A stretch of 64,000 nt of DNA from Fidelibacterota bacterium (GTDB lineage: Bacteria; Fidelibacterota; UBA8477; JABMPR01): contig JAERTG010000023.1 of NCBI GenBank assembly GCA_016845065.1, positions 231,553 through 295,552 on the forward strand. The letters run 5' to 3'. Each line of letters starts with the position of its first letter. The first letter of the stretch is position 1. Under the pieces are notes generated by a model. That model was not told the DNA's origin, did no database searches, and saw only the letters and a program-made list of their open reading frames with translations. Shown here piece by piece: positions 1 to 64,000 of this stretch. Both the position numbers and the translations under genes were made by a program.

Positions 1-405
1 TTTCTCATAGCGCAATGCATTTTCAGCGGCATTGATCCGGAGCATGACCTTAATCTGGGCCACCATTTCATCTAGTTGAATAGGCTTACTTAAAAATGCA
101 TCTGCTCCTAACTCCAAACCTTTAACTCGACTTTTACCATCGGTCCGAGTAGCAGTGATCATGATCACCGGAATATCCTTCAATTCAGGATCAACTTTCA
201 ATTTCCGACAAACTTCAAACCCATCCATATTGGGCATCATGATATCCAATAAGATCACATTGGGATGCGCTTCACGAGCCCGCTCAATCCCTGCTGACCC
301 AGAATGGGCAGTTAGAAGCTCTATCTCTGGCAAACTTGTTCTACACAAGGACTGAATAACCGCCAGATTCTCTATGTTATCATCAATTGCAAGTATTTTT
401 GCCAT
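1..405 (-). CDS. Response regulator, N-terminal part (cut by the left edge)
   Basis: The minus strand read from the ATG at 405 gives a CheY-like receiver domain that runs off the left edge after 135 codons. Visible signatures are the acidic pair in MAKILAIDDN, the phosphoacceptor region ILLDIMMPNMDGFEVC, the switch threonine in IMITATR and the lysine in FLSKPIQLDEM. What follows the receiver (output domain, or none) is outside the window. The upstream plus-strand kinase at 1166 is divergent and could be a partner, but nothing in the sequence proves that. The family assignment is certain; the role is unknown. Confidence 0.9.
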   Translation of the reverse strand, partial: MAKILAIDDNIENLAVIQSLCRTSLPEIELLTAHSGSAGIERAREAHPNVILLDIMMPNMDGFEVCRKLKVDPELKDIPVIMITATRTDGKSRVKGLELGADAFLSKPIQLDEMVAQIKVMLRINAAENALRYEK

Positions 406-1144
406 TCTTAGATTCTCTTACTTTAAATATTCTAAATACTGAAATAAAAGGTCTGGAAATCCTGTGAGCTTGGATAAATCATCCAAAATTAAGTATTAAA
501 ACGCCTATGAGTTTCAGGGCGTCAAACAAGCTAACATGAGTATATCATTATTTCTCAAACTATTTCCATAAGAAGCGCTCTTTAGCCTTAACTAGCTCAG
601 ATTCTCAGAGGGGTAGATTTTTCCATGATTGAGCTGCTTCAGCATGACGATTAAGTAATCTAAAGATCGGAATTCGATCCCTAATCCGATCTTTTTATTA
701 AACGTTTGGATAGTATTCATGACCAATAATACGTTTCCTTACTGCACTCTGTCCAGATGTACAACATTTTAATTGATTTTTCAAGCAGATATATTTGATT
801 GTAGAAATATATTTCATTTGTGGGCTGAGCTCTAGTATTACTCAGTACGATCATACCTGGTAAGCTAGCTCGGCTTAACCAACAATTTATGAGATTCCTG
901 CCCGATATTAATGATGTAGATTCAATAATCTTCGACGATAATAATGGTATGAAATTGTCTAACGATTCTTTAGGCTCGGGTAGGTCAAGTATGGCGCACT
1001 TTTTTACTTCTCCGATCCCAAGTATATTAAGTACGGTCTCTAAACACTCCAAGAAACCTGGAAAACGTTTTTTCACACTAGAGTCGCTTAACAAAACTGT
1101 AGAAATTAGCTGTAGGAACTAGTACAAGTGATTCGCATTAAAAA
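406..1144. other. Intergenic region between divergent signalling genes, with a possible gene relic
   Basis: No intact gene was found here. The stretch holds a terminator-like hairpin (662-696). On the minus strand at about 717-1118 there is an open frame whose conceptual peptide (ISTVLLSDSSVKKRF, then LETVLNILGI and IGEVKKCAILDLP) resembles the start of a GAF sensor domain. It has only a TTG start, no ribosome binding site and no complete domain, so it is either a decayed sensor fragment or chance. The opposite plus-strand frame (889-1122) has the Ser/Thr-rich composition of an antisense shadow. Confidence 0.4.
662..696 (+). terminator. Hairpin with T-run, probable intrinsic terminator
   Basis: AAAGATCGG at 662-670 pairs perfectly with CCGATCTTT at 686-694 around a 15-nt loop, followed by more T (CTTTTTATT). 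The T-run is on the plus strand, yet no plus-strand gene lies upstream in the window. The minus-strand tail is less T-rich, so the element may be a remnant or weakly bidirectional. Confidence 0.5.
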
Positions 1145-1165
1145 ATGCTTAATGGAATTTTAGTA

Positions 1166-2224
1166 ATGAGTAAAGATCTTATACAAAAATTCATGGATAA
1201 TAATCCAAGTCCGGTAGTTCAAGTGGCGTTGGATGGCACATTGCTTAGTCTCAATTCAGCTGCACGAGAATTCCTCGAATCACAGGGGTGGAGTGAAAAA
1301 GAATATACAAATATCCTTCCTCCTAACTTCCACGAAATCAATCTGAATTGCAAAGCTGCCGAGATTGGGTTACCAGTAACCACCATGGAATTTAGTATAA
1401 CTTCAATTCTGTGGACACCTTTCTTCAATGAAGACATGGATCGGGTTGTTTACACCGGTGTTGATATAACTCGTATGAGACGTAATGAAATCGCGCTGAT
1501 CCGGGCTAAGGAGCAAGCCGAAGAAGGTGAACGGTTAAAAGCTGCTTTTCTAGACAATATGAGTCATGAAATCCGAACCCCTTTGAACTCACTATTGGGT
1601 TTTATGAATTTACTAAATATTGAATTGATCGACATATTAAACGAGGATCAAAAGTTCTATTTCGACCTGATTCAGACCAATGGTCTTCGACTCGAACGCA
1701 CCATGCGCGAGATCCTGGATATATCTAATTTCAGCTCCGGTACCTACGAACCAACTTTTATCGACCTTGATTTGGCCAGCTTGATTCGAGGAATTATACA
1801 GAATCATACGCCCAAGATTACCGAAAAAGAACTTGATGCAAATATAGATATCCCTGATACCCCAATGATGATTCATTCAGACCTCTATTGTCTGACCCAG
1901 ATGATCACTCATCTGCTGGAGAATGCAATTATTTATACGGCTGCTGGAAGTATCGGAATCTCTCTGGTATCGACTGATGATTGGCTTGAGATCCGTATTG
2001 ATGATACCGGGATTGGCATGGACGAGGACCAACAGCGACAGATATTTGTCCCATTCTCTCAAGGCTCTATCGGACATACCAAACAACATCAAGGGATCGG
2101 CTTAGGATTGGCACTAGTCAGGTCTTATTGTGATACAATCTCGGCCAGAATCGATTTGGTTAGTGAAAAAGATAGGGGTAGCCATTATACCATTAGCATC
2201 CCGCGTTCCCACTTCCCAGCTTAA
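1166..2224 (+). CDS. PAS-domain sensor histidine kinase
   Basis: This is a cytoplasmic sensor kinase of about 352 residues with no membrane segment. A PAS-like domain (about residues 8-105) leads through a short coiled coil to a HisKA domain with the H-box NMSHEIRTPLNS (His near 134). The ATPase domain follows, with N-box LLENAIIYT, G1 box DDTGIGMDED and G2 box GIGLGLALV. An in-frame ATG lies 21 bases upstream at 1145. I prefer the ATG at 1166 because GGA lies about 9 bases before it and the PAS domain begins just after. It is the only convincing plus-strand gene in the window and converges with the EAL-HDOD gene. Its stimulus is unknown; the receiver at the left edge is a possible partner. 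Confidence 0.9.
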   Translation: MSKDLIQKFMDNNPSPVVQVALDGTLLSLNSAAREFLESQGWSEKEYTNILPPNFHEINLNCKAAEIGLPVTTMEFSITSILWTPFFNEDMDRVVYTGVDITRMRRNEIALIRAKEQAEEGERLKAAFLDNMSHEIRTPLNSLLGFMNLLNIELIDILNEDQKFYFDLIQTNGLRLERTMREILDISNFSSGTYEPTFIDLDLASLIRGIIQNHTPKITEKELDANIDIPDTPMMIHSDLYCLTQMITHLLENAIIYTAAGSIGISLVSTDDWLEIRIDDTGIGMDEDQQRQIFVPFSQGSIGHTKQHQGIGLGLALVRSYCDTISARIDLVSEKDRGSHYTISIPRSHFPA

Positions 2225-2268
2225 GTTCAACTGTTAAAGCTCTCGCCTAGCGCCATGGCTGAACCCTT

Positions 2269-3480
2269 CTACAGTTTTATAATCTCGTCACTCCAGATGA
2301 TGGCACTTTGATTAATTTGTGCGACTGTAGCTTCATCTAGCTTGCATCCGATTTCATCTAACTTGGTCTTAATTTCCATGTTAGATTCAAGTGTATAGGC
2401 TATTCGAAGTATCTGTTGATAGCGTGTTTCATGTCCAAGCAAAGTCTCTATAATCTCATCTGCAAGGGGAAGATCTTTCACCAGAACGTCCATGGGTTTA
2501 TCGAGGGTGGCATCCAGGAGTGAAAATATCCCTACTAAAAAGTATTCTGAGCTATGATCTGCTTGGCCAATGGCTTCAGACAACAATTCGCAGAAACGTC
2601 CTCGAATAAGTGTAAGACGCAGTAATTCCATTGGATTACCATCTGAAAAAGACGCCATAATTAAAACCGAAGCCCATTTCTTAAAATTCATCAAACCAAT
2701 CAATGCCAGCGCCATGCGCAGGCTTGTTATTTCGTGACGCACACCCATTGCCACCGAATTGATATATTTTAGTAATTTTAGGGAAAGGTTAGGATCTGCT
2801 TTTAAGACCTCTACCAGTTCGCCGTAATCAACATCCGGATCATGGATTTTTTGCATCAGACGCAGTTTGGATGTCTTACTATCCTGTCTGCTTGTCGTTG
2901 GCATGAGGCTGGGCCTTGCAAAAAAATACCCTTGAAACAGTGTATAACCTAAATCCCGGCATGTCTTGAATTCCTGGAGGGTTTCCACTTTCTCAGCTAG
3001 CATGATCTTGCCTTTTGGTAAAAATCTCCTGGCAAAACTTGCAATGGTAGCAGAATCGTTGTCCTGAATATCCACTTTAATGATATCAGCTAATTCGATG
3101 AGTGGTTCAAGGTCTTCGCGATATACAAAATCATCCAAAGCAATTTTATAGTCTGCGGCTTTCATGTTTTTTGCTGCAGCTATGATTTCAGGAGTAGCTT
3201 CTATCGTTTCAAGAAATTCAATGACCACGCGGTGTTTAGGCACAACTCGCCAGATTTCGTCGAGAATAAGCTGTGCCGTAAAATTAATAAAACTCACTTT
3301 TCCGGAGCTGATAGATCCGATTTCAGTTTCAAAAAAAGAGCTATTGATCACACTGGATGTAACCTCTTCAGCACTTATTTTGAAAAAATCGTGATCACCA
3401 TCACCACGATATAACAATTCATAGCCATAGGTAACACCATGCTGATCCAGGATTGGTTGACGGCCCACCATCAAAGTCAT
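2269..3480 (-). CDS. EAL-HDOD signalling protein (YuxH/CdgJ type)
   Basis: The 403-residue protein has an EAL-family domain (about 1-200) followed by an HDOD domain (about 205-400). The EAL signature is altered to GYELLYR (residues 19-25). The later motif reads IALDDFV and is followed by KVDIQ, LAEKVET and FQGYFFARP, so some catalytic-type residues survive while others do not. Proteins of this architecture, such as Vibrio CdgJ, influence motility and often lack c-di-GMP phosphodiesterase activity. I infer a regulatory protein that is probably not an enzyme. It is the last gene of the sugar/glycosyltransferase operon, 73 bases after the preceding gene, which suggests that glycan production or flagellar output is tied to c-di-GMP-type signalling. 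Confidence 0.85.
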   Translation of the reverse strand: MTLMVGRQPILDQHGVTYGYELLYRGDGDHDFFKISAEEVTSSVINSSFFETEIGSISSGKVSFINFTAQLILDEIWRVVPKHRVVIEFLETIEATPEIIAAAKNMKAADYKIALDDFVYREDLEPLIELADIIKVDIQDNDSATIASFARRFLPKGKIMLAEKVETLQEFKTCRDLGYTLFQGYFFARPSLMPTTSRQDSKTSKLRLMQKIHDPDVDYGELVEVLKADPNLSLKLLKYINSVAMGVRHEITSLRMALALIGLMNFKKWASVLIMASFSDGNPMELLRLTLIRGRFCELLSEAIGQADHSSEYFLVGIFSLLDATLDKPMDVLVKDLPLADEIIETLLGHETRYQQILRIAYTLESNMEIKTKLDEIGCKLDEATVAQINQSAIIWSDEIIKL

Positions 3481-3553
3481 AGAGTGCTCCCATAAATGCT
3501 TCCCTGAACCACACGTACCAATAGCATACCTTTAATCCAGTGGCGATTGAGTT

Positions 3554-4906
3554 TTACATCCATTCTTTAGCCTGAATCAGTTGACCTGTTTTGGTGTAAA
3601 GGGAGGCAATTTTTCGTCTCACTTCAGAATCGCCTGGTTGTAATTCGTTCATTCTTAAAAAGATTTGAATTGCAGCATCATATTCCCCCAAACGGATGAG
3701 TATGGTACCAATGGCATTGATATAGATGGGTATTTCACCCTCTATTTTAACAAGCTGACCCAAAACATCTAAAGCAGTATGCCATTTTTCAAGATGTTCC
3801 AATGCGTTGAAATAATTTCTCAGAATAGGTACTGAGCCATCTGATTCCTTGAGGTATGATTCGTAGGCCTGTGTAGCCTCTGCCCAGGATTCAACCTGCA
3901 CATATAAATCACCAAGCGTTTTGAGAATAGCTGATTTATCAATCTCAATATCTGTTGAAATACGCGATCCAGAATTCCGGATCTGGGTGAATTGATCAAG
4001 AATGATACGCAGAGAATGAAGGGCTCCTGCAACATCCTTTTTTGACAAGCAAACACGGTAGGATAAAAAATAGGCAGCATTTTGAATCTTCTCAATATTC
4101 AAAGATTTCTGAATCAGCTCTTCTGCTTCTGGAATGCGACCAAGATCGAAAAGTGTATCAGCAAATGTATTAAGCAATGATGCTTCCATTGCTGGGTCAA
4201 ACTGCTTCAATTCTAAAGCAGCGCGGTAATGTTGCTCAGCAGCTTCAAGTTCATTATCAACTTTATAATTATGCCCCAGTGTATAGTGTGCATAGGCACT
4301 TTTTGGGTTTGAGGCAACCTCAACGAGTAGAATCTTTCGATTCCGTGCCTGTTTCTTTGATTTTTCCTCACCTGTAAAACTATAACCGAAATGATCAAGC
4401 ACGATGTCACAGGATCGTTCCTCAGCATGCACTTTCTTAGCGCTGGGTGAAATTTGTTCGTGAATTTTTCCAGAAAATTGAATCTGTCGATGATTGGTAA
4501 ATAGTCGATGTGCATCAGAAAGTGTGAAATTTACACCATCCTCTTTTAGATTTTTAATGCGTACTTTATAAATGACTGGCGATTTTTCAAATCTGAGAAG
4601 TTTCTGGAGCGTTTGGATGGAATCATGCGTCAAACGTTCATCTGCATCGATCCACAGGATCCAATCGCAGGTAGCATGTTTAATAGACTCATTTCTGGCA
4701 GCAGAGAAATCATCGGACCATTCAGAATGATATACTTCAGCATTAAATGACTTCGCAATATCCAAAGTTCCATCTGAAGATCCCGTATCTAAAACAACAA
4801 TTTGATCGGCTATGGGCTGGATGCTCCTTAGGCATTCCGCCAACATCTTTTCCTCATTTTTTACTATGAGGCAAACACTTAAACTTTTGAGTGGGAGATT
4901 CTTCAA
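3554..4906 (-). CDS. Family 2 glycosyltransferase with TPR repeats
   Basis: This 450-residue protein starts with a GT-A fold family 2 glycosyltransferase (about 8-230). Visible motifs are SVCLIVKNEEKML, the nucleotide-binding VVLDTGSSDGT and the metal-binding ILWIDADERL (DAD near 88-90). The C-terminal half (about 195-450) is built of TPR-like helical repeats, for instance AHYTLGHNYKVDNELEAAEQ. This SunS-like arrangement is common for enzymes that glycosylate peptides or proteins. The start codon appears to be TTG at 4906, eight bases after the stop of the cyclic-nucleotide-binding gene. With the giant transferase upstream it probably builds a surface or flagellar glycan; sugar and acceptor cannot be read from the sequence. 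Confidence 0.85.
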   Translation of the reverse strand: MKNLPLKSLSVCLIVKNEEKMLAECLRSIQPIADQIVVLDTGSSDGTLDIAKSFNAEVYHSEWSDDFSAARNESIKHATCDWILWIDADERLTHDSIQTLQKLLRFEKSPVIYKVRIKNLKEDGVNFTLSDAHRLFTNHRQIQFSGKIHEQISPSAKKVHAEERSCDIVLDHFGYSFTGEEKSKKQARNRKILLVEVASNPKSAYAHYTLGHNYKVDNELEAAEQHYRAALELKQFDPAMEASLLNTFADTLFDLGRIPEAEELIQKSLNIEKIQNAAYFLSYRVCLSKKDVAGALHSLRIILDQFTQIRNSGSRISTDIEIDKSAILKTLGDLYVQVESWAEATQAYESYLKESDGSVPILRNYFNALEHLEKWHTALDVLGQLVKIEGEIPIYINAIGTILIRLGEYDAAIQIFLRMNELQPGDSEVRRKIASLYTKTGQLIQAKEWM

Positions 4907-4914
4907 AGGACTTA

Positions 4915-5895
4915 CTAGATTTTGGCATCCAATTGTTCAAACTCGGCAATCGTCTCGGTCATGCTCAGTTGAGTTTGGAGCTTCTCTTTATTGACAATAT
5001 AGGTTTGGACATTATTCCCATCCAATTTTGAATCAATAAGACCACTATTCCTAAATTTTCCTAATTCAATCTTGTACGTGGAGAGTGGTTCCGCGTGAGA
5101 GGTATCAAATTGTTCCATGAAAAAGGGCTGTTCGATGTCAGGTTCCCACATCTGTTCCTTCATAAACTTGTGTAAAAAGGTAATTATGTGAATTTCCTTT
5201 TCTGTCATTTTCTGAAATTGAGTTTGAACTTCATTCCCCTGTTTCTGGTAAAATCGTGATTTGCAATAATCTGCGAAAAATTTGAAATGGGAATAATCCT
5301 TCATCACCAGCATACGACCGTCTTCCTGGTTCATGACGCTCTTCGCCATGGGTGTCAGGGTGATCTTATTCAGAACAGCATCGACTTGGTCATAGGGCAG
5401 GTTCAGAATTAAGGCAATGTCTTTGACCAATGGTTTCCAGGATGCGATAATTTGATCAAATTTATTTGGTTTGATTGCTGCCAGCATATTACTGACCATG
5501 AGAATCACCTGACGTGAATTGTCCTGGCTGGTCAATGTCTCAGCATGCTTATTCGCATCCCTGAGCCGTTCAGCCAGAATCCGGAAGAATGAGGTTAGCC
5601 AGGGAGTTAAACCATCCAGGTGTTTTTGGAAAAGCATCTTGCTTATTTCAAGACACTGAGTTGTTTCCAGAGCAATTACAGTGGCAGATCGCGGTAATCC
5701 ATCGATAAGAGCCATTTCCCCAAAAACTGCCCCGCTACCCAGGTGAGCATAGACTACTTTTTGATTATTCTTAATGGAAAAGACCTCTACCTCACCAGAC
5801 TGAATGATAAACATTGAAGAACCAGCGTCATTTTCTCTAAAAATGATATCGCCAATCTCAAATCTCCTGGCAGCTTGCCGTTCTACAAAGTTCAT
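4915..5895 (-). CDS. Crp-like cyclic-nucleotide-binding protein
   Basis: The protein has an N-terminal cNMP-binding beta-roll (about residues 9-115) with a good phosphate-binding cassette, FGEMALIDGLPRSATV, whose Glu and Arg are conserved. The C-terminal 200 residues are helical. A stretch around VKDIALILNLPYDQVDAVLNK resembles a helix-turn-helix, but it is not a standard Crp DNA-binding domain. I chose the ATG at 5895 because it overlaps the TGA of the giant glycosyltransferase (TGATG); a GTG one codon upstream is the alternative. Encoded inside a glycan operon, it may let a cyclic nucleotide regulate that operon or the proteins made from it. Whether it binds DNA is uncertain. Confidence 0.8.
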   Translation of the reverse strand: MNFVERQAARRFEIGDIIFRENDAGSSMFIIQSGEVEVFSIKNNQKVVYAHLGSGAVFGEMALIDGLPRSATVIALETTQCLEISKMLFQKHLDGLTPWLTSFFRILAERLRDANKHAETLTSQDNSRQVILMVSNMLAAIKPNKFDQIIASWKPLVKDIALILNLPYDQVDAVLNKITLTPMAKSVMNQEDGRMLVMKDYSHFKFFADYCKSRFYQKQGNEVQTQFQKMTEKEIHIITFLHKFMKEQMWEPDIEQPFFMEQFDTSHAEPLSTYKIELGKFRNSGLIDSKLDGNNVQTYIVNKEKLQTQLSMTETIAEFEQLDAKI

Positions 5896-8800
5896 CACTC
5901 AGTTGCCATATTTTCAAGGATGGAAAGTGCATGCGCCTGTGTGGGATCAACCTCCAAAACTAATTTTGCATAGTTCACAGCATCCGAAGTATGGTCAGCT
6001 TCAATGTTTAACTCTGCCATTCGTAGAAGAGCGATTATATCATCCGGATGATCGGAGATTATATCCAAATAGGCTTTAACACCTTCTTGAAATTTATTGT
6101 CTATAATCAAGACCTCGGCATAATTTCGACGTGCGTCCAACAGGTTAGCATCTTTCTCAGTGGCAATTCTGAAGAATTTTTGGGCGGCCTCATAATTCCC
6201 AGTATCACTAGCAATTAACCCTGAGAGGTTGTAAGCAACTGCATTGTCTGGGCTTAAACGTAACAGCCGACGCGTGAATATGATTGCCTCTTCGATCCGT
6301 TCCGTGATCCGCGCAGCCATTATTAATCCAATAAATGCGTCTTCATGGAGTGGATTCTCATCGATCAATTGTTTCAGCGTATCATAGGCTACTTCATAGT
6401 CCCCTGTCTCAAGTCCTGCCATACCAGTTTGGAGCATCTTTGGATGCAAATCGTTGAGTGGGCTTTTTAGCTCGATAAGTTCATCGTAATCTACATTCGG
6501 CCACTTTTGCCTAAACACCTTTCCTTTGCTTTCCAAGGCAGCCGTATAATCCATCTTATTGGCAATAAAGGTCTGGCTTCCATAATGGTGAATAAACACA
6601 CCTTCGTGAACCATGATGGCATAGCCTTCCCTACTAACCTTTAGGCATAGGTCATCATCTTCATAATTCCCGATTCCAAAGCTCTCGTCCAAACCGCCCA
6701 CATCTTGATACAATGTCTTCTCCATGAGCACTGCAAACCCTGCAATCCTACGCCTAGGGGTGATTCTATTGAGATTCTTTGCAGCCACTTTGGCGGCAAA
6801 TTTGAAAAAGTCTTGATCGTTTTTATAGGGTACATCAGTCAGCATCTGCCGTCCACTAATATGATTGGTTATGGGACCCACCATACCGATACGTTCATCT
6901 AATTCGAGACCTGCAACCAAATTTTCCAACCAGCCCTCTGCAACGAGTACATCATTGTTCAATAAAAGAACATATTTCCCATTTGCTGCTGCCACTCCTT
7001 GATTATTGCCAGCTGCAAAGCCTTTATTCTCAGCATTTTCGATAAGTGTAAAATTCGAATTATTTTTTACAAGCTCCGTAAGGTATTTGGGCGTACCATC
7101 AGTAGATGCATTATCAACAAGAATCAGTTCAAACGGATAACTTGTGTGAGCAAGAATTGAATCCAGACAACGTTTTGTGTAATTAAGGGCATTGTAGGTT
7201 AACAGGATGATGGACACGAGTGGTTTTTTATCAAACTCACTGCTCTCAAATATCTCCTTAATAACCTGTTTAGCGTGTTTGGGTGACCAACGATCTTCAA
7301 CATATTTCTTGCCAGAAGAAGAGAGATGATTCCAAAGATTTTCATCATTATAAAGTTTAATCATCGCTTCAGCAAAAGTATCTACATCATCTGCAATCAA
7401 CGCGTGGGTTTCATCTTCAAGATTCATTCCTTCAGCCCCGATGGTCGTCGTTACAACAGGTAGACCCCACGAAAGTGCTTCTCCAATCTTCCCTTTCATA
7501 CCAGCGCCATACCTCAAGGGGCTAACGGAGACACGAGAATCCAGTAGATAGGGTTCCAAATCCTCAACATAGCCAGTAATAATCACACTTTCCGTTCTGT
7601 ATTTTAAAATTTCCTTAGGTGGATTATTACCAACGATATAAAGTTTCACGTCAGGAAGTGATTTTAGGACCATTGGCATGATCTGTTCACATAAATACAC
7701 AATGGCGTCGATGTTAGGAGTATGGTCAAAATTGCCAACAAACAAGAAATCGCTGGTTTCCTTATAAGATTTGCTCGCTTCGATCATATTGTGAATATTT
7801 GGAACAATATCCATGGGGGTCTGGGAAACATATTTGCTTATCGCTGCCTCATCATCCAGCGTTACATTCCACAATCTATCTGCCAATTTATATAGTGCAA
7901 TTTCACGCTTTTTCTTTCGACGTGCTTCTTTTAGTTTAGCTTGATTCTTTTCTAATTCGGCCTCACGGATTTCCCTTAAAAAGTGAATATCGATGCTATC
8001 TACAATTATTTTTGATCGAGGAGAATATTTACGGACAATCGGTAAGTAATATTCGGCGAGATTCCAGAAATCTAGAATCACATACTGATATGATCGTTCA
8101 GCAAAAAGTAATTCATAATTCAAATTATCTTTTGATTGGTCAATTTCATAGCCCATGGAGCGCAACGCAGCAATATCACCTGCAACTGTCAATATGCCCA
8201 GCGACTCCAATATGGGTTTATATATTTGGTGGTGAGTACTTGTCCTCGAAATAAAAGTTACATGATAACCCAGCTGCTTCAATATCTTAAGAATTTGAAA
8301 TAGCCGCAGTGAGCCTGATGCTCTATCATAAAATGGCAAAAATGGATCAATTACCATGATGTTCATTTTTGTGGACCCGCGGTCAGAAGCTCGGGTAACA
8401 CTTGATGGATGATTTGTAGTTTGAGCCTTTAATTCATGTTCCCACTTTTTTAAAAACTTCTGGCGATTGATCGGTTGATATCGCTTGTAACCAGTGGCCA
8501 TATCAGTACCAGCCGTCTTACCTTCATAGTGAACAACCACACTATGTGGATGATAATATACCTTTTTGCCTAATTTTCGAATTGAGAAACATAGATCAGT
8601 ATCCTCATAATACGCTGGCGCATAGCGTTGGTCCAAACCTCCGATAGCTTCCCAGTCCTCAGATCGAATCATGAGTGAAGCACCTGAGCAATAGTCAACC
8701 TCCCTGACATAATTGAATCTTGGGTCATTAGGGTTTTCGCCTCGGCCATAATTCCAACCATTACCATCAGAGAATATTATTCCACCAGCTTCCTGCAGTG

Positions 8801-11800
8801 ATTTATCAGGATAGACCAACTTCGATCCGATTGCACCACAATCCTCATGCTCCCCCATAAATTCAACCAGAGGTTTTAGCCAATTTGCTTCTACCTCAGT
8901 GTCGTTGTTTAGAAGGAGAATGAAGTCTCCTTTACAGGCATCAGCTCCTGCATTGCAACCATCAACAAAACCCAGATTTGATTTACTTGAAACGATGGTG
9001 ATGTGATCACCTGGCAGCCCAGCTAAATAGTCGCCAGTCCCATCAGTCGAGGCATTATCTACAATGACTATCTCGTAGTTTGGGTATCTTGTATTTTTAA
9101 ACAAGGCATCTATACAATCCTTTGTATAATCAATATTATTGAAGACAGGGATAACGATAGATACTTTTTTAAATTGCTTTAATTCGTTCGCATTCAGACC
9201 ATCACTTGCATGGCTCGTTACTGGCATAAATTTGTCAATTTCATTCCTGTATTCACGTTTCGATAAAGGATATTCTCTGGCAACAAGTACTTCTGTAGGT
9301 GTTTGAAAGAGATATAACAATTTAGAAACTTTATTCAACTTTTTCACCCGCATGAAAGCCTGAGTGGCAGCCAAATTCTTTTTTTCAAGCATCTTGATAT
9401 CGAGTTCAATTATTTGATTAATAATGCTGAGATCTATTCCATCTGAGGGGTTAAAATTATTCCCATAAACCCGGTCAATAAAGCGGTTCATCAGGGTGGA
9501 GAAAGGGAAAAACATTTCGATATCAAAATACTCGTCCAGAAGCTGCAATATGTCTTCAGCCCGAATACCCTCGAACCCATGTTCACTACAATCAAAATTA
9601 TATGGGATTTCATCTAATTTATGGCTGTAAGCGTTTATTTTGAAGCGATCATCTAATCTGGACCAGATTTCAGCCACAACTTTTTCAGTATTATCCCACA
9701 TCACATGGCCATTACGACCAATCATATCATTGATGAGAAAGATCATCTCATCGGTGGATTTATTATTAATCTCTTTAAAAAGACGTTCTAGCTCCACGAT
9801 ATGATGCAAGGAATGGTTGGCAACCACAATATCCAATTGATCTGGTAAATCCGGATAATTCAAATCTTGAGTTAAAAATTGAACGTTTCTCAGCCCTTTC
9901 TCTTTGGCAGAAAGTTTAGCTCTTGCTACCATTTCTGGGTTTACATCAACTCCAATGAGCGTAAGTTTTTCAGGATATTTTATCTTTTGAAAGAGTTCAA
10001 TTTCCTTATCACCATTGCCACAGGCGATGGAAAGCATCCGAACTGGTCGATCAAGCTGTTCCATAAGATCATCTATATCGTGGATCCACCAGTCACTCCA
10101 ATCGCCGCAACTCGTTAATTTTTCAAGGTTGGGAACCAGAAAATGATTGGCATAGATGTGATGAATTTCTGGAAGGTCATGGACATTCGTATTGTGTTCA
10201 TATATGGAAATTTCTGTACTAAGTTTTTTCTGATATTCTTCGGATCCTTGCAGTTCATGATCAGAATCCGAAGGGAGGGTACTATCGGACGATGGAGATG
10301 GGGAAGCTTCGTCGATTTCCTTGGTTACGTTCTCGTAGGCCTTAACAAATTTTATAAGCTCATCATTGTCAGTCTTATTACCTGTACTGTGGTCATAATT
10401 TGATTGACTAGAGCTCAATATTTGAAATAGTTCTGTTGCAGATTCCACATCACCTTTTTCTAGGAATTCATTTCCAGCCTTAGAAATGAGTTTGAAAATA
10501 TTGGAATTGCATACAACTAAATCTGAATATTTTTCCGTCAAGCGGTCATAGGACGGAACTTTAGCAGGGTAGGGTATATTCTGATCCAAATCATCCAATA
10601 AAGAATTAAAAATTGAATCCTCATCATCAAGAACTTTGAAAAAGGTAGAGTCAATCCCATTATTTCTAGTCATTTCCAGGGAATCCTGCAAGAATCGCCC
10701 TAACCAGGCACCGTTATAAAAATATCTCCTTGTGATGGAATAGTGGGTGATCATCCAGTGGAGTAGATCATCTTTTTCTGCAGGATGGGCACTAAGTACT
10801 TCCTCGATAGAGTCGAGTGAGGTAGCATCCGCCATGTAATGGAAACTCTGACCCAGGACGATTAGTTTTTTGTCCCACATGAGGGTTTGCATACCTACGC
10901 TCGATGAGACGGTCACCACCCCATCGACACTTGACAATAGGAATTGGGAAGCCCCATAGTAATCCTCAAAAGCTTCATGATGGATAAAATGCTCGTATTG
11001 AAGCTCTAGAAAAGCTATCGTACTGCTACTCAAAAGATTGTATTCAGGATGGGTAGTAACAACTACACCAATATTTTTTGGCACTCGATCAAGAACATAA
11101 ATCAAGTAGTCATATTGTGATTTAAAATCGGAGACACCATCGAAAGAGATATAGTCAGAAAATTGCAATGGCAGTAAAATCAGGTGATCAAATTGCTTTT
11201 TAAAATCGTCGAACAGATCACTGAAGGGATTTTCCTCACCTAATAGGGATTGGATCTGGGTCTTAAAAGTCGTGACCCTAAGCTTTTGAATTTCATCTAG
11301 TTGATACGATTTTCTAATCTCAAGCCAATACTTATCCAGATAGCTATGCGCCAATACTCCCTGTGGATCTAAAAACCAGGATTCAGGAAAAGGGCTTCGT
11401 GAAAATAGGCTATATTCTCTATGGAGAACCAGGACATCCTTAAATGTTTCATTGAAAAAAGGAGCTGGTGAATATGTGATGACGATGTCTGGGACGAAAT
11501 TAGAAAGTCGATCCTGAAGCAGCTTTCCATAGGCTGCCATTTGATCGCTAGTATAGGTTTCGTGATACCATGCCAGGCTGACCTCCAATGAATTTTTGTT
11601 CTCAAATGAATCCATTAGATCCTGCTGAGTAAGCACAAATTTTTCTACATCTTCAATGGCATTATATTTATGATCCAATGCCTCGTTGATCATGACCCCA
11701 TACCTAAATTGATCGGCGAACGCTGAATTTCTCAAAGCCTGGATCATATCCAGACTAAAACTATTTAACCAGCCTTCCTTCCAATACGGATTGCCTCTTT

Positions 11801-11849
11801 CAATTAAAGGTTCTACATAGAAAAGGATATTTACTTTTGGGGTACTCAT
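5895..11849 (-). CDS. Giant multidomain glycosyltransferase (KpsS/C-like, methyltransferase, GT2, GT4, GT2, TPR)
   Basis: The 1984-residue protein carries at least six domains. Residues 1-440 resemble capsule polysaccharide KpsS/KpsC-type transferases (LILLPLQFSDYISF, VTTHPEYN, VVTVSSSVGMQTLMW, LIVLGQSFHY). After a Ser/Asp-rich linker (about 510-540) comes a class I methyltransferase (585-780; LSIACGNGDKE, GVDVNPEM). A first GT2 domain spans 895-1140 (VSIVIPVFNNIDYTKDC, LLLNNDTEVE). A GT4-type domain spans 1162-1520 (FVGNFDHTPN, GAGMKGKIGEALSWGLP). A second GT2 domain spans 1545-1780 (VSIILLTYNALNYTKRC, LLLNNDVLVAEGW). TPR repeats fill 1800-1984. Each transferase domain keeps its nucleotide-sugar motifs. 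The N-terminal fold belongs to a group that uses CMP-Kdo, matching the CMP-ulosonate genes immediately upstream. It probably assembles a methylated oligosaccharide; the acceptor is unknown. Confidence 0.85.
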   Translation of the reverse strand: MSTPKVNILFYVEPLIERGNPYWKEGWLNSFSLDMIQALRNSAFADQFRYGVMINEALDHKYNAIEDVEKFVLTQQDLMDSFENKNSLEVSLAWYHETYTSDQMAAYGKLLQDRLSNFVPDIVITYSPAPFFNETFKDVLVLHREYSLFSRSPFPESWFLDPQGVLAHSYLDKYWLEIRKSYQLDEIQKLRVTTFKTQIQSLLGEENPFSDLFDDFKKQFDHLILLPLQFSDYISFDGVSDFKSQYDYLIYVLDRVPKNIGVVVTTHPEYNLLSSSTIAFLELQYEHFIHHEAFEDYYGASQFLLSSVDGVVTVSSSVGMQTLMWDKKLIVLGQSFHYMADATSLDSIEEVLSAHPAEKDDLLHWMITHYSITRRYFYNGAWLGRFLQDSLEMTRNNGIDSTFFKVLDDEDSIFNSLLDDLDQNIPYPAKVPSYDRLTEKYSDLVVCNSNIFKLISKAGNEFLEKGDVESATELFQILSSSQSNYDHSTGNKTDNDELIKFVKAYENVTKEIDEASPSPSSDSTLPSDSDHELQGSEEYQKKLSTEISIYEHNTNVHDLPEIHHIYANHFLVPNLEKLTSCGDWSDWWIHDIDDLMEQLDRPVRMLSIACGNGDKEIELFQKIKYPEKLTLIGVDVNPEMVARAKLSAKEKGLRNVQFLTQDLNYPDLPDQLDIVVANHSLHHIVELERLFKEINNKSTDEMIFLINDMIGRNGHVMWDNTEKVVAEIWSRLDDRFKINAYSHKLDEIPYNFDCSEHGFEGIRAEDILQLLDEYFDIEMFFPFSTLMNRFIDRVYGNNFNPSDGIDLSIINQIIELDIKMLEKKNLAATQAFMRVKKLNKVSKLLYLFQTPTEVLVAREYPLSKREYRNEIDKFMPVTSHASDGLNANELKQFKKVSIVIPVFNNIDYTKDCIDALFKNTRYPNYEIVIVDNASTDGTGDYLAGLPGDHITIVSSKSNLGFVDGCNAGADACKGDFILLLNNDTEVEANWLKPLVEFMGEHEDCGAIGSKLVYPDKSLQEAGGIIFSDGNGWNYGRGENPNDPRFNYVREVDYCSGASLMIRSEDWEAIGGLDQRYAPAYYEDTDLCFSIRKLGKKVYYHPHSVVVHYEGKTAGTDMATGYKRYQPINRQKFLKKWEHELKAQTTNHPSSVTRASDRGSTKMNIMVIDPFLPFYDRASGSLRLFQILKILKQLGYHVTFISRTSTHHQIYKPILESLGILTVAGDIAALRSMGYEIDQSKDNLNYELLFAERSYQYVILDFWNLAEYYLPIVRKYSPRSKIIVDSIDIHFLREIREAELEKNQAKLKEARRKKKREIALYKLADRLWNVTLDDEAAISKYVSQTPMDIVPNIHNMIEASKSYKETSDFLFVGNFDHTPNIDAIVYLCEQIMPMVLKSLPDVKLYIVGNNPPKEILKYRTESVIITGYVEDLEPYLLDSRVSVSPLRYGAGMKGKIGEALSWGLPVVTTTIGAEGMNLEDETHALIADDVDTFAEAMIKLYNDENLWNHLSSSGKKYVEDRWSPKHAKQVIKEIFESSEFDKKPLVSIILLTYNALNYTKRCLDSILAHTSYPFELILVDNASTDGTPKYLTELVKNNSNFTLIENAENKGFAAGNNQGVAAANGKYVLLLNNDVLVAEGWLENLVAGLELDERIGMVGPITNHISGRQMLTDVPYKNDQDFFKFAAKVAAKNLNRITPRRRIAGFAVLMEKTLYQDVGGLDESFGIGNYEDDDLCLKVSREGYAIMVHEGVFIHHYGSQTFIANKMDYTAALESKGKVFRQKWPNVDYDELIELKSPLNDLHPKMLQTGMAGLETGDYEVAYDTLKQLIDENPLHEDAFIGLIMAARITERIEEAIIFTRRLLRLSPDNAVAYNLSGLIASDTGNYEAAQKFFRIATEKDANLLDARRNYAEVLIIDNKFQEGVKAYLDIISDHPDDIIALLRMAELNIEADHTSDAVNYAKLVLEVDPTQAHALSILENMATE

Positions 11850-11867
11850 ATTGACTCTCCTGAGGGA

Positions 11868-12494
11868 TCAGAATGCTTTCACAGATGTAAGAATTTCCGG
11901 TATCGATACCTGCTGGTCAATAAGAGAGATAATCCTCTCTTCCTCTTTTACCACCATCTCGATTTCCATTTGCACTGCATCGATAATCGCAGTAGGTATG
12001 ATGACTAAAGCATCACTATCAGCGAAGAGTAAATCTCCGCTTGAGAGTGGATGTCCACCAATCATGATACTGCCATCAGTAGATTCCACCCGCCCTCGAC
12101 CTTTGATATCGACGGGTGAATATCCTCTTGCCAGAATGTTAAGCGGGCATCGGTCATGCGTATACACTGTATCTCGGGTAAGACCATCGATGACTACACC
12201 ACCAATTCCTTGGCGAAGGGAAAGGCGGGTCATCATTTCACCAAAATACGCAAAATCTGGGCTTCCCTCTACAACTAGAATTTCACCTTCCTTTACATCC
12301 CCTACGAACGTCAACCCAACATCTATTCGCTCATCATCGGTATCCATGCTGACCAATTGGAGGGTACGCGCATAGCCCATCATCCGGAAAGGTTTATTGT
12401 TCGCAAACCAGCCTGTGATTACCTGATTCCGATAGCCCATACTATCCAAAATGTCTGAATACATACCGGAGCACAATTTCTCAATACTTATCAT
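11868..12494 (-). CDS. RraA-family aldolase-like protein
   Basis: The 208-residue protein belongs to the RraA / 4-hydroxy-4-methyl-2-oxoglutarate aldolase fold. Family motifs are visible: FGEMMTRLSLRQGIGGVVI followed by DGLTRD (residues 103-108, with the conserved Arg and Asp), and SGDLLFADSDALVIIP near 152-167. Aldolase members of the family cleave or form C-C bonds of pyruvate-derived 2-keto acids using a divalent metal; others bind RNase E. Its ATG overlaps the stop of the CMP-sugar synthetase/phosphatase gene by 4 bases. In this operon an enzyme acting on a 3-deoxy-2-keto acid is more plausible than an RNase regulator. That is inference; regulation or proofreading of the ulosonate pool is equally possible. 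Confidence 0.8.
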   Translation of the reverse strand: MISIEKLCSGMYSDILDSMGYRNQVITGWFANNKPFRMMGYARTLQLVSMDTDDERIDVGLTFVGDVKEGEILVVEGSPDFAYFGEMMTRLSLRQGIGGVVIDGLTRDTVYTHDRCPLNILARGYSPVDIKGRGRVESTDGSIMIGGHPLSSGDLLFADSDALVIIPTAIIDAVQMEIEMVVKEEERIISLIDQQVSIPEILTSVKAF

Positions 12495-13669
12495 TCCACA
12501 ACCTCCACCTGAATTAGATCATGCAAATCTCGTAAACATCCTTCACCTCCAGATTTACTCAACACGATGTCTGAGACAGCAGTCACACTAGGATGCGCAT
12601 CTAATGGAACGACTTTCAGATCACACAGCTGCATAGCTTCCAGATCATTCACATCATCTCCCAAATAAATCGTTCTACTTAGATCAAGTTGATATTTTTC
12701 CACCAAATGAAGAAGCCTATCAACTTTTGGCCCAGTCCCAACATCGATATGGTCGAAGCCTATATGATTTCCTCGGTTACTAATTAGTTGTTCATTGATA
12801 CCTGAACTTAACATGACTAAAGTCATACCCATTTGCTTCAACAGCTTTGAAGCGATTCCATCTCGGGTATTAAAGTTTTTTAGCTCATCTCCGGATTCTG
12901 AATAAATCATCTTTCCATCGGTGAGGACACCATCAACATCACAGATCACTACGTTTGCATTGGATAAACGTTTTTGGATGTCTGCATGGAGGAGCTGTCG
13001 AGATTTATATGGACTTGTTACCTCCAACCCTCTTTCGATATAATTAGCTAGTCGCAGATCAGCTTCATAGTCAATATCGATTTGCTCAATCTTTGGAATT
13101 TCTATGAAAGTGTAATTATTCCCAATACGACGCTGACAATCAGCATGAGCTTCAGCTGTGATCATATAGAGCCCCATGGTCTCAAAAATGGTCTGATCCA
13201 GATTGAATGAATTTGGAATAAGAGCTATATCATAAGATGGCTTGCCCTCCTCCGACCATAGGTAGAAGTACTCCTTACCGACACAAACAATTGAATCATA
13301 ACCATCGTCTAGAATCAGTCTAAGCCCTTGCTCAAGTGTTTCTTTTGAGCAAAATGCCATGGGTGGAAGATGTTGGATATATAAATCATTCTCGGGATAA
13401 TTTGAAACTTCCCAGGCAAAGAATCCATTTCCGTCAGTGGCATTTGTAGCTAAATCATCTGGGCGTAGAAGGGTTTCAAAACCATGATCTTTTGCGATAC
13501 CAAGAATATCATGATCATCTGAATCGACAACAATACTGGTTTTTGGTAGGATTTGATGGAGGTTGTAACATGCGCGCAGGAAAAGGGGTAATCCACCGAC
13601 TTTTCTCATGTTTTTTCTATGCAACCGACCGCTTCCACCTCTAGCAGGAACGAATGCGATCATCTTCAT
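12491..13669 (-). CDS. CMP-ulosonate synthetase fused to KdsC-like phosphatase
   Basis: This 392-residue bifunctional enzyme joins two domains. Residues 1-230 are a CMP-sugar synthetase (NeuA/KdsB superfamily) with the CTP-binding loop FVPARGGSGRLHRKNM, a modified QHLPPMAF segment where NeuA proteins usually have QPTSP, and IDIDYEADLRLA near the end. Residues 236-392 are a HAD phosphatase of the KdsC type with DVDGVLTDG (244-252), the GPK lysine and GDDVNDLEAM (337-346). The same domain order is known in vertebrate CMAS and in Bacteroides CMP-KDN enzymes. The expected job is dephosphorylation of a ulosonate phosphate and activation of the free acid with CTP. ATG-stop overlaps on both sides show strong coupling to the synthase and the RraA-like gene. 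Confidence 0.9.
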   Translation of the reverse strand: MKMIAFVPARGGSGRLHRKNMRKVGGLPLFLRACYNLHQILPKTSIVVDSDDHDILGIAKDHGFETLLRPDDLATNATDGNGFFAWEVSNYPENDLYIQHLPPMAFCSKETLEQGLRLILDDGYDSIVCVGKEYFYLWSEEGKPSYDIALIPNSFNLDQTIFETMGLYMITAEAHADCQRRIGNNYTFIEIPKIEQIDIDYEADLRLANYIERGLEVTSPYKSRQLLHADIQKRLSNANVVICDVDGVLTDGKMIYSESGDELKNFNTRDGIASKLLKQMGMTLVMLSSGINEQLISNRGNHIGFDHIDVGTGPKVDRLLHLVEKYQLDLSRTIYLGDDVNDLEAMQLCDLKVVPLDAHPSVTAVSDIVLSKSGGEGCLRDLHDLIQVEVVE

Positions 13670-14484
13670 ACCAGCTCCCTGCCCACCACTTTCGCAATAT
13701 CTTTCATTTGAGAATAAAGAAGCTTGAACTCTTCATGCGAAAGGGCCTGATCTTTATCACATTGGGCGTACTGTCTATCAGGGTGGACTTCGATAATAAC
13801 ACCATCACAACCAAAAGCGATGGCTGCTTTGGCTAACTTGGGAACTCCAAAACTATAACCAATTGCATGTGAAGGATCTAGAACCATTGGTTGACGGGAT
13901 CTCTCCTGCATGACGGCAGCGCCACATAAATCGAGGGTAAAGCGGGAAGATGATTCGAAGGTGCGGATTCCTCTTTCACAAAACATGACATTTGCATTGC
14001 CCTGAAGTATGATATAATCAGCCATTTTCATCAATTCATCTACGGTGGCTCCAAAATGACGTTTCAAGAGAATTGGTTTTTTAGCGGCACCGGCTGCCTT
14101 TAACACCGAGTGGTTATACATGGCTTTAGCACCGATCTGGATAATATCAGTATATTTGGCAACTGTGTCAAAGTTGGCCATATCCGTCACTTCTGTGATC
14201 AGAGTTAGACCGTAACGATCTCTAGCCTCCGCCATCCAACTTAAACCTTCTTCTCCAGAGCCTTGGAAAGAATACGGATTTGTGCGCGGTTTAAATGCGC
14301 CCCCCCTCAGAATTTTCACACCAAGGTGAGACATAAATTCAGCCGACGCTAGAATTTGATCGCGGCTTTCAATCGCACAAGGACCAGCCATCACTACAGT
14401 TTCTTTTCCGGTGAGAGTGATCTCTGGATTAAGTTCTATTTCATGAAAATCGTTATCATATTTTTTAGCGCACTTTAAATCCAT
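13666..14484 (-). CDS. DAHP-synthase-family 3-deoxy-ulosonate-phosphate synthase
   Basis: The 272-residue protein is a single-domain type I-beta DAHP synthase homologue. It condenses phosphoenolpyruvate with an aldose phosphate. Family motifs are MAGPCAIES (metal Cys at 36), LRGGAFKPRTNPYSFQG, ERGIRTFE, DPSHAIG (metal His) and IEVHPD, then CDKDQA. It lacks the regulatory ferredoxin-like or chorismate-mutase domain of housekeeping enzymes. The acceptor-side segments differ from the usual IGARNMQNF and KRGMSAT types: they read IGAKAMYNH (117-125) and KRHFGATVDE (141-150). It is not a KdsA, because the KdsA-type KKANRTS region is absent. Together with its neighbours this suggests a dedicated ulosonate synthase rather than shikimate-pathway DAHP synthesis; the acceptor sugar (C4 or C5 phosphate) is unknown. 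Confidence 0.88.
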   Translation of the reverse strand: MDLKCAKKYDNDFHEIELNPEITLTGKETVVMAGPCAIESRDQILASAEFMSHLGVKILRGGAFKPRTNPYSFQGSGEEGLSWMAEARDRYGLTLITEVTDMANFDTVAKYTDIIQIGAKAMYNHSVLKAAGAAKKPILLKRHFGATVDELMKMADYIILQGNANVMFCERGIRTFESSSRFTLDLCGAAVMQERSRQPMVLDPSHAIGYSFGVPKLAKAAIAFGCDGVIIEVHPDRQYAQCDKDQALSHEEFKLLYSQMKDIAKVVGRELV

Positions 14485-14498
14485 TTTGTGATCCCTCT

Positions 14499-15503
14499 CT
14501 AGATTCCTCGGTTGAAATCTATGGCACCAATCAATTGATTAGATTCCCTTATCACGGGAATGACATTGATACCCTTATTCAGTTCAAATAATCCCTTCAT
14601 TATGTGAGATAGTTTATCGTCCCAGGTCACGTTATAAGGGTTTGCATTCATAATATCCCGAGATCTTTTACTGAAAATATCCTGCTGGTACTGTATCAAA
14701 GCTTTGCGAATATCGCCATCTGAAATGATACCCAATAAATTATCACTGGAGTCTGTGATAAAAACCACTCCCAATCTATATTTACTAATTGTCTCAATTA
14801 TATCAATAATATGGGCATTTTCATCCGCGATTGGCAGGTGACTTAATGGTTGCATGATCTGTTTGGCATTTAGCCCATTTCCATTCTCATAATGAAGGTT
14901 AAAGACATTCTCAAAAATCTTATTCCCACCTGCTAGGTAGGAACCACTAATTATGATTTTGACACCGAGTTGTTTCATGATCCCAGCATTAATATTCTTG
15001 ATACCACCATCGACATGGATGGGACAATCAGGCCATAATTTTGATATTGTTTCAATGCGATCAATATTTCTATCATCAAATTTTGCGCCTGAGATTCCAG
15101 GTTTGGAACACATAATTAATACATAGTTGGTGACATTAATATAGCTTTCCAATACATCCAGAGGCGTATCCATGGTGATAGCTAAGCCCCACTTCCCATG
15201 GAAGCTTTCTAGAAGTGATAGATTATCCTTATTATCTAGATTTTCATACTGCACTGAGAGGTATTTAACTTTTGCCTTATTAAGGTAATAGATATCCGTT
15301 TCAGTAAAGTCAGCAACAACAAGATGAACATCAAGGGGCATGTCTACCTGTTTGTTAAAGTTTTCCAGTTCAATGATAGGAATGGGAGCCTCGACACCAT
15401 CCAGGTAGTCAATATGCAGCATATCAACTTTAGAGTATTTGAGCTTCATCGCATATTCATGATAATCTTCGTGAACCGAGAATAACGAGGCGGATATTTT
15501 CAT
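14499..15503 (-). CDS. Ribulose-phosphate-3-epimerase-like enzyme fused to KdsD-type CBS pair
   Basis: The 334-residue protein has an RPE-type TIM barrel (1-210) with the metal and catalytic residues kept: ISASLF, LHIDYLDG (His30, Asp32), LDVHLVV (His60), LIMCSKPGISGAKF and HVDGGI (Asp165). The C-terminal 120 residues are two CBS domains with LGIISDGDIRKAL and the start of the second at SRDIMNANP. These closely resemble the CBS pair of arabinose-5-phosphate isomerase KdsD, where an SIS domain sits in front. I start at the ATG at 15503, preceded by GGAAG; a GTG five codons upstream gives a longer form. It heads the operon and should supply or regulate the sugar phosphate for the next enzyme. 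The fusion is unusual. Confidence 0.88.
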   Translation of the reverse strand: MKISASLFSVHEDYHEYAMKLKYSKVDMLHIDYLDGVEAPIPIIELENFNKQVDMPLDVHLVVADFTETDIYYLNKAKVKYLSVQYENLDNKDNLSLLESFHGKWGLAITMDTPLDVLESYINVTNYVLIMCSKPGISGAKFDDRNIDRIETISKLWPDCPIHVDGGIKNINAGIMKQLGVKIIISGSYLAGGNKIFENVFNLHYENGNGLNAKQIMQPLSHLPIADENAHIIDIIETISKYRLGVVFITDSSDNLLGIISDGDIRKALIQYQQDIFSKRSRDIMNANPYNVTWDDKLSHIMKGLFELNKGINVIPVIRESNQLIGAIDFNRGI

Positions 15504-15525
15504 CAATTTATCTTCCACTATTTCT

Positions 15526-15535
15526 ATTGTACAAT
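15526..15535. promoter_or_regulatory. Palindrome ATTGTACAAT upstream of the ulosonate operon
   Basis: A perfect 10-bp palindrome lies 22 bases upstream of the chosen start of the epimerase-CBS gene, in the 133-bp gap after the MinD-like gene. Read on the minus strand it contains TACAAT, a possible -10 box, although no good -35 hexamer stands at the right distance. It could be an operator or part of a housekeeping promoter. Confidence 0.3.
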
Positions 15536-15605
15536 GATCGTGATAGACTGGTATCCGTCACCACTTATTCTCATTGTATGATTCTGGACAAGCCCAGCAC
15601 TGGGG

Positions 15606-15642
15606 AAAAGCAAATCAGACAAGTGATCATCCCTAATCACTT
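15606..15642 (-). terminator. Weak hairpin at the end of the MinD-like gene
   Basis: On the minus strand AAGTGAT, which includes the TGA stop, pairs with ATCACTT around an 8-nt loop (stem ends 15642 and 15621). It is followed by GTCTGATTTGCTTTT. A second short hairpin, CCCAG-TG-CTGGG, follows. Together they may separate flagellar from glycan transcription, but the T-run is broken and read-through is likely. Confidence 0.3.
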
Positions 15643-16803
15643 CAATCCCAACATTTTCACAAATCGTTGTAGCCCGCTGCCCCGTTGTTGTTGCACGGGT
15701 GCTTCAACCAGACTTGACCCAAGATAATTGACTGCCAATTGCCTGTAGTCGATGGCCAAATTTGATTTCGGATGTTTTAGACCAATGATCTCACGTTTTG
15801 AATAGGTATCAACCAATCGGTCCCGATCAGATATGACAGAACCCAAATACTCGGGAAATATTTTGAATATGGAATTCTCATTTATATGGTTATCGATTGT
15901 TCGCTTCAGGGAATGATACAAATTCTTTCCCTGACGCATATTCTGAACTTGATTCAAGATGAACCAAGGTGAGTAGACATATTCACCAAGTTCTCTATCT
16001 GAGGATTCAATTTTGCTGTTTATCTCAACAAATCGTCCATAGGTAGCCTTGGCAGCTGCATAACCAGAAATGATATCATTAGGAGTGGTGACAATAATGG
16101 AATCATCGGCCATTAATGCAAAATCGATGACATGACGCGTAATTCCAGCACCTAGATCAAAAAGAATCAGATCATATTTGGTTGATATGGCCTGAATATG
16201 TCGAAAAAAGCGCTGTTTTTGAGCCCAGGTCATATTAGCTAACTTGAATTCACCACATTCACCAGGAATGAAATCAAATCCAAAGGCTGTTTTCACAACC
16301 AGCTCATCCAACTCTACCTCTTTATTGAAGAAGTTATACAAAGTCAGTTCAGGAAATATCTTTAGCTTGTTAGAGACATCTGCATTACCCAGATCCAAAT
16401 CAAAAAGTAGAGTTTTGAGACCCATACGGGCAAATTGATGTGCCAATTCAATAGAAATTGTTGTCTTCCCCACACCGCCCTTATTGGAGATCACGGATAG
16501 AATGTTACCGCGGGGTGCAACTTGATTCTGCTTTTCAGAAATCAGCATGCGATGATAAATCCCCTGCTTGATTAGCTTGAGTTCATGCTGAAGCAGTTCT
16601 GGTTGAATAGAATAGAAGGATGTTTCGTAGCCAGTTGCGAGCTGACCAACATTGCGAATAAATTTGTGGTGCTGTTGCGCCCCTGGAGCATGAGCAGTAA
16701 TCAGTTTATCATTTTCAACCGCTATTGGTAAAAATTCATGGTGCTTTAAATGAATTGGGTTGAATTTTTTTACCAGTCCACTATCTATAATCAATTCGCG
16801 CAT
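15637..16803 (-). CDS. MinD/FlhG-like ATPase with GspE-N-like N-terminal domain
   Basis: The protein of about 388 residues has a MinD/ParA-type ATPase domain from about residue 100, with deviant Walker A ISNKGGVGKTTISIE, switch LFDLDLGNADVSNKL and ILFDLGAGI. The first 90 residues (ELIIDSGLVKKFNPIHL, FLPIAVENDKLITAHAPG) resemble the N-terminal domain of type II secretion/pilus ATPases (GspE-N/MshEN family). The full MshEN c-di-GMP motif is not visible. I start at the ATG at 16803, which follows an AGGAGGG box; a TTG at 16824 would overlap csrA. A canonical FlhG lies elsewhere in the cluster (29752-30648), so this is a second, distinct paralogue. It may position a surface structure or regulate flagellar number; the substrate is unknown. 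Confidence 0.85.
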   Translation of the reverse strand: MRELIIDSGLVKKFNPIHLKHHEFLPIAVENDKLITAHAPGAQQHHKFIRNVGQLATGYETSFYSIQPELLQHELKLIKQGIYHRMLISEKQNQVAPRGNILSVISNKGGVGKTTISIELAHQFARMGLKTLLFDLDLGNADVSNKLKIFPELTLYNFFNKEVELDELVVKTAFGFDFIPGECGEFKLANMTWAQKQRFFRHIQAISTKYDLILFDLGAGITRHVIDFALMADDSIIVTTPNDIISGYAAAKATYGRFVEINSKIESSDRELGEYVYSPWFILNQVQNMRQGKNLYHSLKRTIDNHINENSIFKIFPEYLGSVISDRDRLVDTYSKREIIGLKHPKSNLAIDYRQLAVNYLGSSLVEAPVQQQRGSGLQRFVKMLGLK

Positions 16804-16807
16804 TGGG

Positions 16808-17062
16808 TCAACGTCCCTCCTCAATTGCTGGGGTGTTAACTTTTTTCAATCCCAGCAGGATATTCCCTATCTCAGCTGTACTTGCATTTGCAGCTATATT
16901 CTGTTCCTGAATCTTTTCATATATTTCATTACGATAGACTGCAACACTCTTGGGTGCATCAATCCCTATTTTTAATTGCGCTGTGGAACCTTCCAGAATG
17001 GAGATAATTATATTATTTCCAATTCGAATACTTTCTCCAGATTTTCTCGTCAGTATCAGCAT
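16808..17062 (-). CDS. csrA: Carbon storage / translational regulator CsrA
   Basis: The 84-residue protein begins [15 protein letters not shown] and contains [11 protein letters not shown]-type residues ([21 protein letters not shown]), the RNA-binding surface of CsrA. CsrA represses translation by binding GGA motifs in leaders; in many flagellated bacteria its target is flagellin mRNA. FliW, the protein antagonist of CsrA, is encoded directly upstream with a 24-bp gap, the usual partner arrangement. The C-terminal tail of about 25 residues is longer than in E. coli CsrA (61 residues). Such extensions are typical of FliW-regulated CsrA and are the region FliW contacts. Confidence 0.97.
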
Positions 17063-17086
17063 CCTGTCCCCGGTTCTTTATTCAAA

Positions 17087-17551
17087 TTATGATAATTCAT
17101 GCTTTAGTGGATATTCCATTGATAAATGTGGATCATCAATAACCACCTGGTTTCCCATACCTGATTTTGGATTAAATACAAGCGGTGCTTTTACATTCGC
17201 CGTTATTTCCTGGGTCCTCGGATCGGCCTTAAGAATTATATATTGATCAGCTTCCGTGATTTTCTGTATGCCCAGGATATCAAGCTCTCTTTCTGGAACG
17301 ATGACATCTTTGCAGATGGCTAACAATTTTGCATTTATTGCCAACATTGAGATTTCTGGTTGATCCGCTGATTTGAGAACACAAAATGGAGCATAATCTT
17401 GAATATCAGCGATAATAAATGTATGCAAATGCTCGAATCCAGGTAAACCTTGAATCAGACTAACGTGTTTGCTGGTTTGAAGTGGCAAGTCTTCGAAGGT
17501 TTTGTTCATAGGACCACTTTCAGTTGACGTATTTTCTGTAATAAGACTCAT
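17087..17551 (-). CDS. fliW: Flagellar assembly factor FliW
   Basis: The 154-residue protein contains the FliW family core: LIQGLPGFEHLHTFIIAD, PFCVLKSAD and a late APLVFNPKSGMGNQVV segment. FliW binds CsrA and flagellin. When flagellin is exported, FliW is free to sequester CsrA, which couples translation to assembly. Its start overlaps the flgL stop by 4 bases (ATGA) and csrA follows. An N-terminal extension of about 15 residues before the core could mean that the internal ATG (MNKTFEDLPL) is also used. The flagellin gene itself is not in this window. Confidence 0.95.
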   Translation of the reverse strand: MSLITENTSTESGPMNKTFEDLPLQTSKHVSLIQGLPGFEHLHTFIIADIQDYAPFCVLKSADQPEISMLAINAKLLAICKDVIVPERELDILGIQKITEADQYIILKADPRTQEITANVKAPLVFNPKSGMGNQVVIDDPHLSMEYPLKHELS

Positions 17552-18429
17552 CTTATAAAATCCATTATATTTAATTGTAAGGCTTTTGAAGTAACTTGAA
17601 GAGCTGCTTCATAGGCAAGCTCCTCACCATTATACTCCATAATCACCTCTGCCATATCAGCGTCTTCTGTATCTGAAATTGTTGATTGAATATTCAATAT
17701 TGCAGCCTCTAGTCTGGATTCACTCATGATCATGTGGTTTTTGATAAGGCCGTTGCTTGATTCTAACTCCAACACATTTTCTGATGAAGTTTCAAGATTT
17801 TTGAGATAATTAGCAACGGTGTCTGTATCATTCGCCCTAAGCGCATCTCGAATACCTATTAGAGTATCAAAAACTCCAGAGTCTATCAGATCAGATCCAG
17901 ATATATTTATCTCGACATCCAGACCTTCAGATATGCGACGACTTATTTTACCGTCATTACCGCTATAAGTAACCGAAGTCCCATCATAATCAAATGGTTG
18001 TAGATTGTTCGTATCTGTTCCTGAGAATATTGATTTCCCCAGGTATGTACTGTTTGCAATGGAAAGTGTTTGATCCAGAATACCATCAATACGGTCAGCC
18101 AGGACTTGACGAGTATGCCCTGATTGTGCTAAATCTGCCCCCTGAATGGCTATTGACCTCGATTCAACGACAAGTGAGTGAAGATCACTCATAGCCAGTG
18201 CATTATTATCAACAAATCCGGCTCCATCATTTGAGTTACGAATGTATTGATTGTACTGTGACAAGGTTTTACGATATCTGGTTACTCTGGCAAATTTTAT
18301 TGGATCATCTGATGAGTTTAAAATCGATTTACCAGTTGCTGCAGAATTTTGTAGTTCACTCATATGCTCTTTGCTTGTATTTAGATTTTGCATCAAATTT
18401 CTTGACATGATAGATTGAGTAATTCTCAT
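17548..18429 (-). CDS. flgL: Hook-filament junction protein FlgL
   Basis: The 293-residue protein has flagellin-like terminal helices. The N-terminus is MRITQSIMSRNLMQNLNTS with the conserved SGKSILNSSDDP-type segment (TGKSILNSSDDPIKFARV). The C-terminus ends YEAALQVTSKALQLNIMDFIR. It forms the second junction layer (HAP3) between hook and filament and is exported by the flagellar type III apparatus. It follows flgK after a 13-bp gap and overlaps fliW. The length is typical for the family. Confidence 0.96.
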   Translation of the reverse strand: MRITQSIMSRNLMQNLNTSKEHMSELQNSAATGKSILNSSDDPIKFARVTRYRKTLSQYNQYIRNSNDGAGFVDNNALAMSDLHSLVVESRSIAIQGADLAQSGHTRQVLADRIDGILDQTLSIANSTYLGKSIFSGTDTNNLQPFDYDGTSVTYSGNDGKISRRISEGLDVEINISGSDLIDSGVFDTLIGIRDALRANDTDTVANYLKNLETSSENVLELESSNGLIKNHMIMSESRLEAAILNIQSTISDTEDADMAEVIMEYNGEELAYEAALQVTSKALQLNIMDFIR

Positions 18430-18442
18430 CTCTGCTCCTTCA

Positions 18443-19798
18443 TTAGATCAACGCCATAACAGATTGAATTAGCTCATCGGCTACAGAAATCATACGGCTA
18501 GCCGCCTGATAAGCTTGTTGATATTTAACCAGGTTGGACATCTCCTCATCAATGGAAACACCAGAAATTGAATCCCGGCGATTTTTTAGTGAGTCGATTA
18601 CAATCCTTTGACTATCCCTTAAAAAACTTGATTCCTGTACTTTGCTCCCAACCTCGCTTATAATTGAATTATAATGATCCGAAAACTTTTCATCACGTAG
18701 GAGATTAACATTTTGAAGATCGGCAATTCGAGTAGCAATGGAACCATTTCCTGATTCATCTGGTCGACTGGAACTAGCAATTAAGTGTGGATCCTCGAGA
18801 ATCGCAGTACTCACAGAAAAATCGCTGGCTCCGCTCACTTTGGGATCAAAAAAGTTGATTCCAGTGTCATTATCCAAATTGTAGCCCGATTGATGAACGT
18901 CATTAACTTCCGTGCCAATGGCGATAGCTAAGGCATCTATTTCATTTAAATAATTCGGTATGCTATTGTTGTGGACTTCTAATAAACTCCCGAGTTTCCC
19001 ACCCGTGATTGAACCGATTGAGCCACCTTCAGAAAAGCTCACAATGGTTGAATAATATGCAGTATGTGCTTGGATCGTGACCTTTAGGTCATTAGTGAAG
19101 TTAGTGTTTACCAGAGGGACAGATATATCACCACCGGTACTAATACTGACGATATGATCACTTCTCTCAGTAACATCAATATTGATCAATTCGGAAAGCT
19201 TAGAAATTGCTGCATCCCTTGAATCTGCAAGATCATACGAATAATTCGTAGACACTTTTTCGTTGATATTCTGGATTTGATTCAACAGAAGGTTAACTTC
19301 CTTTACAGTGCCCTCCACATCGTATCCGATCTCCTTTTGCATATTGTTCAGATCCGAATCCAGCCTGCTAAAAGTATTAGATAGGAGGATTCCCTTGTCC
19401 TTGACAATAGCTCGAGCGGTGTTACTCTCCGGGTCGTTCGCCAAATCATTCCACGAGTTCCAAAACTCACTCATCATACTTGACAATCCAGAGCTTCCTG
19501 GCTCATTGAATAGTGACTCAATTTGTGAATAAATAAGTTCGTCAGTCTCGTGTTGACCTAAATGTTGATTTTTATTCCATAATTGTCTTTGTATAAAGCC
19601 CGATTCAAGTCGATCTATATGATCTTGTTCACGGAATCCAAGCCCACTGCTGGGTGAAATCAATGCACCAACATCGGTCCTTCTACGAACGTAGTCAGTG
19701 TTTCCAACATTGGATATATTGCGTGCCGTTGTTTCAATAGCAGACTGATAGGCTGTTAAAGCGACGCGAGACGTTCCCATTAGATTGGATATTGACAT
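18443..19798 (-). CDS. flgK: Hook-filament junction protein FlgK
   Basis: The 451-residue protein starts with the rod/hook family motif (SAIETTARNISNVGNTDYVRRR) and ends with the matching helix YQQAYQAASRMISVADEL. FlgK (HAP1) forms the first junction layer on the hook. The middle includes WNSWNDLANDPESNTAR, a FlgK hallmark. It is shorter than the enteric protein (about 547 residues), so the variable outer domain is reduced. It lies between the chaperone gene flgN and flgL, as in many bacteria. Confidence 0.96.
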   Translation of the reverse strand: MSISNLMGTSRVALTAYQSAIETTARNISNVGNTDYVRRRTDVGALISPSSGLGFREQDHIDRLESGFIQRQLWNKNQHLGQHETDELIYSQIESLFNEPGSSGLSSMMSEFWNSWNDLANDPESNTARAIVKDKGILLSNTFSRLDSDLNNMQKEIGYDVEGTVKEVNLLLNQIQNINEKVSTNYSYDLADSRDAAISKLSELINIDVTERSDHIVSISTGGDISVPLVNTNFTNDLKVTIQAHTAYYSTIVSFSEGGSIGSITGGKLGSLLEVHNNSIPNYLNEIDALAIAIGTEVNDVHQSGYNLDNDTGINFFDPKVSGASDFSVSTAILEDPHLIASSSRPDESGNGSIATRIADLQNVNLLRDEKFSDHYNSIISEVGSKVQESSFLRDSQRIVIDSLKNRRDSISGVSIDEEMSNLVKYQQAYQAASRMISVADELIQSVMALI

Positions 19799-19806
19799 TT
19801 ATTTCC

Positions 19807-20331
19807 TCACACCTGACAATCCACATTAACTCTGTGGTTCCGTTTATCAGCAATCCGCCCAAGACCACTATAATGAATATTTTCATTATCATTGCCACCC
19901 AACAGGACGTGGGCCAGTCCTCTCACTAAATCCACTGAAGAACGTAGTAGAAAATCATTCTCACGATTTGCATGAGCAATTTGATCAATACTCTCGATTA
20001 GACGTTCTCTAGCAAAGACCAGCTTCTCTGAGTAAATGGCTGGGGCGAGATGGATCAAGTCAGTTAAGGAAGGTTTCGTGGGACTTGTACCTAGGACTGC
20101 ACTGATTTTAACCGCGTATAACTCCCTTTTATTGGAAATCGCTTGTATCTTGGGGATTAATCTTTGTTCTTGATAAACATATTTTTGCAAAGCATCCACA
20201 TCGCCATTAACAATACTGGTTTGTTTATCTTTAAGGAGCTGACTCAATTCTTGATATAATTTGACTTCATTGGAAAGGTTGAGAACTAACTCCTCGAAAG
20301 CCCCATCAATATTTCTTATCAATTCATTCAT
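19807..20331 (-). CDS. flgN: FlgN-like export chaperone
   Basis: The 174-residue protein is predicted to be all-helical. It has the FlgN-type N-terminus (ELVLNLSNEVKLYQELSQLLKDKQ) with alternating hydrophobic heptads and a middle QRLIPKIQAISNKREL. FlgN binds the C-termini of FlgK and FlgL and delivers them to the export gate. Position directly before flgK and overlap with flgJ support the call. Sequence conservation in this family is low, so the identification rests on length, helical pattern and place in the operon. Confidence 0.8.
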   Translation of the reverse strand: MNELIRNIDGAFEELVLNLSNEVKLYQELSQLLKDKQTSIVNGDVDALQKYVYQEQRLIPKIQAISNKRELYAVKISAVLGTSPTKPSLTDLIHLAPAIYSEKLVFARERLIESIDQIAHANRENDFLLRSSVDLVRGLAHVLLGGNDNENIHYSGLGRIADKRNHRVNVDCQV

Positions 20332-20728
20332 CCTGTCCCTCCCAAGAATTGATATTTTGGATTAAGTCCATTGTTTGCGTGTATTCAGCGCCACGGCCAT
20401 GGTTCATCTCGGGCATGGAATCCATTTTGCTTAACGATTCGAAGATCATCTTTGAAAGTCCGATACCCCCACCCTGGGACATTGCATCCCCCAGAACCGA
20501 ACTAAACATCATTGAGGATAAGGAATTTTTTCCACCTGCCATGCCATCCGGTATTGTTTTTTCCATGGATTTAATCAATTGAGTAAGAAAAACTGCTTCT
20601 AGCGCTTTACTTTTCTTCTTTATTTCTAAAGCCCTCTGATCCTGGTGCGTATCATTTCTATGCAGAGGAGCAGAGCTAGGTTCAGTCATTTTTTGTGTTT
20701 CAAGAGCTATCAAGGGGGATATCTTCAT
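20324..20728 (-). CDS. flgJ: FlgJ-type rod assembly protein (rod-binding domain only)
   Basis: The 134-residue protein carries the FlgJ N-terminal rod-binding domain: LEAVFLTQLIKSMEKTIP and FSSVLGDAMSQGGGIGLSKMIFE. The C-terminal muramidase domain of enteric FlgJ is absent, as in most phyla, so a separate peptidoglycan hydrolase must open the wall for the rod. It follows flgI, the usual place, and its stop overlaps the flgN start by 8 bases. Confidence 0.92.
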   Translation of the reverse strand: MKISPLIALETQKMTEPSSAPLHRNDTHQDQRALEIKKKSKALEAVFLTQLIKSMEKTIPDGMAGGKNSLSSMMFSSVLGDAMSQGGGIGLSKMIFESLSKMDSMPEMNHGRGAEYTQTMDLIQNINSWEGQDE

Positions 20729-20739
20729 TTTTTATGACC

Positions 20740-21876
20740 TCAAATTATTATCAGGCGAGCATTTAAAGCACCGGCCTGTTTCAATGCTTGAAAAATTGAG
20801 ATCACGTCACGAGGTTTCATTCCCAATTCATTTAGGGCTGCAGCCAAATCACTCACAGACGTGGTTTCTTTAATCACCGCGTTATTGGCCACACCCTCTG
20901 AAGCAGTAGTTTCAGTCATGTATTCTACCACAGTCTGGCCAACATTGCTGAAAGCAGCGGTTGGTTGAGAAATGATGGGGGTTCGTTTAATGTGAATTGT
21001 CAAGGCTCCATGTGAGATCATGACTTCATTTATGCGAACATTACCTCCGGCAACTACCGTTCCGGTCCTTTCATTTATCACTACTCTCGCATCTACATCA
21101 GGTTGTATAGTGAGAATTTCCATTGCCGCTATAAAGGATACCGCTTCTTCCTGATTTGTTACCCTTACAGGGAAGCTAATTTCAACAACACCTGCATTTA
21201 AAGGCTTTGCTATATTCTTGCTATCTATCATGGAGTTAAGGCCGGCATTAATCTTTGCTGCTATTCTACTTGCCGTACCAAAATCAGGGTCGCTTAACAG
21301 GAGACGTATTGGTTGATCTAATTGGAGTTCCGTATTTAATGCGGCAGTTTCCAGCACGCCACCACCAGGAACTCGACCCACAAGAGCGTGGTTCTTTTTT
21401 AATTTTTCTCCAGAGTCCGTTTCAATATTGAAACCACCCACTAAAACCGGACCCTGCGCCAACCCATAGTGCGTACCATCCATTCCTCTCAAGGGGGTCA
21501 TCAGGAGGACGCCACCTTCGAGACTGGTTGCATCTCCAAGTGAACTTACGGTTACATCAAAATGGCTCCCTGCACGGCCGTAGGAAGGGGTGTTACTTGT
21601 CACGATCACTGCGGCAACATTGCGTGTTCTCAAATAATCCTTGGGGACGGTAATTCCAAATCGCTCCAGCATATTGCTAACAGTTTGTACTGTAAAAATA
21701 GCACCACGATTACCAGAGGATCGATCACCTGTGCCACTCAACCCAATAACGAGCCCATAGCCTATCAGGGCTTCATGTTTTTCACTTTCGATAGTGGTGA
21801 TGTCCTTTAATCTTACCTCACCTGCAATTGCATTCAGAGAAAGAAGAAATAATAAAATTATGAGTATAGGTTTCAT
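20740..21876 (-). CDS. flgI: Flagellar P-ring protein FlgI
   Basis: The 378-residue protein has a cleavable signal peptide (MKPILIILLFLLSLNAIAG) and the near-invariant FlgI start RLKDITTIESEKHEALIGYG followed by GLVIGLSGTGD. The end has LAAALNELGMKPRDVISIFQALK. FlgI forms the periplasmic P-ring in peptidoglycan around the rod, a marker of a diderm flagellum. Together with flgH and flgA it shows that a full L/P-ring bushing is made. Confidence 0.98.
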   Translation of the reverse strand: MKPILIILLFLLSLNAIAGEVRLKDITTIESEKHEALIGYGLVIGLSGTGDRSSGNRGAIFTVQTVSNMLERFGITVPKDYLRTRNVAAVIVTSNTPSYGRAGSHFDVTVSSLGDATSLEGGVLLMTPLRGMDGTHYGLAQGPVLVGGFNIETDSGEKLKKNHALVGRVPGGGVLETAALNTELQLDQPIRLLLSDPDFGTASRIAAKINAGLNSMIDSKNIAKPLNAGVVEISFPVRVTNQEEAVSFIAAMEILTIQPDVDARVVINERTGTVVAGGNVRINEVMISHGALTIHIKRTPIISQPTAAFSNVGQTVVEYMTETTASEGVANNAVIKETTSVSDLAAALNELGMKPRDVISIFQALKQAGALNARLIII

Positions 21877-21886
21877 GCTAATACCT

Positions 21887-22492
21887 CTAGATACCTGGGC
21901 CTAAAAGTGCATATCCTATTAATCCTAGAACCAGAGTAAATGCTATGGTCTTAGAGGCAGCATTGGGTGATGCAATCGAATTTACGACCCCTGCTTGTCG
22001 ATAGACGATTTCGGCATTTGCAATGTTATAGGAAAAAATTGTGTTATCAGTTCGAATATCCCTAGGGCGCACCATACCCTCAAGTTTCATGATATTTTCT
22101 TCACCATTTACCTGCACTGATCGCTCACCCTGAATTTCCAATAAGCCCATTTCAGTTTTCCCGACAATCATGACCGAAATTTTTCCACTGAGCCGATCTT
22201 GTTGATCACTGCCATTTGAGTTGTCAATGTCGCTTGATATAGCACTTGAAGCTCCAAACACAGGAAGAAACTCGGCAAAGGTACCCGCCAGGCTAGCGTC
22301 AGCATTCACCGCAGCATTTGACCGAGATTTATCACTAGAAGATTGTTTCGCACTGGCATTCTCTATAATCAGCACTGTAATTACCTCACCGACCGAATGC
22401 GCTTTGATATCTGAATAAAGTGAAGCGCCTGATTGTCCGAACACTAGGGCGTTCGTGAAAAAAATAATCACTAATGTGCTAAAGATTCTCAT
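21887..22492 (-). CDS. flgH: Flagellar L-ring protein FlgH without lipobox cysteine
   Basis: The 201-residue protein shows FlgH family features: SLYSDIKAHSVGEVITVLI near the start, LSGKISVMIVGKTEMGLLEI, a basic-to-acidic GERSVQVNGEE strand, and VRPRDIRTDNTIFSYNIANA. FlgH normally forms the outer-membrane L-ring as a lipoprotein. Here the signal peptide (MRIFSTLVIIFFTNALVFG) is followed by Gln, and no cysteine occurs in the whole protein, so classical lipidation is impossible. A hydrophobic C-terminus (TIAFTLVLGLIGYALLGPGI) is visible and might anchor it instead. It is encoded between flgA and flgI. Confidence 0.93.
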   Translation of the reverse strand: MRIFSTLVIIFFTNALVFGQSGASLYSDIKAHSVGEVITVLIIENASAKQSSSDKSRSNAAVNADASLAGTFAEFLPVFGASSAISSDIDNSNGSDQQDRLSGKISVMIVGKTEMGLLEIQGERSVQVNGEENIMKLEGMVRPRDIRTDNTIFSYNIANAEIVYRQAGVVNSIASPNAASKTIAFTLVLGLIGYALLGPGI

Positions 22493-22497
22493 CTGAC

Positions 22498-23208
22498 TTA
22501 CCTTCGATTAACTATGACCTGATTTGAATTATCTAAAATACCCCTCAATTCTTTTCGCGTTGTGGGGCATTGAACTCGAACTACTTCGCCGATGCACGCA
22601 TCCTCTTTCGCGATTCCAGGCAGGGCCAGTGAAAGCCCCTGAACCTTCATAATAATATTAAGATTATCGCCTAGCAGCACATCAGGACGCTTCCTAATCA
22701 TGCTCTGTTTAATGGGTCTCCCCGGTTGAATTACTTGAGTGGCCATTTTTTCATAAATCAAAGTTGGATCCAAAATGATACCGTTAAATTCACGACCAAT
22801 CTGCTTGGGAACCATTGTAAGGAGATCGGCAGTAATGGTCTCTTGGCGAGATATTTTACGTATTGCAGTTGGAACCCGGAGATTGGCATAAACATTTACT
22901 GTAATGGGGAATCTTTTGTTTATTACACCATTCTCTTTTTCGATAATCCAAAGGGTTTGATGTCCCAATTTAAGCTCTCCTCGACCCTTACGGATTTCGA
23001 GATGACCATTTTTAAGTAAGTTGTGATCTAAGCTCGATTTATGAACAATTTCGACATCAATCTGATTCATTGTAACATTGAGTTCTTTTGCAAAGAATTC
23101 TGCCACCAATTCAGCTTGAATTGCTTCGCCATCGTTCGCTAACAGAGGGACTGGTAACAGACCGAAGAACAGGATAGAAGGAATAATATATTTTATAGAT
23201 CTTTGCAT
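22498..23208 (-). CDS. flgA: P-ring chaperone FlgA
   Basis: The 236-residue periplasmic protein has an N-terminal signal sequence (MQRSIKYIIPSILFFGLLPV) and a C-terminal SAF-like domain with the FlgA pattern TRKELRGILDNSNQVIV and GRPIKQSMIRKRPDVLLGD. FlgA helps FlgI polymerise into the P-ring. It sits just after flgG and before flgH, which fits concerted expression of the rod and rings. Confidence 0.92.
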   Translation of the reverse strand: MQRSIKYIIPSILFFGLLPVPLLANDGEAIQAELVAEFFAKELNVTMNQIDVEIVHKSSLDHNLLKNGHLEIRKGRGELKLGHQTLWIIEKENGVINKRFPITVNVYANLRVPTAIRKISRQETITADLLTMVPKQIGREFNGIILDPTLIYEKMATQVIQPGRPIKQSMIRKRPDVLLGDNLNIIMKVQGLSLALPGIAKEDACIGEVVRVQCPTTRKELRGILDNSNQVIVNRR

Positions 23209-23210
23209 AC

Positions 23211-23999
23211 TTAACGTTTTAGAGCGTTGATCATGGCTAACATCTCATCAGCGGTTTTTACTGCCTTTGAATTAATTTCATAGGATCGTTGTGCGACAAT
23301 CAAACCAACCATTTCTTTGACAACATCCACGTTAGATTTCTCAAGATATCCTTGCATAACGGTTCCAAAACCTGCTTCTCCCGCCAGGCCATAAGTTGGA
23401 TCGCCAGATGCTTCAGTAGCCGCCAGGAGATTGCCTCCCAGAGGACTCAAGCCGGCAGGATTCATAAAATTTGCCAGTTCGATCTGACCCAACTCCTGAG
23501 GTATTGTCTGTCCTTCCATAATCGCCGAAACCACCCCATCCTGGGAAACGCTGACACTCTGGACATCCTCTGGTAGAGTAATATTGGGGTACATCTCTAA
23601 TCCTGAACTATTTACCATTGCTCCAGACGAGTTAACTCGGAATGCTCCATCCCTCGAATAGGTAACACTCCCATCTGGCATTTGAATTTGGAAGAATCCT
23701 TTTCCACTTACGGCCAAATCAAAAGGGTTGCTAGTCTCTTCAATTGCACCCTGTGAATACGATCTGAAAGTAGAAACAGGTCTATTCCCCATTCCAATAT
23801 TTAGCTCACTTGGTTTTTCTTTGCCCTCAGCGCTTTCTGCACCTCCAGATTGAACCGTTTCGTAGAGTAAATCCTGGAACTCAATTGATGATTTTTTGTA
23901 GCCTGTAGTATTTACGTTTGCCAAATTATTTGCAATAGTATCCACATTTAGTTGTTGTGCTGCCATTCCTAAGGCTGCAGTTCTCAGTGCTCTAAGCAT
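23211..23999 (-). CDS. flgG: Distal rod protein FlgG
   Basis: The 262-residue protein starts MLRALRTAALGMAAQQLNVD then TIANNLANVNTTGYKKSSIE, the family N-terminus, and ends MVGLIVAQRSYEINSKAVKT. FlgG builds the distal rod. Its length and high similarity to the canonical protein make the call secure. It is 16 bases downstream of flgF. Confidence 0.98.
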   Translation of the reverse strand: MLRALRTAALGMAAQQLNVDTIANNLANVNTTGYKKSSIEFQDLLYETVQSGGAESAEGKEKPSELNIGMGNRPVSTFRSYSQGAIEETSNPFDLAVSGKGFFQIQMPDGSVTYSRDGAFRVNSSGAMVNSSGLEMYPNITLPEDVQSVSVSQDGVVSAIMEGQTIPQELGQIELANFMNPAGLSPLGGNLLAATEASGDPTYGLAGEAGFGTVMQGYLEKSNVDVVKEMVGLIVAQRSYEINSKAVKTADEMLAMINALKR

Positions 24000-24015
24000 A
24001 ATTCTCCTCTACATC

Positions 24016-24729
24016 CTAACGGTAGTTTCCGATATTGTTGGCTGCTTTCGCAGTTGCTTCATCTAATGTCCGCATGGTCTTTTGAGTGGTCTCAAACGTT
24101 CGCTGTAACTCGATCAATTTTATCATTTCGTAAACAGGCGTGACATTTGATCCTTCAATTTTACCTTGGAGTACTCCTGGATCTTCGAGTCTGGATTCAA
24201 TTGCGCCTTGTTTGGCTTTAAAAAGATTATCACCAATCTTCTCGATATCTGAAAGATTCTCAAAAGAACTTATTTCCAAGGTATCAATGAACTCGTCATC
24301 TATAAAGATCTCCCCAGACATATGTATTTTGATATTCCCTTGATTCTCCGGATTCGCTCCTAAATCAATCAATCCATTTTTTCCCATTACGGGTAAGCCG
24401 GAACTGGTTGTCAAGAGACCGTCAGAGCCCCTCGTAAAATGTCCATCTCGTGTGAAAACCAACTCATCCCCTTTTGCGATTGTGAATAGTCCTTTTCCAG
24501 ATAATGCCAGGTCCAGAGGGTTGTCGGTCTGACGTAAATCTCCTTGCGAAAAATCTGTTTCAATATGGTTTTGTATTTTTGGTTTATTGTTATTCTCCAA
24601 AAGATCAGAAAACATCACGTCACGTTTATATCCATTGGAGTTAATGTTGGCTAAGTTATTCGTAACCACACTATTGTGTTCCAATTGCCGCACCATGGCT
24701 TGTTTCAGTTCAGAGAATCTAATATCCAT
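24016..24729 (-). CDS. flgF: Proximal rod protein FlgF
   Basis: The protein of about 237 residues belongs to the rod/hook family: VTNNLANINSNGYKRDVMFS at the start and MIKLIELQRTFETTQKTMRT at the end. Family context (flgF before flgG) points to FlgF. I start at the ATG at 24729, which lies 6 bases after AGGAAG; the ATG at 24735 would sit inside that ribosome binding site. It opens an operon driven by the sigma-54 promoter at 24765-24779, with a predicted leader of about 24 bases. Confidence 0.93.
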   Translation of the reverse strand: MDIRFSELKQAMVRQLEHNSVVTNNLANINSNGYKRDVMFSDLLENNNKPKIQNHIETDFSQGDLRQTDNPLDLALSGKGLFTIAKGDELVFTRDGHFTRGSDGLLTTSSGLPVMGKNGLIDLGANPENQGNIKIHMSGEIFIDDEFIDTLEISSFENLSDIEKIGDNLFKAKQGAIESRLEDPGVLQGKIEGSNVTPVYEMIKLIELQRTFETTQKTMRTLDEATAKAANNIGNYR

Positions 24730-24764
24730 ATTCATCTTCCTTTTGCGTCATAGCCTTACTTTAG

Positions 24765-24779
24765 GCAATATGAATGCCA
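24765..24779 (-). promoter_or_regulatory. Sigma-54 (-24/-12) promoter for flgF operon
   Basis: On the minus strand the sequence reads TGGCAT-TCATA-TTGC against the consensus TGGCAC-N5-TTGC. The invariant GG and GC are exactly 10 bases apart. The predicted start of transcription is near 24753, 24 bases before the flgF ATG. A sigma-54 activator gene lies at 60507-61877. Confidence 0.75.
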
Positions 24780-24832
24780 TGGATATAAGGGAGAAATATG
24801 GGTGAGGGGATGAAACCAGATAAGGTTTATAT

Positions 24833-24866
24833 TATATTGTTATATATACACTTATATAACAATATA
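24833..24866. repeat. Perfect 14-bp inverted repeat, possible enhancer (UAS)
   Basis: TATATTGTTATATA (24833-24846) and TATATAACAATATA (24853-24866) are exact reverse complements separated by 6 bases. The centre lies about 97 bp upstream of the predicted flgF transcription start, where enhancer-binding proteins of sigma-54 promoters usually bind. It is too AT-rich for a good terminator and has no T-run, so an operator role is favoured. Confidence 0.6.
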
Positions 24867-25012
24867 GTAAATATTCTTTGGATCTTTTCACCGAGAAGAA
24901 ACTTATCAATGAAGGAAAACCTTGGTAGGCAAAGGAATAATTTTCCGGCATGGCGAGAACAATTTTTGTGGGGAGGGAAATGGTAATTTTTGAATAGCTT
25001 CAACAACCAACA

Positions 25013-25825
25013 TCATTCAGGCAATATGGTCATATGGGTATCACCTACATAGTCCATACTCGCAGAATTATTGATCTTGGTAAGACGATTCGTGATTTCC
25101 TGAATTCGTTTTGCTTCCAATAGGACAGCTTTCATGGCTTTCTGAATCTTCTCAGCAGACATCGTTGAAAAGGATATTTCCAAGATTTCCATTAGACCAA
25201 TTATCGATGTCAACGGATTGTTAATCTCATGATTTACACTGACAACCAACTCACCTATGGCTGCCATGCGCTCCTTTTCGATCAGCATTCCGTGTGTCTC
25301 CTTCAGTTCTTGAAGTGCCTTGGATAACATTTGGTTTTTCTTCTCAAGTTGCTGGCGCAAAATCAAAGTCTCAGTAACAATTGAAAGATCTGATGCCATG
25401 ATTGAAAATGTCTCAATCTCTTTTTGAAGATATATATTCGCTTTGGAATGTCCAAGATTCAGAACACCAACAAGCTTATCTGCAGCCCTCAAAGGGAGGG
25501 AGATAAATGAGGCAAATCGACCATCCTTGCCCGGGCGAGACTTTGATAAAGACTCAAGAATAATTGGTTTATCCTGCTGCGAAACCCAACTAGCCATACC
25601 CATACCTCTCTCAAAAGGTACTTCTCTGACCAGATCTACAACTTCTTCTCCTTCTTGATAGATAACTTCCAGTTTATTCGTTTTTTCATCATAAAGGAAC
25701 AGGCTTGCAGATTCATAAGGAACACTTTTTGTGACGAGATGGAGGACAGCTTCAAAGGTTTCCCCAGTACCCAGGCCCATTTGCAATAATGTGACAATTT
25801 CATGCAAAAAATCTACTGCTACCAT
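25013..25825 (-). CDS. GAF-HisKA protein lacking an ATPase domain
   Basis: The 270-residue protein has an N-terminal GAF domain (about 1-155; ASLFLYDEKTNKLEVI, GVLNLGHSKA), a coiled coil (155-190) and a HisKA dimerisation domain with the H-box VSVNHEINNPLTSIIG (His near 199). It stops after the second helix (ITNRLTKINNSAS), so the HATPase catalytic domain is missing entirely, with no continuing frame downstream. It could be a phosphotransfer partner or a decoy of the complete kinase encoded 51 bases upstream, which shares the operon. In Vibrio and Pseudomonas, kinases at this kind of position (FlrB/FleS) phosphorylate a sigma-54 activator. A functional pairing here is inference. Confidence 0.85.
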   Translation of the reverse strand: MVAVDFLHEIVTLLQMGLGTGETFEAVLHLVTKSVPYESASLFLYDEKTNKLEVIYQEGEEVVDLVREVPFERGMGMASWVSQQDKPIILESLSKSRPGKDGRFASFISLPLRAADKLVGVLNLGHSKANIYLQKEIETFSIMASDLSIVTETLILRQQLEKKNQMLSKALQELKETHGMLIEKERMAAIGELVVSVNHEINNPLTSIIGLMEILEISFSTMSAEKIQKAMKAVLLEAKRIQEITNRLTKINNSASMDYVGDTHMTILPE

Positions 25826-25876
25826 AATGCTTCCTCAATTCTCCGATTATCGTTTATGTGATTGCATAAGCAACAT

Positions 25877-27034
25877 TTAACTGTTCAAAAGCTCTATCAA
25901 GTTTACCAGTTGAGTGCGTTCTTCAGATTGGCTAATGGGGATTCTCACTACAAATCTAGATCCATCTCTCTGGGGCTTAAAAATTAAATCACCACCCAGA
26001 GAGGTCAGTAGGTTTCTGGAAACAGATAAACCTGTACCTGAATGATGGTCTCGGTCCCACGTTGTAAAAAATGGCTCAAATATTTTGGGAACAATTGAAT
26101 TTGGAATACCACCAGCGTTATCTGAGATTTGAATACTTACCCATTTATTTTCAACCGCCTCGCTAGAGATGGTAACTTCTCTATTGCCAGAAATATTATT
26201 TTCACGAAAAGCGTGAGCCGCATTCATCAATATATTGATAAGAGCTTGTTCCAATTCTGGTTCATTAGCATCAATGTGTGGTAAATCATCACAATAATTC
26301 ACAACAACATTTATTCCTACTCCACTGTATTCGTATTCAAGTATTTGTAATGCTGAACGCAATATCTGGTTTAGGTCGACCGAGCTTTTTTGTTTTTCTG
26401 ACATCGCGAGTGCATAATTCCTGATCTTGTTAATAGTGCCTGAAATTCGGTTGACATCCTTACGTAGCTCATTGACATGTTTTTGTACTACCCCAGAGCT
26501 TTTTAATTTGCTCATCTGATCCAATCTAAGCCCCAATGATGTAACGGGTTGTCCAAGGGAGTGAACCAACCCAACAGACATTTCTCCCAATGCCTTTAAA
26601 CGATCATATGAACTTGATAAAGCTTGACGACCACGTAGTTCATTCTCGAGGGTCTTCTGATAGGTTATCTCTTTCGCAGTAACGATATAATATTTCGGCT
26701 CACCTTTAGAATCGGGAATGCTACTCACATTAAGCAATACAGGAATATTTTCATTAGTGCGGTGTAACACAGCCTCAGATTTGTTAAACATGTCATAATC
26801 TATTTTTGTTGAAATTTCATCGGTGAGGAATTCACTACGCATAGACTTTAAAGATTCATAATCTTCGCTGCTAACAAAACTCCCTATACTTTTTCCGATT
26901 ATTTCTTCGAAAGGCATCTCAAGATACTTTTGAGCCCCTTGATTCGCGTATTCAACTTTTTCCTCCGCATTGAGAATAAAAATAGCATCCGTTATACTTT
27001 CAAGAATGGTAACGGTAATATTGTAGTCTTTCAT
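25877..27034 (-). CDS. PAS histidine kinase (FlrB/NtrB-like)
   Basis: The 385-residue soluble kinase has a PAS domain (about 5-125; ESITDAIFILNAEEKVEYAN), a HisKA region with H-box VGLVHSLGQPVTSLG (His near 158), and a full ATPase domain with LMNAAHAF, SDNAGGIPNS and GTGLSVSRNL. It is encoded after fliA and its satellites and before the GAF-HisKA gene. By analogy with FlrB/FleS/AtoS-type kinases it may control the NtrC-type activator at 60507-61877, which is separated from any kinase of its own in a simple pair. That link is inference. Confidence 0.9.
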   Translation of the reverse strand: MKDYNITVTILESITDAIFILNAEEKVEYANQGAQKYLEMPFEEIIGKSIGSFVSSEDYESLKSMRSEFLTDEISTKIDYDMFNKSEAVLHRTNENIPVLLNVSSIPDSKGEPKYYIVTAKEITYQKTLENELRGRQALSSSYDRLKALGEMSVGLVHSLGQPVTSLGLRLDQMSKLKSSGVVQKHVNELRKDVNRISGTINKIRNYALAMSEKQKSSVDLNQILRSALQILEYEYSGVGINVVVNYCDDLPHIDANEPELEQALINILMNAAHAFRENNISGNREVTISSEAVENKWVSIQISDNAGGIPNSIVPKIFEPFFTTWDRDHHSGTGLSVSRNLLTSLGGDLIFKPQRDGSRFVVRIPISQSEERTQLVNLIELLNS

Positions 27035-27047
27035 TCCTTGTTCACAT

Positions 27048-27161
27048 TCAAGTATAGAAACAATTGCTGTAGATAAAGGTTTGATAGAAATTCATGGATC
27101 GGGGTGTTGGACATCGCTTTAATCTAACTACAGAGTATTCAATCCGAATTGGTCTAGGCAT
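27048..27161 (-). CDS. Possible 37-residue protein with strong ribosome binding site
   Basis: The ATG at 27161 lies 6 bases after GAGGAG and overlaps the end of the preceding gene, which suggests translational coupling. The peptide begins MPRPIRIEY, identical to a common N-terminus of Y1-type REP-associated transposases (usually followed by PGAVYH). It then diverges to SVVRLKRCPTPRS and stops. It may be a truncated transposase remnant, a real small protein, or chance. It occupies the gap before the PAS kinase. Confidence 0.35.
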   Translation of the reverse strand: MPRPIRIEYSVVRLKRCPTPRSMNFYQTFIYSNCFYT

Positions 27162-27444
27162 AAATCGCTCCTCGTGTCCTACGATTTGTCGGTTGAAGAC
27201 CAAACACGAGTTTTGGCAGGACGGATTGTACTTGAAGGATAACTTCATCAAATTTCTGGAAAGGGTAGCTTGATTCAGTCAAGATGTTATAGCTCCATAC
27301 TCGAAGGATGATGATGTTCTGATCAAATACTTCTACAACTCTCCCCTGCAGCTCCATTCCAGGAACCAACTTATCAGTTAATTGTTCTAGACCTGGCATT
27401 CCATAAACTTGAAGGAAGGTCGCCTGTTGATCTGATTTAAGCAT
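27154..27444 (-). CDS. Small FliK-like beta domain protein
   Basis: The 96-residue protein has the pattern LVPGMELQGRVVEVFDQN, then an FDEVILQVQSVLPKLVFGL stretch. This resembles the N-terminal oligonucleotide-binding-like barrel seen in some FliK/hook-length-control relatives (a pattern like GDVLQGRVLEV...LLLRVLQVSPQVVLRL). The resemblance is by eye and modest. Its start overlaps the end of the membrane protein gene upstream. It may modulate flagellar export or hook length, but this is unproven. Confidence 0.55.
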   Translation of the reverse strand: MLKSDQQATFLQVYGMPGLEQLTDKLVPGMELQGRVVEVFDQNIIILRVWSYNILTESSYPFQKFDEVILQVQSVLPKLVFGLQPTNRRTRGAIYA

Positions 27445-28474
27445 TATTATATTCTATAAAATTATATTGAACACGCAGAGCTGCTTCATCATAGCTAATT
27501 TTATTTGATTCCATTAATCCTCTTATTTTCATTTCATGTGAATTCTTTTCACTAAGTTGGGAATCTTCATCCACTTTTTCAATCTGGGAGTCATTGACCG
27601 CAGTCTTTTCTTCAAAAACATCAGTAAAACCTTGAGCGGAAACCTTCTTACGATTTGATATTTTGCTCCCCAATAAGAAAGCACCGACTGCAATAAGAAT
27701 AGTTACCAAAACAAAGCCTATGATCAATTCAGAATCTTTAAATATGCTTGAGTACGTTGAGGCATTTTCAAGAACCATCCCACTGGACTTAACTGTCCCC
27801 AGGGGATGTCCTTGGGAAGGGGTGGTCAGAACACCTATTAAATTCTCATCAGGTGATTTGGAGTTTGATCCTTGTAGATGTTTGCTAAAGATAAATGCAA
27901 AATAATATTTATTTTGATTAAAAGAATAATGGCTGATAACTCTATCGTATGGGACTGTTTTTCCAGTAATTACCAATGACTGTGGTGTTTTGGAGATTAC
28001 TTGATATTGGATAGGATAATTGCCATGGTCACGGACGAGGCGACTGTCTGTATAAGTAGTAGGGTCAACACCAGCAAGTTCTAGAGAAAAATGTCCTTCA
28101 ATTGCATCTGTATAATAAAGAGGGGCTATGGGAGTGTTTGTTGAGTTGAATGTGCCAATAGAAACACTTATCCAGCGAGTTGACTTGTCTTCCCCACACT
28201 CGATATTTTTTATTCGCATTAATGTGTCAGATGGAAAATCAAAATGCACCAATTGAGCTGGAAATTCATTGGGCTTAATTGTTTCTACCTTATTGGTACT
28301 ATCTTGTCCTTTTGTCAAACTGAAGGAGAGCATAAACAATATCAAAATGAGACTCGATTGTCTCCCGAAGCAGCTAGTGAAGGTACCATGATTAAACACC
28401 AAGCTTCGATATTTGAGAATGGAATAGAAATTTGAGTATACTGTTTTACTTTTATGAGTTAATGTACTTTTCAT
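27437..28474 (-). CDS. Unknown membrane-anchored periplasmic protein next to fliA
   Basis: I do not recognise a family. The 345-residue protein has an N-terminal hydrophobic stretch (SSLILILFMLSFSLTKGQ, about 40-57) that looks like a signal sequence behind a 40-residue leader. A predicted periplasmic beta-rich domain of about 190 residues follows, then one transmembrane helix (LIIGFVLVTILIAVGAFLLG, near 245-267) and a cytoplasmic tail ending MKIRGLMESNKISYDEAALR. The tail recalls the short C-terminal helix-turn-helix of SwrB/YlxL proteins, which also sit just after sigD in Firmicutes; the similarity is only suggestive. The true start may be downstream of the annotated ATG, since the ribosome binding site is weak. 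Confidence 0.6.
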   Translation of the reverse strand: MKSTLTHKSKTVYSNFYSILKYRSLVFNHGTFTSCFGRQSSLILILFMLSFSLTKGQDSTNKVETIKPNEFPAQLVHFDFPSDTLMRIKNIECGEDKSTRWISVSIGTFNSTNTPIAPLYYTDAIEGHFSLELAGVDPTTYTDSRLVRDHGNYPIQYQVISKTPQSLVITGKTVPYDRVISHYSFNQNKYYFAFIFSKHLQGSNSKSPDENLIGVLTTPSQGHPLGTVKSSGMVLENASTYSSIFKDSELIIGFVLVTILIAVGAFLLGSKISNRKKVSAQGFTDVFEEKTAVNDSQIEKVDEDSQLSEKNSHEMKIRGLMESNKISYDEAALRVQYNFIEYNNA

Positions 28475-28528
28475 GATTTCTTAAAACCTTTTTCTAGAGC
28501 GTCAAACTACCAATAAATATTTTCGATC

Positions 28529-28783
28529 TCATCCTACAGTAACATCAAAATTTGACCCGGGACTTGTATCATCCTCATCGGGAATGTGAGTATTAACCTT
28601 CACCGAACTAAAATCTTTTATTCCATCCACTGAGTCAATTTGAACAGAATCTTCTTCCCGTTTTGAGGATGGCGGTTCTTCCTCTTTCTTCTTCCTGTCT
28701 TGTTCCTTCCCTGCATTTTTGATTGCTAGGGGAGCTCGAACCGACTCAGGGCTCAGTACACTTCCAAATTCATCAGCAGTCAT
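28529..28783 (-). CDS. Small acidic, disordered protein after fliA
   Basis: The 84-residue protein is dominated by charged and Ser/Pro residues (EQDRKKKEEEPPSSKREED) and looks disordered. Its ATG overlaps the fliA stop (ATGA), so it is translationally coupled to the sigma factor. No known family is recognised. A role such as an anti-sigma or export substrate is possible from position alone; it does not look like FlgM in length-matched motifs. Confidence 0.6.
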   Translation of the reverse strand: MTADEFGSVLSPESVRAPLAIKNAGKEQDRKKKEEEPPSSKREEDSVQIDSVDGIKDFSSVKVNTHIPDEDDTSPGSNFDVTVG

Positions 28784-29571
28784 AACGATTCCCTTCCTTG
28801 CGAGCTTAGTTTTCCTCGAATTTTAGATAAAGTTCCATTCAAAATCTGACTTATTCTGGATTCCGATAGACCCAGGACCATCCCAATATCGGCCAAAGTG
28901 ATTTCTTCGTAATAATAAAGGGTAAGCACTAATCTTTCTCGTTCAGGTAAGCTTTTGATTGTACCAACCAGGTCCTGCTTTACAGCTGTCATATCAAATT
29001 CCTCATCAGGGGATGCTTGAGCTTCATCTCTAATCACATCCAATCGAAGCATAGAATCAGCATCCTCCGACCCAACAGAATCATTTAGCGAGAGATGTTC
29101 GCCCGCCTGGCCTTTGAACAATTTCTTACTTATTTCTTCAGAACTCATACCCAGCGCGTCAGCGACTTCACTCATTGCAGGATCTCTACCTAACTGTTGA
29201 CGTAAATTATCAGAAGCCTTGATAATTTTCTTTCGCAGGCCATATGCATCTTTCCCTACGTGACCCTCTCTTCTGATCGCATCTATGATCTCACCGTGTA
29301 TCCTACGATAAGCATAGGTTTTAAAACTTGCTCCTTTATTCATCTCAAATCGATCTAAAGCTGTTAGCAATCCCAGAATTCCATACTGATATAAATCTTC
29401 TCGGTTTAGAGCTCCAAAAGTTTCGATATTAATTCTGCCTGCAACGTACTTAACCAATGGGAGGAACGCCTTTATGGCTGCTTCACGTTTATTATCATCT
29501 CGGGTCATAGCGTATTCACGCACAAGATGCTCACCGTCCTGTTCCACTAAATATTGTGCCCTCTGAGTCAT
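28780..29571 (-). CDS. fliA: Flagellar sigma-28 factor FliA (WhiG type)
   Basis: The 263-residue sigma factor has region 2 (NREDLYQYGILGLLTALDRF, then FKTYAYRRIHGEIIDAIR), region 3 (YGLRKKIIKASDNLRQQLG) and region 4 (LPERERLVLTLYYYEEITLADIG, LSESRISQIL). It directs transcription of late flagellar genes from TAAA-N14/16-GCCGATAA promoters. It sits after flhG, as in most flagellated phyla, and overlaps both neighbours by 4 bases. The anti-sigma factor FlgM was not found in the window. Confidence 0.97.
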   Translation of the reverse strand: MTQRAQYLVEQDGEHLVREYAMTRDDNKREAAIKAFLPLVKYVAGRINIETFGALNREDLYQYGILGLLTALDRFEMNKGASFKTYAYRRIHGEIIDAIRREGHVGKDAYGLRKKIIKASDNLRQQLGRDPAMSEVADALGMSSEEISKKLFKGQAGEHLSLNDSVGSEDADSMLRLDVIRDEAQASPDEEFDMTAVKQDLVGTIKSLPERERLVLTLYYYEEITLADIGMVLGLSESRISQILNGTLSKIRGKLSSQGRESL

Positions 29572-29771
29572 ACGTCACCCTCTTTTTGCGGCGTCAATAG
29601 AATGAGGCCAAGTTTCAAAATCTGACCAGATAAATAAAACGCGAAAAGCATCCCAACAAAGACGACACCGGTCCTTATCAGACAATTAAGGATACTAATA
29701 TTTGCCAGTAAGCACATGACACATGTGATTGCTGCCACTAAACCTGCAATTTTATTTGCTAGACTGATCAT
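29568..29771 (-). CDS. Small membrane protein between flhG and fliA
   Basis: The 67-residue protein consists almost wholly of two hydrophobic helices (AGLVAAITCVMCLLANISIL and GVVFVGMLFAFYLSGQILKL) with a short charged tail. Its start overlaps the flhG end by 20 bases and its stop overlaps the fliA start, which supports real translation. No family is recognised. Firmicutes and Proteobacteria carry other small genes here. Confidence 0.65.
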   Translation of the reverse strand: MISLANKIAGLVAAITCVMCLLANISILNCLIRTGVVFVGMLFAFYLSGQILKLGLILLTPQKEGDV

Positions 29772-30648
29772 CTAATTCTCCAATTATGGTATCCCTGTTA
29801 TTCCGGAGTCCATCAAACAGGCTGACTCTTTCTCTGGCATCTTTGGAAGGCATCTTTAACAAATTTCTGGTTATTAATTTTAACGCATTTGTTGGTAATG
29901 AGTTGGGATATTCTAGAACGATGGGAGACTGATTTTGAACTGCCTGTCTCACATTTTCATCGCGAACAATCGCCCCACCAAAAAGTATTTTGTTTCCGAG
30001 GAAACGTTGAACCATAAGATTCATCTTTTTGTACAGGTTCAATCCCTCGTCATCATTTCGTACCATATTTGTGACAAGCATTATGGGTAGCGAGGGCACT
30101 TTTTGTAACAAAGTTTTGATTACACCATAAGCATCAGTGATGGAAGCTGGATCGGGAGTAACCACCACAATCAGCTTATCAGATCCTAATGAGAAGGCGG
30201 TAACGTTCTTACCTATCCCTGCCCCAGTATCTACGACTACAAAATCATAGTTATGTTCAAACCCAACAAAAGAATCACCAATCCGCTTGATTACTTTTTC
30301 CTCCGCTTCGATCATATCAAGAACTGCTGACGATGCTGGTAGCACATCAATTCCTGTGGGTCCCTTAATGATTATTTCCGCCAATGTCTTCTCACCAGTC
30401 ATGACCTGAGCAATGGTTGCAGTTGGCCGAACACCCAAAAGAAGATCAACATTACCCAAATGGATATCAGCATCTACCAAAAGAACATTTTTCTTTAAGC
30501 GTTTCAGTAACAAAGCCAAATTCACACTCAAATTGGTTTTTCCAACGCCACCCTTACCCGATGTGATTGTAAAAATCTCAGGTCTATTTGTCGATACTCT
30601 AAGACTCGATAATGCAAAGATATTTGGAGCTGTATTCGTGTTTAACAT
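29752..30648 (-). CDS. flhG: Flagellar number regulator FlhG
   Basis: The MinD-like ATPase of about 298 residues has the Walker A ITSGKGGVGKTNLSVN, LLVDADIHLGNVDLLLG, FVVVDTGAGIGKN and a C-terminal amphipathic portion. FlhG controls the number and placement of flagella with FlhF. I use the ATG at 30648, which overlaps the flhF stop as TAATG; an upstream TTG at 30681 is less likely. It is the canonical copy, unlike the MinD-like gene at 15637-16803. Confidence 0.95.
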   Translation of the reverse strand: MLNTNTAPNIFALSSLRVSTNRPEIFTITSGKGGVGKTNLSVNLALLLKRLKKNVLLVDADIHLGNVDLLLGVRPTATIAQVMTGEKTLAEIIIKGPTGIDVLPASSAVLDMIEAEEKVIKRIGDSFVGFEHNYDFVVVDTGAGIGKNVTAFSLGSDKLIVVVTPDPASITDAYGVIKTLLQKVPSLPIMLVTNMVRNDDEGLNLYKKMNLMVQRFLGNKILFGGAIVRDENVRQAVQNQSPIVLEYPNSLPTNALKLITRNLLKMPSKDARERVSLFDGLRNNRDTIIGELDDQSSK

Positions 30649-31805
30649 TAGTTGTCCAAAGCCTTCATCAATTTTTGCCAAACGTAAGTTCCATTGGGAA
30701 CATGAATAGTATCTGGAATTTTTTGACCATCACAAATAAAGGCGATTGGTATTCCAATTTCAGCAGCCAATGTTGCCATTTTCCCCAATTTGCATGTTTC
30801 ATCTACTTTGGAAAAAATCAGGCCCGTAGGATTCAAAGGCATGAACATACCTGCTGACAGAAATAAGTCTTCAATCCCATAAGCCATATTCAGAGTAAGA
30901 AGAACATCGGTAGGTCTCAGAACATTTATAACATCCTGTATCTCATGGATAAATCCCCGAAATGAAGGACTTCGGGCTGGTGTATCAACCAGAATTAAAT
31001 CAAAATCATGAAGTGAAGATATAACTGCATCTAATTCCTGAACACTATTCGCCTTCTGAAAGTGGATTTTGGTTATCCGCGAAAAAACCTCGAGCTCATA
31101 ACTCGCTGCCATGCTATAGCTGTCAGTCGATACTATGGCGACCTTCTGCGCACCCATTAAAATTGGATTTGCGGCCAATTTCATGAGCGTTGTTGTTTTT
31201 CCAACCCCAGTCGCACCGATGACTACAGCTGTACGAGGACCAACTTTTGGTTTTGCCACAAAAGTATGATAGTCCTGGAAAAGGGATGACATCTCACCTT
31301 GAATGAGATGCATGATATGACGTTCATTCACAATCTCTTGCCCCTTTAGCGCTGATTGAGTCTTTCGAATGAGTATGGCAGCATGTGATTTGGTAAGACC
31401 AGCATTGACCAGTTTCTGATATGCTCCACCAAATGAATGGGGGAAATCATGAATATCTGCTTCTTTTAGAGCCTTCTGAGCTTGATGCAATTCCTGACGC
31501 AAGAGCTGAACCTCTTGTTCAAGTCTATTTTCATTCGATTCAGGGACGACGTCTCCACTTTTTATAATTGAATTCAAATATTCTCTAAATTGCTGAGCTT
31601 CTGGTTCATCGGAATGCAATGCTGTTGCAGCCGTCATTCCCCCGAGCTTTTTCTGATATTGATTTGGTCGTTCCCCAATGCCATAAGACTTGTGGCTCCC
31701 TTTTGTGTGGGTCAATTCAGCTTTTAATTCCGGCCCAGCACTCTTGCGGTTCTCCTGACTTAGTAATTCCAATAAATCCTTATTGTTGCGTGTTCTATTA
31801 TCCAT
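30648..31805 (-). CDS. flhF: Flagellar SRP-type GTPase FlhF
   Basis: The 385-residue protein has the FlhF layout: a basic, variable N-terminus, an N-domain (KLVNAGLTKSHAAILI) and the GTPase core with VVIGATGVGKTTTLMKLA and VSTDSYSMAASYELEVF. A DTPARSP motif stands where SRP GTPases usually have DTAGR. The substitution could affect hydrolysis. FlhF selects the site of flagellar assembly together with FlhG. It overlaps flhA by 8 bases. Confidence 0.95.
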   Translation of the reverse strand: MDNRTRNNKDLLELLSQENRKSAGPELKAELTHTKGSHKSYGIGERPNQYQKKLGGMTAATALHSDEPEAQQFREYLNSIIKSGDVVPESNENRLEQEVQLLRQELHQAQKALKEADIHDFPHSFGGAYQKLVNAGLTKSHAAILIRKTQSALKGQEIVNERHIMHLIQGEMSSLFQDYHTFVAKPKVGPRTAVVIGATGVGKTTTLMKLAANPILMGAQKVAIVSTDSYSMAASYELEVFSRITKIHFQKANSVQELDAVISSLHDFDLILVDTPARSPSFRGFIHEIQDVINVLRPTDVLLTLNMAYGIEDLFLSAGMFMPLNPTGLIFSKVDETCKLGKMATLAAEIGIPIAFICDGQKIPDTIHVPNGTYVWQKLMKALDN

Positions 31806-33846
31806 TGGGATACCTCACTGCTCCTACTGAGTTAAGATTTATATCGGATGATAATTCAGCGTATGAAAGCACTGATACATCCGGTAAAACCTGGTCTATG
31901 AAATTTTTTAAATGACGTCTTACGGGTGGACTGACTAAGAGTGTTGGACGAGCACCTTCGGCCAACATAGCTTGCACTTTCTCGCCTATGGAATCGAATA
32001 TGCGATTCACTTCCACAGGAGAGAACCCTAGATTGAAAGCGCCAACACTTCCATTCTTAAGGAAACCGGAAATCTTATCCTCCAATTGTGGTTCTAAGGT
32101 TGCAACTGTCATTTGACCGCTACTATGTTGATAGTTCGCTGTGATAATGTCTGCCAAGGAAACTCTAACATACTCGGTTAAGACATCTGGATCCTTCGTC
32201 ATGCCTGCGTAGTCGGAAATAGTTTCAAGAATGGTAACTAAATTTCGGATGGGAATTTTTTCTCGGAGTAAATTCTTTAATACCTTTGTCACTGTACCAA
32301 GGGGAATGATATCTGGCACAAGTCCATCGATCACAGCTGAATGACTTTCCTTAAGATGATCCAACATCCTTTGTGTTTCCTGACGATCTAACAGCTTATA
32401 TGCATTCCCTTTCAATACTTCTATTAGGTGGGTTGCAATGACCGCAGAAGGCTCCACGACCGTATAACCCGCCATTTCAGCCTTATCCCGCTCAATATCA
32501 TTAATCCACAAGGCGGGTAGGCCAAACGTTGGCTCTTTGGTTTTTATACCTTGGAGATCAATACGTTCATCAGGATTCAATACCAGAAAATAATTCATCA
32601 TGACCATGCCTTCAGCAACATCAATTCCATTAATTTTGAAAATATAGGCATTGGATTTAAGCTCAATATTATCCCTAATTCGGATAGGGGGTACAATCAA
32701 TCCAAAGTCTAATGCTATTGTTTTTCTGATGGTATATATCTTGGTCAGCAGATTCCCCCCCTGGCCTTCATCCACTAGAGGTATCAGACTGTATCCGATC
32801 TCAATCTCAAATCGATCAGGATGTAAAAAATCCTCAATTTTTTCTTTTGGCTCAGTCTCCTCAACTTCTTGCTCTGCATCAGCCTGCTTAGTCGTCTCAA
32901 TATCTTTAGCATGTTGGGAAACATACCCAATGCTCCCCATAGCAACGGACATTAATATAAATGGAAAGAAAGGTAGCCCGGGTACCAGGCCGAGAGAGAA
33001 TAGTACACCACCAGCAAGATAGCTTGCTTTTGGTTCATTGCCTAATTGACTGGCGATGGTCACTCCAAATTGTGTCCCACCTGTTTCACGCGTAATAATT
33101 ATGGCTGAAGCTGTAGAAACGATTAGGGCTGGAATTTGAGCAATCAAACCATCACCGATCGTCATGAGTGAATAAAGAGAAGCAGCCTCACCTGCTGACA
33201 TACCACGTTGTAAAACACCAATGGTTAGCCCACCAATAAGGTTTACTATGGTAATTAACAGACCTGCTATTGCATCTCCCCGAACGAATTTAGCAGCACC
33301 ATCCATGGCTCCATAAAAATCAGCTTCAGCTGCGATTTCTTCACGTCGCTTCTTGGCCTCATAATCATCCATTAAGCCGGCATTCAGATCAGCATCTATG
33401 GCCATCTGCTTCCCTGGTAAAGCATCCAAAGTGAAGCGAGCCGATACTTCAGCAATCCTTGTAGCACCTTTGGTTATCACGACAAAATTGATGATGACAA
33501 GGATGAGGAATATGACGCCACCCACCACGTAATTTCCCTGGACAACAAAGCCACCAAAGGCGTTAATAATTTCACCGGCGTATCCATCCCCCAGGATTAA
33601 TCTGGTCGTTGCGACATTTAGTGAAAGTCTAAACAGCGTAATGACAAGCAGCAATCCGGGAAATACTGAGAAATCGAGTGGTTTTTTAACATACAGTGAA
33701 ACGAATAATATGATCAGGGCAGCACTTATATTAAGTACTAGCAAAACATCCATTATGAATGTGGGTAGTGGTAAAACCATGATCGTCAGAATCCCGACCA
33801 TGACTCCTGCTAAAATGAGATTGTTATATGATTTAGCTGATTCCAT
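31798..33846 (-). CDS. flhA: Export gate protein FlhA
   Basis: The protein of about 682 residues has an N-terminal membrane domain with at least six helices (VMVGILTIMVLPLPTFIMDV onwards). The conserved FHIPEP-like cytoplasmic linker segment reads AEVSARFTLDALPGKQMAID. A C-terminal export domain follows (LDRQETQRMLDHL, IPIRNLVTILETI). FlhA is the major export gate and proton-conducting component. I start at the ATG at 33846; the frame extends two codons to a TTG. flhB lies directly upstream and flhF downstream. Confidence 0.98.
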   Translation of the reverse strand: MESAKSYNNLILAGVMVGILTIMVLPLPTFIMDVLLVLNISAALIILFVSLYVKKPLDFSVFPGLLLVITLFRLSLNVATTRLILGDGYAGEIINAFGGFVVQGNYVVGGVIFLILVIINFVVITKGATRIAEVSARFTLDALPGKQMAIDADLNAGLMDDYEAKKRREEIAAEADFYGAMDGAAKFVRGDAIAGLLITIVNLIGGLTIGVLQRGMSAGEAASLYSLMTIGDGLIAQIPALIVSTASAIIITRETGGTQFGVTIASQLGNEPKASYLAGGVLFSLGLVPGLPFFPFILMSVAMGSIGYVSQHAKDIETTKQADAEQEVEETEPKEKIEDFLHPDRFEIEIGYSLIPLVDEGQGGNLLTKIYTIRKTIALDFGLIVPPIRIRDNIELKSNAYIFKINGIDVAEGMVMMNYFLVLNPDERIDLQGIKTKEPTFGLPALWINDIERDKAEMAGYTVVEPSAVIATHLIEVLKGNAYKLLDRQETQRMLDHLKESHSAVIDGLVPDIIPLGTVTKVLKNLLREKIPIRNLVTILETISDYAGMTKDPDVLTEYVRVSLADIITANYQHSSGQMTVATLEPQLEDKISGFLKNGSVGAFNLGFSPVEVNRIFDSIGEKVQAMLAEGARPTLLVSPPVRRHLKNFIDQVLPDVSVLSYAELSSDINLNSVGAVRYPNG

Positions 33847-33858
33847 TTTCAAACTTTT

Positions 33859-34947
33859 CTATGCGACCGCTCGCGGCGCTTTTCCCTTGTTCATCTTGAA
33901 GACTTCTGCCAGAATCTCAGCGATTGCTTCGTAAAATATTACTGGAATTTCGCCACCAGGTTCGGCGTAATTATATAGTGCTCTGGTTAAGGATTTGTTT
34001 TCAATGACAGGTACATCATGTTTTCGGGCAATATCCTTGATCTTTTGGGCTAATTTTCTTTTGCCCTTTGCCAGCACTTTGGGTGCATCTGATTTTGAAA
34101 TTGGATTATACTGGATAGCGATAGCCAGAAATGTCGGGTTTGTTATAACGATACTTGCGTCAGGAACCAGTTGAAGCATTCTTGCGCGAGCAGCTTCCCT
34201 CATGGCTTGTTTGATTTTACCCTTCATCTGAGGATTTCCCTCATACTGCTTAGCTTCTTCACGAACCTCTTGCTTGGTCATTTTTAATTTTTCATTGTGA
34301 TCGTATCTTTGATATGCAAAATCTGCCACACCTAATACAATCAGGAGTAGTCCAATTTTTGTGGTCAACTCAAAGAGAATTGTACCCAAATAGGACATTG
34401 TGTTGGCGACCGACCCAAAGGCTAAAAACGGGAATTCATGGAGATGTTCTCTGATGACATACAAACTTACATAGCTAACCAAGGCTATTTTCACAATTCC
34501 TTTGGCTAGGTCAACAAGCTTGGTTGTTGAAAACATATTCTTGATTCCCTTTGCAGGACTGATTTTTTCAAATTTTGGAATTAAAGCTTTTTTCGCAAAA
34601 ATAAATCCGATCTGTACATAGTTTATCACCAGGGCGGCAATACCGAGAGCTAGCATGATGGGACCAACGATGTAGACGATTATTTCAATAATTTTCCCAA
34701 CGTAAAATGATACCGTATCTGTTGAGAGCTGTATGTCAGATGAATTGCTATAAATTGTCATGGCCATATCAGTAAAGGCCGCAAGTATTTTTTGAGCAGA
34801 ATAACTAATCCCGAAAATACCTGCAAAAAGGAGAGCCACGGAGTTTAGATCCTGACTTTTGGCAACGTTGCCTTTCTCCTTGGCCTCCTCGATCTTTTTC
34901 GGGGTAGCTTGTTCGGTTTTATCTTGGGCTGATTGGTCATCGGCCAT
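33859..34947 (-). CDS. flhB: Export switch protein FlhB with NPTF motif
   Basis: The 362-residue protein has four transmembrane helices and a cytoplasmic tail. FlhB normally cleaves itself at N-P-T-H. Here the segment reads ASIVITNPTFLAIAIQY, so the cleavage Asn-Pro-Thr is kept and the following His is Phe. The N-terminus (QDKTEQATPKKIEEAKEKGN) and linker KMTKQEVREEAKQYEGNPQ are canonical. FlhB switches export from rod/hook to filament substrates with FliK. The effect of the His replacement is not predictable from sequence. Confidence 0.96.
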   Translation of the reverse strand: MADDQSAQDKTEQATPKKIEEAKEKGNVAKSQDLNSVALLFAGIFGISYSAQKILAAFTDMAMTIYSNSSDIQLSTDTVSFYVGKIIEIIVYIVGPIMLALGIAALVINYVQIGFIFAKKALIPKFEKISPAKGIKNMFSTTKLVDLAKGIVKIALVSYVSLYVIREHLHEFPFLAFGSVANTMSYLGTILFELTTKIGLLLIVLGVADFAYQRYDHNEKLKMTKQEVREEAKQYEGNPQMKGKIKQAMREAARARMLQLVPDASIVITNPTFLAIAIQYNPISKSDAPKVLAKGKRKLAQKIKDIARKHDVPVIENKSLTRALYNYAEPGGEIPVIFYEAIAEILAEVFKMNKGKAPRAVA

Positions 34948-34951
34948 GGTT

Positions 34952-35737
34952 TCAGGCTCCCTTCATGGACTGCATCGCATTAAAGAGATATTCTTGAGTG
35001 CCCTGGAATAGAATATCGAATAGCATCTCAAACATGTCTAAAGAGATGACTAAAACAACCAACCCACTGGCAATTTTCAAGGGTAACGTCACCATGAAAA
35101 TATTCATCTGAGGCATAATTCGTGCAGTGAACGCGATTGCCGTATCCACCACTAGCAAAAAAACAATGGCTGGTGCAGAAAACTGAAAAGCATTAATAAA
35201 TGCTACGGCTCCAGTATTCATGAGTATTCTACCCGATGAGGTACTTATGACACCGCTACCAACGGGAATAGTTTCAAAATTGCGGTATAAGGTCTCAACA
35301 AACATGTAGTGCCCATTGATTGAAAAGAAGAAGGCTACGACCACCAAGAGCCAGAATTGACTTACAATGGGAATTTGGCTGTTGCTGGTCGGATCCATCA
35401 CATTTGCCATAGCTATTCCCATCTGACGACCCACAAATGCTCCAGCCCAGCTAAAAGACTCAAATATTACTCGTGTTCCAAGTCCCAGCATAAGCCCTAT
35501 GGTCAGTTCCTTAAACGTAGCTAAAATCAATGCTGAATTCGTCGTAATCTCTATTGATGATTGTTCAATCAAGGGAAACAGAATAAAAGTCATCATCAAG
35601 GCCAGGGAAATTCGCAAACGATTCGTAATCATCGGGTAACTGAGGATAGGCAGTGTCATGAGCAGACCTGACAATCGAACAAAGGTCAACAAAAATGACG
35701 GCATCACGAGTACTAGTTTGTCGATAAGCTCAAACAT
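34952..35737 (-). CDS. fliR: Export gate protein FliR
   Basis: The 261-residue integral membrane protein has about six helices and the family segments FVRLSGLLMTLPIL, ELTIGLMLGLGTRVIFESFSWAG and DLNGH-type FFSINGHYMFVETLYRN. FliR completes the FliPQR export channel. Its start overlaps the fliQ stop (TAATG). Confidence 0.97.
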   Translation of the reverse strand: MFELIDKLVLVMPSFLLTFVRLSGLLMTLPILSYPMITNRLRISLALMMTFILFPLIEQSSIEITTNSALILATFKELTIGLMLGLGTRVIFESFSWAGAFVGRQMGIAMANVMDPTSNSQIPIVSQFWLLVVVAFFFSINGHYMFVETLYRNFETIPVGSGVISTSSGRILMNTGAVAFINAFQFSAPAIVFLLVVDTAIAFTARIMPQMNIFMVTLPLKIASGLVVLVISLDMFEMLFDILFQGTQEYLFNAMQSMKGA

Positions 35738-36006
35738 TAGTTTACCATAAGTGGTATTTGAGCGTAAAGCTCCCGAGTGAAGGTCAAAATGATATCCAGA
35801 AACCAGGGAATCAGGAGCATCAAAACCAATCCTACTGCAGCCATCTTGGGGATAAATGTCAAGGTCATTTCATTGATTTGAGTAACAGCTTGAAAGATAC
35901 CAACGGTTAAGCCAACCATCAATCCAGCTCCCAATATGGGTGCTAGAATTAATATTGCCGTACTGAGTGTTTCCCTACTTAAATAAAGGACATATTCAGA
36001 AGTCAT
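35737..36006 (-). CDS. fliQ: Export gate protein FliQ
   Basis: The ATG at 36006 gives the family's standard 89 residues; the longer frame starting at 36066 overlaps fliP and adds an N-terminus without family support. Two hydrophobic helices (AILILAPILGAGLMVGLTVG and GLVLMLLIPWFLDIILTF) flank QAVTQINEMTLTFIPK, the FliQ signature. It forms the channel with FliP and FliR. Confidence 0.97.
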   Translation of the reverse strand: MTSEYVLYLSRETLSTAILILAPILGAGLMVGLTVGIFQAVTQINEMTLTFIPKMAAVGLVLMLLIPWFLDIILTFTRELYAQIPLMVN

Positions 36007-36007
36007 T

Positions 36008-36754
36008 TTAGACAAAGCCCTCCACCAAAGATTTGACAATGAGATTCCAGCCATCGACCAACACAAATAGTAATATTTTAAAGGGCATCGAGATCATGAC
36101 CGGGGGCAACATCATCATCCCCATGGAGAGTAAAATACTGGCAACAACTATGTCCAGCAATAGCATGGGGAGGTATAGTAAAAAACCTATTTGAAAAGCA
36201 GTCTTTAACTCGCTGATAATGAAAGCGGGGATGATCGTTGAAAGTGTCAAATCTGAATGAGCTTTTACTTCGGTTCCACCCTTCAGATTAACGAAAAGTT
36301 GCAAATCACTGTCGCGTGTCTGATTCAACATAAATTGACGTATGGGGACACCTGCTTTTTCAATAGCATCAGCCTGGGAAATTTCCTCCTGCATTAAGGG
36401 CTGGAATGCATCATCATGAATCTTAGAAATAACGGGTTTCATGATGAATAATGTCATAAAGAGTGCCAGACCAGTAAGTATCTGATTCGAGGGAACCGCT
36501 TGAGTTGCCAGGGCAGCTCTTAGAAAATGGAAAACAATGATAATACGGGTAAAGGATGTCATCATGATCAGGATGGAGGGCGCAAGGGACAGTATAGTCA
36601 TGAGCGCTAATATTTGAATCGACAAGCCAAAGTCTGTGGGACTTTCAGATTCTTCAATCCCGATACTTATCTTAGGAAGTGATGATTGAGCAGAAATAAG
36701 AACAGGTGCCATGATCAAAATAAAAACGAGTAATATGGATACTTTTTTGTTCAA
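36008..36754 (-). CDS. fliP: Export gate protein FliP
   Basis: The 248-residue protein has a signal sequence (VSILLVFILIMAPVLISAQ) and the FliP core: SLAPSILIMMTSFTRIIIVF, ALATQAVPSNQILTGLALF and MGMMMLPPVMISMPFKILLF. It starts with TTG, and its TTGA overlaps the fliO stop, so it is translationally coupled. It forms the export channel with FliQ and FliR. Confidence 0.96.
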   Translation of the reverse strand: MNKKVSILLVFILIMAPVLISAQSSLPKISIGIEESESPTDFGLSIQILALMTILSLAPSILIMMTSFTRIIIVFHFLRAALATQAVPSNQILTGLALFMTLFIMKPVISKIHDDAFQPLMQEEISQADAIEKAGVPIRQFMLNQTRDSDLQLFVNLKGGTEVKAHSDLTLSTIIPAFIISELKTAFQIGFLLYLPMLLLDIVVASILLSMGMMMLPPVMISMPFKILLFVLVDGWNLIVKSLVEGFV

Positions 36755-37236
36755 ACCTGGACAGTCTTTTTCGTTTCCAAATCCAGGACCGTACCAAAAG
36801 ATGATCCATCTTCATCATCTAACTCTTTTGGTTTATCAAGTTCAGCCAGGCAGTTGATGCTTGTATCAGAGACCCCCAGGAGTAGATATTTGTCTTCGAC
36901 ATCAACTTTGAGTAAATATTGCTTATCACTGATATAATGACGCCCTAGAATGTCTACAACCAGGCTGTTTTTAGCCTTCAATCTGATTTGTTTTTTGTAT
37001 ACTCTTAAGCCTAAAACCAACATCACTATCATAGTAATCGTTACGACCGCCACCTTAAGCAGGTAGCTGGAATAGGTATTTTGAGGTTTTAAATTCTCCG
37101 TGATTGTAGCGTTATTTTCTGAATGATCGGGAGTAAAAATGGAGATGAATCCAAGGATTGCGATTATCGCAAACAATAGTGCAAAGACGTTTGTTACCTG
37201 CTTGCTATATACCGCTTTTTTCTTAATCGGGATCAT
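36751..37236 (-). CDS. fliO: FliO-like export assembly protein
   Basis: The 161-residue protein has two hydrophobic segments (VFALLFAIIAILGFISIF and LLKVAVVTITMIVMLVLGL) and a short cytoplasmic domain (SLVVDILGRHYISDKQYLLKV) of the FliO type. FliO helps fold FliP. Sequence conservation is poor, but its place between fliN and fliP and its topology support the call. Confidence 0.85.
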   Translation of the reverse strand: MIPIKKKAVYSKQVTNVFALLFAIIAILGFISIFTPDHSENNATITENLKPQNTYSSYLLKVAVVTITMIVMLVLGLRVYKKQIRLKAKNSLVVDILGRHYISDKQYLLKVDVEDKYLLLGVSDTSINCLAELDKPKELDDEDGSSFGTVLDLETKKTVQV

Positions 37237-38192
37237 CCGAGACTCTTAATTCGCTCTGATGTGCCAGCCAGTTGCGTGATTCGAATTCCAAAGCGATCAT
37301 CAACTACAACAACTTCACCCTCAGCTAGTTTTCGACCATTAACGAACATTCCCAGTGGTTCTCCGGCAGCCTTGTCCAGCTCTATAACAGATCCCTTGCC
37401 TAGTTTCAATATTTCTTTGATCAACATGGTTTTATGACCTAACTCGACCATAACCTCCAGATCAACATCCAAGAGCATATCAATGTTTCTGGGCTGACCA
37501 TTGGAACCGTTACCAGCGTTCTCATCGAATGTACCGAATTCAACATTTTGGACATTAACCTCGCCAGTGTCAGAATCTACTTGTGGATCTGATCCTTCTT
37601 GGTCAAGCAGTTTATCTATGGCTTCATCAGAGAGTTCATCTCCCTCCTGATCGACAGAAACAGACTCTAGGTCAGCAAAGAGATAGTGATTTACAGTAGA
37701 AGTATTTCCCGAAACGGTTAGGGTATAGTTTACTATGCTACCCTCAGTGGGGAGAGATTGCACTTCAAGCGTCTCAATCGTGTCACACATAGAGAGTTGA
37801 AGATCATCAATATCCAGGGCTCCTCCCTCTTGAGCTAAAGTTGTAGATAATTGTCCAATTATGGTGTTTATAGCCTCATTCAAGCCTTCAAGATGTTCAT
37901 CACTAATCTCAGAATCTGCTTCTGTTTCAACCATCCAAGCAAAGAGATTGAGAGCCAAATCAGATGGGAGAGTAAAAATATGTTGAATACTGTAAGGAGT
38001 TCCGGTCTTGAATCGAGCTACAAGCTTTGGAAATTCTTCATTTTGGAAATCAGTTTGAGGTGCTCCAGAACTGGAAATGGATTGGTCGAGGCTAAATTCC
38101 TGTTTAAAGAGTTGTGACATTACCTCCAGGATCGTGTCGCGAGCGACACTAAAGCCATTATTTAATCTTATATTTAATTCTTTGTTTTTCAT
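37233..38192 (-). CDS. fliN: Switch protein FliN with long N-terminal domain (FliY-like)
   Basis: The 319-residue protein ends with the SpoA/FliN domain (about 235-319; LLDVDLEVMVELGHKTM, LGKGSVIELDKAAGEPLGMF, VVVVDDRFGIRI). It is preceded by a CheC/FliY-like region of about 180 residues and an acidic linker (LDQEGSDPQVDSDTGE). This is the FliY-type arrangement of Firmicutes, Thermotogae and other phyla. The CheC-type phosphatase motif is not evident, so a purely structural role in the C-ring is likely. It overlaps fliM by 35 bases. Confidence 0.92.
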   Translation of the reverse strand: MKNKELNIRLNNGFSVARDTILEVMSQLFKQEFSLDQSISSSGAPQTDFQNEEFPKLVARFKTGTPYSIQHIFTLPSDLALNLFAWMVETEADSEISDEHLEGLNEAINTIIGQLSTTLAQEGGALDIDDLQLSMCDTIETLEVQSLPTEGSIVNYTLTVSGNTSTVNHYLFADLESVSVDQEGDELSDEAIDKLLDQEGSDPQVDSDTGEVNVQNVEFGTFDENAGNGSNGQPRNIDMLLDVDLEVMVELGHKTMLIKEILKLGKGSVIELDKAAGEPLGMFVNGRKLAEGEVVVVDDRFGIRITQLAGTSERIKSLG

Positions 38193-39171
38193 GACTTTGT
38201 GCTCCGGTAATTACGTTGCTAATACGAATTGCGTTATTTTGGTTGATTTGTCCAACACTGCCAGTACCCATTTGATGATTCTCAGCAAATAAGGGAATAC
38301 CAGCATTTGTTTTTCCGTCCAACAGCATGACATCGCCCTTTGATAAATTCATAAATTCTGCAACGGACATTTGTCCCGTTCCAAGGACTGCGCGTAAATC
38401 CATTGGCGTGTTGGCGACAGAATTCAATATCACGTGTTTTTCTTTTTTGGTTCCATCATTGGTACCAAACAGGACTTTCTCCTGATTCTCGGGACTTGAG
38501 AGGATGCTACTAATCCATCGATAGGGATAACAGATGTTCATCATGGAAGTGTTATTGTGGATGGTGGCTTCCATGGAGACTACGATTACTGGTTCTGATG
38601 CCGAAACAATCTGTACAAACTCAGGATTGCTTTCAAATCTATTCACTTCAGTATCAAATTTTCTAAGTGGCTCCCAGTTCTTGCTAAGTTCAAACGATAT
38701 TCGTTCCACAACTCGATTCATGATACGTTGCTCTATTACTGATATAGGTCGCACTACAGGAATCAGATGCCCCTTCCCCCCAAACAATCTCTCAACAATA
38801 AAAACAACGAGTTGGGGGCTTACTTCTAATACAAATTTGCTATGAGGACTTGAGACCTCACCTACATAGATAGCACCCGGCGATACAATAGACATTACGA
38901 ACTCTGAGTACATAATTTGATCGATTGCCAACAGGTTTATATCTACGATCATGCGAAGCTGCGCTGATAGATAAACTCCAAAATTTCGGGCTAAACCCTC
39001 ATGGATATTATCAAGCAATCGCATTTGCTCTTTGGATATGAGATTAGGTCTTTTAAAATCATAAAGTGAAACTTTACGTTTTACTTTCTGAATTCTAGAA
39101 TCACCTTCACCACCAGTAGAAACACTGGTTAGGAGAGAATCAATCTCCTCTTGTGATAAGATTTTAGTCAT
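38158..39171 (-). CDS. fliM: Flagellar switch protein FliM
   Basis: The 337-residue protein starts MTKILSQEEIDSLL, the CheY-P-binding peptide. It then has the CheC-like middle domain (VVERISFELSKNWEPLRKF, MMNICYPYRWISSIL) and the SpoA C-terminus (VLGTGQMSVAEFMNLSKGDV). The intact CheY-binding peptide implies control by chemotaxis proteins encoded elsewhere. The C-terminus overlaps fliN. Confidence 0.97.
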   Translation of the reverse strand: MTKILSQEEIDSLLTSVSTGGEGDSRIQKVKRKVSLYDFKRPNLISKEQMRLLDNIHEGLARNFGVYLSAQLRMIVDINLLAIDQIMYSEFVMSIVSPGAIYVGEVSSPHSKFVLEVSPQLVVFIVERLFGGKGHLIPVVRPISVIEQRIMNRVVERISFELSKNWEPLRKFDTEVNRFESNPEFVQIVSASEPVIVVSMEATIHNNTSMMNICYPYRWISSILSSPENQEKVLFGTNDGTKKEKHVILNSVANTPMDLRAVLGTGQMSVAEFMNLSKGDVMLLDGKTNAGIPLFAENHQMGTGSVGQINQNNAIRISNVITGAQSHEKQRIKYKIK

Positions 39172-39199
39172 CTGTTAACTCCATGTAGCTCAACCTTGA

Positions 39200-39739
39200 T
39201 CACTGTAGTAGCAATTTCACGTAGTAAAGACTATCAACTGGACCTGAATTTAAATGTTCGTTGAGCATCTTGGTTAGTTCTCGTCGAGATCGTTCCTGAA
39301 ACCCGGGGTCTAAAATATGTTGAGTGGATTGGCGCCTTAGATAGCGAATGAATTCATCTCGAATCTGTGGCTCTCTCTTCACAAGTTCGTCAATTATTTC
39401 CTGTGCTGACACCTCGAGAGCGACTTCTGCAATAACATATCTTCTTCCTCCAGGATCTAGCGTGTTGACGGTGAGGTTCCCGATAGTCATGATGTCTCCC
39501 ATTTCTGGAATTTTTGCTTCAGTTTCCTCAGGAGTTTCCACAGGTTGAGCCATTTTGTATTCTTGATATTTTGGGAAAAATACCTTTTTTGTGATATAAA
39601 AAGCGTTGCCCGCTAAAATGATCATAATAATGACGACAATAATAGTTTTGGCCATTGGAGACGTGTCGGAATCTGTTTGAGCTTCAGTACCTTGTTCTGC
39701 TTGTTCCGTATCAACCACTTTTTCTTCGCTGTCAACCAT
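39200..39739 (-). CDS. fliL: Stator-associated basal body protein FliL
   Basis: The 179-residue protein has one transmembrane helix (IIVVIIMIILAGNAFYITKK) and a periplasmic domain with GNLTVNTLDPGGRRYVIAEV and FIRYLRRQSTQHIL, typical of FliL. It supports stator function around the motor. It is the first gene after the gene-free kilobase and may start a transcript there (see the weak -24/-12 site). Confidence 0.92.
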   Translation of the reverse strand: MVDSEEKVVDTEQAEQGTEAQTDSDTSPMAKTIIVVIIMIILAGNAFYITKKVFFPKYQEYKMAQPVETPEETEAKIPEMGDIMTIGNLTVNTLDPGGRRYVIAEVALEVSAQEIIDELVKREPQIRDEFIRYLRRQSTQHILDPGFQERSRRELTKMLNEHLNSGPVDSLYYVKLLLQ

Positions 39740-39826
39740 ATCGATCCTTTATTCAAATCTTAAGATATTCGCGACCACTGGAGTGTTCATTTTGAAAAGA
39801 ATATTCGCATTCATACAGTGTTTTTT

Positions 39827-39841
39827 CCAATTAATATGCCA
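39827..39841 (-). promoter_or_regulatory. Weak sigma-54-like site upstream of fliL
   Basis: The minus strand reads TGGCAT-ATTAA-TTGG, 88 bases before the fliL ATG. The -24 element is good, but the -12 element has GG instead of the near-invariant GC, so this is only a candidate. Confidence 0.3.
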
Positions 39842-40317
39842 TCTTCCGTGGGGGTGTCAACGAAAGCACGTTGCAGTGCATTCAACTCATTTTTGAAGTC
39901 TGATCTTCGCCCTATTTGACAATTGATTATAGAACCACCCGAAACAAGTATTCCATAATATTTTTACAATATTTGCACCTTATTCATTAGTTATGTTATT
40001 ATATTATATCCACTTACCACAAATAATATTTTGCTATTAATTTGTCATAAACCAGCTATGGCTTTGTCTAGAATTCTATACTGGTCGTAGGTTTCAATTA
40101 TTTTTGAACAATTGTACCCCAGTGGCTGGAGTACATTTTACCATTAGAATTAGCGGAAATATTTTCCCTTTACACGAATAAATTCCCTATCAAACGATTG
40201 AAGCGGAATGATCAATAATTGCAGGCAGCAATGTACCAATAATGCCCTTAGGACTCCATTATATGCTGGTGTGGTTCATTCCATATTCTAATCAGCAAAT
40301 TTTAACATTTTACAGGT

Positions 40318-40333
40318 TGAAAAATATTTTTCA
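40318..40333. repeat. Perfect 16-bp palindrome
   Basis: TGAAAAATATTTTTCA is identical to its own reverse complement and is flanked by CAGGT and GGTTG words. It lies in the gene-free stretch and may be a protein-binding site; AT-rich palindromes can also occur by chance. Confidence 0.45.
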
Positions 40334-40783
40334 GGTTGGGAGAATAGTATGGAATAAGGCAACTGCTGTCATACCCTTCGACAATTTCTCAAAGAGGATT
40401 TCAATCCACAATCTCAATTAGACCTGCAAATGACCCATAACTCCGTCATCAGTTCCAAATGAATGATGATTGAAATTCTAACGATTGCTGAGGATATACT
40501 CTTAATTGCAGGTCGCTGCCAGGTGGTTAATATGATGTGTCATAGATTTATTTGTACTGAAATGGCACAACCCTTCTACCAATTCGGCCAGTTTCACTGG
40601 TAGGAAACTAGCTAAGACCTGTTCAAGGTTAGCTAAAAGAAACTTTTGCTGATAATAGTAATTAAATAAGAAAAATCTTTGAGGTATTCTATAGAGTAGA
40701 TGAAGGGATAAAACTGATTCGTTTGTTGGTCAGATCATTTTGAGCCTTCATCCTGTGGTTTTAGCATTTAGATATGGCTCATC

Positions 40784-41500
40784 TTAGTGTCCTAGGTCCG
40801 GATCACCCCACGTAACTGCAAATTCCACGCGACGGTTTACTTGCCTATCCGCCGGAGTGTCGTTGGGGACAAGTGGTCTATTCTCACCATAGGCTGTTGC
40901 AGCAAGCACCTTCGGCATGATCCCTTCACTATCTATGAGGTAGTTGACAACGGTCATTGCCCGAGCTCCGGATAATTCCCAGTTCGAGTGATAACGAGGT
41001 GAATTAATGGGCACATTGTCTGTATGACCTCCTACAACAATATCGACTGCATAATCTTTTACAGTAGTAGAAATTAGCTTTAACACCGAGAACGATTCCG
41101 GTTTCAATTCGGCACTGCCAGAATTAAACAGTAGTTTGCTGCCCATCTGAATTAGCAATCCATTATTAATGTAATCAACGGTTATATCACCTGCTTCTAT
41201 TTCCGCGGCTATCTGAGCTTCAAAATCCTTTAGTTTTTTGTGCATTTCAGAACGAACAAGCAAATCCTCCTCCCCTCCTGTGGTTTCCTGTGTTATTGCC
41301 ATTTCAACATCGAAATCTTCAAGGACACCAAGGGCTCCTTGTAGGGATTTTGCTGCGACTGCCCATTTGCGATCATCCATATTTGCATAAGATACCATCA
41401 GAATAAAGAATGTTAACAGGAGTGTCACCATATCGCCATAAGTGGTCATCCAAAATGGCGCAGTTGGTTCGTCACTAGCCTCTTCTATTCTTCTTTTCAT
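40784..41500 (-). CDS. motB: Stator protein MotB
   Basis: The 238-residue protein has the single N-terminal helix with the essential ion-binding Asp (WMTTYGDMVTLLLTFFILMV) and a C-terminal OmpA-like peptidoglycan-binding domain (LLFNSGSAELKPESFSVL, GHTDNVPINSPRYHSNWELS). It forms the ion-conducting stator with MotA. Ion type (H+ or Na+) is not settled from sequence. Its start lies 6 bases after motA. Confidence 0.97.
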   Translation of the reverse strand: MKRRIEEASDEPTAPFWMTTYGDMVTLLLTFFILMVSYANMDDRKWAVAAKSLQGALGVLEDFDVEMAITQETTGGEEDLLVRSEMHKKLKDFEAQIAAEIEAGDITVDYINNGLLIQMGSKLLFNSGSAELKPESFSVLKLISTTVKDYAVDIVVGGHTDNVPINSPRYHSNWELSGARAMTVVNYLIDSEGIMPKVLAATAYGENRPLVPNDTPADRQVNRRVEFAVTWGDPDLGH

Positions 41501-41506
41501 TGATAG

Positions 41507-42277
41507 CTACTCACTTTCATCACTATGCCGCTTCGTGGGAGCAATAAAATTAAGTAGTTTACGATGAATATTTTTTGGGTGCTCACCATATTGGATAGCG
41601 ATAACCCCTTCAATAATCATTTCCTTGCGGATGATCTCTTCATCTGATCGATTTTGTAATTTCCCTGCTAAGGGCAGAAAAATAAGATTGGCAATTAGAG
41701 ATCCATAAAAGGTAGTAATTAAGGCTACAGCCATACCACCACCTATGTTAGATGGATCATCCAAATTCTGTAACATAGCAATCAACCCAATGAGGGTACC
41801 TATCATACCAAAAGCAGGAGCATACATTCCGAGCGAAGAAAATATTTGCTTACCTCGCTTATGCCGCTCGATCAAATATTGCAGCTCTGCCTCCAAAACA
41901 CTACGGATGGTTTCCGGCTCTGAGCCATCAACAGCCATCTCCAGCCCAGAACGCATGAAATCATCCTCAATGTGTTCTAATTCTTTGTCTATAGCCAAGA
42001 TTCCTTCTCGCCTGGCCTTCTTCGCCAATTCAACGAATTGCGCAATGATTTCAGGTTCCTTCGCAGGTTCTACTCTAAAAGCATTTGCTGCAACTTTCAT
42101 CGCACTAATTACTTCACCCAAAGGTGTATGAACTAAAGTCGCAGCAACGGCTCCTCCAAAAACGACTGCCATGGATGGAATGTGGACGAAAATCATAGCG
42201 CTTCCACTTCCAGAGAGGATAGTGAAAATAACCAATCCCATTCCAATAATTATCCCAAATATGGTTGCTAGATCCAT
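41507..42277 (-). CDS. motA: Stator protein MotA
   Basis: The 256-residue protein has four transmembrane segments and the MotA/PomA family regions SMAVVFGGAVAATLVHTPLG, PAFGMIGTLIGLIAMLQNL and GGMAVALITTFYGSLIANL. The cytoplasmic loop includes ARREGILAIDKELEHI, which interacts with FliG. It is encoded just after flgE across a large hairpin. Confidence 0.97.
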   Translation of the reverse strand: MDLATIFGIIIGMGLVIFTILSGSGSAMIFVHIPSMAVVFGGAVAATLVHTPLGEVISAMKVAANAFRVEPAKEPEIIAQFVELAKKARREGILAIDKELEHIEDDFMRSGLEMAVDGSEPETIRSVLEAELQYLIERHKRGKQIFSSLGMYAPAFGMIGTLIGLIAMLQNLDDPSNIGGGMAVALITTFYGSLIANLIFLPLAGKLQNRSDEEIIRKEMIIEGVIAIQYGEHPKNIHRKLLNFIAPTKRHSDESE

Positions 42278-42301
42278 CTAGCCGTCGCCTTCTTCATTTT
42301 T

Positions 42302-42358
42302 TTTACGGGTGGAGGGGGTGGTTGTAGATTTGTTGACAACCACCCTCTGGACCGTAAA
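42302..42358. other. Long two-part hairpin between flgE and motA
   Basis: TTTACGG (42302-42308) pairs with CCGTAAA (42352-42358) as an outer stem. GGGTGGTTGT (42316-42325) pairs exactly with ACAACCACCC (42336-42345) as an inner stem around a 10-nt loop. On the transcribed strand the structure is followed by an A-run, not a T-run, so it is not a classical terminator. It may be a processing or stability element separating hook and stator expression. Confidence 0.6.
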
Positions 42359-42380
42359 CGATTTCAAATTACATTAACTT

Positions 42381-43979
42381 TTATAGACCTAATTTGGTCG
42401 ACTCTTGGATTACCTGGTTCAGCGTTGATAATACACGCGCTGAGGCCTGGAATGCACGTTGCGCCTCAATTATCTGCGAGAATTGGGCAGCAATATCTAC
42501 ATTCGAAAGTTCCAGATAGCCCTGTTCAATAACAGAACCAAACGAATCGGCTTTTCCAATGTGGACTGTTCCACTCTTAATGGTTTCAATAAAGTTACTC
42601 CCGCTAACTTTTTCCAATGCGCTGGGATTTGTAAATTCTGCAACGGCTAGTTGCGCCAATTTCAGACTTACCCCGTTGCTGAAGCTACCCATTATTGAAC
42701 CATCATTTTCAATATTATATCCAGTTAGTTCACCAGTCGATCTTCCGTCTTGCTTGCGTACAGCTAGCGTATTGGTAGAATTAAACTGGGTTATGCCTGT
42801 ATGGGATTCTGAACCACTTACATATACCTGAAGAGCAACGTCGGCTCCACCATTAGCTGGGTGCATATCAATCCTACTGAAGCCGTTATCATAGACAAAT
42901 GAAGTCACTTGCCCCACATCATTGAAGTAGATTGATCCTGTTGAGTTGGCAGGATCAATCACCTCATCTCCAGATGGTACAACCTCCCAGGTCCACTGTC
43001 CCGGAATCTCAGTTTTAGTGAACTCAAATACCAGGTTGTGACTCTCCCCAAGAGTGTCAAAAATGACGGCTGAGGTAGAAACCTGTCCCGTAAATCCCTC
43101 AGATTCTTCTTCGAAATATGGAATGGATATTGCCCCTGCATTATTGGGATCTGCATACATATTTAAAGATGTCTCGCTATTACCAGGGACGAGATCTTCC
43201 ATGACAATATTGCCATCGACAATTGTGGCATTTGCGAAACTACCAAACCCATTCGTTGGGTCATTGATCACCGCTATCAGATCACCTAAGGTTACACCAT
43301 CATTGGTAGCGCCATATGTAAAGGTTGTCGATATGGCAACCCCTGTATTATCAGTGCCATTGATGACAATAATATCATCATCGAGGAGGGGTTGAGTTAA
43401 ATCTGTTTCATCCAAGTCGTTCAAATCAGTCGTTTCAAGAGCAGGGTTCACACTATCTAATGTAAAGGGGAATCCTGCTTCCCATACCTGGGCGACTGGA
43501 TTTAATCCAGAGGACAGATTCCCAGTTAGCCACAGGTTCTCCGAGGGCAAAGCTTCTGCCTTTAGATTCGCATCCAGAGTTATGTTTTCCAGATTGGCTA
43601 AAGTTTGAACTTCTTCAACTCCATTGATGTTTGTCATCCAGCCTTCTACATTGTGACCGCTACTGTTGACCAGACTCCCATGCTCGTCAAAAAAGAACGC
43701 GCCGGCTCTGGTATAGTAACGTTCGTCGTCTGGCGTTTCGACCACAAAAAAACTTTCACCTCGGATAGCCAAATCTGTTTGGTAACCCGTTGCTTCTAAA
43801 TCACCCTGACTAAAGGGTGTATATTGAACATCGATAACCTGTCCCAGTGCTTCAAGGAAGGTCATTCGACTGCTTTTATAACCGACAGTATTGATGTTGG
43901 CAATGTTACTTCCCAGAAGTTCCATTGTTCGCATTTGACCTTGTAAACCAGCTAATGCTGATGATAATGCTTGACTCAT
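42381..43979 (-). CDS. flgE: Hook protein FlgE
   Basis: The 532-residue protein starts MSQALSSALAGLQGQMRTME, continues LLGSNIANINTVGYKSSRMT, and ends QGYLELSNVDIAAQFSQIIE then AQRAFQASARVLSTLNQVI. The large middle is the variable D2-D3 region. Rod/hook family termini and length identify the hook subunit. An AAAGGA box precedes the ATG. It precedes motA and follows flgD and the flagellar-operon protein. Confidence 0.97.
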   Translation of the reverse strand: MSQALSSALAGLQGQMRTMELLGSNIANINTVGYKSSRMTFLEALGQVIDVQYTPFSQGDLEATGYQTDLAIRGESFFVVETPDDERYYTRAGAFFFDEHGSLVNSSGHNVEGWMTNINGVEEVQTLANLENITLDANLKAEALPSENLWLTGNLSSGLNPVAQVWEAGFPFTLDSVNPALETTDLNDLDETDLTQPLLDDDIIVINGTDNTGVAISTTFTYGATNDGVTLGDLIAVINDPTNGFGSFANATIVDGNIVMEDLVPGNSETSLNMYADPNNAGAISIPYFEEESEGFTGQVSTSAVIFDTLGESHNLVFEFTKTEIPGQWTWEVVPSGDEVIDPANSTGSIYFNDVGQVTSFVYDNGFSRIDMHPANGGADVALQVYVSGSESHTGITQFNSTNTLAVRKQDGRSTGELTGYNIENDGSIMGSFSNGVSLKLAQLAVAEFTNPSALEKVSGSNFIETIKSGTVHIGKADSFGSVIEQGYLELSNVDIAAQFSQIIEAQRAFQASARVLSTLNQVIQESTKLGL

Positions 43980-44050
43980 TTTTTCCTTTCGCGATCTACG
44001 TCAATCATTCAGTAGATCAAGGGTTTCCCGTAAGGGTCCAACCCGGTTTG

Positions 44051-44464
44051 TTATACTATTGCAACACTGTCAATATTGGAGAAAACATTTCCACGTACAG
44101 TGTCCCTGTCCAATGCAGTGATCACGGTTTCATTTTTGATGCTCACTACATACGCATTCTGATCCACTAGGATCAAAGATGATACAGCTCCCTTTTCTCG
44201 AGCTTTCTCGACACCCTCATTCAAGCGTTCCAGCTCAATCTGCGATGGATGCATATCTCTCTGGTTCATGCGTTTAACAGCATGATCACTGAATTTGAGT
44301 ATTGAGTTTTCTGCAACCTTTTGATTTAGAATGTCATTAAATTTTGGTTGACCTTCTTGTACGGTTCCAGATGGTTTATTTTTCAGGGGATCTTTAGGCC
44401 CCTGGATTTGATCAGGTCTGATTGGGAGTCCAGCCTGTCTAATTTGGAGTTCAGCAAGTTTCAT
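44051..44464 (-). CDS. Flagellar operon protein (TIGR02530 type)
   Basis: The 137-residue protein contains LKFSDHAVKRMNQRDMHPSQ, then KARE-KGAVSSLILVDQNAY and VISALDRDTVRGNVFSNIDS-type residues (VITALDRDTVRGNVFSNID). It matches the small flagellar-operon protein family that sits between flgD and flgE in many phyla. Its function is unknown, possibly in hook assembly. It starts 3 bases after the flgD stop. Confidence 0.88.
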   Translation of the reverse strand: MKLAELQIRQAGLPIRPDQIQGPKDPLKNKPSGTVQEGQPKFNDILNQKVAENSILKFSDHAVKRMNQRDMHPSQIELERLNEGVEKAREKGAVSSLILVDQNAYVVSIKNETVITALDRDTVRGNVFSNIDSVAIV

Positions 44465-44467
44465 TCA

Positions 44468-45163
44468 TCACCCCTCATCTTCAGACGTAAATTGCCCAAG
44501 TTCAAGTACCGAGGAGAATGGAATTTCTCTCCCATTGACAAGGAATATTGCTCCTGCGTTGGTGTACCGAACTGCTGAAATGAGACCGATCATGACTGTA
44601 TCTGCAGCTACCTCTTCACCTTCAGCATTGGTAGCACTAACTGAGAAGCTATATTCTCCAGGTGGTAAATCTCTTCCATCCTCGTTAGTTCCATCCCAGC
44701 TGATGGTGTGATCACCTTCGGCTACTGAATTCATCCCGATAGTTTTCACGGTATTTCCAGCGGCGTCTGTAATAGTAATTTCAACGCTATCAGCAAAACC
44801 ACCTGTCTGAAAGCTAACAGGAGCTTCTTCGCCCTCAGCCAACGAGATCGTATTCCCGATTGCTTTCACTTCTTTCCCAATCATGGTAGCAGCCATGGTG
44901 TTATTGATTGTCTGGGCCAACATGAGGTTTGCCTCAACACCCTGTGTCGTTGTTGAGTTCAGTGTCTGCAATTCCTCGAGTGACGTGAACTGTGCCAACT
45001 GCGCGGCAAATTGCTGACTGTCTTGTGGTTCCATCGGATCCTGATTCTTCAATTGAGTAATCAAGAGCTGTAGGAAATCCTCTTGAGATACATTACCAAT
45101 GTCCTTTGGGGCGTTAAACATTTGATTTCCGCCACCGGTGGTCAAACTTGATATCTCAGGCAT
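44468..45163 (-). CDS. flgD: Hook capping protein FlgD
   Basis: The 231-residue protein has the FlgD start (EDFLQLLITQLKNQDPMEP then QDSQQFAAQLAQFTSLEELQ) and a C-terminal beta domain with EDGRDLPPGEYSFSVSATN. FlgD caps the growing hook and is discarded at completion. It lies between fliK and the flagellar-operon protein. Confidence 0.96.
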   Translation of the reverse strand: MPEISSLTTGGGNQMFNAPKDIGNVSQEDFLQLLITQLKNQDPMEPQDSQQFAAQLAQFTSLEELQTLNSTTTQGVEANLMLAQTINNTMAATMIGKEVKAIGNTISLAEGEEAPVSFQTGGFADSVEITITDAAGNTVKTIGMNSVAEGDHTISWDGTNEDGRDLPPGEYSFSVSATNAEGEEVAADTVMIGLISAVRYTNAGAIFLVNGREIPFSSVLELGQFTSEDEG

Positions 45164-45178
45164 GGTGTCCTCCTTTCA

Positions 45179-47779
45179 TTAGGCTAACACTTCTAAAGTG
45201 TTGTAACCATATTTACGGTTTAAAGTTGAATTTTCAGTTGAGCTACCCTCCTGGTTAAGAAGGGAGTCTTCAGTTTGAGCCGAATGTGAATTCTTTCGAT
45301 CCTGTTGTTCGGTAAATTCTTTCTCTTTTGGATTCGTGCTCACTTCTACATCCAAACTTGAGAAATTGAGATCTCGTTGCTTTAGATTTTCTTCTATCTG
45401 AGGTACAATTTTTAGCATGTCATTTTTGATGCTATCATTCTCAACAAATATTGAAATTTGCTCTTTACCTGAATTCTGTTGAAATTTTATTTGGAGATTT
45501 CCCATTTGTCCAGCATCCACAGAAAATTTCTGACTTATTCCGGTCATCTGAGGCTTTTGGTTGATGCTCCCCGCGCGAATTTTTTCAATGATTCCCATGG
45601 CAATATTTCGTGCAAACAAGTAGGGATATACCCGCGCGTTTGGCATTCCCTGTTGCTGAGCTGTAGCCTTGGTCTGCACCGGATTACTTTGCAAAGGTTG
45701 ATCAATTCGTTGGTCTTGATCCCGGGCATTCAATGCGCCAATATTCAGAGACTCTTGAGCCTTGTTGAGGATTTTTATTCTTGATCTTAGTTGTTCTTTC
45801 AGACTGTCAGTCGAAGGTTCAATCCGTTCATCTACTATAGATTCACTTGGTCGATGAGCGATAAGACTTTCAACGAAACTGGTCCTGTGAATCGACCCTT
45901 TGGTGGATTCAGAAGCAGTTGGTAATCTTTGTTCTGCTTGCTGATGATGAACCAGTAATTTATTCCTTTGTTTGCGTGAATTATTTGGCCGTGCATTGAC
46001 ACCTGGATCAATTATAATATTTTGGCTCATCAGTTTTTCACCACCGAGGGCAATTTTTTCTGGCGTCAAAGTAATATTAGGTTGGAATTGGATGTTTTCC
46101 TGAGGTTGAGGCGCTACGTTTCGATTTTGACGCTGATTTTCTCCGATGACTGACAACTTCTGATCTTTTCCAAGATTCGAACTACTGCTTTGCTTGCTTG
46201 TCACCTTTGTTGAGCCTGAGCCAGGCACGTCTTGATTCCTCTTTACAGATGAGGTAATATTTCTGGCATGAGCCTTATTTCTTGCTGCATCAGCGAAGAA
46301 TTCAAGTGATGCTTTTCCTTTATCAGAGTTTGCTTCCAAAGATCTTTCGTTATCAGGCTGCATTGTGTTATCTGCTGCCGTTAAGCGCTCACCACTACCC
46401 TTATTGTCCAATACACTTGGCATTTTTGGTCCAACAGCTTCAATTTTCAAAGCGGGTTGAGGTTGAGTAACCTGTTTGGAGTTATTTTTTGAGAGTGTGC
46501 TGTTAAGTTTGACATGATCAAGAATCTTCTGGCCATCTAACTTAGAGGTGTGAATCTCTTTTTGCATAGACTCGACCCTCACATTTTTCAGGTTTGGGTT
46601 ATCCTGAGAATTGCGTTGGCTCTGCTCCCCCGGTTCAAGCTTTTGAGCTGATTCAGCGTTAGCGTTGGAACTATTTTTTGAGAGTGCGGCATTAAGTTTG
46701 ACATTATCAAGAATCTTTTGACCATCCAACTTAGGAGTGTGAATCTCTTTTTGCATAGACTCGACCCTCACATTTTTCAGGTTTGGGTTACCCTGAGAAT
46801 TGCGATGGTTCTGCTCAACCGGTTCAAGCTTTTGAGCTGATTCAGCGTTAGCATTGGAATTATTTTTTGAGAGTGTGGCGTTAAGTTTGACACTATCAAG
46901 AATCTTTTGACCATCCAACTTAGGAGTGTGAATCTCTTTTTGCATAGACTCGACCCTCACATTTTTCAGGTTTGGGTTATCCTGAGAGTTGCGATGGCTC
47001 TGCTCCCCCGATTCAAGCTTTTGAGCTGGTTCAGCATTAGCGTTGGAATTATTTTTTGAGAGTGTGGCATTAAGTTTGACATTATCAAGAATCTTTTGAC
47101 CATCCAACTTAGGAGTGTGAATCTCTTTTTGCATAGACTCGACCCTCACATTTTTCAGGTTTAGTTTATCCTGAGAACTGCCCGGCCTCTGCTGGGTATG
47201 CTGCAACGAATCTAACACTCGCTCCTTGGGGCCCATTTGTTTATCCCCTCCGTTTGCTCCGAGAGAATCAGTATGTTTTCGAACTGTTGGCTGAGTTAAG
47301 ATTGATGTCTGTGGCAATTGTAAATTTTTGGGTTGGCTTCGATTCACATTTTCCACTGCCCCTACAATCGATTCAATCGAGCTTGGTATATTCTTAATGC
47401 TGGGATCACCACCACCAACTTGAGAGCTGATTGGACCAGACGCTGCTGTGACCGGTTCGTCTCTATTTTGAATATTTGCGGTAATATTATCAAAAAGGGT
47501 AGGTTGACTAGGCTCTGCTAATTTTTTGCTGAGTTGATTGGAGTTTAGAATTTTTTTTGCCTTTAAAGGTATTCTATTCTCGTTTTTGTCAAGTTTTTCA
47601 TTTCTAACTACAGTCACCGGTGCTTTTTTTTCTGGTATATTTTGCCGGTTTTTTAATGACACTTCAGGCCCTATAAATGCATCGATTTGATGTTTAATTT
47701 CCCCGTGGGTCTTCATCAACTCATCTAGCTTATCGGTTTTAGGATTGACTAATTTGCCGAAAGGTATCTTGTGTATCAT
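45179..47779 (-). CDS. fliK: Hook-length control protein FliK with internal repeats
   Basis: The 866-residue protein is about twice the enteric length. The C-terminal domain (FSVDAGQMGNLQIKFQQN, EQISIFVENDSIKNDMLKIV) is the Flg_hook domain that triggers the FlhB switch. The middle contains four copies of a 63-residue unit (NLKNVRVESMQKEIHTPKL and DGQKILDNVKLNATLSKN; the last copy is partial). The N-terminus is Gln/Ser/Asn-rich. FliK measures hook length as a molecular ruler, so the repeats may lengthen the ruler. It is followed by flgD and preceded by the MotE-like gene (4-bp overlap). Confidence 0.93.
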   Translation of the reverse strand: MIHKIPFGKLVNPKTDKLDELMKTHGEIKHQIDAFIGPEVSLKNRQNIPEKKAPVTVVRNEKLDKNENRIPLKAKKILNSNQLSKKLAEPSQPTLFDNITANIQNRDEPVTAASGPISSQVGGGDPSIKNIPSSIESIVGAVENVNRSQPKNLQLPQTSILTQPTVRKHTDSLGANGGDKQMGPKERVLDSLQHTQQRPGSSQDKLNLKNVRVESMQKEIHTPKLDGQKILDNVKLNATLSKNNSNANAEPAQKLESGEQSHRNSQDNPNLKNVRVESMQKEIHTPKLDGQKILDSVKLNATLSKNNSNANAESAQKLEPVEQNHRNSQGNPNLKNVRVESMQKEIHTPKLDGQKILDNVKLNAALSKNSSNANAESAQKLEPGEQSQRNSQDNPNLKNVRVESMQKEIHTSKLDGQKILDHVKLNSTLSKNNSKQVTQPQPALKIEAVGPKMPSVLDNKGSGERLTAADNTMQPDNERSLEANSDKGKASLEFFADAARNKAHARNITSSVKRNQDVPGSGSTKVTSKQSSSSNLGKDQKLSVIGENQRQNRNVAPQPQENIQFQPNITLTPEKIALGGEKLMSQNIIIDPGVNARPNNSRKQRNKLLVHHQQAEQRLPTASESTKGSIHRTSFVESLIAHRPSESIVDERIEPSTDSLKEQLRSRIKILNKAQESLNIGALNARDQDQRIDQPLQSNPVQTKATAQQQGMPNARVYPYLFARNIAMGIIEKIRAGSINQKPQMTGISQKFSVDAGQMGNLQIKFQQNSGKEQISIFVENDSIKNDMLKIVPQIEENLKQRDLNFSSLDVEVSTNPKEKEFTEQQDRKNSHSAQTEDSLLNQEGSSTENSTLNRKYGYNTLEVLA
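46470..47167. repeat. Tandem 189-bp repeat inside fliK (about 3.6 copies)
   Basis: A marker word (TGAATCTCTTTTTGCATAGA) recurs at 46551, 46740, 46929 and 47118, exactly 189 bp apart each time. The copies differ by only a few substitutions. They encode the 63-residue repeat of FliK, and unit length is a multiple of three, so copy-number change keeps the frame. Confidence 0.93.
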
Positions 47780-48363
47780 GGTGTAGTCCCCGCCAGTTGT
47801 TTAGTTATCTGAGCTGCTCGATCGCTGCTTAGCCCGTTGATTAAGTTTTTTCTGGTTCGTCCGCTCATGTTCTTATAGAGTGCTATTACGGTCGCATTAT
47901 CTAATTTTTCGAGAATGGGTCTTATTTCTGCAACCTTCATGGTTTCATAGGTCTTAGTTAACTCTTTAAGGAACTGTTGTTTCTGCTCCGCATTCTGAAC
48001 CTGTTTTTCCATAAGCTTAGTCTGAGCAAGCTGGTTCTCAATTATTTCATTCTTCATACTCAGCTGCTCATACAGGCTATCAACCGTGATTTTTAAAAAG
48101 AAGTAATCTCCTGTATTTTTCTTTATGATGTTTTTGAGTGAGTCAATGATATTCGTAGTCCCCGCAGGAGATGGATGTGTGTCCCCCATATTCTGACCAG
48201 ATATGTCATCTTCGGAATATTGATTATTCTCTTTGGCAGAAGTAATGGAGTCTTCTTGATCAGTCGGTATCGGGTTCGTGTATACCAAGCCGATAAATGA
48301 TAGTCCTACAACAATAATGAAAAATATTAGAAGGATGAGGGACCATTTGATAAAGGGATTCAT
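47776..48363 (-). CDS. MotE-like protein
   Basis: The 195-residue protein has one N-terminal transmembrane helix (SLILLIFFIIVVGLSFIGLV), a disordered linker, a coiled coil (MEKQVQNAEQKQQFLKEL) and a C-terminal MgtE_N-like segment (IRPILEKLDNATVIALYKNM, ALAA-type helical end). Such MotE proteins are encoded between fliJ and fliK in many bacteria and act as stator chaperones. Position and length agree. Assignment of the function is by family. Confidence 0.8.
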   Translation of the reverse strand: MNPFIKWSLILLIFFIIVVGLSFIGLVYTNPIPTDQEDSITSAKENNQYSEDDISGQNMGDTHPSPAGTTNIIDSLKNIIKKNTGDYFFLKITVDSLYEQLSMKNEIIENQLAQTKLMEKQVQNAEQKQQFLKELTKTYETMKVAEIRPILEKLDNATVIALYKNMSGRTRKNLINGLSSDRAAQITKQLAGTTP

Positions 48364-48815
48364 TTCTCTGTCTTCCTGCTACTTATACGGGCAGCCACTT
48401 CATTTTCTATTTTTGAGACATCCTGATTTAGTTTTTTCCTAAACTTTTCCTCGTGATGCTCCTTTAATTTTTCAATGGCATTTTTATGCTTAGAGGCTTC
48501 TACAAGGGAAAGCCGCTTTTCCTCTGCCAGCTCCTCACTTTTTTCAACTATAGTGCCCTGGTCTATAATTTTAGAAGTTAACTGATCCACATAATCCGAT
48601 CTATTATGCAAACTGTGAAGTGTAATTTGTCCTGGTTCGGAACCCGCTTTGCCCTTAGCAATAATGCTGTCTTTTTCACATTGTGTCTTTGTGAGTGCTT
48701 GCTTATTCACTATTATTTCAGCTTGGGATTTTTTCATTTCTATGGCTTTTGCATCTTCAATCATACAACGAACATCAAGTACTTTCTGTAATGAGAACTT
48801 AAACATCTTCATCAT
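48360..48815 (-). CDS. fliJ: Export chaperone escort FliJ
   Basis: The 151-residue protein starts MMKMFKFSLQKVLDVRCMIE and is a long coiled coil, as FliJ is. It links FliI and export substrates to the gate. It overlaps the end of fliI and the start of the MotE-like gene. Confidence 0.9.
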   Translation of the reverse strand: MMKMFKFSLQKVLDVRCMIEDAKAIEMKKSQAEIIVNKQALTKTQCEKDSIIAKGKAGSEPGQITLHSLHNRSDYVDQLTSKIIDQGTIVEKSEELAEEKRLSLVEASKHKNAIEKLKEHHEEKFRKKLNQDVSKIENEVAARISSRKTEK

Positions 48816-50140
48816 GCAGCCTCTTCCTGTAGGATAGCATCCATTCTGGATCGAGTGTCCTCGAAGGGCGCAGAGTCGCGCATATCCTGTTTTAGAAAGT
48901 TTTTGATTGCAGGGATCTTTTTAATAGCCCTGTCTACAGAAGCGTTGCTACCGGTTACATAAGCTCCAATATTGATTAAATCCTCTGAATCACGATAATC
49001 TGCCAGCATTTCCAAAATGGTTTGTGATTGTGATAAATGATCATCTGCAATAATCTCAGTCTGAAGTCTGCTGATGCTTTGATTCACATCAATCGCAGGG
49101 TATTGACCTCTTGTCGCCAGTGACCGTGAAAGAACGATATGACCATCAAGAATGGCTCGAGAGGCATCACTTATGGGTTCATCCATATCATCACCCTCAA
49201 CCAAAACTGTATACAATCCAGTTATACTTCCCTTGGAGGCAGTCCCTGCACGCTCAAGAAGACGCGGCAACAAGGCGAATACTGATGGTGTATATCCTTT
49301 GGTAGTAGGCGGTTCACCTACAGACAACCCGATTTCCCTCTGTGCCATTGCTACACGACTCAAAGAATCCATAAGAAGCATGACATCTTTGCCTTCATCG
49401 CGAAAATACTCAGCAATCGCAGTCGCGATGAGAGCACCTTTTACTCTTATCATTGCGGCTTGATCTGAAGTTGCAACGATAACAATAGATCGTGCTAATC
49501 CTTCTGGCCCTAAATCACGCTCTATAAATTCTCTGACCTCGCGCCCACGCTCACCTATAAGCGCGATTACATTCACTTGAGCTTCAGTATACCGAGCCAT
49601 CATTCCAAGCAACACACTTTTGCCAACACCGGATCCTGCAAATATTCCAACTCTCTGTCCACGGCCGATGGTAACTAGCCCATCAATACTTCTAATTCCA
49701 GTTGAGAGAACACTTTGTATTCGCTGTCTTGTTAATGGATTGGGAGGGTCATTATATACAGCCTGCCTTTTCTCTGAAATGATTGGACCTTTACCATCAA
49801 TTGGATTACCGAGACCATCGATCACCCTGCCCAAAAGTTCTGGCCCAACTCCCACTGATAGTGGTCTAGGGCTACGCTCAACACGGCTACCATGAGCGAT
49901 ACCAATGGTCTGGTCCAGAGGCATAAGCAAAACCTTTTCACCTTTTATTCCGACAATCTCAGCTCGAATAACTTCACCACTACTCGTATGAATTTGGCAT
50001 AGCTCACCCATTGTCGTGCCTGGTAGTGATGCTTCGATGACCAAACCGACCATATTGGATACTTTCCCATCTATCCGGATCGAAGGGATTTCGGTCACCA
50101 ACGAGGCATAATTATTAATTCTTTGTAGTAGCTCACGCAT
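48812..50140 (-). CDS. fliI: Export ATPase FliI
   Basis: The protein of about 442 residues has the F1-like ATPase core with Walker A GIFAGSGVGKSVLLGM, an ALIGERGREVREFIERDL segment and DVMLLMDSLSRVAMAQREIG. The start at 50140 (MRELLQRIN) matches the family length; the frame extends 15 codons upstream into fliH. FliI powers early export steps together with FliH and FliJ. Confidence 0.97.
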   Translation of the reverse strand: MRELLQRINNYASLVTEIPSIRIDGKVSNMVGLVIEASLPGTTMGELCQIHTSSGEVIRAEIVGIKGEKVLLMPLDQTIGIAHGSRVERSPRPLSVGVGPELLGRVIDGLGNPIDGKGPIISEKRQAVYNDPPNPLTRQRIQSVLSTGIRSIDGLVTIGRGQRVGIFAGSGVGKSVLLGMMARYTEAQVNVIALIGERGREVREFIERDLGPEGLARSIVIVATSDQAAMIRVKGALIATAIAEYFRDEGKDVMLLMDSLSRVAMAQREIGLSVGEPPTTKGYTPSVFALLPRLLERAGTASKGSITGLYTVLVEGDDMDEPISDASRAILDGHIVLSRSLATRGQYPAIDVNQSISRLQTEIIADDHLSQSQTILEMLADYRDSEDLINIGAYVTGSNASVDRAIKKIPAIKNFLKQDMRDSAPFEDTRSRMDAILQEEAA

Positions 50141-50837
50141 GGGATTCAACCAGTGCCTTTTCCAATACTTCCAATTGGGTCGCAATCGTGCTATCGATTA
50201 GATAATCTTCTGTTTCAAGTTTGCATTCACCGGGAGTTAAATCCGAATTGAGAGTGAATCGTAAATTTTCCTTTTGATGAATATTCAGGGTATCCAGCAA
50301 ATCAGCACCAGTTATCCATTCCAGCTGAAGCGGATTCACCTGGACGACATGACGACTTTGAGTGATTGTTTCATTTAGAACATTCTGGACCTGACTCTGG
50401 AGAAGATCAGAAGCTCGTTTATCAAGCCCTAAGTCCCGTCTAACAAGCTTCTCAGAGATTCCGAGAACAAGTCTAAGAAGTGGTTCTGACAGCTTTATAA
50501 GAGTATCCTTGAACTCAGAATGGATTGAGTCAATATTGTCAGCAAATACTTTACTCATTTTATCAATTTGTTTGCTAGCCTCATTTTTTGCTAGCGTAAG
50601 CCCGTCTTGATAGGCAGTCTCGTATGCTTCTGTTCTGGCTTTTTGAAGCTCAGATTCCAGAATTTTTATACGAGCTATGTATGATTGTATTTCCTGATCC
50701 CGGGTCTCGCCATCCGCTTCTTCACCGAGCATAAGTGCCAATTCATGATCGTTCTGTTCTACCGTTGGATCTGAATCAGAATACAGATTAATCGGTGTTA
50801 TAGCTCGCGGGCATTTTTTTAAAACCATAACATCCAT
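50133..50837 (-). CDS. fliH: Export regulator FliH
   Basis: The 234-residue protein has an acidic N-terminus, a coiled coil (ILESELQKARTEAYETAYQ) with the FliH pattern, and the C-terminal V/FliH-like domain (GISEKLVRRDLGLDKRASDL). It regulates FliI and anchors it to the C-ring. The start ATG overlaps the fliG stop (TAATG). Confidence 0.92.
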   Translation of the reverse strand: MDVMVLKKCPRAITPINLYSDSDPTVEQNDHELALMLGEEADGETRDQEIQSYIARIKILESELQKARTEAYETAYQDGLTLAKNEASKQIDKMSKVFADNIDSIHSEFKDTLIKLSEPLLRLVLGISEKLVRRDLGLDKRASDLLQSQVQNVLNETITQSRHVVQVNPLQLEWITGADLLDTLNIHQKENLRFTLNSDLTPGECKLETEDYLIDSTIATQLEVLEKALVESHA

Positions 50838-51871
50838 TATTCAATTACCTCTTCATCTTCACCTCTACTAATAGTGATTTCTCCGTCACTTTCTAGCTGT
50901 CTAACGGTATCTAGAATTTCTTTCTGTGAGTTCTCCACATCGCGTACTCTCACTGGTCCAAGATATTGGAGCTCATCCTTAAGCATGTCTGCTGCTCGGT
51001 CGGACATACTAGTGAATATTCGTTCTTTCAATCCCTCACTTGTGGCCTTTAGTGCAAGCGCCATGGTATTAGTTTCAATGTTTTTTACAATCCTCTGTAG
51101 CGCTGTATCGGGTAGATTGATCAAATCCTCAAAAATAAACATTAGGCTCGCGATTTCATCGTAGAGTGAGGTGTCACGCTCTCTAAGTGATTCAAGAATG
51201 TGTGATTCAGCGGATTTACTGACTGAATTCAATATATCTGCCACTGCCTCTGAGCCCCCTGTCTTGCTCAAATCACCGCCAAAGACCGTTCCAATTTGCT
51301 CACGCAGTACACTTTCAATTTCCTCAATTAATTCCGGAGATGTTTTTTCCATTGTCGCCAAGCGAAATGCGATTTCACTCTGAGATTCTTGAGGAAGTTC
51401 AGACAGAATACTTGCCGCTTGAGCAGCTTTTAAGTTGGCTAAAATGAGAGCCGCAGTTTGGGGATGTTCATTTTGCAAAAAATTCAGCAGCTGTTTATCA
51501 TCAACTGTCTGTAAAAGATAAAAGGCACTAACTTCTGTGGTGGCTTCTACACGTTTGAGTATTTCTTCTGCCTTCTTATGCCCATAGGCTGACTCTAAAA
51601 CATTTTTTGCATAATCTAAACCACCCTGAACTATGAAATCGTTGGCTTGCATCATTTGATAAAATTCCTGGATCACTTCTGCCAGGATTTCAGCTGCAAC
51701 ATTCTTCAAAACGGTAATAGCTACGGAGATCTGTTCGATCTCATTTTCATTCATACTTTTCATCACGGCAGCAGCATTGGTTACCCCCATCGCAATCAAA
51801 ATCAATGCAGCTTTTTGAATATTTTGAGAACCTGGACCATTGGGAAGCGTAAGGGGATTCGTATTTGTCAT
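50837..51871 (-). CDS. fliG: Motor switch protein FliG
   Basis: The protein of about 344 residues contains the FliG N domain (QNIQKAALILIAMGVTNAA), the middle domain with the EHPQ motif (LLNFLQNEHPQTAALILANL), and the C-terminal torque helix region (SLMFIFEDLINLPDTALQRI). I use the second ATG (51871), which just follows the fliF stop; the first ATG is 15 bases upstream. FliG carries torque between stator and rotor. Confidence 0.96.
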   Translation of the reverse strand: MTNTNPLTLPNGPGSQNIQKAALILIAMGVTNAAAVMKSMNENEIEQISVAITVLKNVAAEILAEVIQEFYQMMQANDFIVQGGLDYAKNVLESAYGHKKAEEILKRVEATTEVSAFYLLQTVDDKQLLNFLQNEHPQTAALILANLKAAQAASILSELPQESQSEIAFRLATMEKTSPELIEEIESVLREQIGTVFGGDLSKTGGSEAVADILNSVSKSAESHILESLRERDTSLYDEIASLMFIFEDLINLPDTALQRIVKNIETNTMALALKATSEGLKERIFTSMSDRAADMLKDELQYLGPVRVRDVENSQKEILDTVRQLESDGEITISRGEDEEVIE

Positions 51872-51872
51872 T

Positions 51873-53519
51873 TTATTGATTACCATTATTTGTGGTCATC
51901 CAGGTACGCAGTAGTTTGGCGGTATCTTCAGGATTTTTCTTTGAATAATCCACCACTTCTGTGGTCATTTGATCTTTTGCCCTCAACTTTGCTTGAGCCT
52001 CTGGTGACAGTTTCGCCATGAATGCATCTGATTTATATTGTGTTTCCGCTTCCTGCTCTGCAGGCATTGAGTCACCCTCTATTATTTGCCCTTCAGGTAA
52101 ACCACCCGTTGCCTGGTTACCTCCGTGGATTAGCGCTTCTGAATTGCCTCCACCCCCTATTAGAACAGGTAATTCTATTTCACCGCCCACTGATTTCAGT
52201 AATGCCCTTACCACTAGAAAAGCGACTAATATCCCAAAAGCCATCAACGCTTTGCTGATAATGCTGGATCTAAATTCAATCGCTGCCATCTCCGCAAAAT
52301 ATTCCTGATCATCTTCCACCAGGGATTTATCAAATTGAAGGTTTTGCACTTCAACAACATCTCCACGTTCCGCAGAGAATCCCACAGCACTCTTAACCAA
52401 AGCTGTTATTTGTACCAAGTCCTGTTTACTCCGAGGTACATATTCGCGTGTGGTCGCTCCGTTTGCGTCTTCAACGTCTTGATATTTTCCATTAATTAGG
52501 ACAGCCACAGTTTGTTTCGTTATAACCCCAGTGTTCGCCACATAATGTTCCACTGTCTTGTTTAGCTCATAGTTCGTGACCACATTCTCATTTTCACTAT
52601 TATTATTTATATTGTTTGTGGAGTCCATATTCGCCGATGATTCGGAGTGTCGCTCTTCACTCACCACGACAACATTTTCTGGGTCGTACAACTCTTGGGT
52701 TCGTTCCAATTTCTCAAAATTCATATCTACAGAAATTTCAACCATAGAATTTTGAGCACCGACAATACCATCGAGTATGTTTTGAATTTTTGCTTCTAAT
52801 TTTCTTTCAACAGAATTCCTAAGGTCCCATTGGCTGCTGGAAGCTCCCATGGCGACTTCCTCATTTTGTCCATTTGAAAGTAAGTTACCCTTAGTATCAA
52901 CTATGACGACTGCATCAGCATTTAGCCCCTCAACGCTATTTGCAACCAGAGCGGCAATACCAGATATTTGCGATTCATTGATATATCTTCCTGGGGATAA
53001 ACTCAATACGATGGAGGCTGAAGCATTTTCGCCTCCCTCAAATAGTTTACTTTCAGGCATGACCAGATGCACCCGACTCTGGCTCACGCCAGGGAAATGA
53101 TTAATAGTTTTGGTCAATTCTCCTTCTAGTGCTCTGCGCATATTTAATTGTTGCATAAAGCTGGTCATTCCCAACTTCTGCTCATCGAACAATTCATAAC
53201 CTGAGATGCTTTGACCCACATAGCCAGCCTCGATGAATCTTAACCGCAATTCTGAGACATTTTGCTTGGGGACTAAAATAGTCGAACCACTATCTTCGAT
53301 TTCATAGCGTATTTTGCTACCCTGTAAATCAGAAATAATTTTGCTAGCACCCTTCGAATCCAGGTCAGAGTATAGGATTACAAATTCCGGACGGTTTGCC
53401 CATAGCACCAATGAAATGCTTATTGAAAGTAAAAGAAGAAACACAACCGCAAGGATTACGCGCTGTGCGGGACTATAACGTCTGAAAATGTAACCTATTA
53501 TATTGAATAGCCGAGTCAT
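51873..53519 (-). CDS. fliF: MS-ring protein FliF
   Basis: The 548-residue protein has two transmembrane helices (VILAVVFLLLLSISISLVLW and KALMAFGILVAFLVVRALLK). The ring-building motif region includes SVEGLNADAVVIVDTKGNLL, and the C-terminus fits the FliG-binding type. It forms the MS-ring that nucleates the motor. fliE precedes it and fliG follows. Confidence 0.97.
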   Translation of the reverse strand: MTRLFNIIGYIFRRYSPAQRVILAVVFLLLLSISISLVLWANRPEFVILYSDLDSKGASKIISDLQGSKIRYEIEDSGSTILVPKQNVSELRLRFIEAGYVGQSISGYELFDEQKLGMTSFMQQLNMRRALEGELTKTINHFPGVSQSRVHLVMPESKLFEGGENASASIVLSLSPGRYINESQISGIAALVANSVEGLNADAVVIVDTKGNLLSNGQNEEVAMGASSSQWDLRNSVERKLEAKIQNILDGIVGAQNSMVEISVDMNFEKLERTQELYDPENVVVVSEERHSESSANMDSTNNINNNSENENVVTNYELNKTVEHYVANTGVITKQTVAVLINGKYQDVEDANGATTREYVPRSKQDLVQITALVKSAVGFSAERGDVVEVQNLQFDKSLVEDDQEYFAEMAAIEFRSSIISKALMAFGILVAFLVVRALLKSVGGEIELPVLIGGGGNSEALIHGGNQATGGLPEGQIIEGDSMPAEQEAETQYKSDAFMAKLSPEAQAKLRAKDQMTTEVVDYSKKNPEDTAKLLRTWMTTNNGNQ

Positions 53520-53539
53520 CTAAAAATCCCTTTGGTGAA

Positions 53540-53857
53540 TTAGACTTGCATCCTTGATATCTCTTTATAGGAGTCGAGTAGTTTTGTTCTGATCTCTATC
53601 ATTAATTGGAAACTTAATTTTGATTCTTCCATGCTCATCATCGCTTGAGCTAGATTGTCAGATCTGCCTTGTACAACATCGGTAACTTGAGAGGCTGCTT
53701 TCTTACTGTTGGAATTCACAGCCTCAAGGAAATCGCTCATTGTGTCTCCGAAAGAGACGTCTCCCTTATCGGCGATCTTGTTTGTACTTGATGTTTCATT
53801 TTTGCTACTGGCTTGGGTTGGCTGTATAGATTGGATTAGATCATATATCTGTGTCAT
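53540..53857 (-). CDS. fliE: Rod adaptor protein FliE
   Basis: The 105-residue protein shows the FliE end pattern ESKLSFQLMIEIRTKLLDSY and a middle GDTMSDFLEAVNSNSKKA. FliE joins the rod to the MS-ring. It sits before fliF and after a small unknown gene and flgC. Confidence 0.94.
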   Translation of the reverse strand: MTQIYDLIQSIQPTQASSKNETSSTNKIADKGDVSFGDTMSDFLEAVNSNSKKAASQVTDVVQGRSDNLAQAMMSMEESKLSFQLMIEIRTKLLDSYKEISRMQV

Positions 53858-53865
53858 AGAATTTC

Positions 53866-54165
53866 CTAACCGGCAACATCCAAAAGATGTCCCTTGTAAA
53901 TTTGTGATGAATGGTTCTTACCGTAAAAGCTTGAATCATCAGGTTTTTCACTTCCGAATAGAACATGTAAAGTTGCCTTCTCAGACATCGATAGCACTCC
54001 CTTGCTAGATGTTGTTTGCTCTACCTGCATTTCTTTTTCTTTAAGCGTTTGTATGAAATCTGTGGTATTATCCGCTACCCCTTTACTGTTTTGGGGACTT
54101 TGTGGATGAGACAATCTATCAGCATTTACAACACCAGGATTTGTACCTTGAACACGAATGTCCAT
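53866..54165 (-). CDS. Small conserved-looking protein between flgC and fliE
   Basis: The 99-residue protein has a disordered N-terminus and a more ordered C-terminus (LSMSEKATLHVLFGSEKPDD then SFYGKNHSSQIYKGHLLDVA). The pattern of an acidic helix followed by F/Y-G-K and a DVxG end recalls small flagellar-cluster proteins in related phyla. No function is known to me. It is separated from both neighbours by only 2-8 bases, which supports co-translation with the rod genes. Confidence 0.7.
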   Translation of the reverse strand: MDIRVQGTNPGVVNADRLSHPQSPQNSKGVADNTTDFIQTLKEKEMQVEQTTSSKGVLSMSEKATLHVLFGSEKPDDSSFYGKNHSSQIYKGHLLDVAG

Positions 54166-54167
54166 GC

Positions 54168-54665
54168 CTAAATCTCAAAGGTCTTTTTAGCCATGGCTTT
54201 GGAAGCGGTAAGCACAGTAATATTTGCTTCATAAGCCCTACTGGCTGACATTAGATCCACCATTTCCTCAACGACACTAACATTTGGCATCTTTACATAG
54301 CCGTTTTCATCGGCGCGTGGATTGGTGGGATCATGAATGATCTTTTCACCACCCACTTCAACAATTTCATATTTGTTTTCTACTATTCCAGAGGGACCAT
54401 GTTTTTTTCCATTTGAGCCAGTCAAGGCTAGATGTTTCGCATTAGATTGTGTGAGTTTTAATGACAATTTTTCGCCAAACTGTTGCCCGAGTGAGTTGTT
54501 TTTATTCTTGAGTAGGGCCACTTTCTTATGGTAAAGATTTCCATTTTGATCGGGGAGTGCTTCAGCATTGGCTATATTTTCAGAAATAACCTCCATGCGT
54601 TTGAGCTGTGAAGAAATCCCACCGTAGGATGCCTTTATGGCTGAGAGTATTCCTTGAATTTCCAA
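54168..54665 (-). CDS. flgC: Proximal rod protein FlgC
   Basis: The 165-residue protein has the family start (RMEVISENIANAEALPDQNG) and end (EEMVDLMSASRAYEANITVL). The start codon is TTG, placed 7 bases after GGGAG. It forms the proximal rod with FlgB and FlgF. Confidence 0.95.
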   Translation of the reverse strand: MEIQGILSAIKASYGGISSQLKRMEVISENIANAEALPDQNGNLYHKKVALLKNKNNSLGQQFGEKLSLKLTQSNAKHLALTGSNGKKHGPSGIVENKYEIVEVGGEKIIHDPTNPRADENGYVKMPNVSVVEEMVDLMSASRAYEANITVLTASKAMAKKTFEI

Positions 54666-54676
54666 AATATTTCTCC

Positions 54677-55063
54677 CTATCTATTCCGACCAACGATAGC
54701 CGTGGATATCCCTGAGTAGTAGCGGGCCAGGGAGCGAGTGACAAATTCAAATCGAATCTGGTTAACACTCAGATCTGTCATTTCACGGGCTAAATCAACT
54801 GAACCCCCAGAGTTCTTCTGACCACTAGTAGTGCTCGCTTTATTCCAGTTTGAATGCTGGATATGATTTTCGCGACTCGCTCTCACTCCAGATCTGTTCA
54901 TAGCTGATTGTAGTTGTTCAGAAAAATTAGTGTTTATTCGTTCGTATTTTGCCGTATTGACATTGGCAACATTTTGGGCAATGGCCTTGTGTTGCTTATC
55001 GTGTACATCTACCGCTTTTTTGAGCAGATTCGCGTAATTAGTGGTTAGTATTCCAATATCCAT
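54677..55063 (-). CDS. flgB: Proximal rod protein FlgB
   Basis: The 128-residue protein has the FlgB start (HDKQ-like VDVHDKQHKAIAQNVANVNT) and the end NQIRFEFVTRSLARYYSGIS. An AGGTG box lies just before the ATG. It opens the main flagellar operon, whose upstream region carries candidate promoter elements. Confidence 0.95.
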   Translation of the reverse strand: MDIGILTTNYANLLKKAVDVHDKQHKAIAQNVANVNTAKYERINTNFSEQLQSAMNRSGVRASRENHIQHSNWNKASTTSGQKNSGGSVDLAREMTDLSVNQIRFEFVTRSLARYYSGISTAIVGRNR

Positions 55064-55307
55064 GACACCTAAATAGTCAAATGCTATGCCACTTCTTTCC
55101 GCCCGATGTTTAAAGCTTTCCCATGGAGATTATGAAGGTACCTTTCCTATTATATATACTGGTTTTAGATCCTCCTTATTGTGTATATTTAATTTATAAT
55201 CATCTCAATGAACCTCGAAACATTAAGCGCTGAGCGGAAAATATTTCCAAGTGGAGGCCAATATGTTCAGCATGAATTGCAACGGTTACATTGGCCTGTC
55301 AGATCAT

Positions 55308-55394
55308 TTAGTTCACTGGGTTATCTAAAGATTTCTGAAAATAGGCAGCGCTAATCTCAGAAATGTAAGCTCCTTTTAAAAACGGATCTGACAT
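55308..55394 (-). CDS. Possible 28-residue leader peptide
   Basis: An ATG at 55394, about 30 bases downstream of the sigma-28-like promoter, opens a frame encoding MSDPFLKGAYISEISAAYFQ and ending KSLDNPVN. The amino-acid composition looks protein-like, but no ribosome binding site is visible and no family is recognised. Translation is uncertain. Confidence 0.2.
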   Translation of the reverse strand: MSDPFLKGAYISEISAAYFQKSLDNPVN

Positions 55395-55432
55395 TCGGGA
55401 TTTCTTGAGATATACTGCTTGGAGTGTGAGTT

Positions 55433-55458
55433 TTATCGGTGAGGAGTGAGTTAGTTTA
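55433..55458 (-). promoter_or_regulatory. Sigma-28-like promoter upstream of flgB
   Basis: The minus strand reads TAAA, then a 14-nt spacer, then ACCGATAA, close to the FliA/SigD consensus TAAA-N14/16-GCCGATAA. A T replaced by A at the first -10 base and a short spacer lower the score. fliA is encoded in the same cluster. Confidence 0.5.
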
Positions 55459-55470
55459 ATACAAACTAAC
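55450..55470. repeat. Inverted repeat overlapping the -35 region
   Basis: GTTAGTTT and AAACTAAC are exact reverse complements separated by AATAC. The repeat covers the -35 element of the sigma-28-like promoter, as a repressor or activator site might. There is no T-run, so it is not a terminator. Confidence 0.45.
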
Positions 55471-55586
55471 GTTAAAGATCGTGCCAGGTATTTATTTGAA
55501 CATTAAGTAGTTATTTTTACTGCAGAGCCCCGAGGCGACATTCAATTTCGGATAGAATCTAAATTCATAAGACCTAGATTTTACTC

Positions 55587-58097
55587 TCAGGCATTAAATC
55601 GAGGAATATCATCACCAAGGATTAGGATAGTTGGTGAACTACGCATATCACTGTTTTTCTTGGTGATAGCTGTGGTTATTTGTGAGTCTTCAATTGCTGG
55701 GAACCAAATTTTGAACATTGAGCCATACCCTTTATTGCTTGAAATCAAAATATGACCATTCATCTTCTTAACAATTCCATATACCACAGCCAGTCCCAAC
55801 CCGGTACCTTGGCCAATTTCCTTGGTAGTATAAAACGGATCAAATATCCTCTCAGTTGTGGCCTCATCCATTCCAATCCCATTATCGCCTACCCTGAGTT
55901 CTATGACTCTTTTACTGCCAATTTCCAGCTCATCCAATTCAGCAATTTCTTGTTTTGCAATTTCCTTTGCCGAAATAATCAGAAGGCCATCTTTGCTTCC
56001 TATAGCCTGATTGGCGTTATTGCATAAATTAAGAATAATTTGCTGCATCTGGGTTCGCTCGCCCATAACTGGGTGTGCCTGCATATCAATATCCTGACGC
56101 AACTCAATATTTTTCGGTAGATATGCTTGCACAAGGTCAAGCATATCTAATAAAATATCCTGAATTTTTATGGGGGTGAAGTCCTCACCTGCAGGTTGGC
56201 TAAAAGCCAGAATTTGCTTAACTAAATTACCGGCCTGTTCTCCAGATTGAATGATTTGTTTAAAGTTAGCTTTTAATTTTTCATCATCGGGGAGACTTTT
56301 TTCAATAAGACCAGCATATAAAAATTGTGACTGCAGAATATTGTTGAAATCGTGTGCTATTCCAGCAGCCATGATCCCTATAGCCTCAAGCTTCTGTGCT
56401 TGGCGTAGTTGGACCTCAAGAGCTTTACGCTCAGTGATATTTGTAACGAAAACTAAAAATAAATTCTGCTCAAGCTTGACCATGTCCACAATTAATGTCC
56501 CAGAACTATTATCCTTGGTGTGATAAAACATTTCTCCCGAAACTTTTCCAACTTTAGCGACAGTAGTGAAAAAATCCTCAATCGAGTTTCCATCCTCCTG
56601 CTCCATGATTTCATCCAATCGCATCATTTGTAATTCTGCAGTGGTATAACCAGTAATTGCTATGGCAGCACCGTTCACTTCAAGAATATTTCCTGTAGCT
56701 TCTGTGATAAATATCCCATTGGGTGCATTTTCGACATAACTCCTTAATTTGCTTTCACTCTCTTCTAACAATTTCGAGGTAGTATTTTGCTTAGTAATGT
56801 CCTGGATCGTTCCAATTGCACGAACCATCCGCTCATTTTCATCGAAGTAAAGTTCACAATATAGCTTTACCCATTTAACGCTATCCTGGTCAAGACAGAG
56901 ACGATGAGTAACTTCAAAGAGGTTATTTAATTTTGATACATTCTGAAAAGCTTCTGTTACGTATTTTTCATCAACTGGATGTACCTTTTCCAAATATAAT
57001 TCGAAGGTCGGTTCTACCTCACCTGGTCGATACCCAAATAGACTATAGACCTCCTCTGAGCAATAGATTGTAGCCGTCGATGCATCATACTCCCAATTTC
57101 CCAGATGAGCTATCCGTTGAGCCTCTTTAAGACTTCTTTCACTTCTGAGAAGTTCCTCTTCCATCAATTTGCGTTTGGTGATATTTACAGCGGTACCGTC
57201 GTAATAGAGGACATTGCCAGAATCATCAAACACCAGATGAGTATTTTCCACGACAATTATTTTTTCATTATTTGAAGTCAACCATACCGATTCATACCCA
57301 TAAATTTTTCCATTCTGTTCTATTTCATCTTTAAATTTCTTGCGCATGAAAAGTTGGTTTCTGTTATCCTCCTCTTCCAAATTCCGTTTTTGCAGTTCTT
57401 CCAGAGAGTTAAAACCAAGCATTTCTAGCAGGGCAGGATTTACATCAATTATCTGACCTTCAGGCGTCGTTCGATAGGTACCGATAGGAGATTCATCGAT
57501 AATCCTCTGATTTGATATCGCTGAATTCAGGATATCATCTTGTGACTGTTCATTCTTTTTGAGATCTTTAAACGAAAAGAGCTTCCCTATTAGCTGTTCA
57601 GCCTCATCACGCACAGGTGTTACGAACACAGAATATGATCTATTCATTCCTTCCTGCATTTCAAGCTGAATATCTTTGTTGGGGAATGGTCTGATTTCAG
57701 AAATATCACATACACTCAACTTCCCTTGAGGTGCTTCACTAAGCGCCTGGGATAGAGGCTGGCTAACTATTTCTGCCGCGTTTAAATTAAATAAATCTAA
57801 AGCAGTTTGATTAATATGGAGGATGATATGGTTTTTATCGACTACCAAAAGCGCTTCAGTTGTGGATTGGAAGGCTTGGGTTACTAGTTCTGTGGAAGCG
57901 TTGTGGTATTCAACATCTTTACGGAGAGTGTTTAGTCCTAGAATAATATTATCTATGGCATCCTTATCAACTGCTACCAACCGGTGCTCCTCATGCAAGT
58001 CCTCTGCTAGTTTCTTTATATCCTCAGCTATCTCGGCCAGACTCGAAGCGCTAGTCTTTTCCGATTTATCATCCACTTTTGAAATTATTTTATCCAT
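55587..58097 (-). CDS. Multi-PAS sensor kinase with vestigial receiver
   Basis: The 836-residue protein contains about four PAS domains (for instance TEALLVVDKNHIILHINQTA, GTYRTTPEGQIIDVNPALLE, YCSEEVYSLFGYRPGEVEP and NGIFITEATGNILEVNGAAI). They are followed by a HisKA domain with MAAGIAHDFNNILQSQ and an ATPase domain (NLCNNANQAIG, DNGIGMDE, GTGLGLAVVYGI). After the kinase core the sequence ends TILILGDDIPRFNA and stops, which looks like the first strand of a receiver domain cut short. No membrane segment is present. It may control surface or motility genes; a partner is not evident. Confidence 0.88.
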   Translation of the reverse strand: MDKIISKVDDKSEKTSASSLAEIAEDIKKLAEDLHEEHRLVAVDKDAIDNIILGLNTLRKDVEYHNASTELVTQAFQSTTEALLVVDKNHIILHINQTALDLFNLNAAEIVSQPLSQALSEAPQGKLSVCDISEIRPFPNKDIQLEMQEGMNRSYSVFVTPVRDEAEQLIGKLFSFKDLKKNEQSQDDILNSAISNQRIIDESPIGTYRTTPEGQIIDVNPALLEMLGFNSLEELQKRNLEEEDNRNQLFMRKKFKDEIEQNGKIYGYESVWLTSNNEKIIVVENTHLVFDDSGNVLYYDGTAVNITKRKLMEEELLRSERSLKEAQRIAHLGNWEYDASTATIYCSEEVYSLFGYRPGEVEPTFELYLEKVHPVDEKYVTEAFQNVSKLNNLFEVTHRLCLDQDSVKWVKLYCELYFDENERMVRAIGTIQDITKQNTTSKLLEESESKLRSYVENAPNGIFITEATGNILEVNGAAIAITGYTTAELQMMRLDEIMEQEDGNSIEDFFTTVAKVGKVSGEMFYHTKDNSSGTLIVDMVKLEQNLFLVFVTNITERKALEVQLRQAQKLEAIGIMAAGIAHDFNNILQSQFLYAGLIEKSLPDDEKLKANFKQIIQSGEQAGNLVKQILAFSQPAGEDFTPIKIQDILLDMLDLVQAYLPKNIELRQDIDMQAHPVMGERTQMQQIILNLCNNANQAIGSKDGLLIISAKEIAKQEIAELDELEIGSKRVIELRVGDNGIGMDEATTERIFDPFYTTKEIGQGTGLGLAVVYGIVKKMNGHILISSNKGYGSMFKIWFPAIEDSQITTAITKKNSDMRSSPTILILGDDIPRFNA

Positions 58098-58252
58098 ACC
58101 ACCAATTCCTATGCCTGGAGTGAAAATTATTCTGCATTAAGCGTTTTTTTGAAGCAAAAATTATTATGATGCCCATCTCACCTGGTTACCAACTTTAATT
58201 TTTCCAATGACTCTGTTTCAACTTGTATATTAGTATTGAGAGTGCTTCAATC

Positions 58253-59212
58253 TCAAACTATGTCAGGGTATAGTAATTTTGCACAATCCGGACAAATACC
58301 ATGAGAAAATTTGGCATCTGGAAGTCGTTCACTGATAAATCTTTCAGGATCGATCCAAGGTGATCGTTCCTTATCCTCATCTCTTATTTTTTTGCAGGAT
58401 GCGCAGATTGGTATTATCCCCGCCAGACTTTTATTCTGATCAACTGATTCCTGCAATTGCTTTAATATGGCTTTTCGCTCTGTGATGTCCCGCAATATTT
58501 CGAAACAAGCCTCCTGCCCTCTGTGTTCAATGATTGCAGAACTGACCTCAATCTCTATCATCGAGCCGTCTTTTTTCTTTATTTCTGTTTCATATTGTGA
58601 GAGATTATTTTTAACCTCTTTATGTTGAATATCTCTTTGGGCAAGCATCTCCAGACCTTTTTCTGTGTAAATTTGCTGAAAGCTTAGTGCCGCAAGTTCT
58701 CTTTCAGAATATCCAAGTATATTTGAAAAAGCCCCATTAAAATAAATGTACCTTCCGTCTCGGCGAATACCGATGGCGTCAGATGACATTTCAACCAGAA
58801 GCCTGTATTTTTCTTCATTGGCCTTTAGTTTCAATTCCATCTGATGTCTGTACAGGGTCATTTCAATACTGGCATACAAATTCTCAGATTGAAAAGGTTT
58901 AACGATGTATCCGAATGGACCGGTGATCTTTGCTCGCTCCAGGGTTTTTGAATCCGTACGTGCTGAGAGGTAAATGATTGGTACATCTGTTATTTGAATA
59001 ATTTTCTCAGCAGCTTCAATGCCATCCATAATTCCTGCGAGATTGATATCCATGAGAATAAGATCTGGCATCAGCTCTTTGACGTGGCGAACTGCTTCTT
59101 CCCCAGTAGTAAACATACTGCAAATTTCATATTCATGTGCTTCTAAAATTATTTTTATAGCTCGGGCAGAAACCTCTTCATCCTCTATTACCATTACTCG
59201 AATCTGACTCAA
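58253..59212 (-). CDS. Receiver-PAS protein with C-terminal CASCK domain
   Basis: The 319-residue protein has a CheY-like receiver (1-125; VMVIEDEEVSARA, LILMDINLAG, YIVKPFQSENLY), a PAS domain (about 130-250; AIGIRRDGRYIYFNGAFSNI) and a C-terminal Cys-rich segment (IIPICASCKKIRDEDKERSP, FSHGICPDCAKLLYPDIV). The CxxC pairs suggest a metal- or redox-binding ribbon. This tail occurs on many environmental sensor proteins; its function is unknown to me. The start is TTG, preceded by AGGAG. Confidence 0.85.
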   Translation of the reverse strand: MSQIRVMVIEDEEVSARAIKIILEAHEYEICSMFTTGEEAVRHVKELMPDLILMDINLAGIMDGIEAAEKIIQITDVPIIYLSARTDSKTLERAKITGPFGYIVKPFQSENLYASIEMTLYRHQMELKLKANEEKYRLLVEMSSDAIGIRRDGRYIYFNGAFSNILGYSERELAALSFQQIYTEKGLEMLAQRDIQHKEVKNNLSQYETEIKKKDGSMIEIEVSSAIIEHRGQEACFEILRDITERKAILKQLQESVDQNKSLAGIIPICASCKKIRDEDKERSPWIDPERFISERLPDAKFSHGICPDCAKLLYPDIV

Positions 59213-59426
59213 GGGTATTCTCCTGATATTATTATTCTCAATTCTACAGCTCCAGAATATTATCCAGAGACAATCTTTGGATTGCGTTTAAAATATAGCT
59301 TCTGGCATGAGCTGCTTCCCAGCAAAACATCGTTTGATATGTCTATGGTTTTATCCCTCAACATCATTTTAGTCTTGCGCTCATGTTGGATGGCTTAGAT
59401 CTTTGACTTTGTGAGCTGGATTGATC

Positions 59427-60305
59427 TCATTTTAAACCTTCTTCATCTGCCAAATCTGGATATAGTTTTTTAATGCAATCTGGGTATATACTATGACTGA
59501 ACTCTGCCTCAGAATGATACTGGATATAGGACTCTAGTTTGTTCCAATACCCTTTATCGTCGCGAATATTTTTACACGAGGCACAGATTGGGAGTAGTCC
59601 ACTTAGAGTTCTAACTTCGCTAATAGCCTCTTTCAACTCGATGATAAGATTATCTTTCTCAGCTTGGGTTCGCTGGTGTTCTTCAATCTCAATTTTAACC
59701 TCTTCCAGGGCTTGCTTGGTCTCTTCCTTTTGGAATCGAAGCCGGCGTCTTATTTTTGAGATAAACCCTCCAAAAAAAGCGAACCAAACCAGCAAAATAC
59801 TAAACAAGCCAAAGAGGAATATTTGATATTGAAGATTATATCCCGGTATATTTTGGGTAATCTCCCATAGTAAAAAACTAGCATAAATCCCAAGTACGAT
59901 TGCCACAATACCAAGATACTGCCGTAAAGTTAGGCTTAGCATTCCAAAGCTGAACGGGGGTAGGAAAAACAATAATATTATTGGTCTAGCTTCTGGTATC
60001 CAATGCATGACAAGAAAACCATATATTGAGGAGTAAACAATTTGTTCTCTCGTTAAAGAGGATTCCAAAAAGGCTAAATTTCCATTAGAGTAAAATAGAA
60101 CTGAAAAAATACTGAGACCAATGAGAACATAACCAATAAGGAAGCCCCACTGATAAGTATTTAAATCACCAATACCAATGCCTGTAATTAAATATGTTGC
60201 AAGGACTGCAACGAGGTAAGTAATACCAGATAGACGAAATCGTCGCAACCTCAACTGTTGAGCTCTTCTTATCTGATCAATCTCTATTTGTGGTGTTAGA
60301 GTCAA
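59427..60305 (-). CDS. Membrane protein with coiled coil and degenerate CASCK domain
   Basis: The 292-residue protein has about six transmembrane helices in the first 190 residues (ITYLVAVLATYLITGIGIG, FGLFSILLVWFAFFGGFISK), a coiled coil (QKEETKQALEEVKIEIEE) and a C-terminal segment LLPICASCKNIRDDKGYW. The second pair of cysteines is partly lost: FSHSIYPDCIKKLYP has Tyr where its neighbour's homologue has Cys. The start is TTG. Its membrane part suggests a sensor whose output is the Cys-rich domain. Confidence 0.75.
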   Translation of the reverse strand: MTLTPQIEIDQIRRAQQLRLRRFRLSGITYLVAVLATYLITGIGIGDLNTYQWGFLIGYVLIGLSIFSVLFYSNGNLAFLESSLTREQIVYSSIYGFLVMHWIPEARPIILLFFLPPFSFGMLSLTLRQYLGIVAIVLGIYASFLLWEITQNIPGYNLQYQIFLFGLFSILLVWFAFFGGFISKIRRRLRFQKEETKQALEEVKIEIEEHQRTQAEKDNLIIELKEAISEVRTLSGLLPICASCKNIRDDKGYWNKLESYIQYHSEAEFSHSIYPDCIKKLYPDLADEEGLK

Positions 60306-60448
60306 TTAAGTTTCCTAAATCCCAGCCAACAAGTGTTTTTACTGGATTCAAGTCATTTAGAAGCCTGAATGCGGTGGAAGTGAAGCACCCTATCGATCAC
60401 AGTTACCCACACTAGGATGATCATTTGCATTATGCATTTTATTAGAAT

Positions 60449-60472
60449 CCAATATTTGTCTTTGAATATTGG
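60449..60472. repeat. Inverted repeat CCAATATT/AATATTGG
   Basis: Two exact 8-bp arms are separated by 8 bases in the gap between the sigma-54 activator and the membrane CASCK gene. There is no T-run on either side. It might be a binding site for the adjacent activator, but it differs from the palindrome before flgF. Confidence 0.4.
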
Positions 60473-60506
60473 CGAGTCCTTGTGATTAAATGGAATGTGA
60501 AATATT

Positions 60507-61877
60507 CTATTCCTGTCTCAGCATATCTTCATTCATTTCATTGTATTGGTGTAATTTGTTCCGTAGGGTTCTGACACTAATCCCAAGCAAATCAGCTGCT
60601 TGCGTACGATTATTTGATGTTCGCTTCAGAGCGTTATGAATCATTTGTTTTTCCATCTCAGCAAGAGATGTTACCGTTTTTATTGACCCCGCATCATTAG
60701 CTGTCCGTACTTCAGACTCCATGCTAAAGTGTTTTTTTTCTATTTTAGTTTCATCACCTGAATACAATATTGCTCTTTCAATTAGATTTTCCAATTGACG
60801 AACATTACCTGGCCAATCCTCCATTGTGAGAGTTTTTAGTGTCTCCACAGCAATTTCTTTATGCTCGAAATGATATTTTAATTTGAATTTCGCCAGAAAA
60901 TGATCAACCAACAATGGGATATCAGAATTCCGTAATCTTAAAGCCGGAACCTCGATAGGGATCACATTCAATCGATAATATAGATCCGCTCGAAAAAGCC
61001 CTTCTCTAATCATTTCATCTAGATTTTGATTAGAAGTCGCAATCACCCGAACATCAATTTCAATTTCCTGGGTATTTCCCACTCTTGTTATGGTGTGATT
61101 TTGGAGTACTCTAAGCAATTTTGCCTGCATATTGCTAGGAATTTCACTGATCTCATCCAGGAGTAATGTACCGCCATCAGCTTCTTCAAATAAGCCTTTG
61201 TGCATTTTAATCGCATTTGTAAAAGATCCCTTTTCATGTCCAAACAATGTGCTTTCAAATAAAGATTCAGGAATAGCTGAACAATTAATCTTTAGAAACG
61301 GTTGATCGGATCGATCACTGCCATCATGAATCGCCTGGGCAATAAGTTCTTTACCAGTTCCACTTTCTCCTTGAATAAATACTGAAGCATCACTTCTGGC
61401 TACCATACTAATTTGATTGAAAACTGTCAGCATTTCAGGGCTAGTGCCAACAAGATGGGTGTATTTTTTATCCTCAGAAAGCTTCTGTTTGAGTACCTTC
61501 ACTTCACTTTTGAGGTCACTATACTCAAAGTATCGATTTACACGAGATTCAAGTTGGGTTATGGAAAATGGTTTTGTCACAAAATCAAAAGCACCCTTCT
61601 GGAGTGCATCAACAGCGATTTCTACTGTGCCGTAGCCGGTGATGATTAAAAATCCAAGACCCTTATATAGATCTCGGGCAATAGTCATGAATTCGACACC
61701 CGTCATACCCGGCATCATAAGATCTGTTATAACCAGGTCAAATTCTTGTTCAGACAAAACTTCTAAACCAGATTTACCATCTTTCGCATCCATAACATTA
61801 AATCCTGCCGTGGATAATGTCTCGCTTAGAATGGTTCTGAGATTCATATCATCATCAACAACAAGTATTTTTTTCAT
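60507..61877 (-). CDS. NtrC-type sigma-54 activator with GSFTNA loop
   Basis: The 456-residue activator has a receiver (1-120; D52 in LVITDLMMPG), an AAA+ domain (Walker A GESGTGKE 170-177, Walker B GGTLLLDEI) and a Fis-type HTH (NRTQAADLLGISVRTLRNKL). The sigma-54 contact loop, normally GAFTGA, reads GSFTNA (217-222); the Phe and Thr are kept. By resemblance to FlrC/FleR it may drive flagellar operons such as flgF, which has a -24/-12 promoter. No paired kinase gene is adjacent; candidates lie at 25877 and 55587. Confidence 0.92.
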   Translation of the reverse strand: MKKILVVDDDMNLRTILSETLSTAGFNVMDAKDGKSGLEVLSEQEFDLVITDLMMPGMTGVEFMTIARDLYKGLGFLIITGYGTVEIAVDALQKGAFDFVTKPFSITQLESRVNRYFEYSDLKSEVKVLKQKLSEDKKYTHLVGTSPEMLTVFNQISMVARSDASVFIQGESGTGKELIAQAIHDGSDRSDQPFLKINCSAIPESLFESTLFGHEKGSFTNAIKMHKGLFEEADGGTLLLDEISEIPSNMQAKLLRVLQNHTITRVGNTQEIEIDVRVIATSNQNLDEMIREGLFRADLYYRLNVIPIEVPALRLRNSDIPLLVDHFLAKFKLKYHFEHKEIAVETLKTLTMEDWPGNVRQLENLIERAILYSGDETKIEKKHFSMESEVRTANDAGSIKTVTSLAEMEKQMIHNALKRTSNNRTQAADLLGISVRTLRNKLHQYNEMNEDMLRQE

Positions 61878-62145
61878 ATTTGACCTTTTTTAGTTTTCAA
61901 TGAGATGGGACTAGAATTATTTGTAAATATGCTCACACACTGAAAATTTTTACAATGATCACTCGCTGTGTCATCGTCAGTTAAAACAGGTGCTCCCTAG
62001 CGCTCGACATGGTTCATCTAATGGGCTCCAGTGTGACCTACACATTCACCAAACGGATACACCAAGTAAACGTTTTGGGTATCGTCGATTTACTGCACAT
62101 TTTTTCCCTTCTGAGTTATCAGATACTCAGATCGTATTCTATATC

Positions 62146-62712
62146 TCACTGTTGCTCTTGATAAGTTTTGTGAACATGGTCCAAAGTCTTATCTCGGCTT
62201 TTTTCATCTCCGGATTTTTGCTCAGACGTTAGGATTGCCAACCTTTTATGCAAATTGGCGTTTTCTTGTTCCAACATTCGAATCTTAATGAGGTTCTCAG
62301 TTGAAGATTTATGCAAATTTTTATTATTCAGGGCTCTTTCAATTGAAGATATAACCTGCTCTATTGAAAATGGTTTAATCAGATAATCATGGATATTTTC
62401 ACGCAGACCTTTTATTGCCGTGCTAATACCGGGATATCCAGTCATAAGGATAATTATGATATCAGGGTACTTCTCCCTGATCATAGAACTCAAAGCAAGA
62501 CCATCCTGATCGGGTAACTGGATGTCAGTAATCAAAAAATCGATTGTTGTCGAGTGAGCGACCTGTAAGGCTTCAGATGTTGTAAGGGCCGTATAAACTT
62601 TATATCCTCGTTCTCCGAGTGCATATTTAAAAACATCTATAATTATTTTGTCATCGTCTACTAAAAGAATATTGAATTCTTCAGGTTGAATATTCATAGC
62701 TGAGTCGTTCAC
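62146..62712 (-). CDS. Receiver protein with coiled-coil tail
   Basis: The 188-residue protein has a receiver (FNILLVDDDKIIIDVF, FLITDIQLPDQDG, YLIKPFSIEQV) and an unusual tail of about 60 residues with heptads (IRMLEQENANLHKRLAIL) and no output domain. The start is GTG, overlapping the stop of the gene upstream (GTGA). It could be a phosphorelay intermediate or bind a partner through the coil. Confidence 0.85.
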   Translation of the reverse strand: MNDSAMNIQPEEFNILLVDDDKIIIDVFKYALGERGYKVYTALTTSEALQVAHSTTIDFLITDIQLPDQDGLALSSMIREKYPDIIIILMTGYPGISTAIKGLRENIHDYLIKPFSIEQVISSIERALNNKNLHKSSTENLIKIRMLEQENANLHKRLAILTSEQKSGDEKSRDKTLDHVHKTYQEQQ

Positions 62713-64000
62713 GATTTTTGGTGCAATTCACAGGTATTGCTGAATAGTCGGGCATTCAGTGTATCTATAACTGAAGCGGTTGTTCCGCTATCGAAAGGAT
62801 AACTTATTATGGAATATGCCATACTTAATTTTACTCTTAATTTTGGATCCATTATTCCACTTTCAAGCTCGTTACGAATATCGGCCAAATGGAGATCGAG
62901 TCCAACAGAATTTCCCCCTGCAATCATAATAAGCAGCGTGTCTGTGCCAACCCAATACAATTGCTTATCAGAATCTAAAAGCTTGGCAATCATCTTTCGC
63001 CATTTTTGAAGTATTGCTTTGTATACTGTTGTATCCGCTTGATTTCCACTTCCATCCAATCGAGCTAAAGCAATACTGACGGGGCAATTTGTAGCTTCAC
63101 TTCTGGTAATTTCCGCATCTATCAATTCCTTGGTGATACCCAATGTATCAAGATTACTTGAACCCTGTGTATATTTTTTTTCTGTCTCTTTTGTACCAAT
63201 AATAGGGGCGATTTGAGTTGCCAATATTTTCAATAAAGACATTACATCTTCAATTGGGCATTGATTATCATGATTCTCAATGATGATAAGGTATCCATCC
63301 AGGGTTCCTTGATACGTGAGGGGGATGAATATCAATCTGTTACATGATTTGGGTAGTGTTATGTCGACACCATCTAACTCGAAATGAGTGCCAATATCAG
63401 TCAGGACAGTGGAATTATGAGCTGAGATATTTTGATCATTAAATATTGAATTTTTGGTAAATTTAAATAGTTGTTTATAGTTTGCCGCTTTGGGGCTGGC
63501 GTAGCTAATATCGATCTGATCGTCAGTTGATCGACATTCAGCAATCATGACATTGCTTAGTTGCATGCTTTCGTTCATTGTATCAAAAAGCATCTCAATC
63601 GCATTTTTTCTTTCTTTTACCTGATATATGATGTTACTAATATCATAAAACATCGTGATCTGTGACAACATCTTTTGAATCTTTTCCTGAAGAACAAGAT
63701 TCTCTCTTTTCAGGCAGATTTTCTCTATGGCATGTTCCAGAATATTCGCAAGATCATCCAGATGAAATGGTTTTTTCAGGTAATCGTAAACACCATGCTG
63801 AACGGCTTCGATTGCAGAATCTACTGAGGCATAGCCCGTAAAAATGATTATCTGGGTATCATGTTTTTGACTTCGAATTGCTTTAACCAAATCCATCCCA
63901 TTAACATGTGGCATCATCAGGTCAGAGAAAACGACATCGAAAGCGGTTTTATTTATCAGGTCTAGTGCCTCTCTGCTATCAGTAAGTCCGGTTACAGAAT
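62709..64000 (-). CDS. Receiver-GAF-degenerate GGDEF protein (cut by the right edge)
   Basis: The visible 429 residues start inside a receiver domain (FDVVFSDLMMPHVNGMDLV, DYLKKPFHLDDL). They continue with a coiled coil, a GAF-like domain (LFDTMNESMQLSNVMIAE) and a C-terminal domain resembling a GGDEF cyclase. The GGDEF signature is replaced by VGTDTLLIM, so cyclase activity is unlikely. The N-terminal residues lie beyond the window. It is co-transcribed with the receiver-coil gene. Confidence 0.75.
   Translation of the reverse strand, partial: SVTGLTDSREALDLINKTAFDVVFSDLMMPHVNGMDLVKAIRSQKHDTQIIIFTGYASVDSAIEAVQHGVYDYLKKPFHLDDLANILEHAIEKICLKRENLVLQEKIQKMLSQITMFYDISNIIYQVKERKNAIEMLFDTMNESMQLSNVMIAECRSTDDQIDISYASPKAANYKQLFKFTKNSIFNDQNISAHNSTVLTDIGTHFELDGVDITLPKSCNRLIFIPLTYQGTLDGYLIIIENHDNQCPIEDVMSLLKILATQIAPIIGTKETEKKYTQGSSNLDTLGITKELIDAEITRSEATNCPVSIALARLDGSGNQADTTVYKAILQKWRKMIAKLLDSDKQLYWVGTDTLLIMIAGGNSVGLDLHLADIRNELESGIMDPKLRVKLSMAYSIISYPFDSGTTASVIDTLNARLFSNTCELHQKS

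Follow-up and report, generated by a model that had tools for sequence, protein, structure and literature searches.

A candidate cassette for a CMP-activated ulosonic acid, neither Kdo nor nonulosonic, at a flagellar locus of a Fidelibacterota bacterium

A cassette of four genes in a Fidelibacterota bacterium probably directs the synthesis of a 3-deoxy-2-ulosonic acid, distinct from Kdo and from the nonulosonic acids, and would activate it with CMP for a flagellar glycosylation locus. The cassette lies in a window of 64,000 nucleotides, the whole stretch of DNA that was analysed. The class of the pathway is well supported. At the level of sequence, the evidence consists of the gene set, the conservation of a three-gene module, the distinct clade of its synthase, catalytic residues that are kept next to specificity residues that are changed, and the exchange of sugar genes at the locus; from these features we infer the substrate, the carbon number and stereochemistry of the product, the RraA step and the acceptor. 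The initial annotation had proposed an undescribed CMP-ulosonate route built from swapped enzymes. A separate DAHP synthase (DAHPS) in the genome, the co-occurrence of three of the genes, the flagellar sugar slot and the distinct synthase clade with its changed active-site segments strengthen that proposal; it needs correction in that the CMP synthetase fusion stands outside the conserved module and a NeuB is present elsewhere in the genome. A literature search gave no account of such a cassette.

All four genes are on the minus strand with intact frames. The gene for RPE-CBS (14499-15518) encodes an RPE-type epimerase (about residues 1-205; PF00834, 5e-24) fused to a KdsD-like CBS pair (about residues 216-335; CBS, 8e-11, with KpsF-type CBS similarity); its open reading frame opens with GTG at 15518, and ATG at 15503, preceded by GGAAG, is the likelier start. 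The next gene (13666-14484) encodes a PEP-condensing enzyme of the DAHP synthase type, a divergent member of the type I-beta subfamily without the N-terminal regulatory domain (PF00793; DAHP_synth_1, 3e-66; TIGR01361, 310 bits against a cut-off of 268). It is followed by CMP-HAD (12491-13669), a CMP-ulosonate-type synthetase (about residues 1-225; PF02348, 2e-10) fused to a KdsC-type phosphatase (about residues 235-392; TIGR01670, 123.5 bits against a cut-off of 107), and by an RraA-type protein with the class II pyruvate-aldolase fold (11868-12494; PF03737, 1.8e-19). These assignments, obtained in profile searches, are far from chance and bear out the four families named in the initial annotation. 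Its description of four overlapping genes holds for DAHPS/CMP-HAD and CMP-HAD/RraA, which overlap by 4 bases each, but not for RPE-CBS and DAHPS, which are separated by a gap of 14 bases. The synthase, the epimerase and the CMP synthetase combine retained catalytic residues with altered specificity motifs.

The functional order, as already recognised, parallels that of Kdo biosynthesis (KdsD-KdsA-KdsC-KdsB): a CBS-paired isomerase or epimerase, PEP condensation, a KdsC phosphatase and CMP activation. The cassette differs from the Kdo pathway in having an RPE barrel and not a SIS domain, a synthase of DAHPS and not KdsA type, a NeuA-type CMP synthetase and an additional RraA. No KdsA-type match and no KdsD with CBS domains were found in the genome (assembly 93% complete). 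Membership of the Kdo pathway was rejected for want of a KdsA-type synthase and a SIS-type KdsD, the KdsC-type phosphatase being the only one present of the three hallmarks compared. Pathways to nonulosonic acids (pseudaminic, legionaminic, Kdn, sialic) share with the cassette the CMP synthetase-KdsC fusion seen in NeuB clusters and, in the case of pse genes, the flagellar position. In contrast to them, the cassette has a DAHPS-type enzyme in place of NeuB, no amino-sugar genes, and a CMP synthetase without RRQ and TSP; the lack of a NeuB-family synthase in the cassette and the loss of RRQ, TSP and K14 led us to reject membership of this class. The absence of KdsD, KdsA and NeuB noted earlier is correct for the window as far as it was read, but does not extend to the genome as regards NeuB, which is located on contig C32.

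The DAHPS-like protein forms one clade with the synthases of two Bacillota modules (genomes G905 and G1020; support 100/99). The three retain the metal-ligand positions C36, H206, E232 and D243 and the KPRT motif in the alignment, and have in common changes at R120 (K), N121 (A/S), Q123 (Y), E156 (D), P190 (A), A226 (C/V/I), L241 and G244 (K), some of which are rare, though not absent, among ordinary DAHPSs. In the comparison set of 39 ordinary enzymes, R120, N121 and A226 are invariant (39/39), and nearly all differ from the module enzymes at Q123 and G244. The cassette synthase shares barrel family, metal ligands and KPRT motif with DAHP synthases of type I-beta (AroF/AroG of Bacillus, Thermotoga and Pyrococcus), but belongs to a separate clade, carries R120K, N121A/S, Q123Y and G244K, and lies outside any aro operon. 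A second, housekeeping DAHPS is encoded in the shikimate (aro) operon of the same genome, so the cassette enzyme is not its sole DAHP synthase; had it been the only housekeeping one, the proposal of the initial annotation would by its own terms have been refuted. Second DAHPSs found in the phylum (L085, L086, L087, L090; 46-48% identical) all lie outside cassettes of this kind. Assignment as a shikimate DAHP synthase was rejected on the clade and on the changes at R120, N121 and A226. A KdsA-type identity was likewise rejected, the protein being of the TIGR01361 DAHPS type and scoring 110 bits with the KDO8P synthase model against a cut-off of 314.

In the epimerase, the metal and acid residues of RPE (H35, D37, H65, D170) and the phosphate loops (G141, G144, G171, G192-S193) are kept. 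The pocket of ordinary RPEs (Met39, Met67, Val138, Phe142, Gln145) is changed in all three module members, which do not have the pocket Met and MSVNPGFGGQ loop of the ordinary enzyme; a separate RPE is encoded elsewhere in the genome. Likeness to KdsD is confined to the CBS part, for which the nearest solved structure is the CBS pair of a KdsD arabinose-5-phosphate isomerase (4o9k). Since an RPE barrel replaces the SIS isomerase, identity with KdsD was rejected. The RPE-CBS fusion was found neither in 100 relatives, nor in 16 genomes with CMP-HAD relatives, nor in 395 and 193 genomes of the phyla of G112 and G102, respectively, nor in plasmids, phages and viral contigs; viral scans gave nothing matching.

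The CMP domain retains a CMP-NulO-type fold and 42 columns that are invariant among its relatives, and its structure model is closest to CMP-Kdn synthetase (9t4z). It has lost K14 and the sugar motifs RRQ and TSP, both invariant in 11 relatives, and so does not qualify as a CMP-NulO synthetase with conserved sugar-binding motifs. The phosphatase part is closest to KdsC structures and scores above the cut-off of the TIGR01670 subfamily but below that of the KdsC equivalog model. Fusions like CMP-HAD commonly accompany NeuB in other bacteria. The RraA-type protein is the most conserved member of the module and not an accessory (48-51% identity to its Bacillota counterparts). In an RraA-type pyruvate aldolase of Pseudomonas putida the catalytic Arg is R123 and the metal Asp is D124 (PMC5065237); the signature E86-x20-R107-D108, with Glu86 placed 21 residues before R107, contains the equivalent pair by motif.

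The full four-gene set was seen in one genome only. The co-occurrence that the initial annotation had expected extends to RraA, RPE-CBS and DAHPS, which are adjacent in both Bacillota genomes, but not to CMP-HAD, which is absent there. Those modules continue with an HAD phosphatase and an acetolactate-synthase-like thiamine enzyme, neighbours that fit a free 2-keto acid as the module product, and in G905 are accompanied by the CDP-glucose genes rfbF/G/H. Clusters so composed are of the CDP-3,6-dideoxyhexose and thiamine carboligase kind, known for yersiniose and caryophyllose. The window differs from them in having CMP activation and no thiamine enzyme among the open reading frames around the cassette.

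The cassette is flanked by flagellar genes (15637-20331, minus strand) for a FlhG/MinD-type ATPase, CsrA-like, FliW, FlgL, FlgK-like and FlgN-like proteins, of which FlgK, FlgN and CsrA were named by eye. In G001, of the same genus, flgL, fliW and csrA are conserved and are directly followed, at the place matching that of the cassette, by pseB-C-F-G (read by eye); G011 and G021 carry other sugar genes there. The pse genes mark this place as a slot for flagellar sugar genes in which cassettes can be exchanged, and through G001 identify it as a CMP-sugar locus, pseudaminic acid being a known flagellar sugar. On the other side lies a multidomain glycosyltransferase of 1984 residues (5895-11849, minus strand), the likely user of the CMP-sugar. 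PF05159 Capsule_synth (KpsC/KpsS family) is matched in its N-terminal part, and methyltransferase, GT2, GT1, GT2 and TPR domains follow. Its Capsule_synth-like segment (residues 207-359; 10773-11231, minus strand) scores 36.5 bits against a cut-off of 20; among the N-terminal parts scanned, the segment is present in G000, weak in pse-bearing G001 (16.2 bits, below the cut-off) and without a counterpart in G011. The C-terminal part is conserved in genus and order, and the N-terminal part had no match in any relative searched; a structure model of the latter was discarded (pLDDT 35.5). The conserved frame of the locus includes a protein with a cyclic-nucleotide-binding domain (4915-5898, minus strand; PF00027; 65-66% identical in G001, G002 and G011) and a SunS-like GT2-TPR glycosyltransferase (3554-4906, minus strand; TIGR04195 similarity below cut-off; 58-61% identical in G002 and G011).

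We propose that the RPE-type enzyme would epimerise a sugar phosphate, with the CBS pair perhaps serving as a sensor of the final CMP-sugar, and that the DAHPS-like enzyme would join PEP to an aldose phosphate, for which a tetrose 4-phosphate is the likeliest candidate. The KdsC domain would then remove the phosphate, the CMP-synthetase domain would form the CMP-sugar, and either the large glycosyltransferase next to the cassette, which carries the Capsule_synth-like segment, or a different glycosyltransferase of the locus would transfer the sugar, probably to flagellin, an acceptor suggested by location. The product is probably a C7 acid from an unusual, probably C4, aldose phosphate. The tetrose is suggested by the KPRT motif and by analogy of RPE geometry; a literature search gave no support for RPE acting on erythrose 4-phosphate. 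Given the changes at N121 and Q123, close to the active site, and the charge introduced by G244K, PEP may be joined to something other than a plain tetrose phosphate. RraA may act on the 2-keto-3-deoxy acid by cleaving it in an aldol reaction as quality control, by epimerising it at C4 or by dehydrating it, although the scheme offers no explanation for this most conserved member. More tentatively, the RraA, RPE-CBS and DAHPS-like module, present in at least two phyla, could be a general route to 3-deoxy-heptulosonic acid (C7) from an epimerised tetrose phosphate, giving CMP-heptulosonate for flagellin here and branched higher sugars, built by the thiamine enzyme, in Bacillota.

A variant pathway to Kdo or a Kdo epimer, in which the DAHPS-like enzyme takes a pentose 5-phosphate (e.g., arabinose 5-phosphate) to an octulosonic acid and RPE-CBS substitutes for KdsD, is unlikely but has some weight. 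It agrees with the KdsD-like CBS pair, the KdsC-type phosphatase, the functional order and the genome without a KdsA-type match, and promiscuity extending to pentose phosphates is known from related DAHPS enzymes of archaea. However, the KPRT motif is of DAHPS type and not KdsA type, KdsB models match the CMP domain over residues 1-78 only, and an RPE epimerises ketoses and yields no aldose, so that an isomerase would be missing from the route. That the 2-keto-3-deoxy acid is mainly a donor for thiamine-enzyme carboligation to branched higher sugars, with the CMP step secondary here too, seems improbable: such a use is suggested by the thiamine enzyme and CDP-sugar genes of the Bacillota clusters, but neither occurs among the open reading frames around the cassette, where CMP-HAD directly overlaps the DAHPS gene.

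The TIGR01361 score above cut-off would also suit an extra DAHP synthase of the shikimate pathway with unrelated passenger genes. We find this very improbable given the DAHPS of the aro operon, the distinct clade with active-site changes in common, the same neighbours in another phylum and the exact placement of the gene in the flagellar sugar slot. The loss of several CMP-domain motifs and the single occurrence of the four-gene set might point to a sugar locus that has decayed or lost its function, but this is hardly credible; the frames are all intact and overlapping, catalytic residues are retained, and the substitutions in DAHPS and RPE are common to distant relatives. A CMP-activated ulosonic acid other than Kdo and the nonulosonic acids remains our preferred reading.

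To our knowledge, the bacterial ulosonic acids known to be CMP-activated derive from synthases of the KdsA and NeuB types. Should the module be the general C7 route outlined above, it would stand beside these two as a third way of making PEP-derived ulosonates for glycans. A third type derived from DAHPS would bring to light acidic sugars of a further class, which is currently hidden by annotation, because all four genes carry the names of housekeeping or sialic-acid enzymes. A C7 ulosonic acid as large as the proposed product occurs in nature as Dha of plant RG-II, for which both the nucleotide form and the synthase are given as still unknown (PMC12168206). Dha differs from the proposed product in being a plant aldaric acid with no sequence link to the cassette. 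For C7 ulosonates, Dha among them, the cassette would also provide enzymes that can be tested.

The cassette comprises four intact open reading frames on the minus strand: RPE-CBS, an RPE-type epimerase with a KdsD-like CBS pair (14499-15518); a DAHPS-like synthase (13666-14484); CMP-HAD, a CMP-ulosonate-type synthetase joined to a KdsC-type phosphatase (12491-13669); and RraA (11868-12494). Domain-level family assignments of all four were well above chance (Pfam, NCBIfam). The initial annotation described four overlapping genes, which holds for the last three, with a 4-base overlap at each junction, but not for RPE-CBS, whose end is separated from the start of DAHPS by a gap of 14 bases. A large glycosyltransferase (1984 aa; 5895-11849, minus strand) starts 18 bases downstream of RraA, a spacing that makes its cotranscription with the cassette probable.

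The cassette synthase and epimerase are not housekeeping enzymes. The genome encodes one further RPE and one further DAHPS, 42% identical to the cassette enzyme and placed in a shikimate operon with aroA, aroE, aroC, aroK and aroB (named by eye), which removes the concern that the cassette holds the sole housekeeping DAHPS. The earlier statement that KdsA and NeuB are lacking stands for KdsA, with no KdsA-type match in this genome (93% complete), but fails genome-wide for NeuB, since one lies on contig C32. There, a row of NeuA/PseF-like, NeuB, Kdn-9-phosphatase-like and WaaA (Kdo transferase)-like genes spans 8920-12460 of locus L066. KdsA was also without a match in the listed genomes of the same genus and order; other families of the phylum do match. 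A Kdn-type sugar may replace Kdo in the lipid A core of this bacterium.

Among 399 genomes from the phylum of a Butyrivibrio (Bacillota), full-length RPE-CBS fusions were recovered in two, G905 and G1020. In both, RraA, RPE-CBS and DAHPS adjoin one another (48 and 51%, 32%, and 47 and 48% identical to the window proteins, respectively), and the surrounding open reading frames showed no CMP synthetase; the anticipated co-occurrence of four families thus extends to three. This argues that the conserved unit is a module of RraA, RPE-CBS and DAHPS, with CMP activation as its local outlet in the window genome. In both Bacillota a glucose-1-phosphate cytidylyltransferase lies upstream of the module, and downstream come a HAD phosphatase and a thiamine enzyme resembling acetolactate synthase; G905 additionally has CDP-glucose 4,6-dehydratase and RfbH (G1020 neighbours being named from likeness to their G905 counterparts). 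The phosphatase and thiamine enzyme would fit a free 2-keto acid as module product, as expected from a PEP-condensing synthase and a phosphatase. The fusion was not found in 100 relatives, in 395 and 193 genomes from the phyla of genomes G112 and G102, or in plasmids and phages, nor was a cassette-like DAHPS among 245 genomes of the window's own phylum. Consequently, among the genomes searched, three carry the three-gene module and one of these the whole four-gene set. Four genomes of the phylum (loci L085, L086, L087 and L090) encode a short second DAHPS of about 290-300 aa, 46-48% identical, with no aro operon in the stretches read around it.

A tree of the three module synthases and 39 ordinary DAHPSs of several phyla revealed the former as one group (support 100/99; all 200 bootstrap trees). 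The group shares R120K, N121A/S and A226C/V/I, positions that are R, N and A in all 39 ordinary enzymes, together with Q123Y, E156D, P190A, L241K/Q and G244K. R120 presumably corresponds to a PEP-binding Arg of the Thermotoga enzyme and G244 is taken to follow a metal ligand, both being assigned from motif position by offset to the Thermotoga numbering and not from a complex structure. Metal-binding C36, H206, E232 and D243 and the KPRT motif are retained. Similarly, the RPE part of RPE-CBS keeps H35, D37, H65, D170 and the phosphate-loop glycines, and Met39, Met67, Val138, Phe142 and Gln145 of ordinary RPEs are missing in all three module proteins. The predicted structure of CMP-HAD resembles CMP-Kdn synthetase and KdsC; its phosphatase retains the DxDGVLTDG and GDDVNDLEAM motifs, and it has lost RRQ, TSP and K14, common to 11 full-length relatives. 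NeuB lies near at least six of these 11, and NeuB partners also occur in plasmid clusters. Kept catalytic and altered other residues point to retained chemistry and changed specificity in synthase, epimerase and CMP synthetase. The nearest solved counterpart of the CBS pair is that of an arabinose-5-phosphate isomerase, 4o9k, reportedly solved with CMP-Kdo; by this likeness, sensing of the pathway end product is a fair guess.

The synthase would most likely condense PEP with an aldose phosphate; removal of the phosphate from the product and its activation by CTP would follow. Judged by the KPRT motif, a tetrose phosphate acceptor and a C7 product are more likely than a pentose phosphate and C8; given the changed residues next to the active site, other acceptors may be used. 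For an RPE-type enzyme, the spacing between reacting carbon and phosphate would be equal in erythrose 4-phosphate (reaction at C2) and ribulose 5-phosphate (reaction at C3), and by this analogy we infer that RPE-CBS could use the former, an activity for which no supporting paper was found in the literature searched. Pyruvate aldolases among RraA relatives need an Arg-Asp pair (PMC5065237), present in the window RraA, and one relative is a dehydratase/decarboxylase on a 2-keto-3-deoxy sugar acid (PMC8563752). Such activities suggest that RraA probably acts on the ulosonate itself.

In G001, another species of the genus, flgL, fliW and csrA (71, 52 and 78% identical to those of the window) are followed to the contig end by pseB, pseC, pseF and pseG (named by eye); by position, the cassette occupies the place of pseudaminic acid synthesis. 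Congeneric G011 carries oxidoreductases, a split transketolase pair and a methyltransferase ahead of the large glycosyltransferase (locus L138, 11184-17171), another putative sugar pathway in the flagellar slot, and in G022 no genes separate fliW from the glycosyltransferase. Downstream of fliW in G021 lie genes for a thiamine enzyme, a HAD-like protein and a 503-aa NeuB-cupin fusion (locus L056, 1-3304), which parallel the Bacillota module, with NeuB where Bacillota have DAHPS. Within the window's flagellar cluster, an 866-aa open reading frame lacking an NCBIfam match (45179-47779) lies where AT skew is strong. Several congeneric genomes, and in part others of the order, keep the downstream frame (C-terminal part of the large glycosyltransferase, cNMP-binding protein and GT2-TPR). 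Differing contents within a conserved frame indicate a flagellar sugar slot whose biosynthesis cassettes are exchangeable.

The N-terminal part of the large glycosyltransferase differs between all species for which this end of the protein was available. It contains a PF05159 segment in the window (36.5 bits), a weak one under cut-off in G001 (16.2 bits) and none in G011; the KpsC/KpsS transferases, users of CMP-Kdo, belong to this family. Set against the conserved C-terminal part, this variability suggests that the N-terminal module is exchanged together with the sugar cassette.
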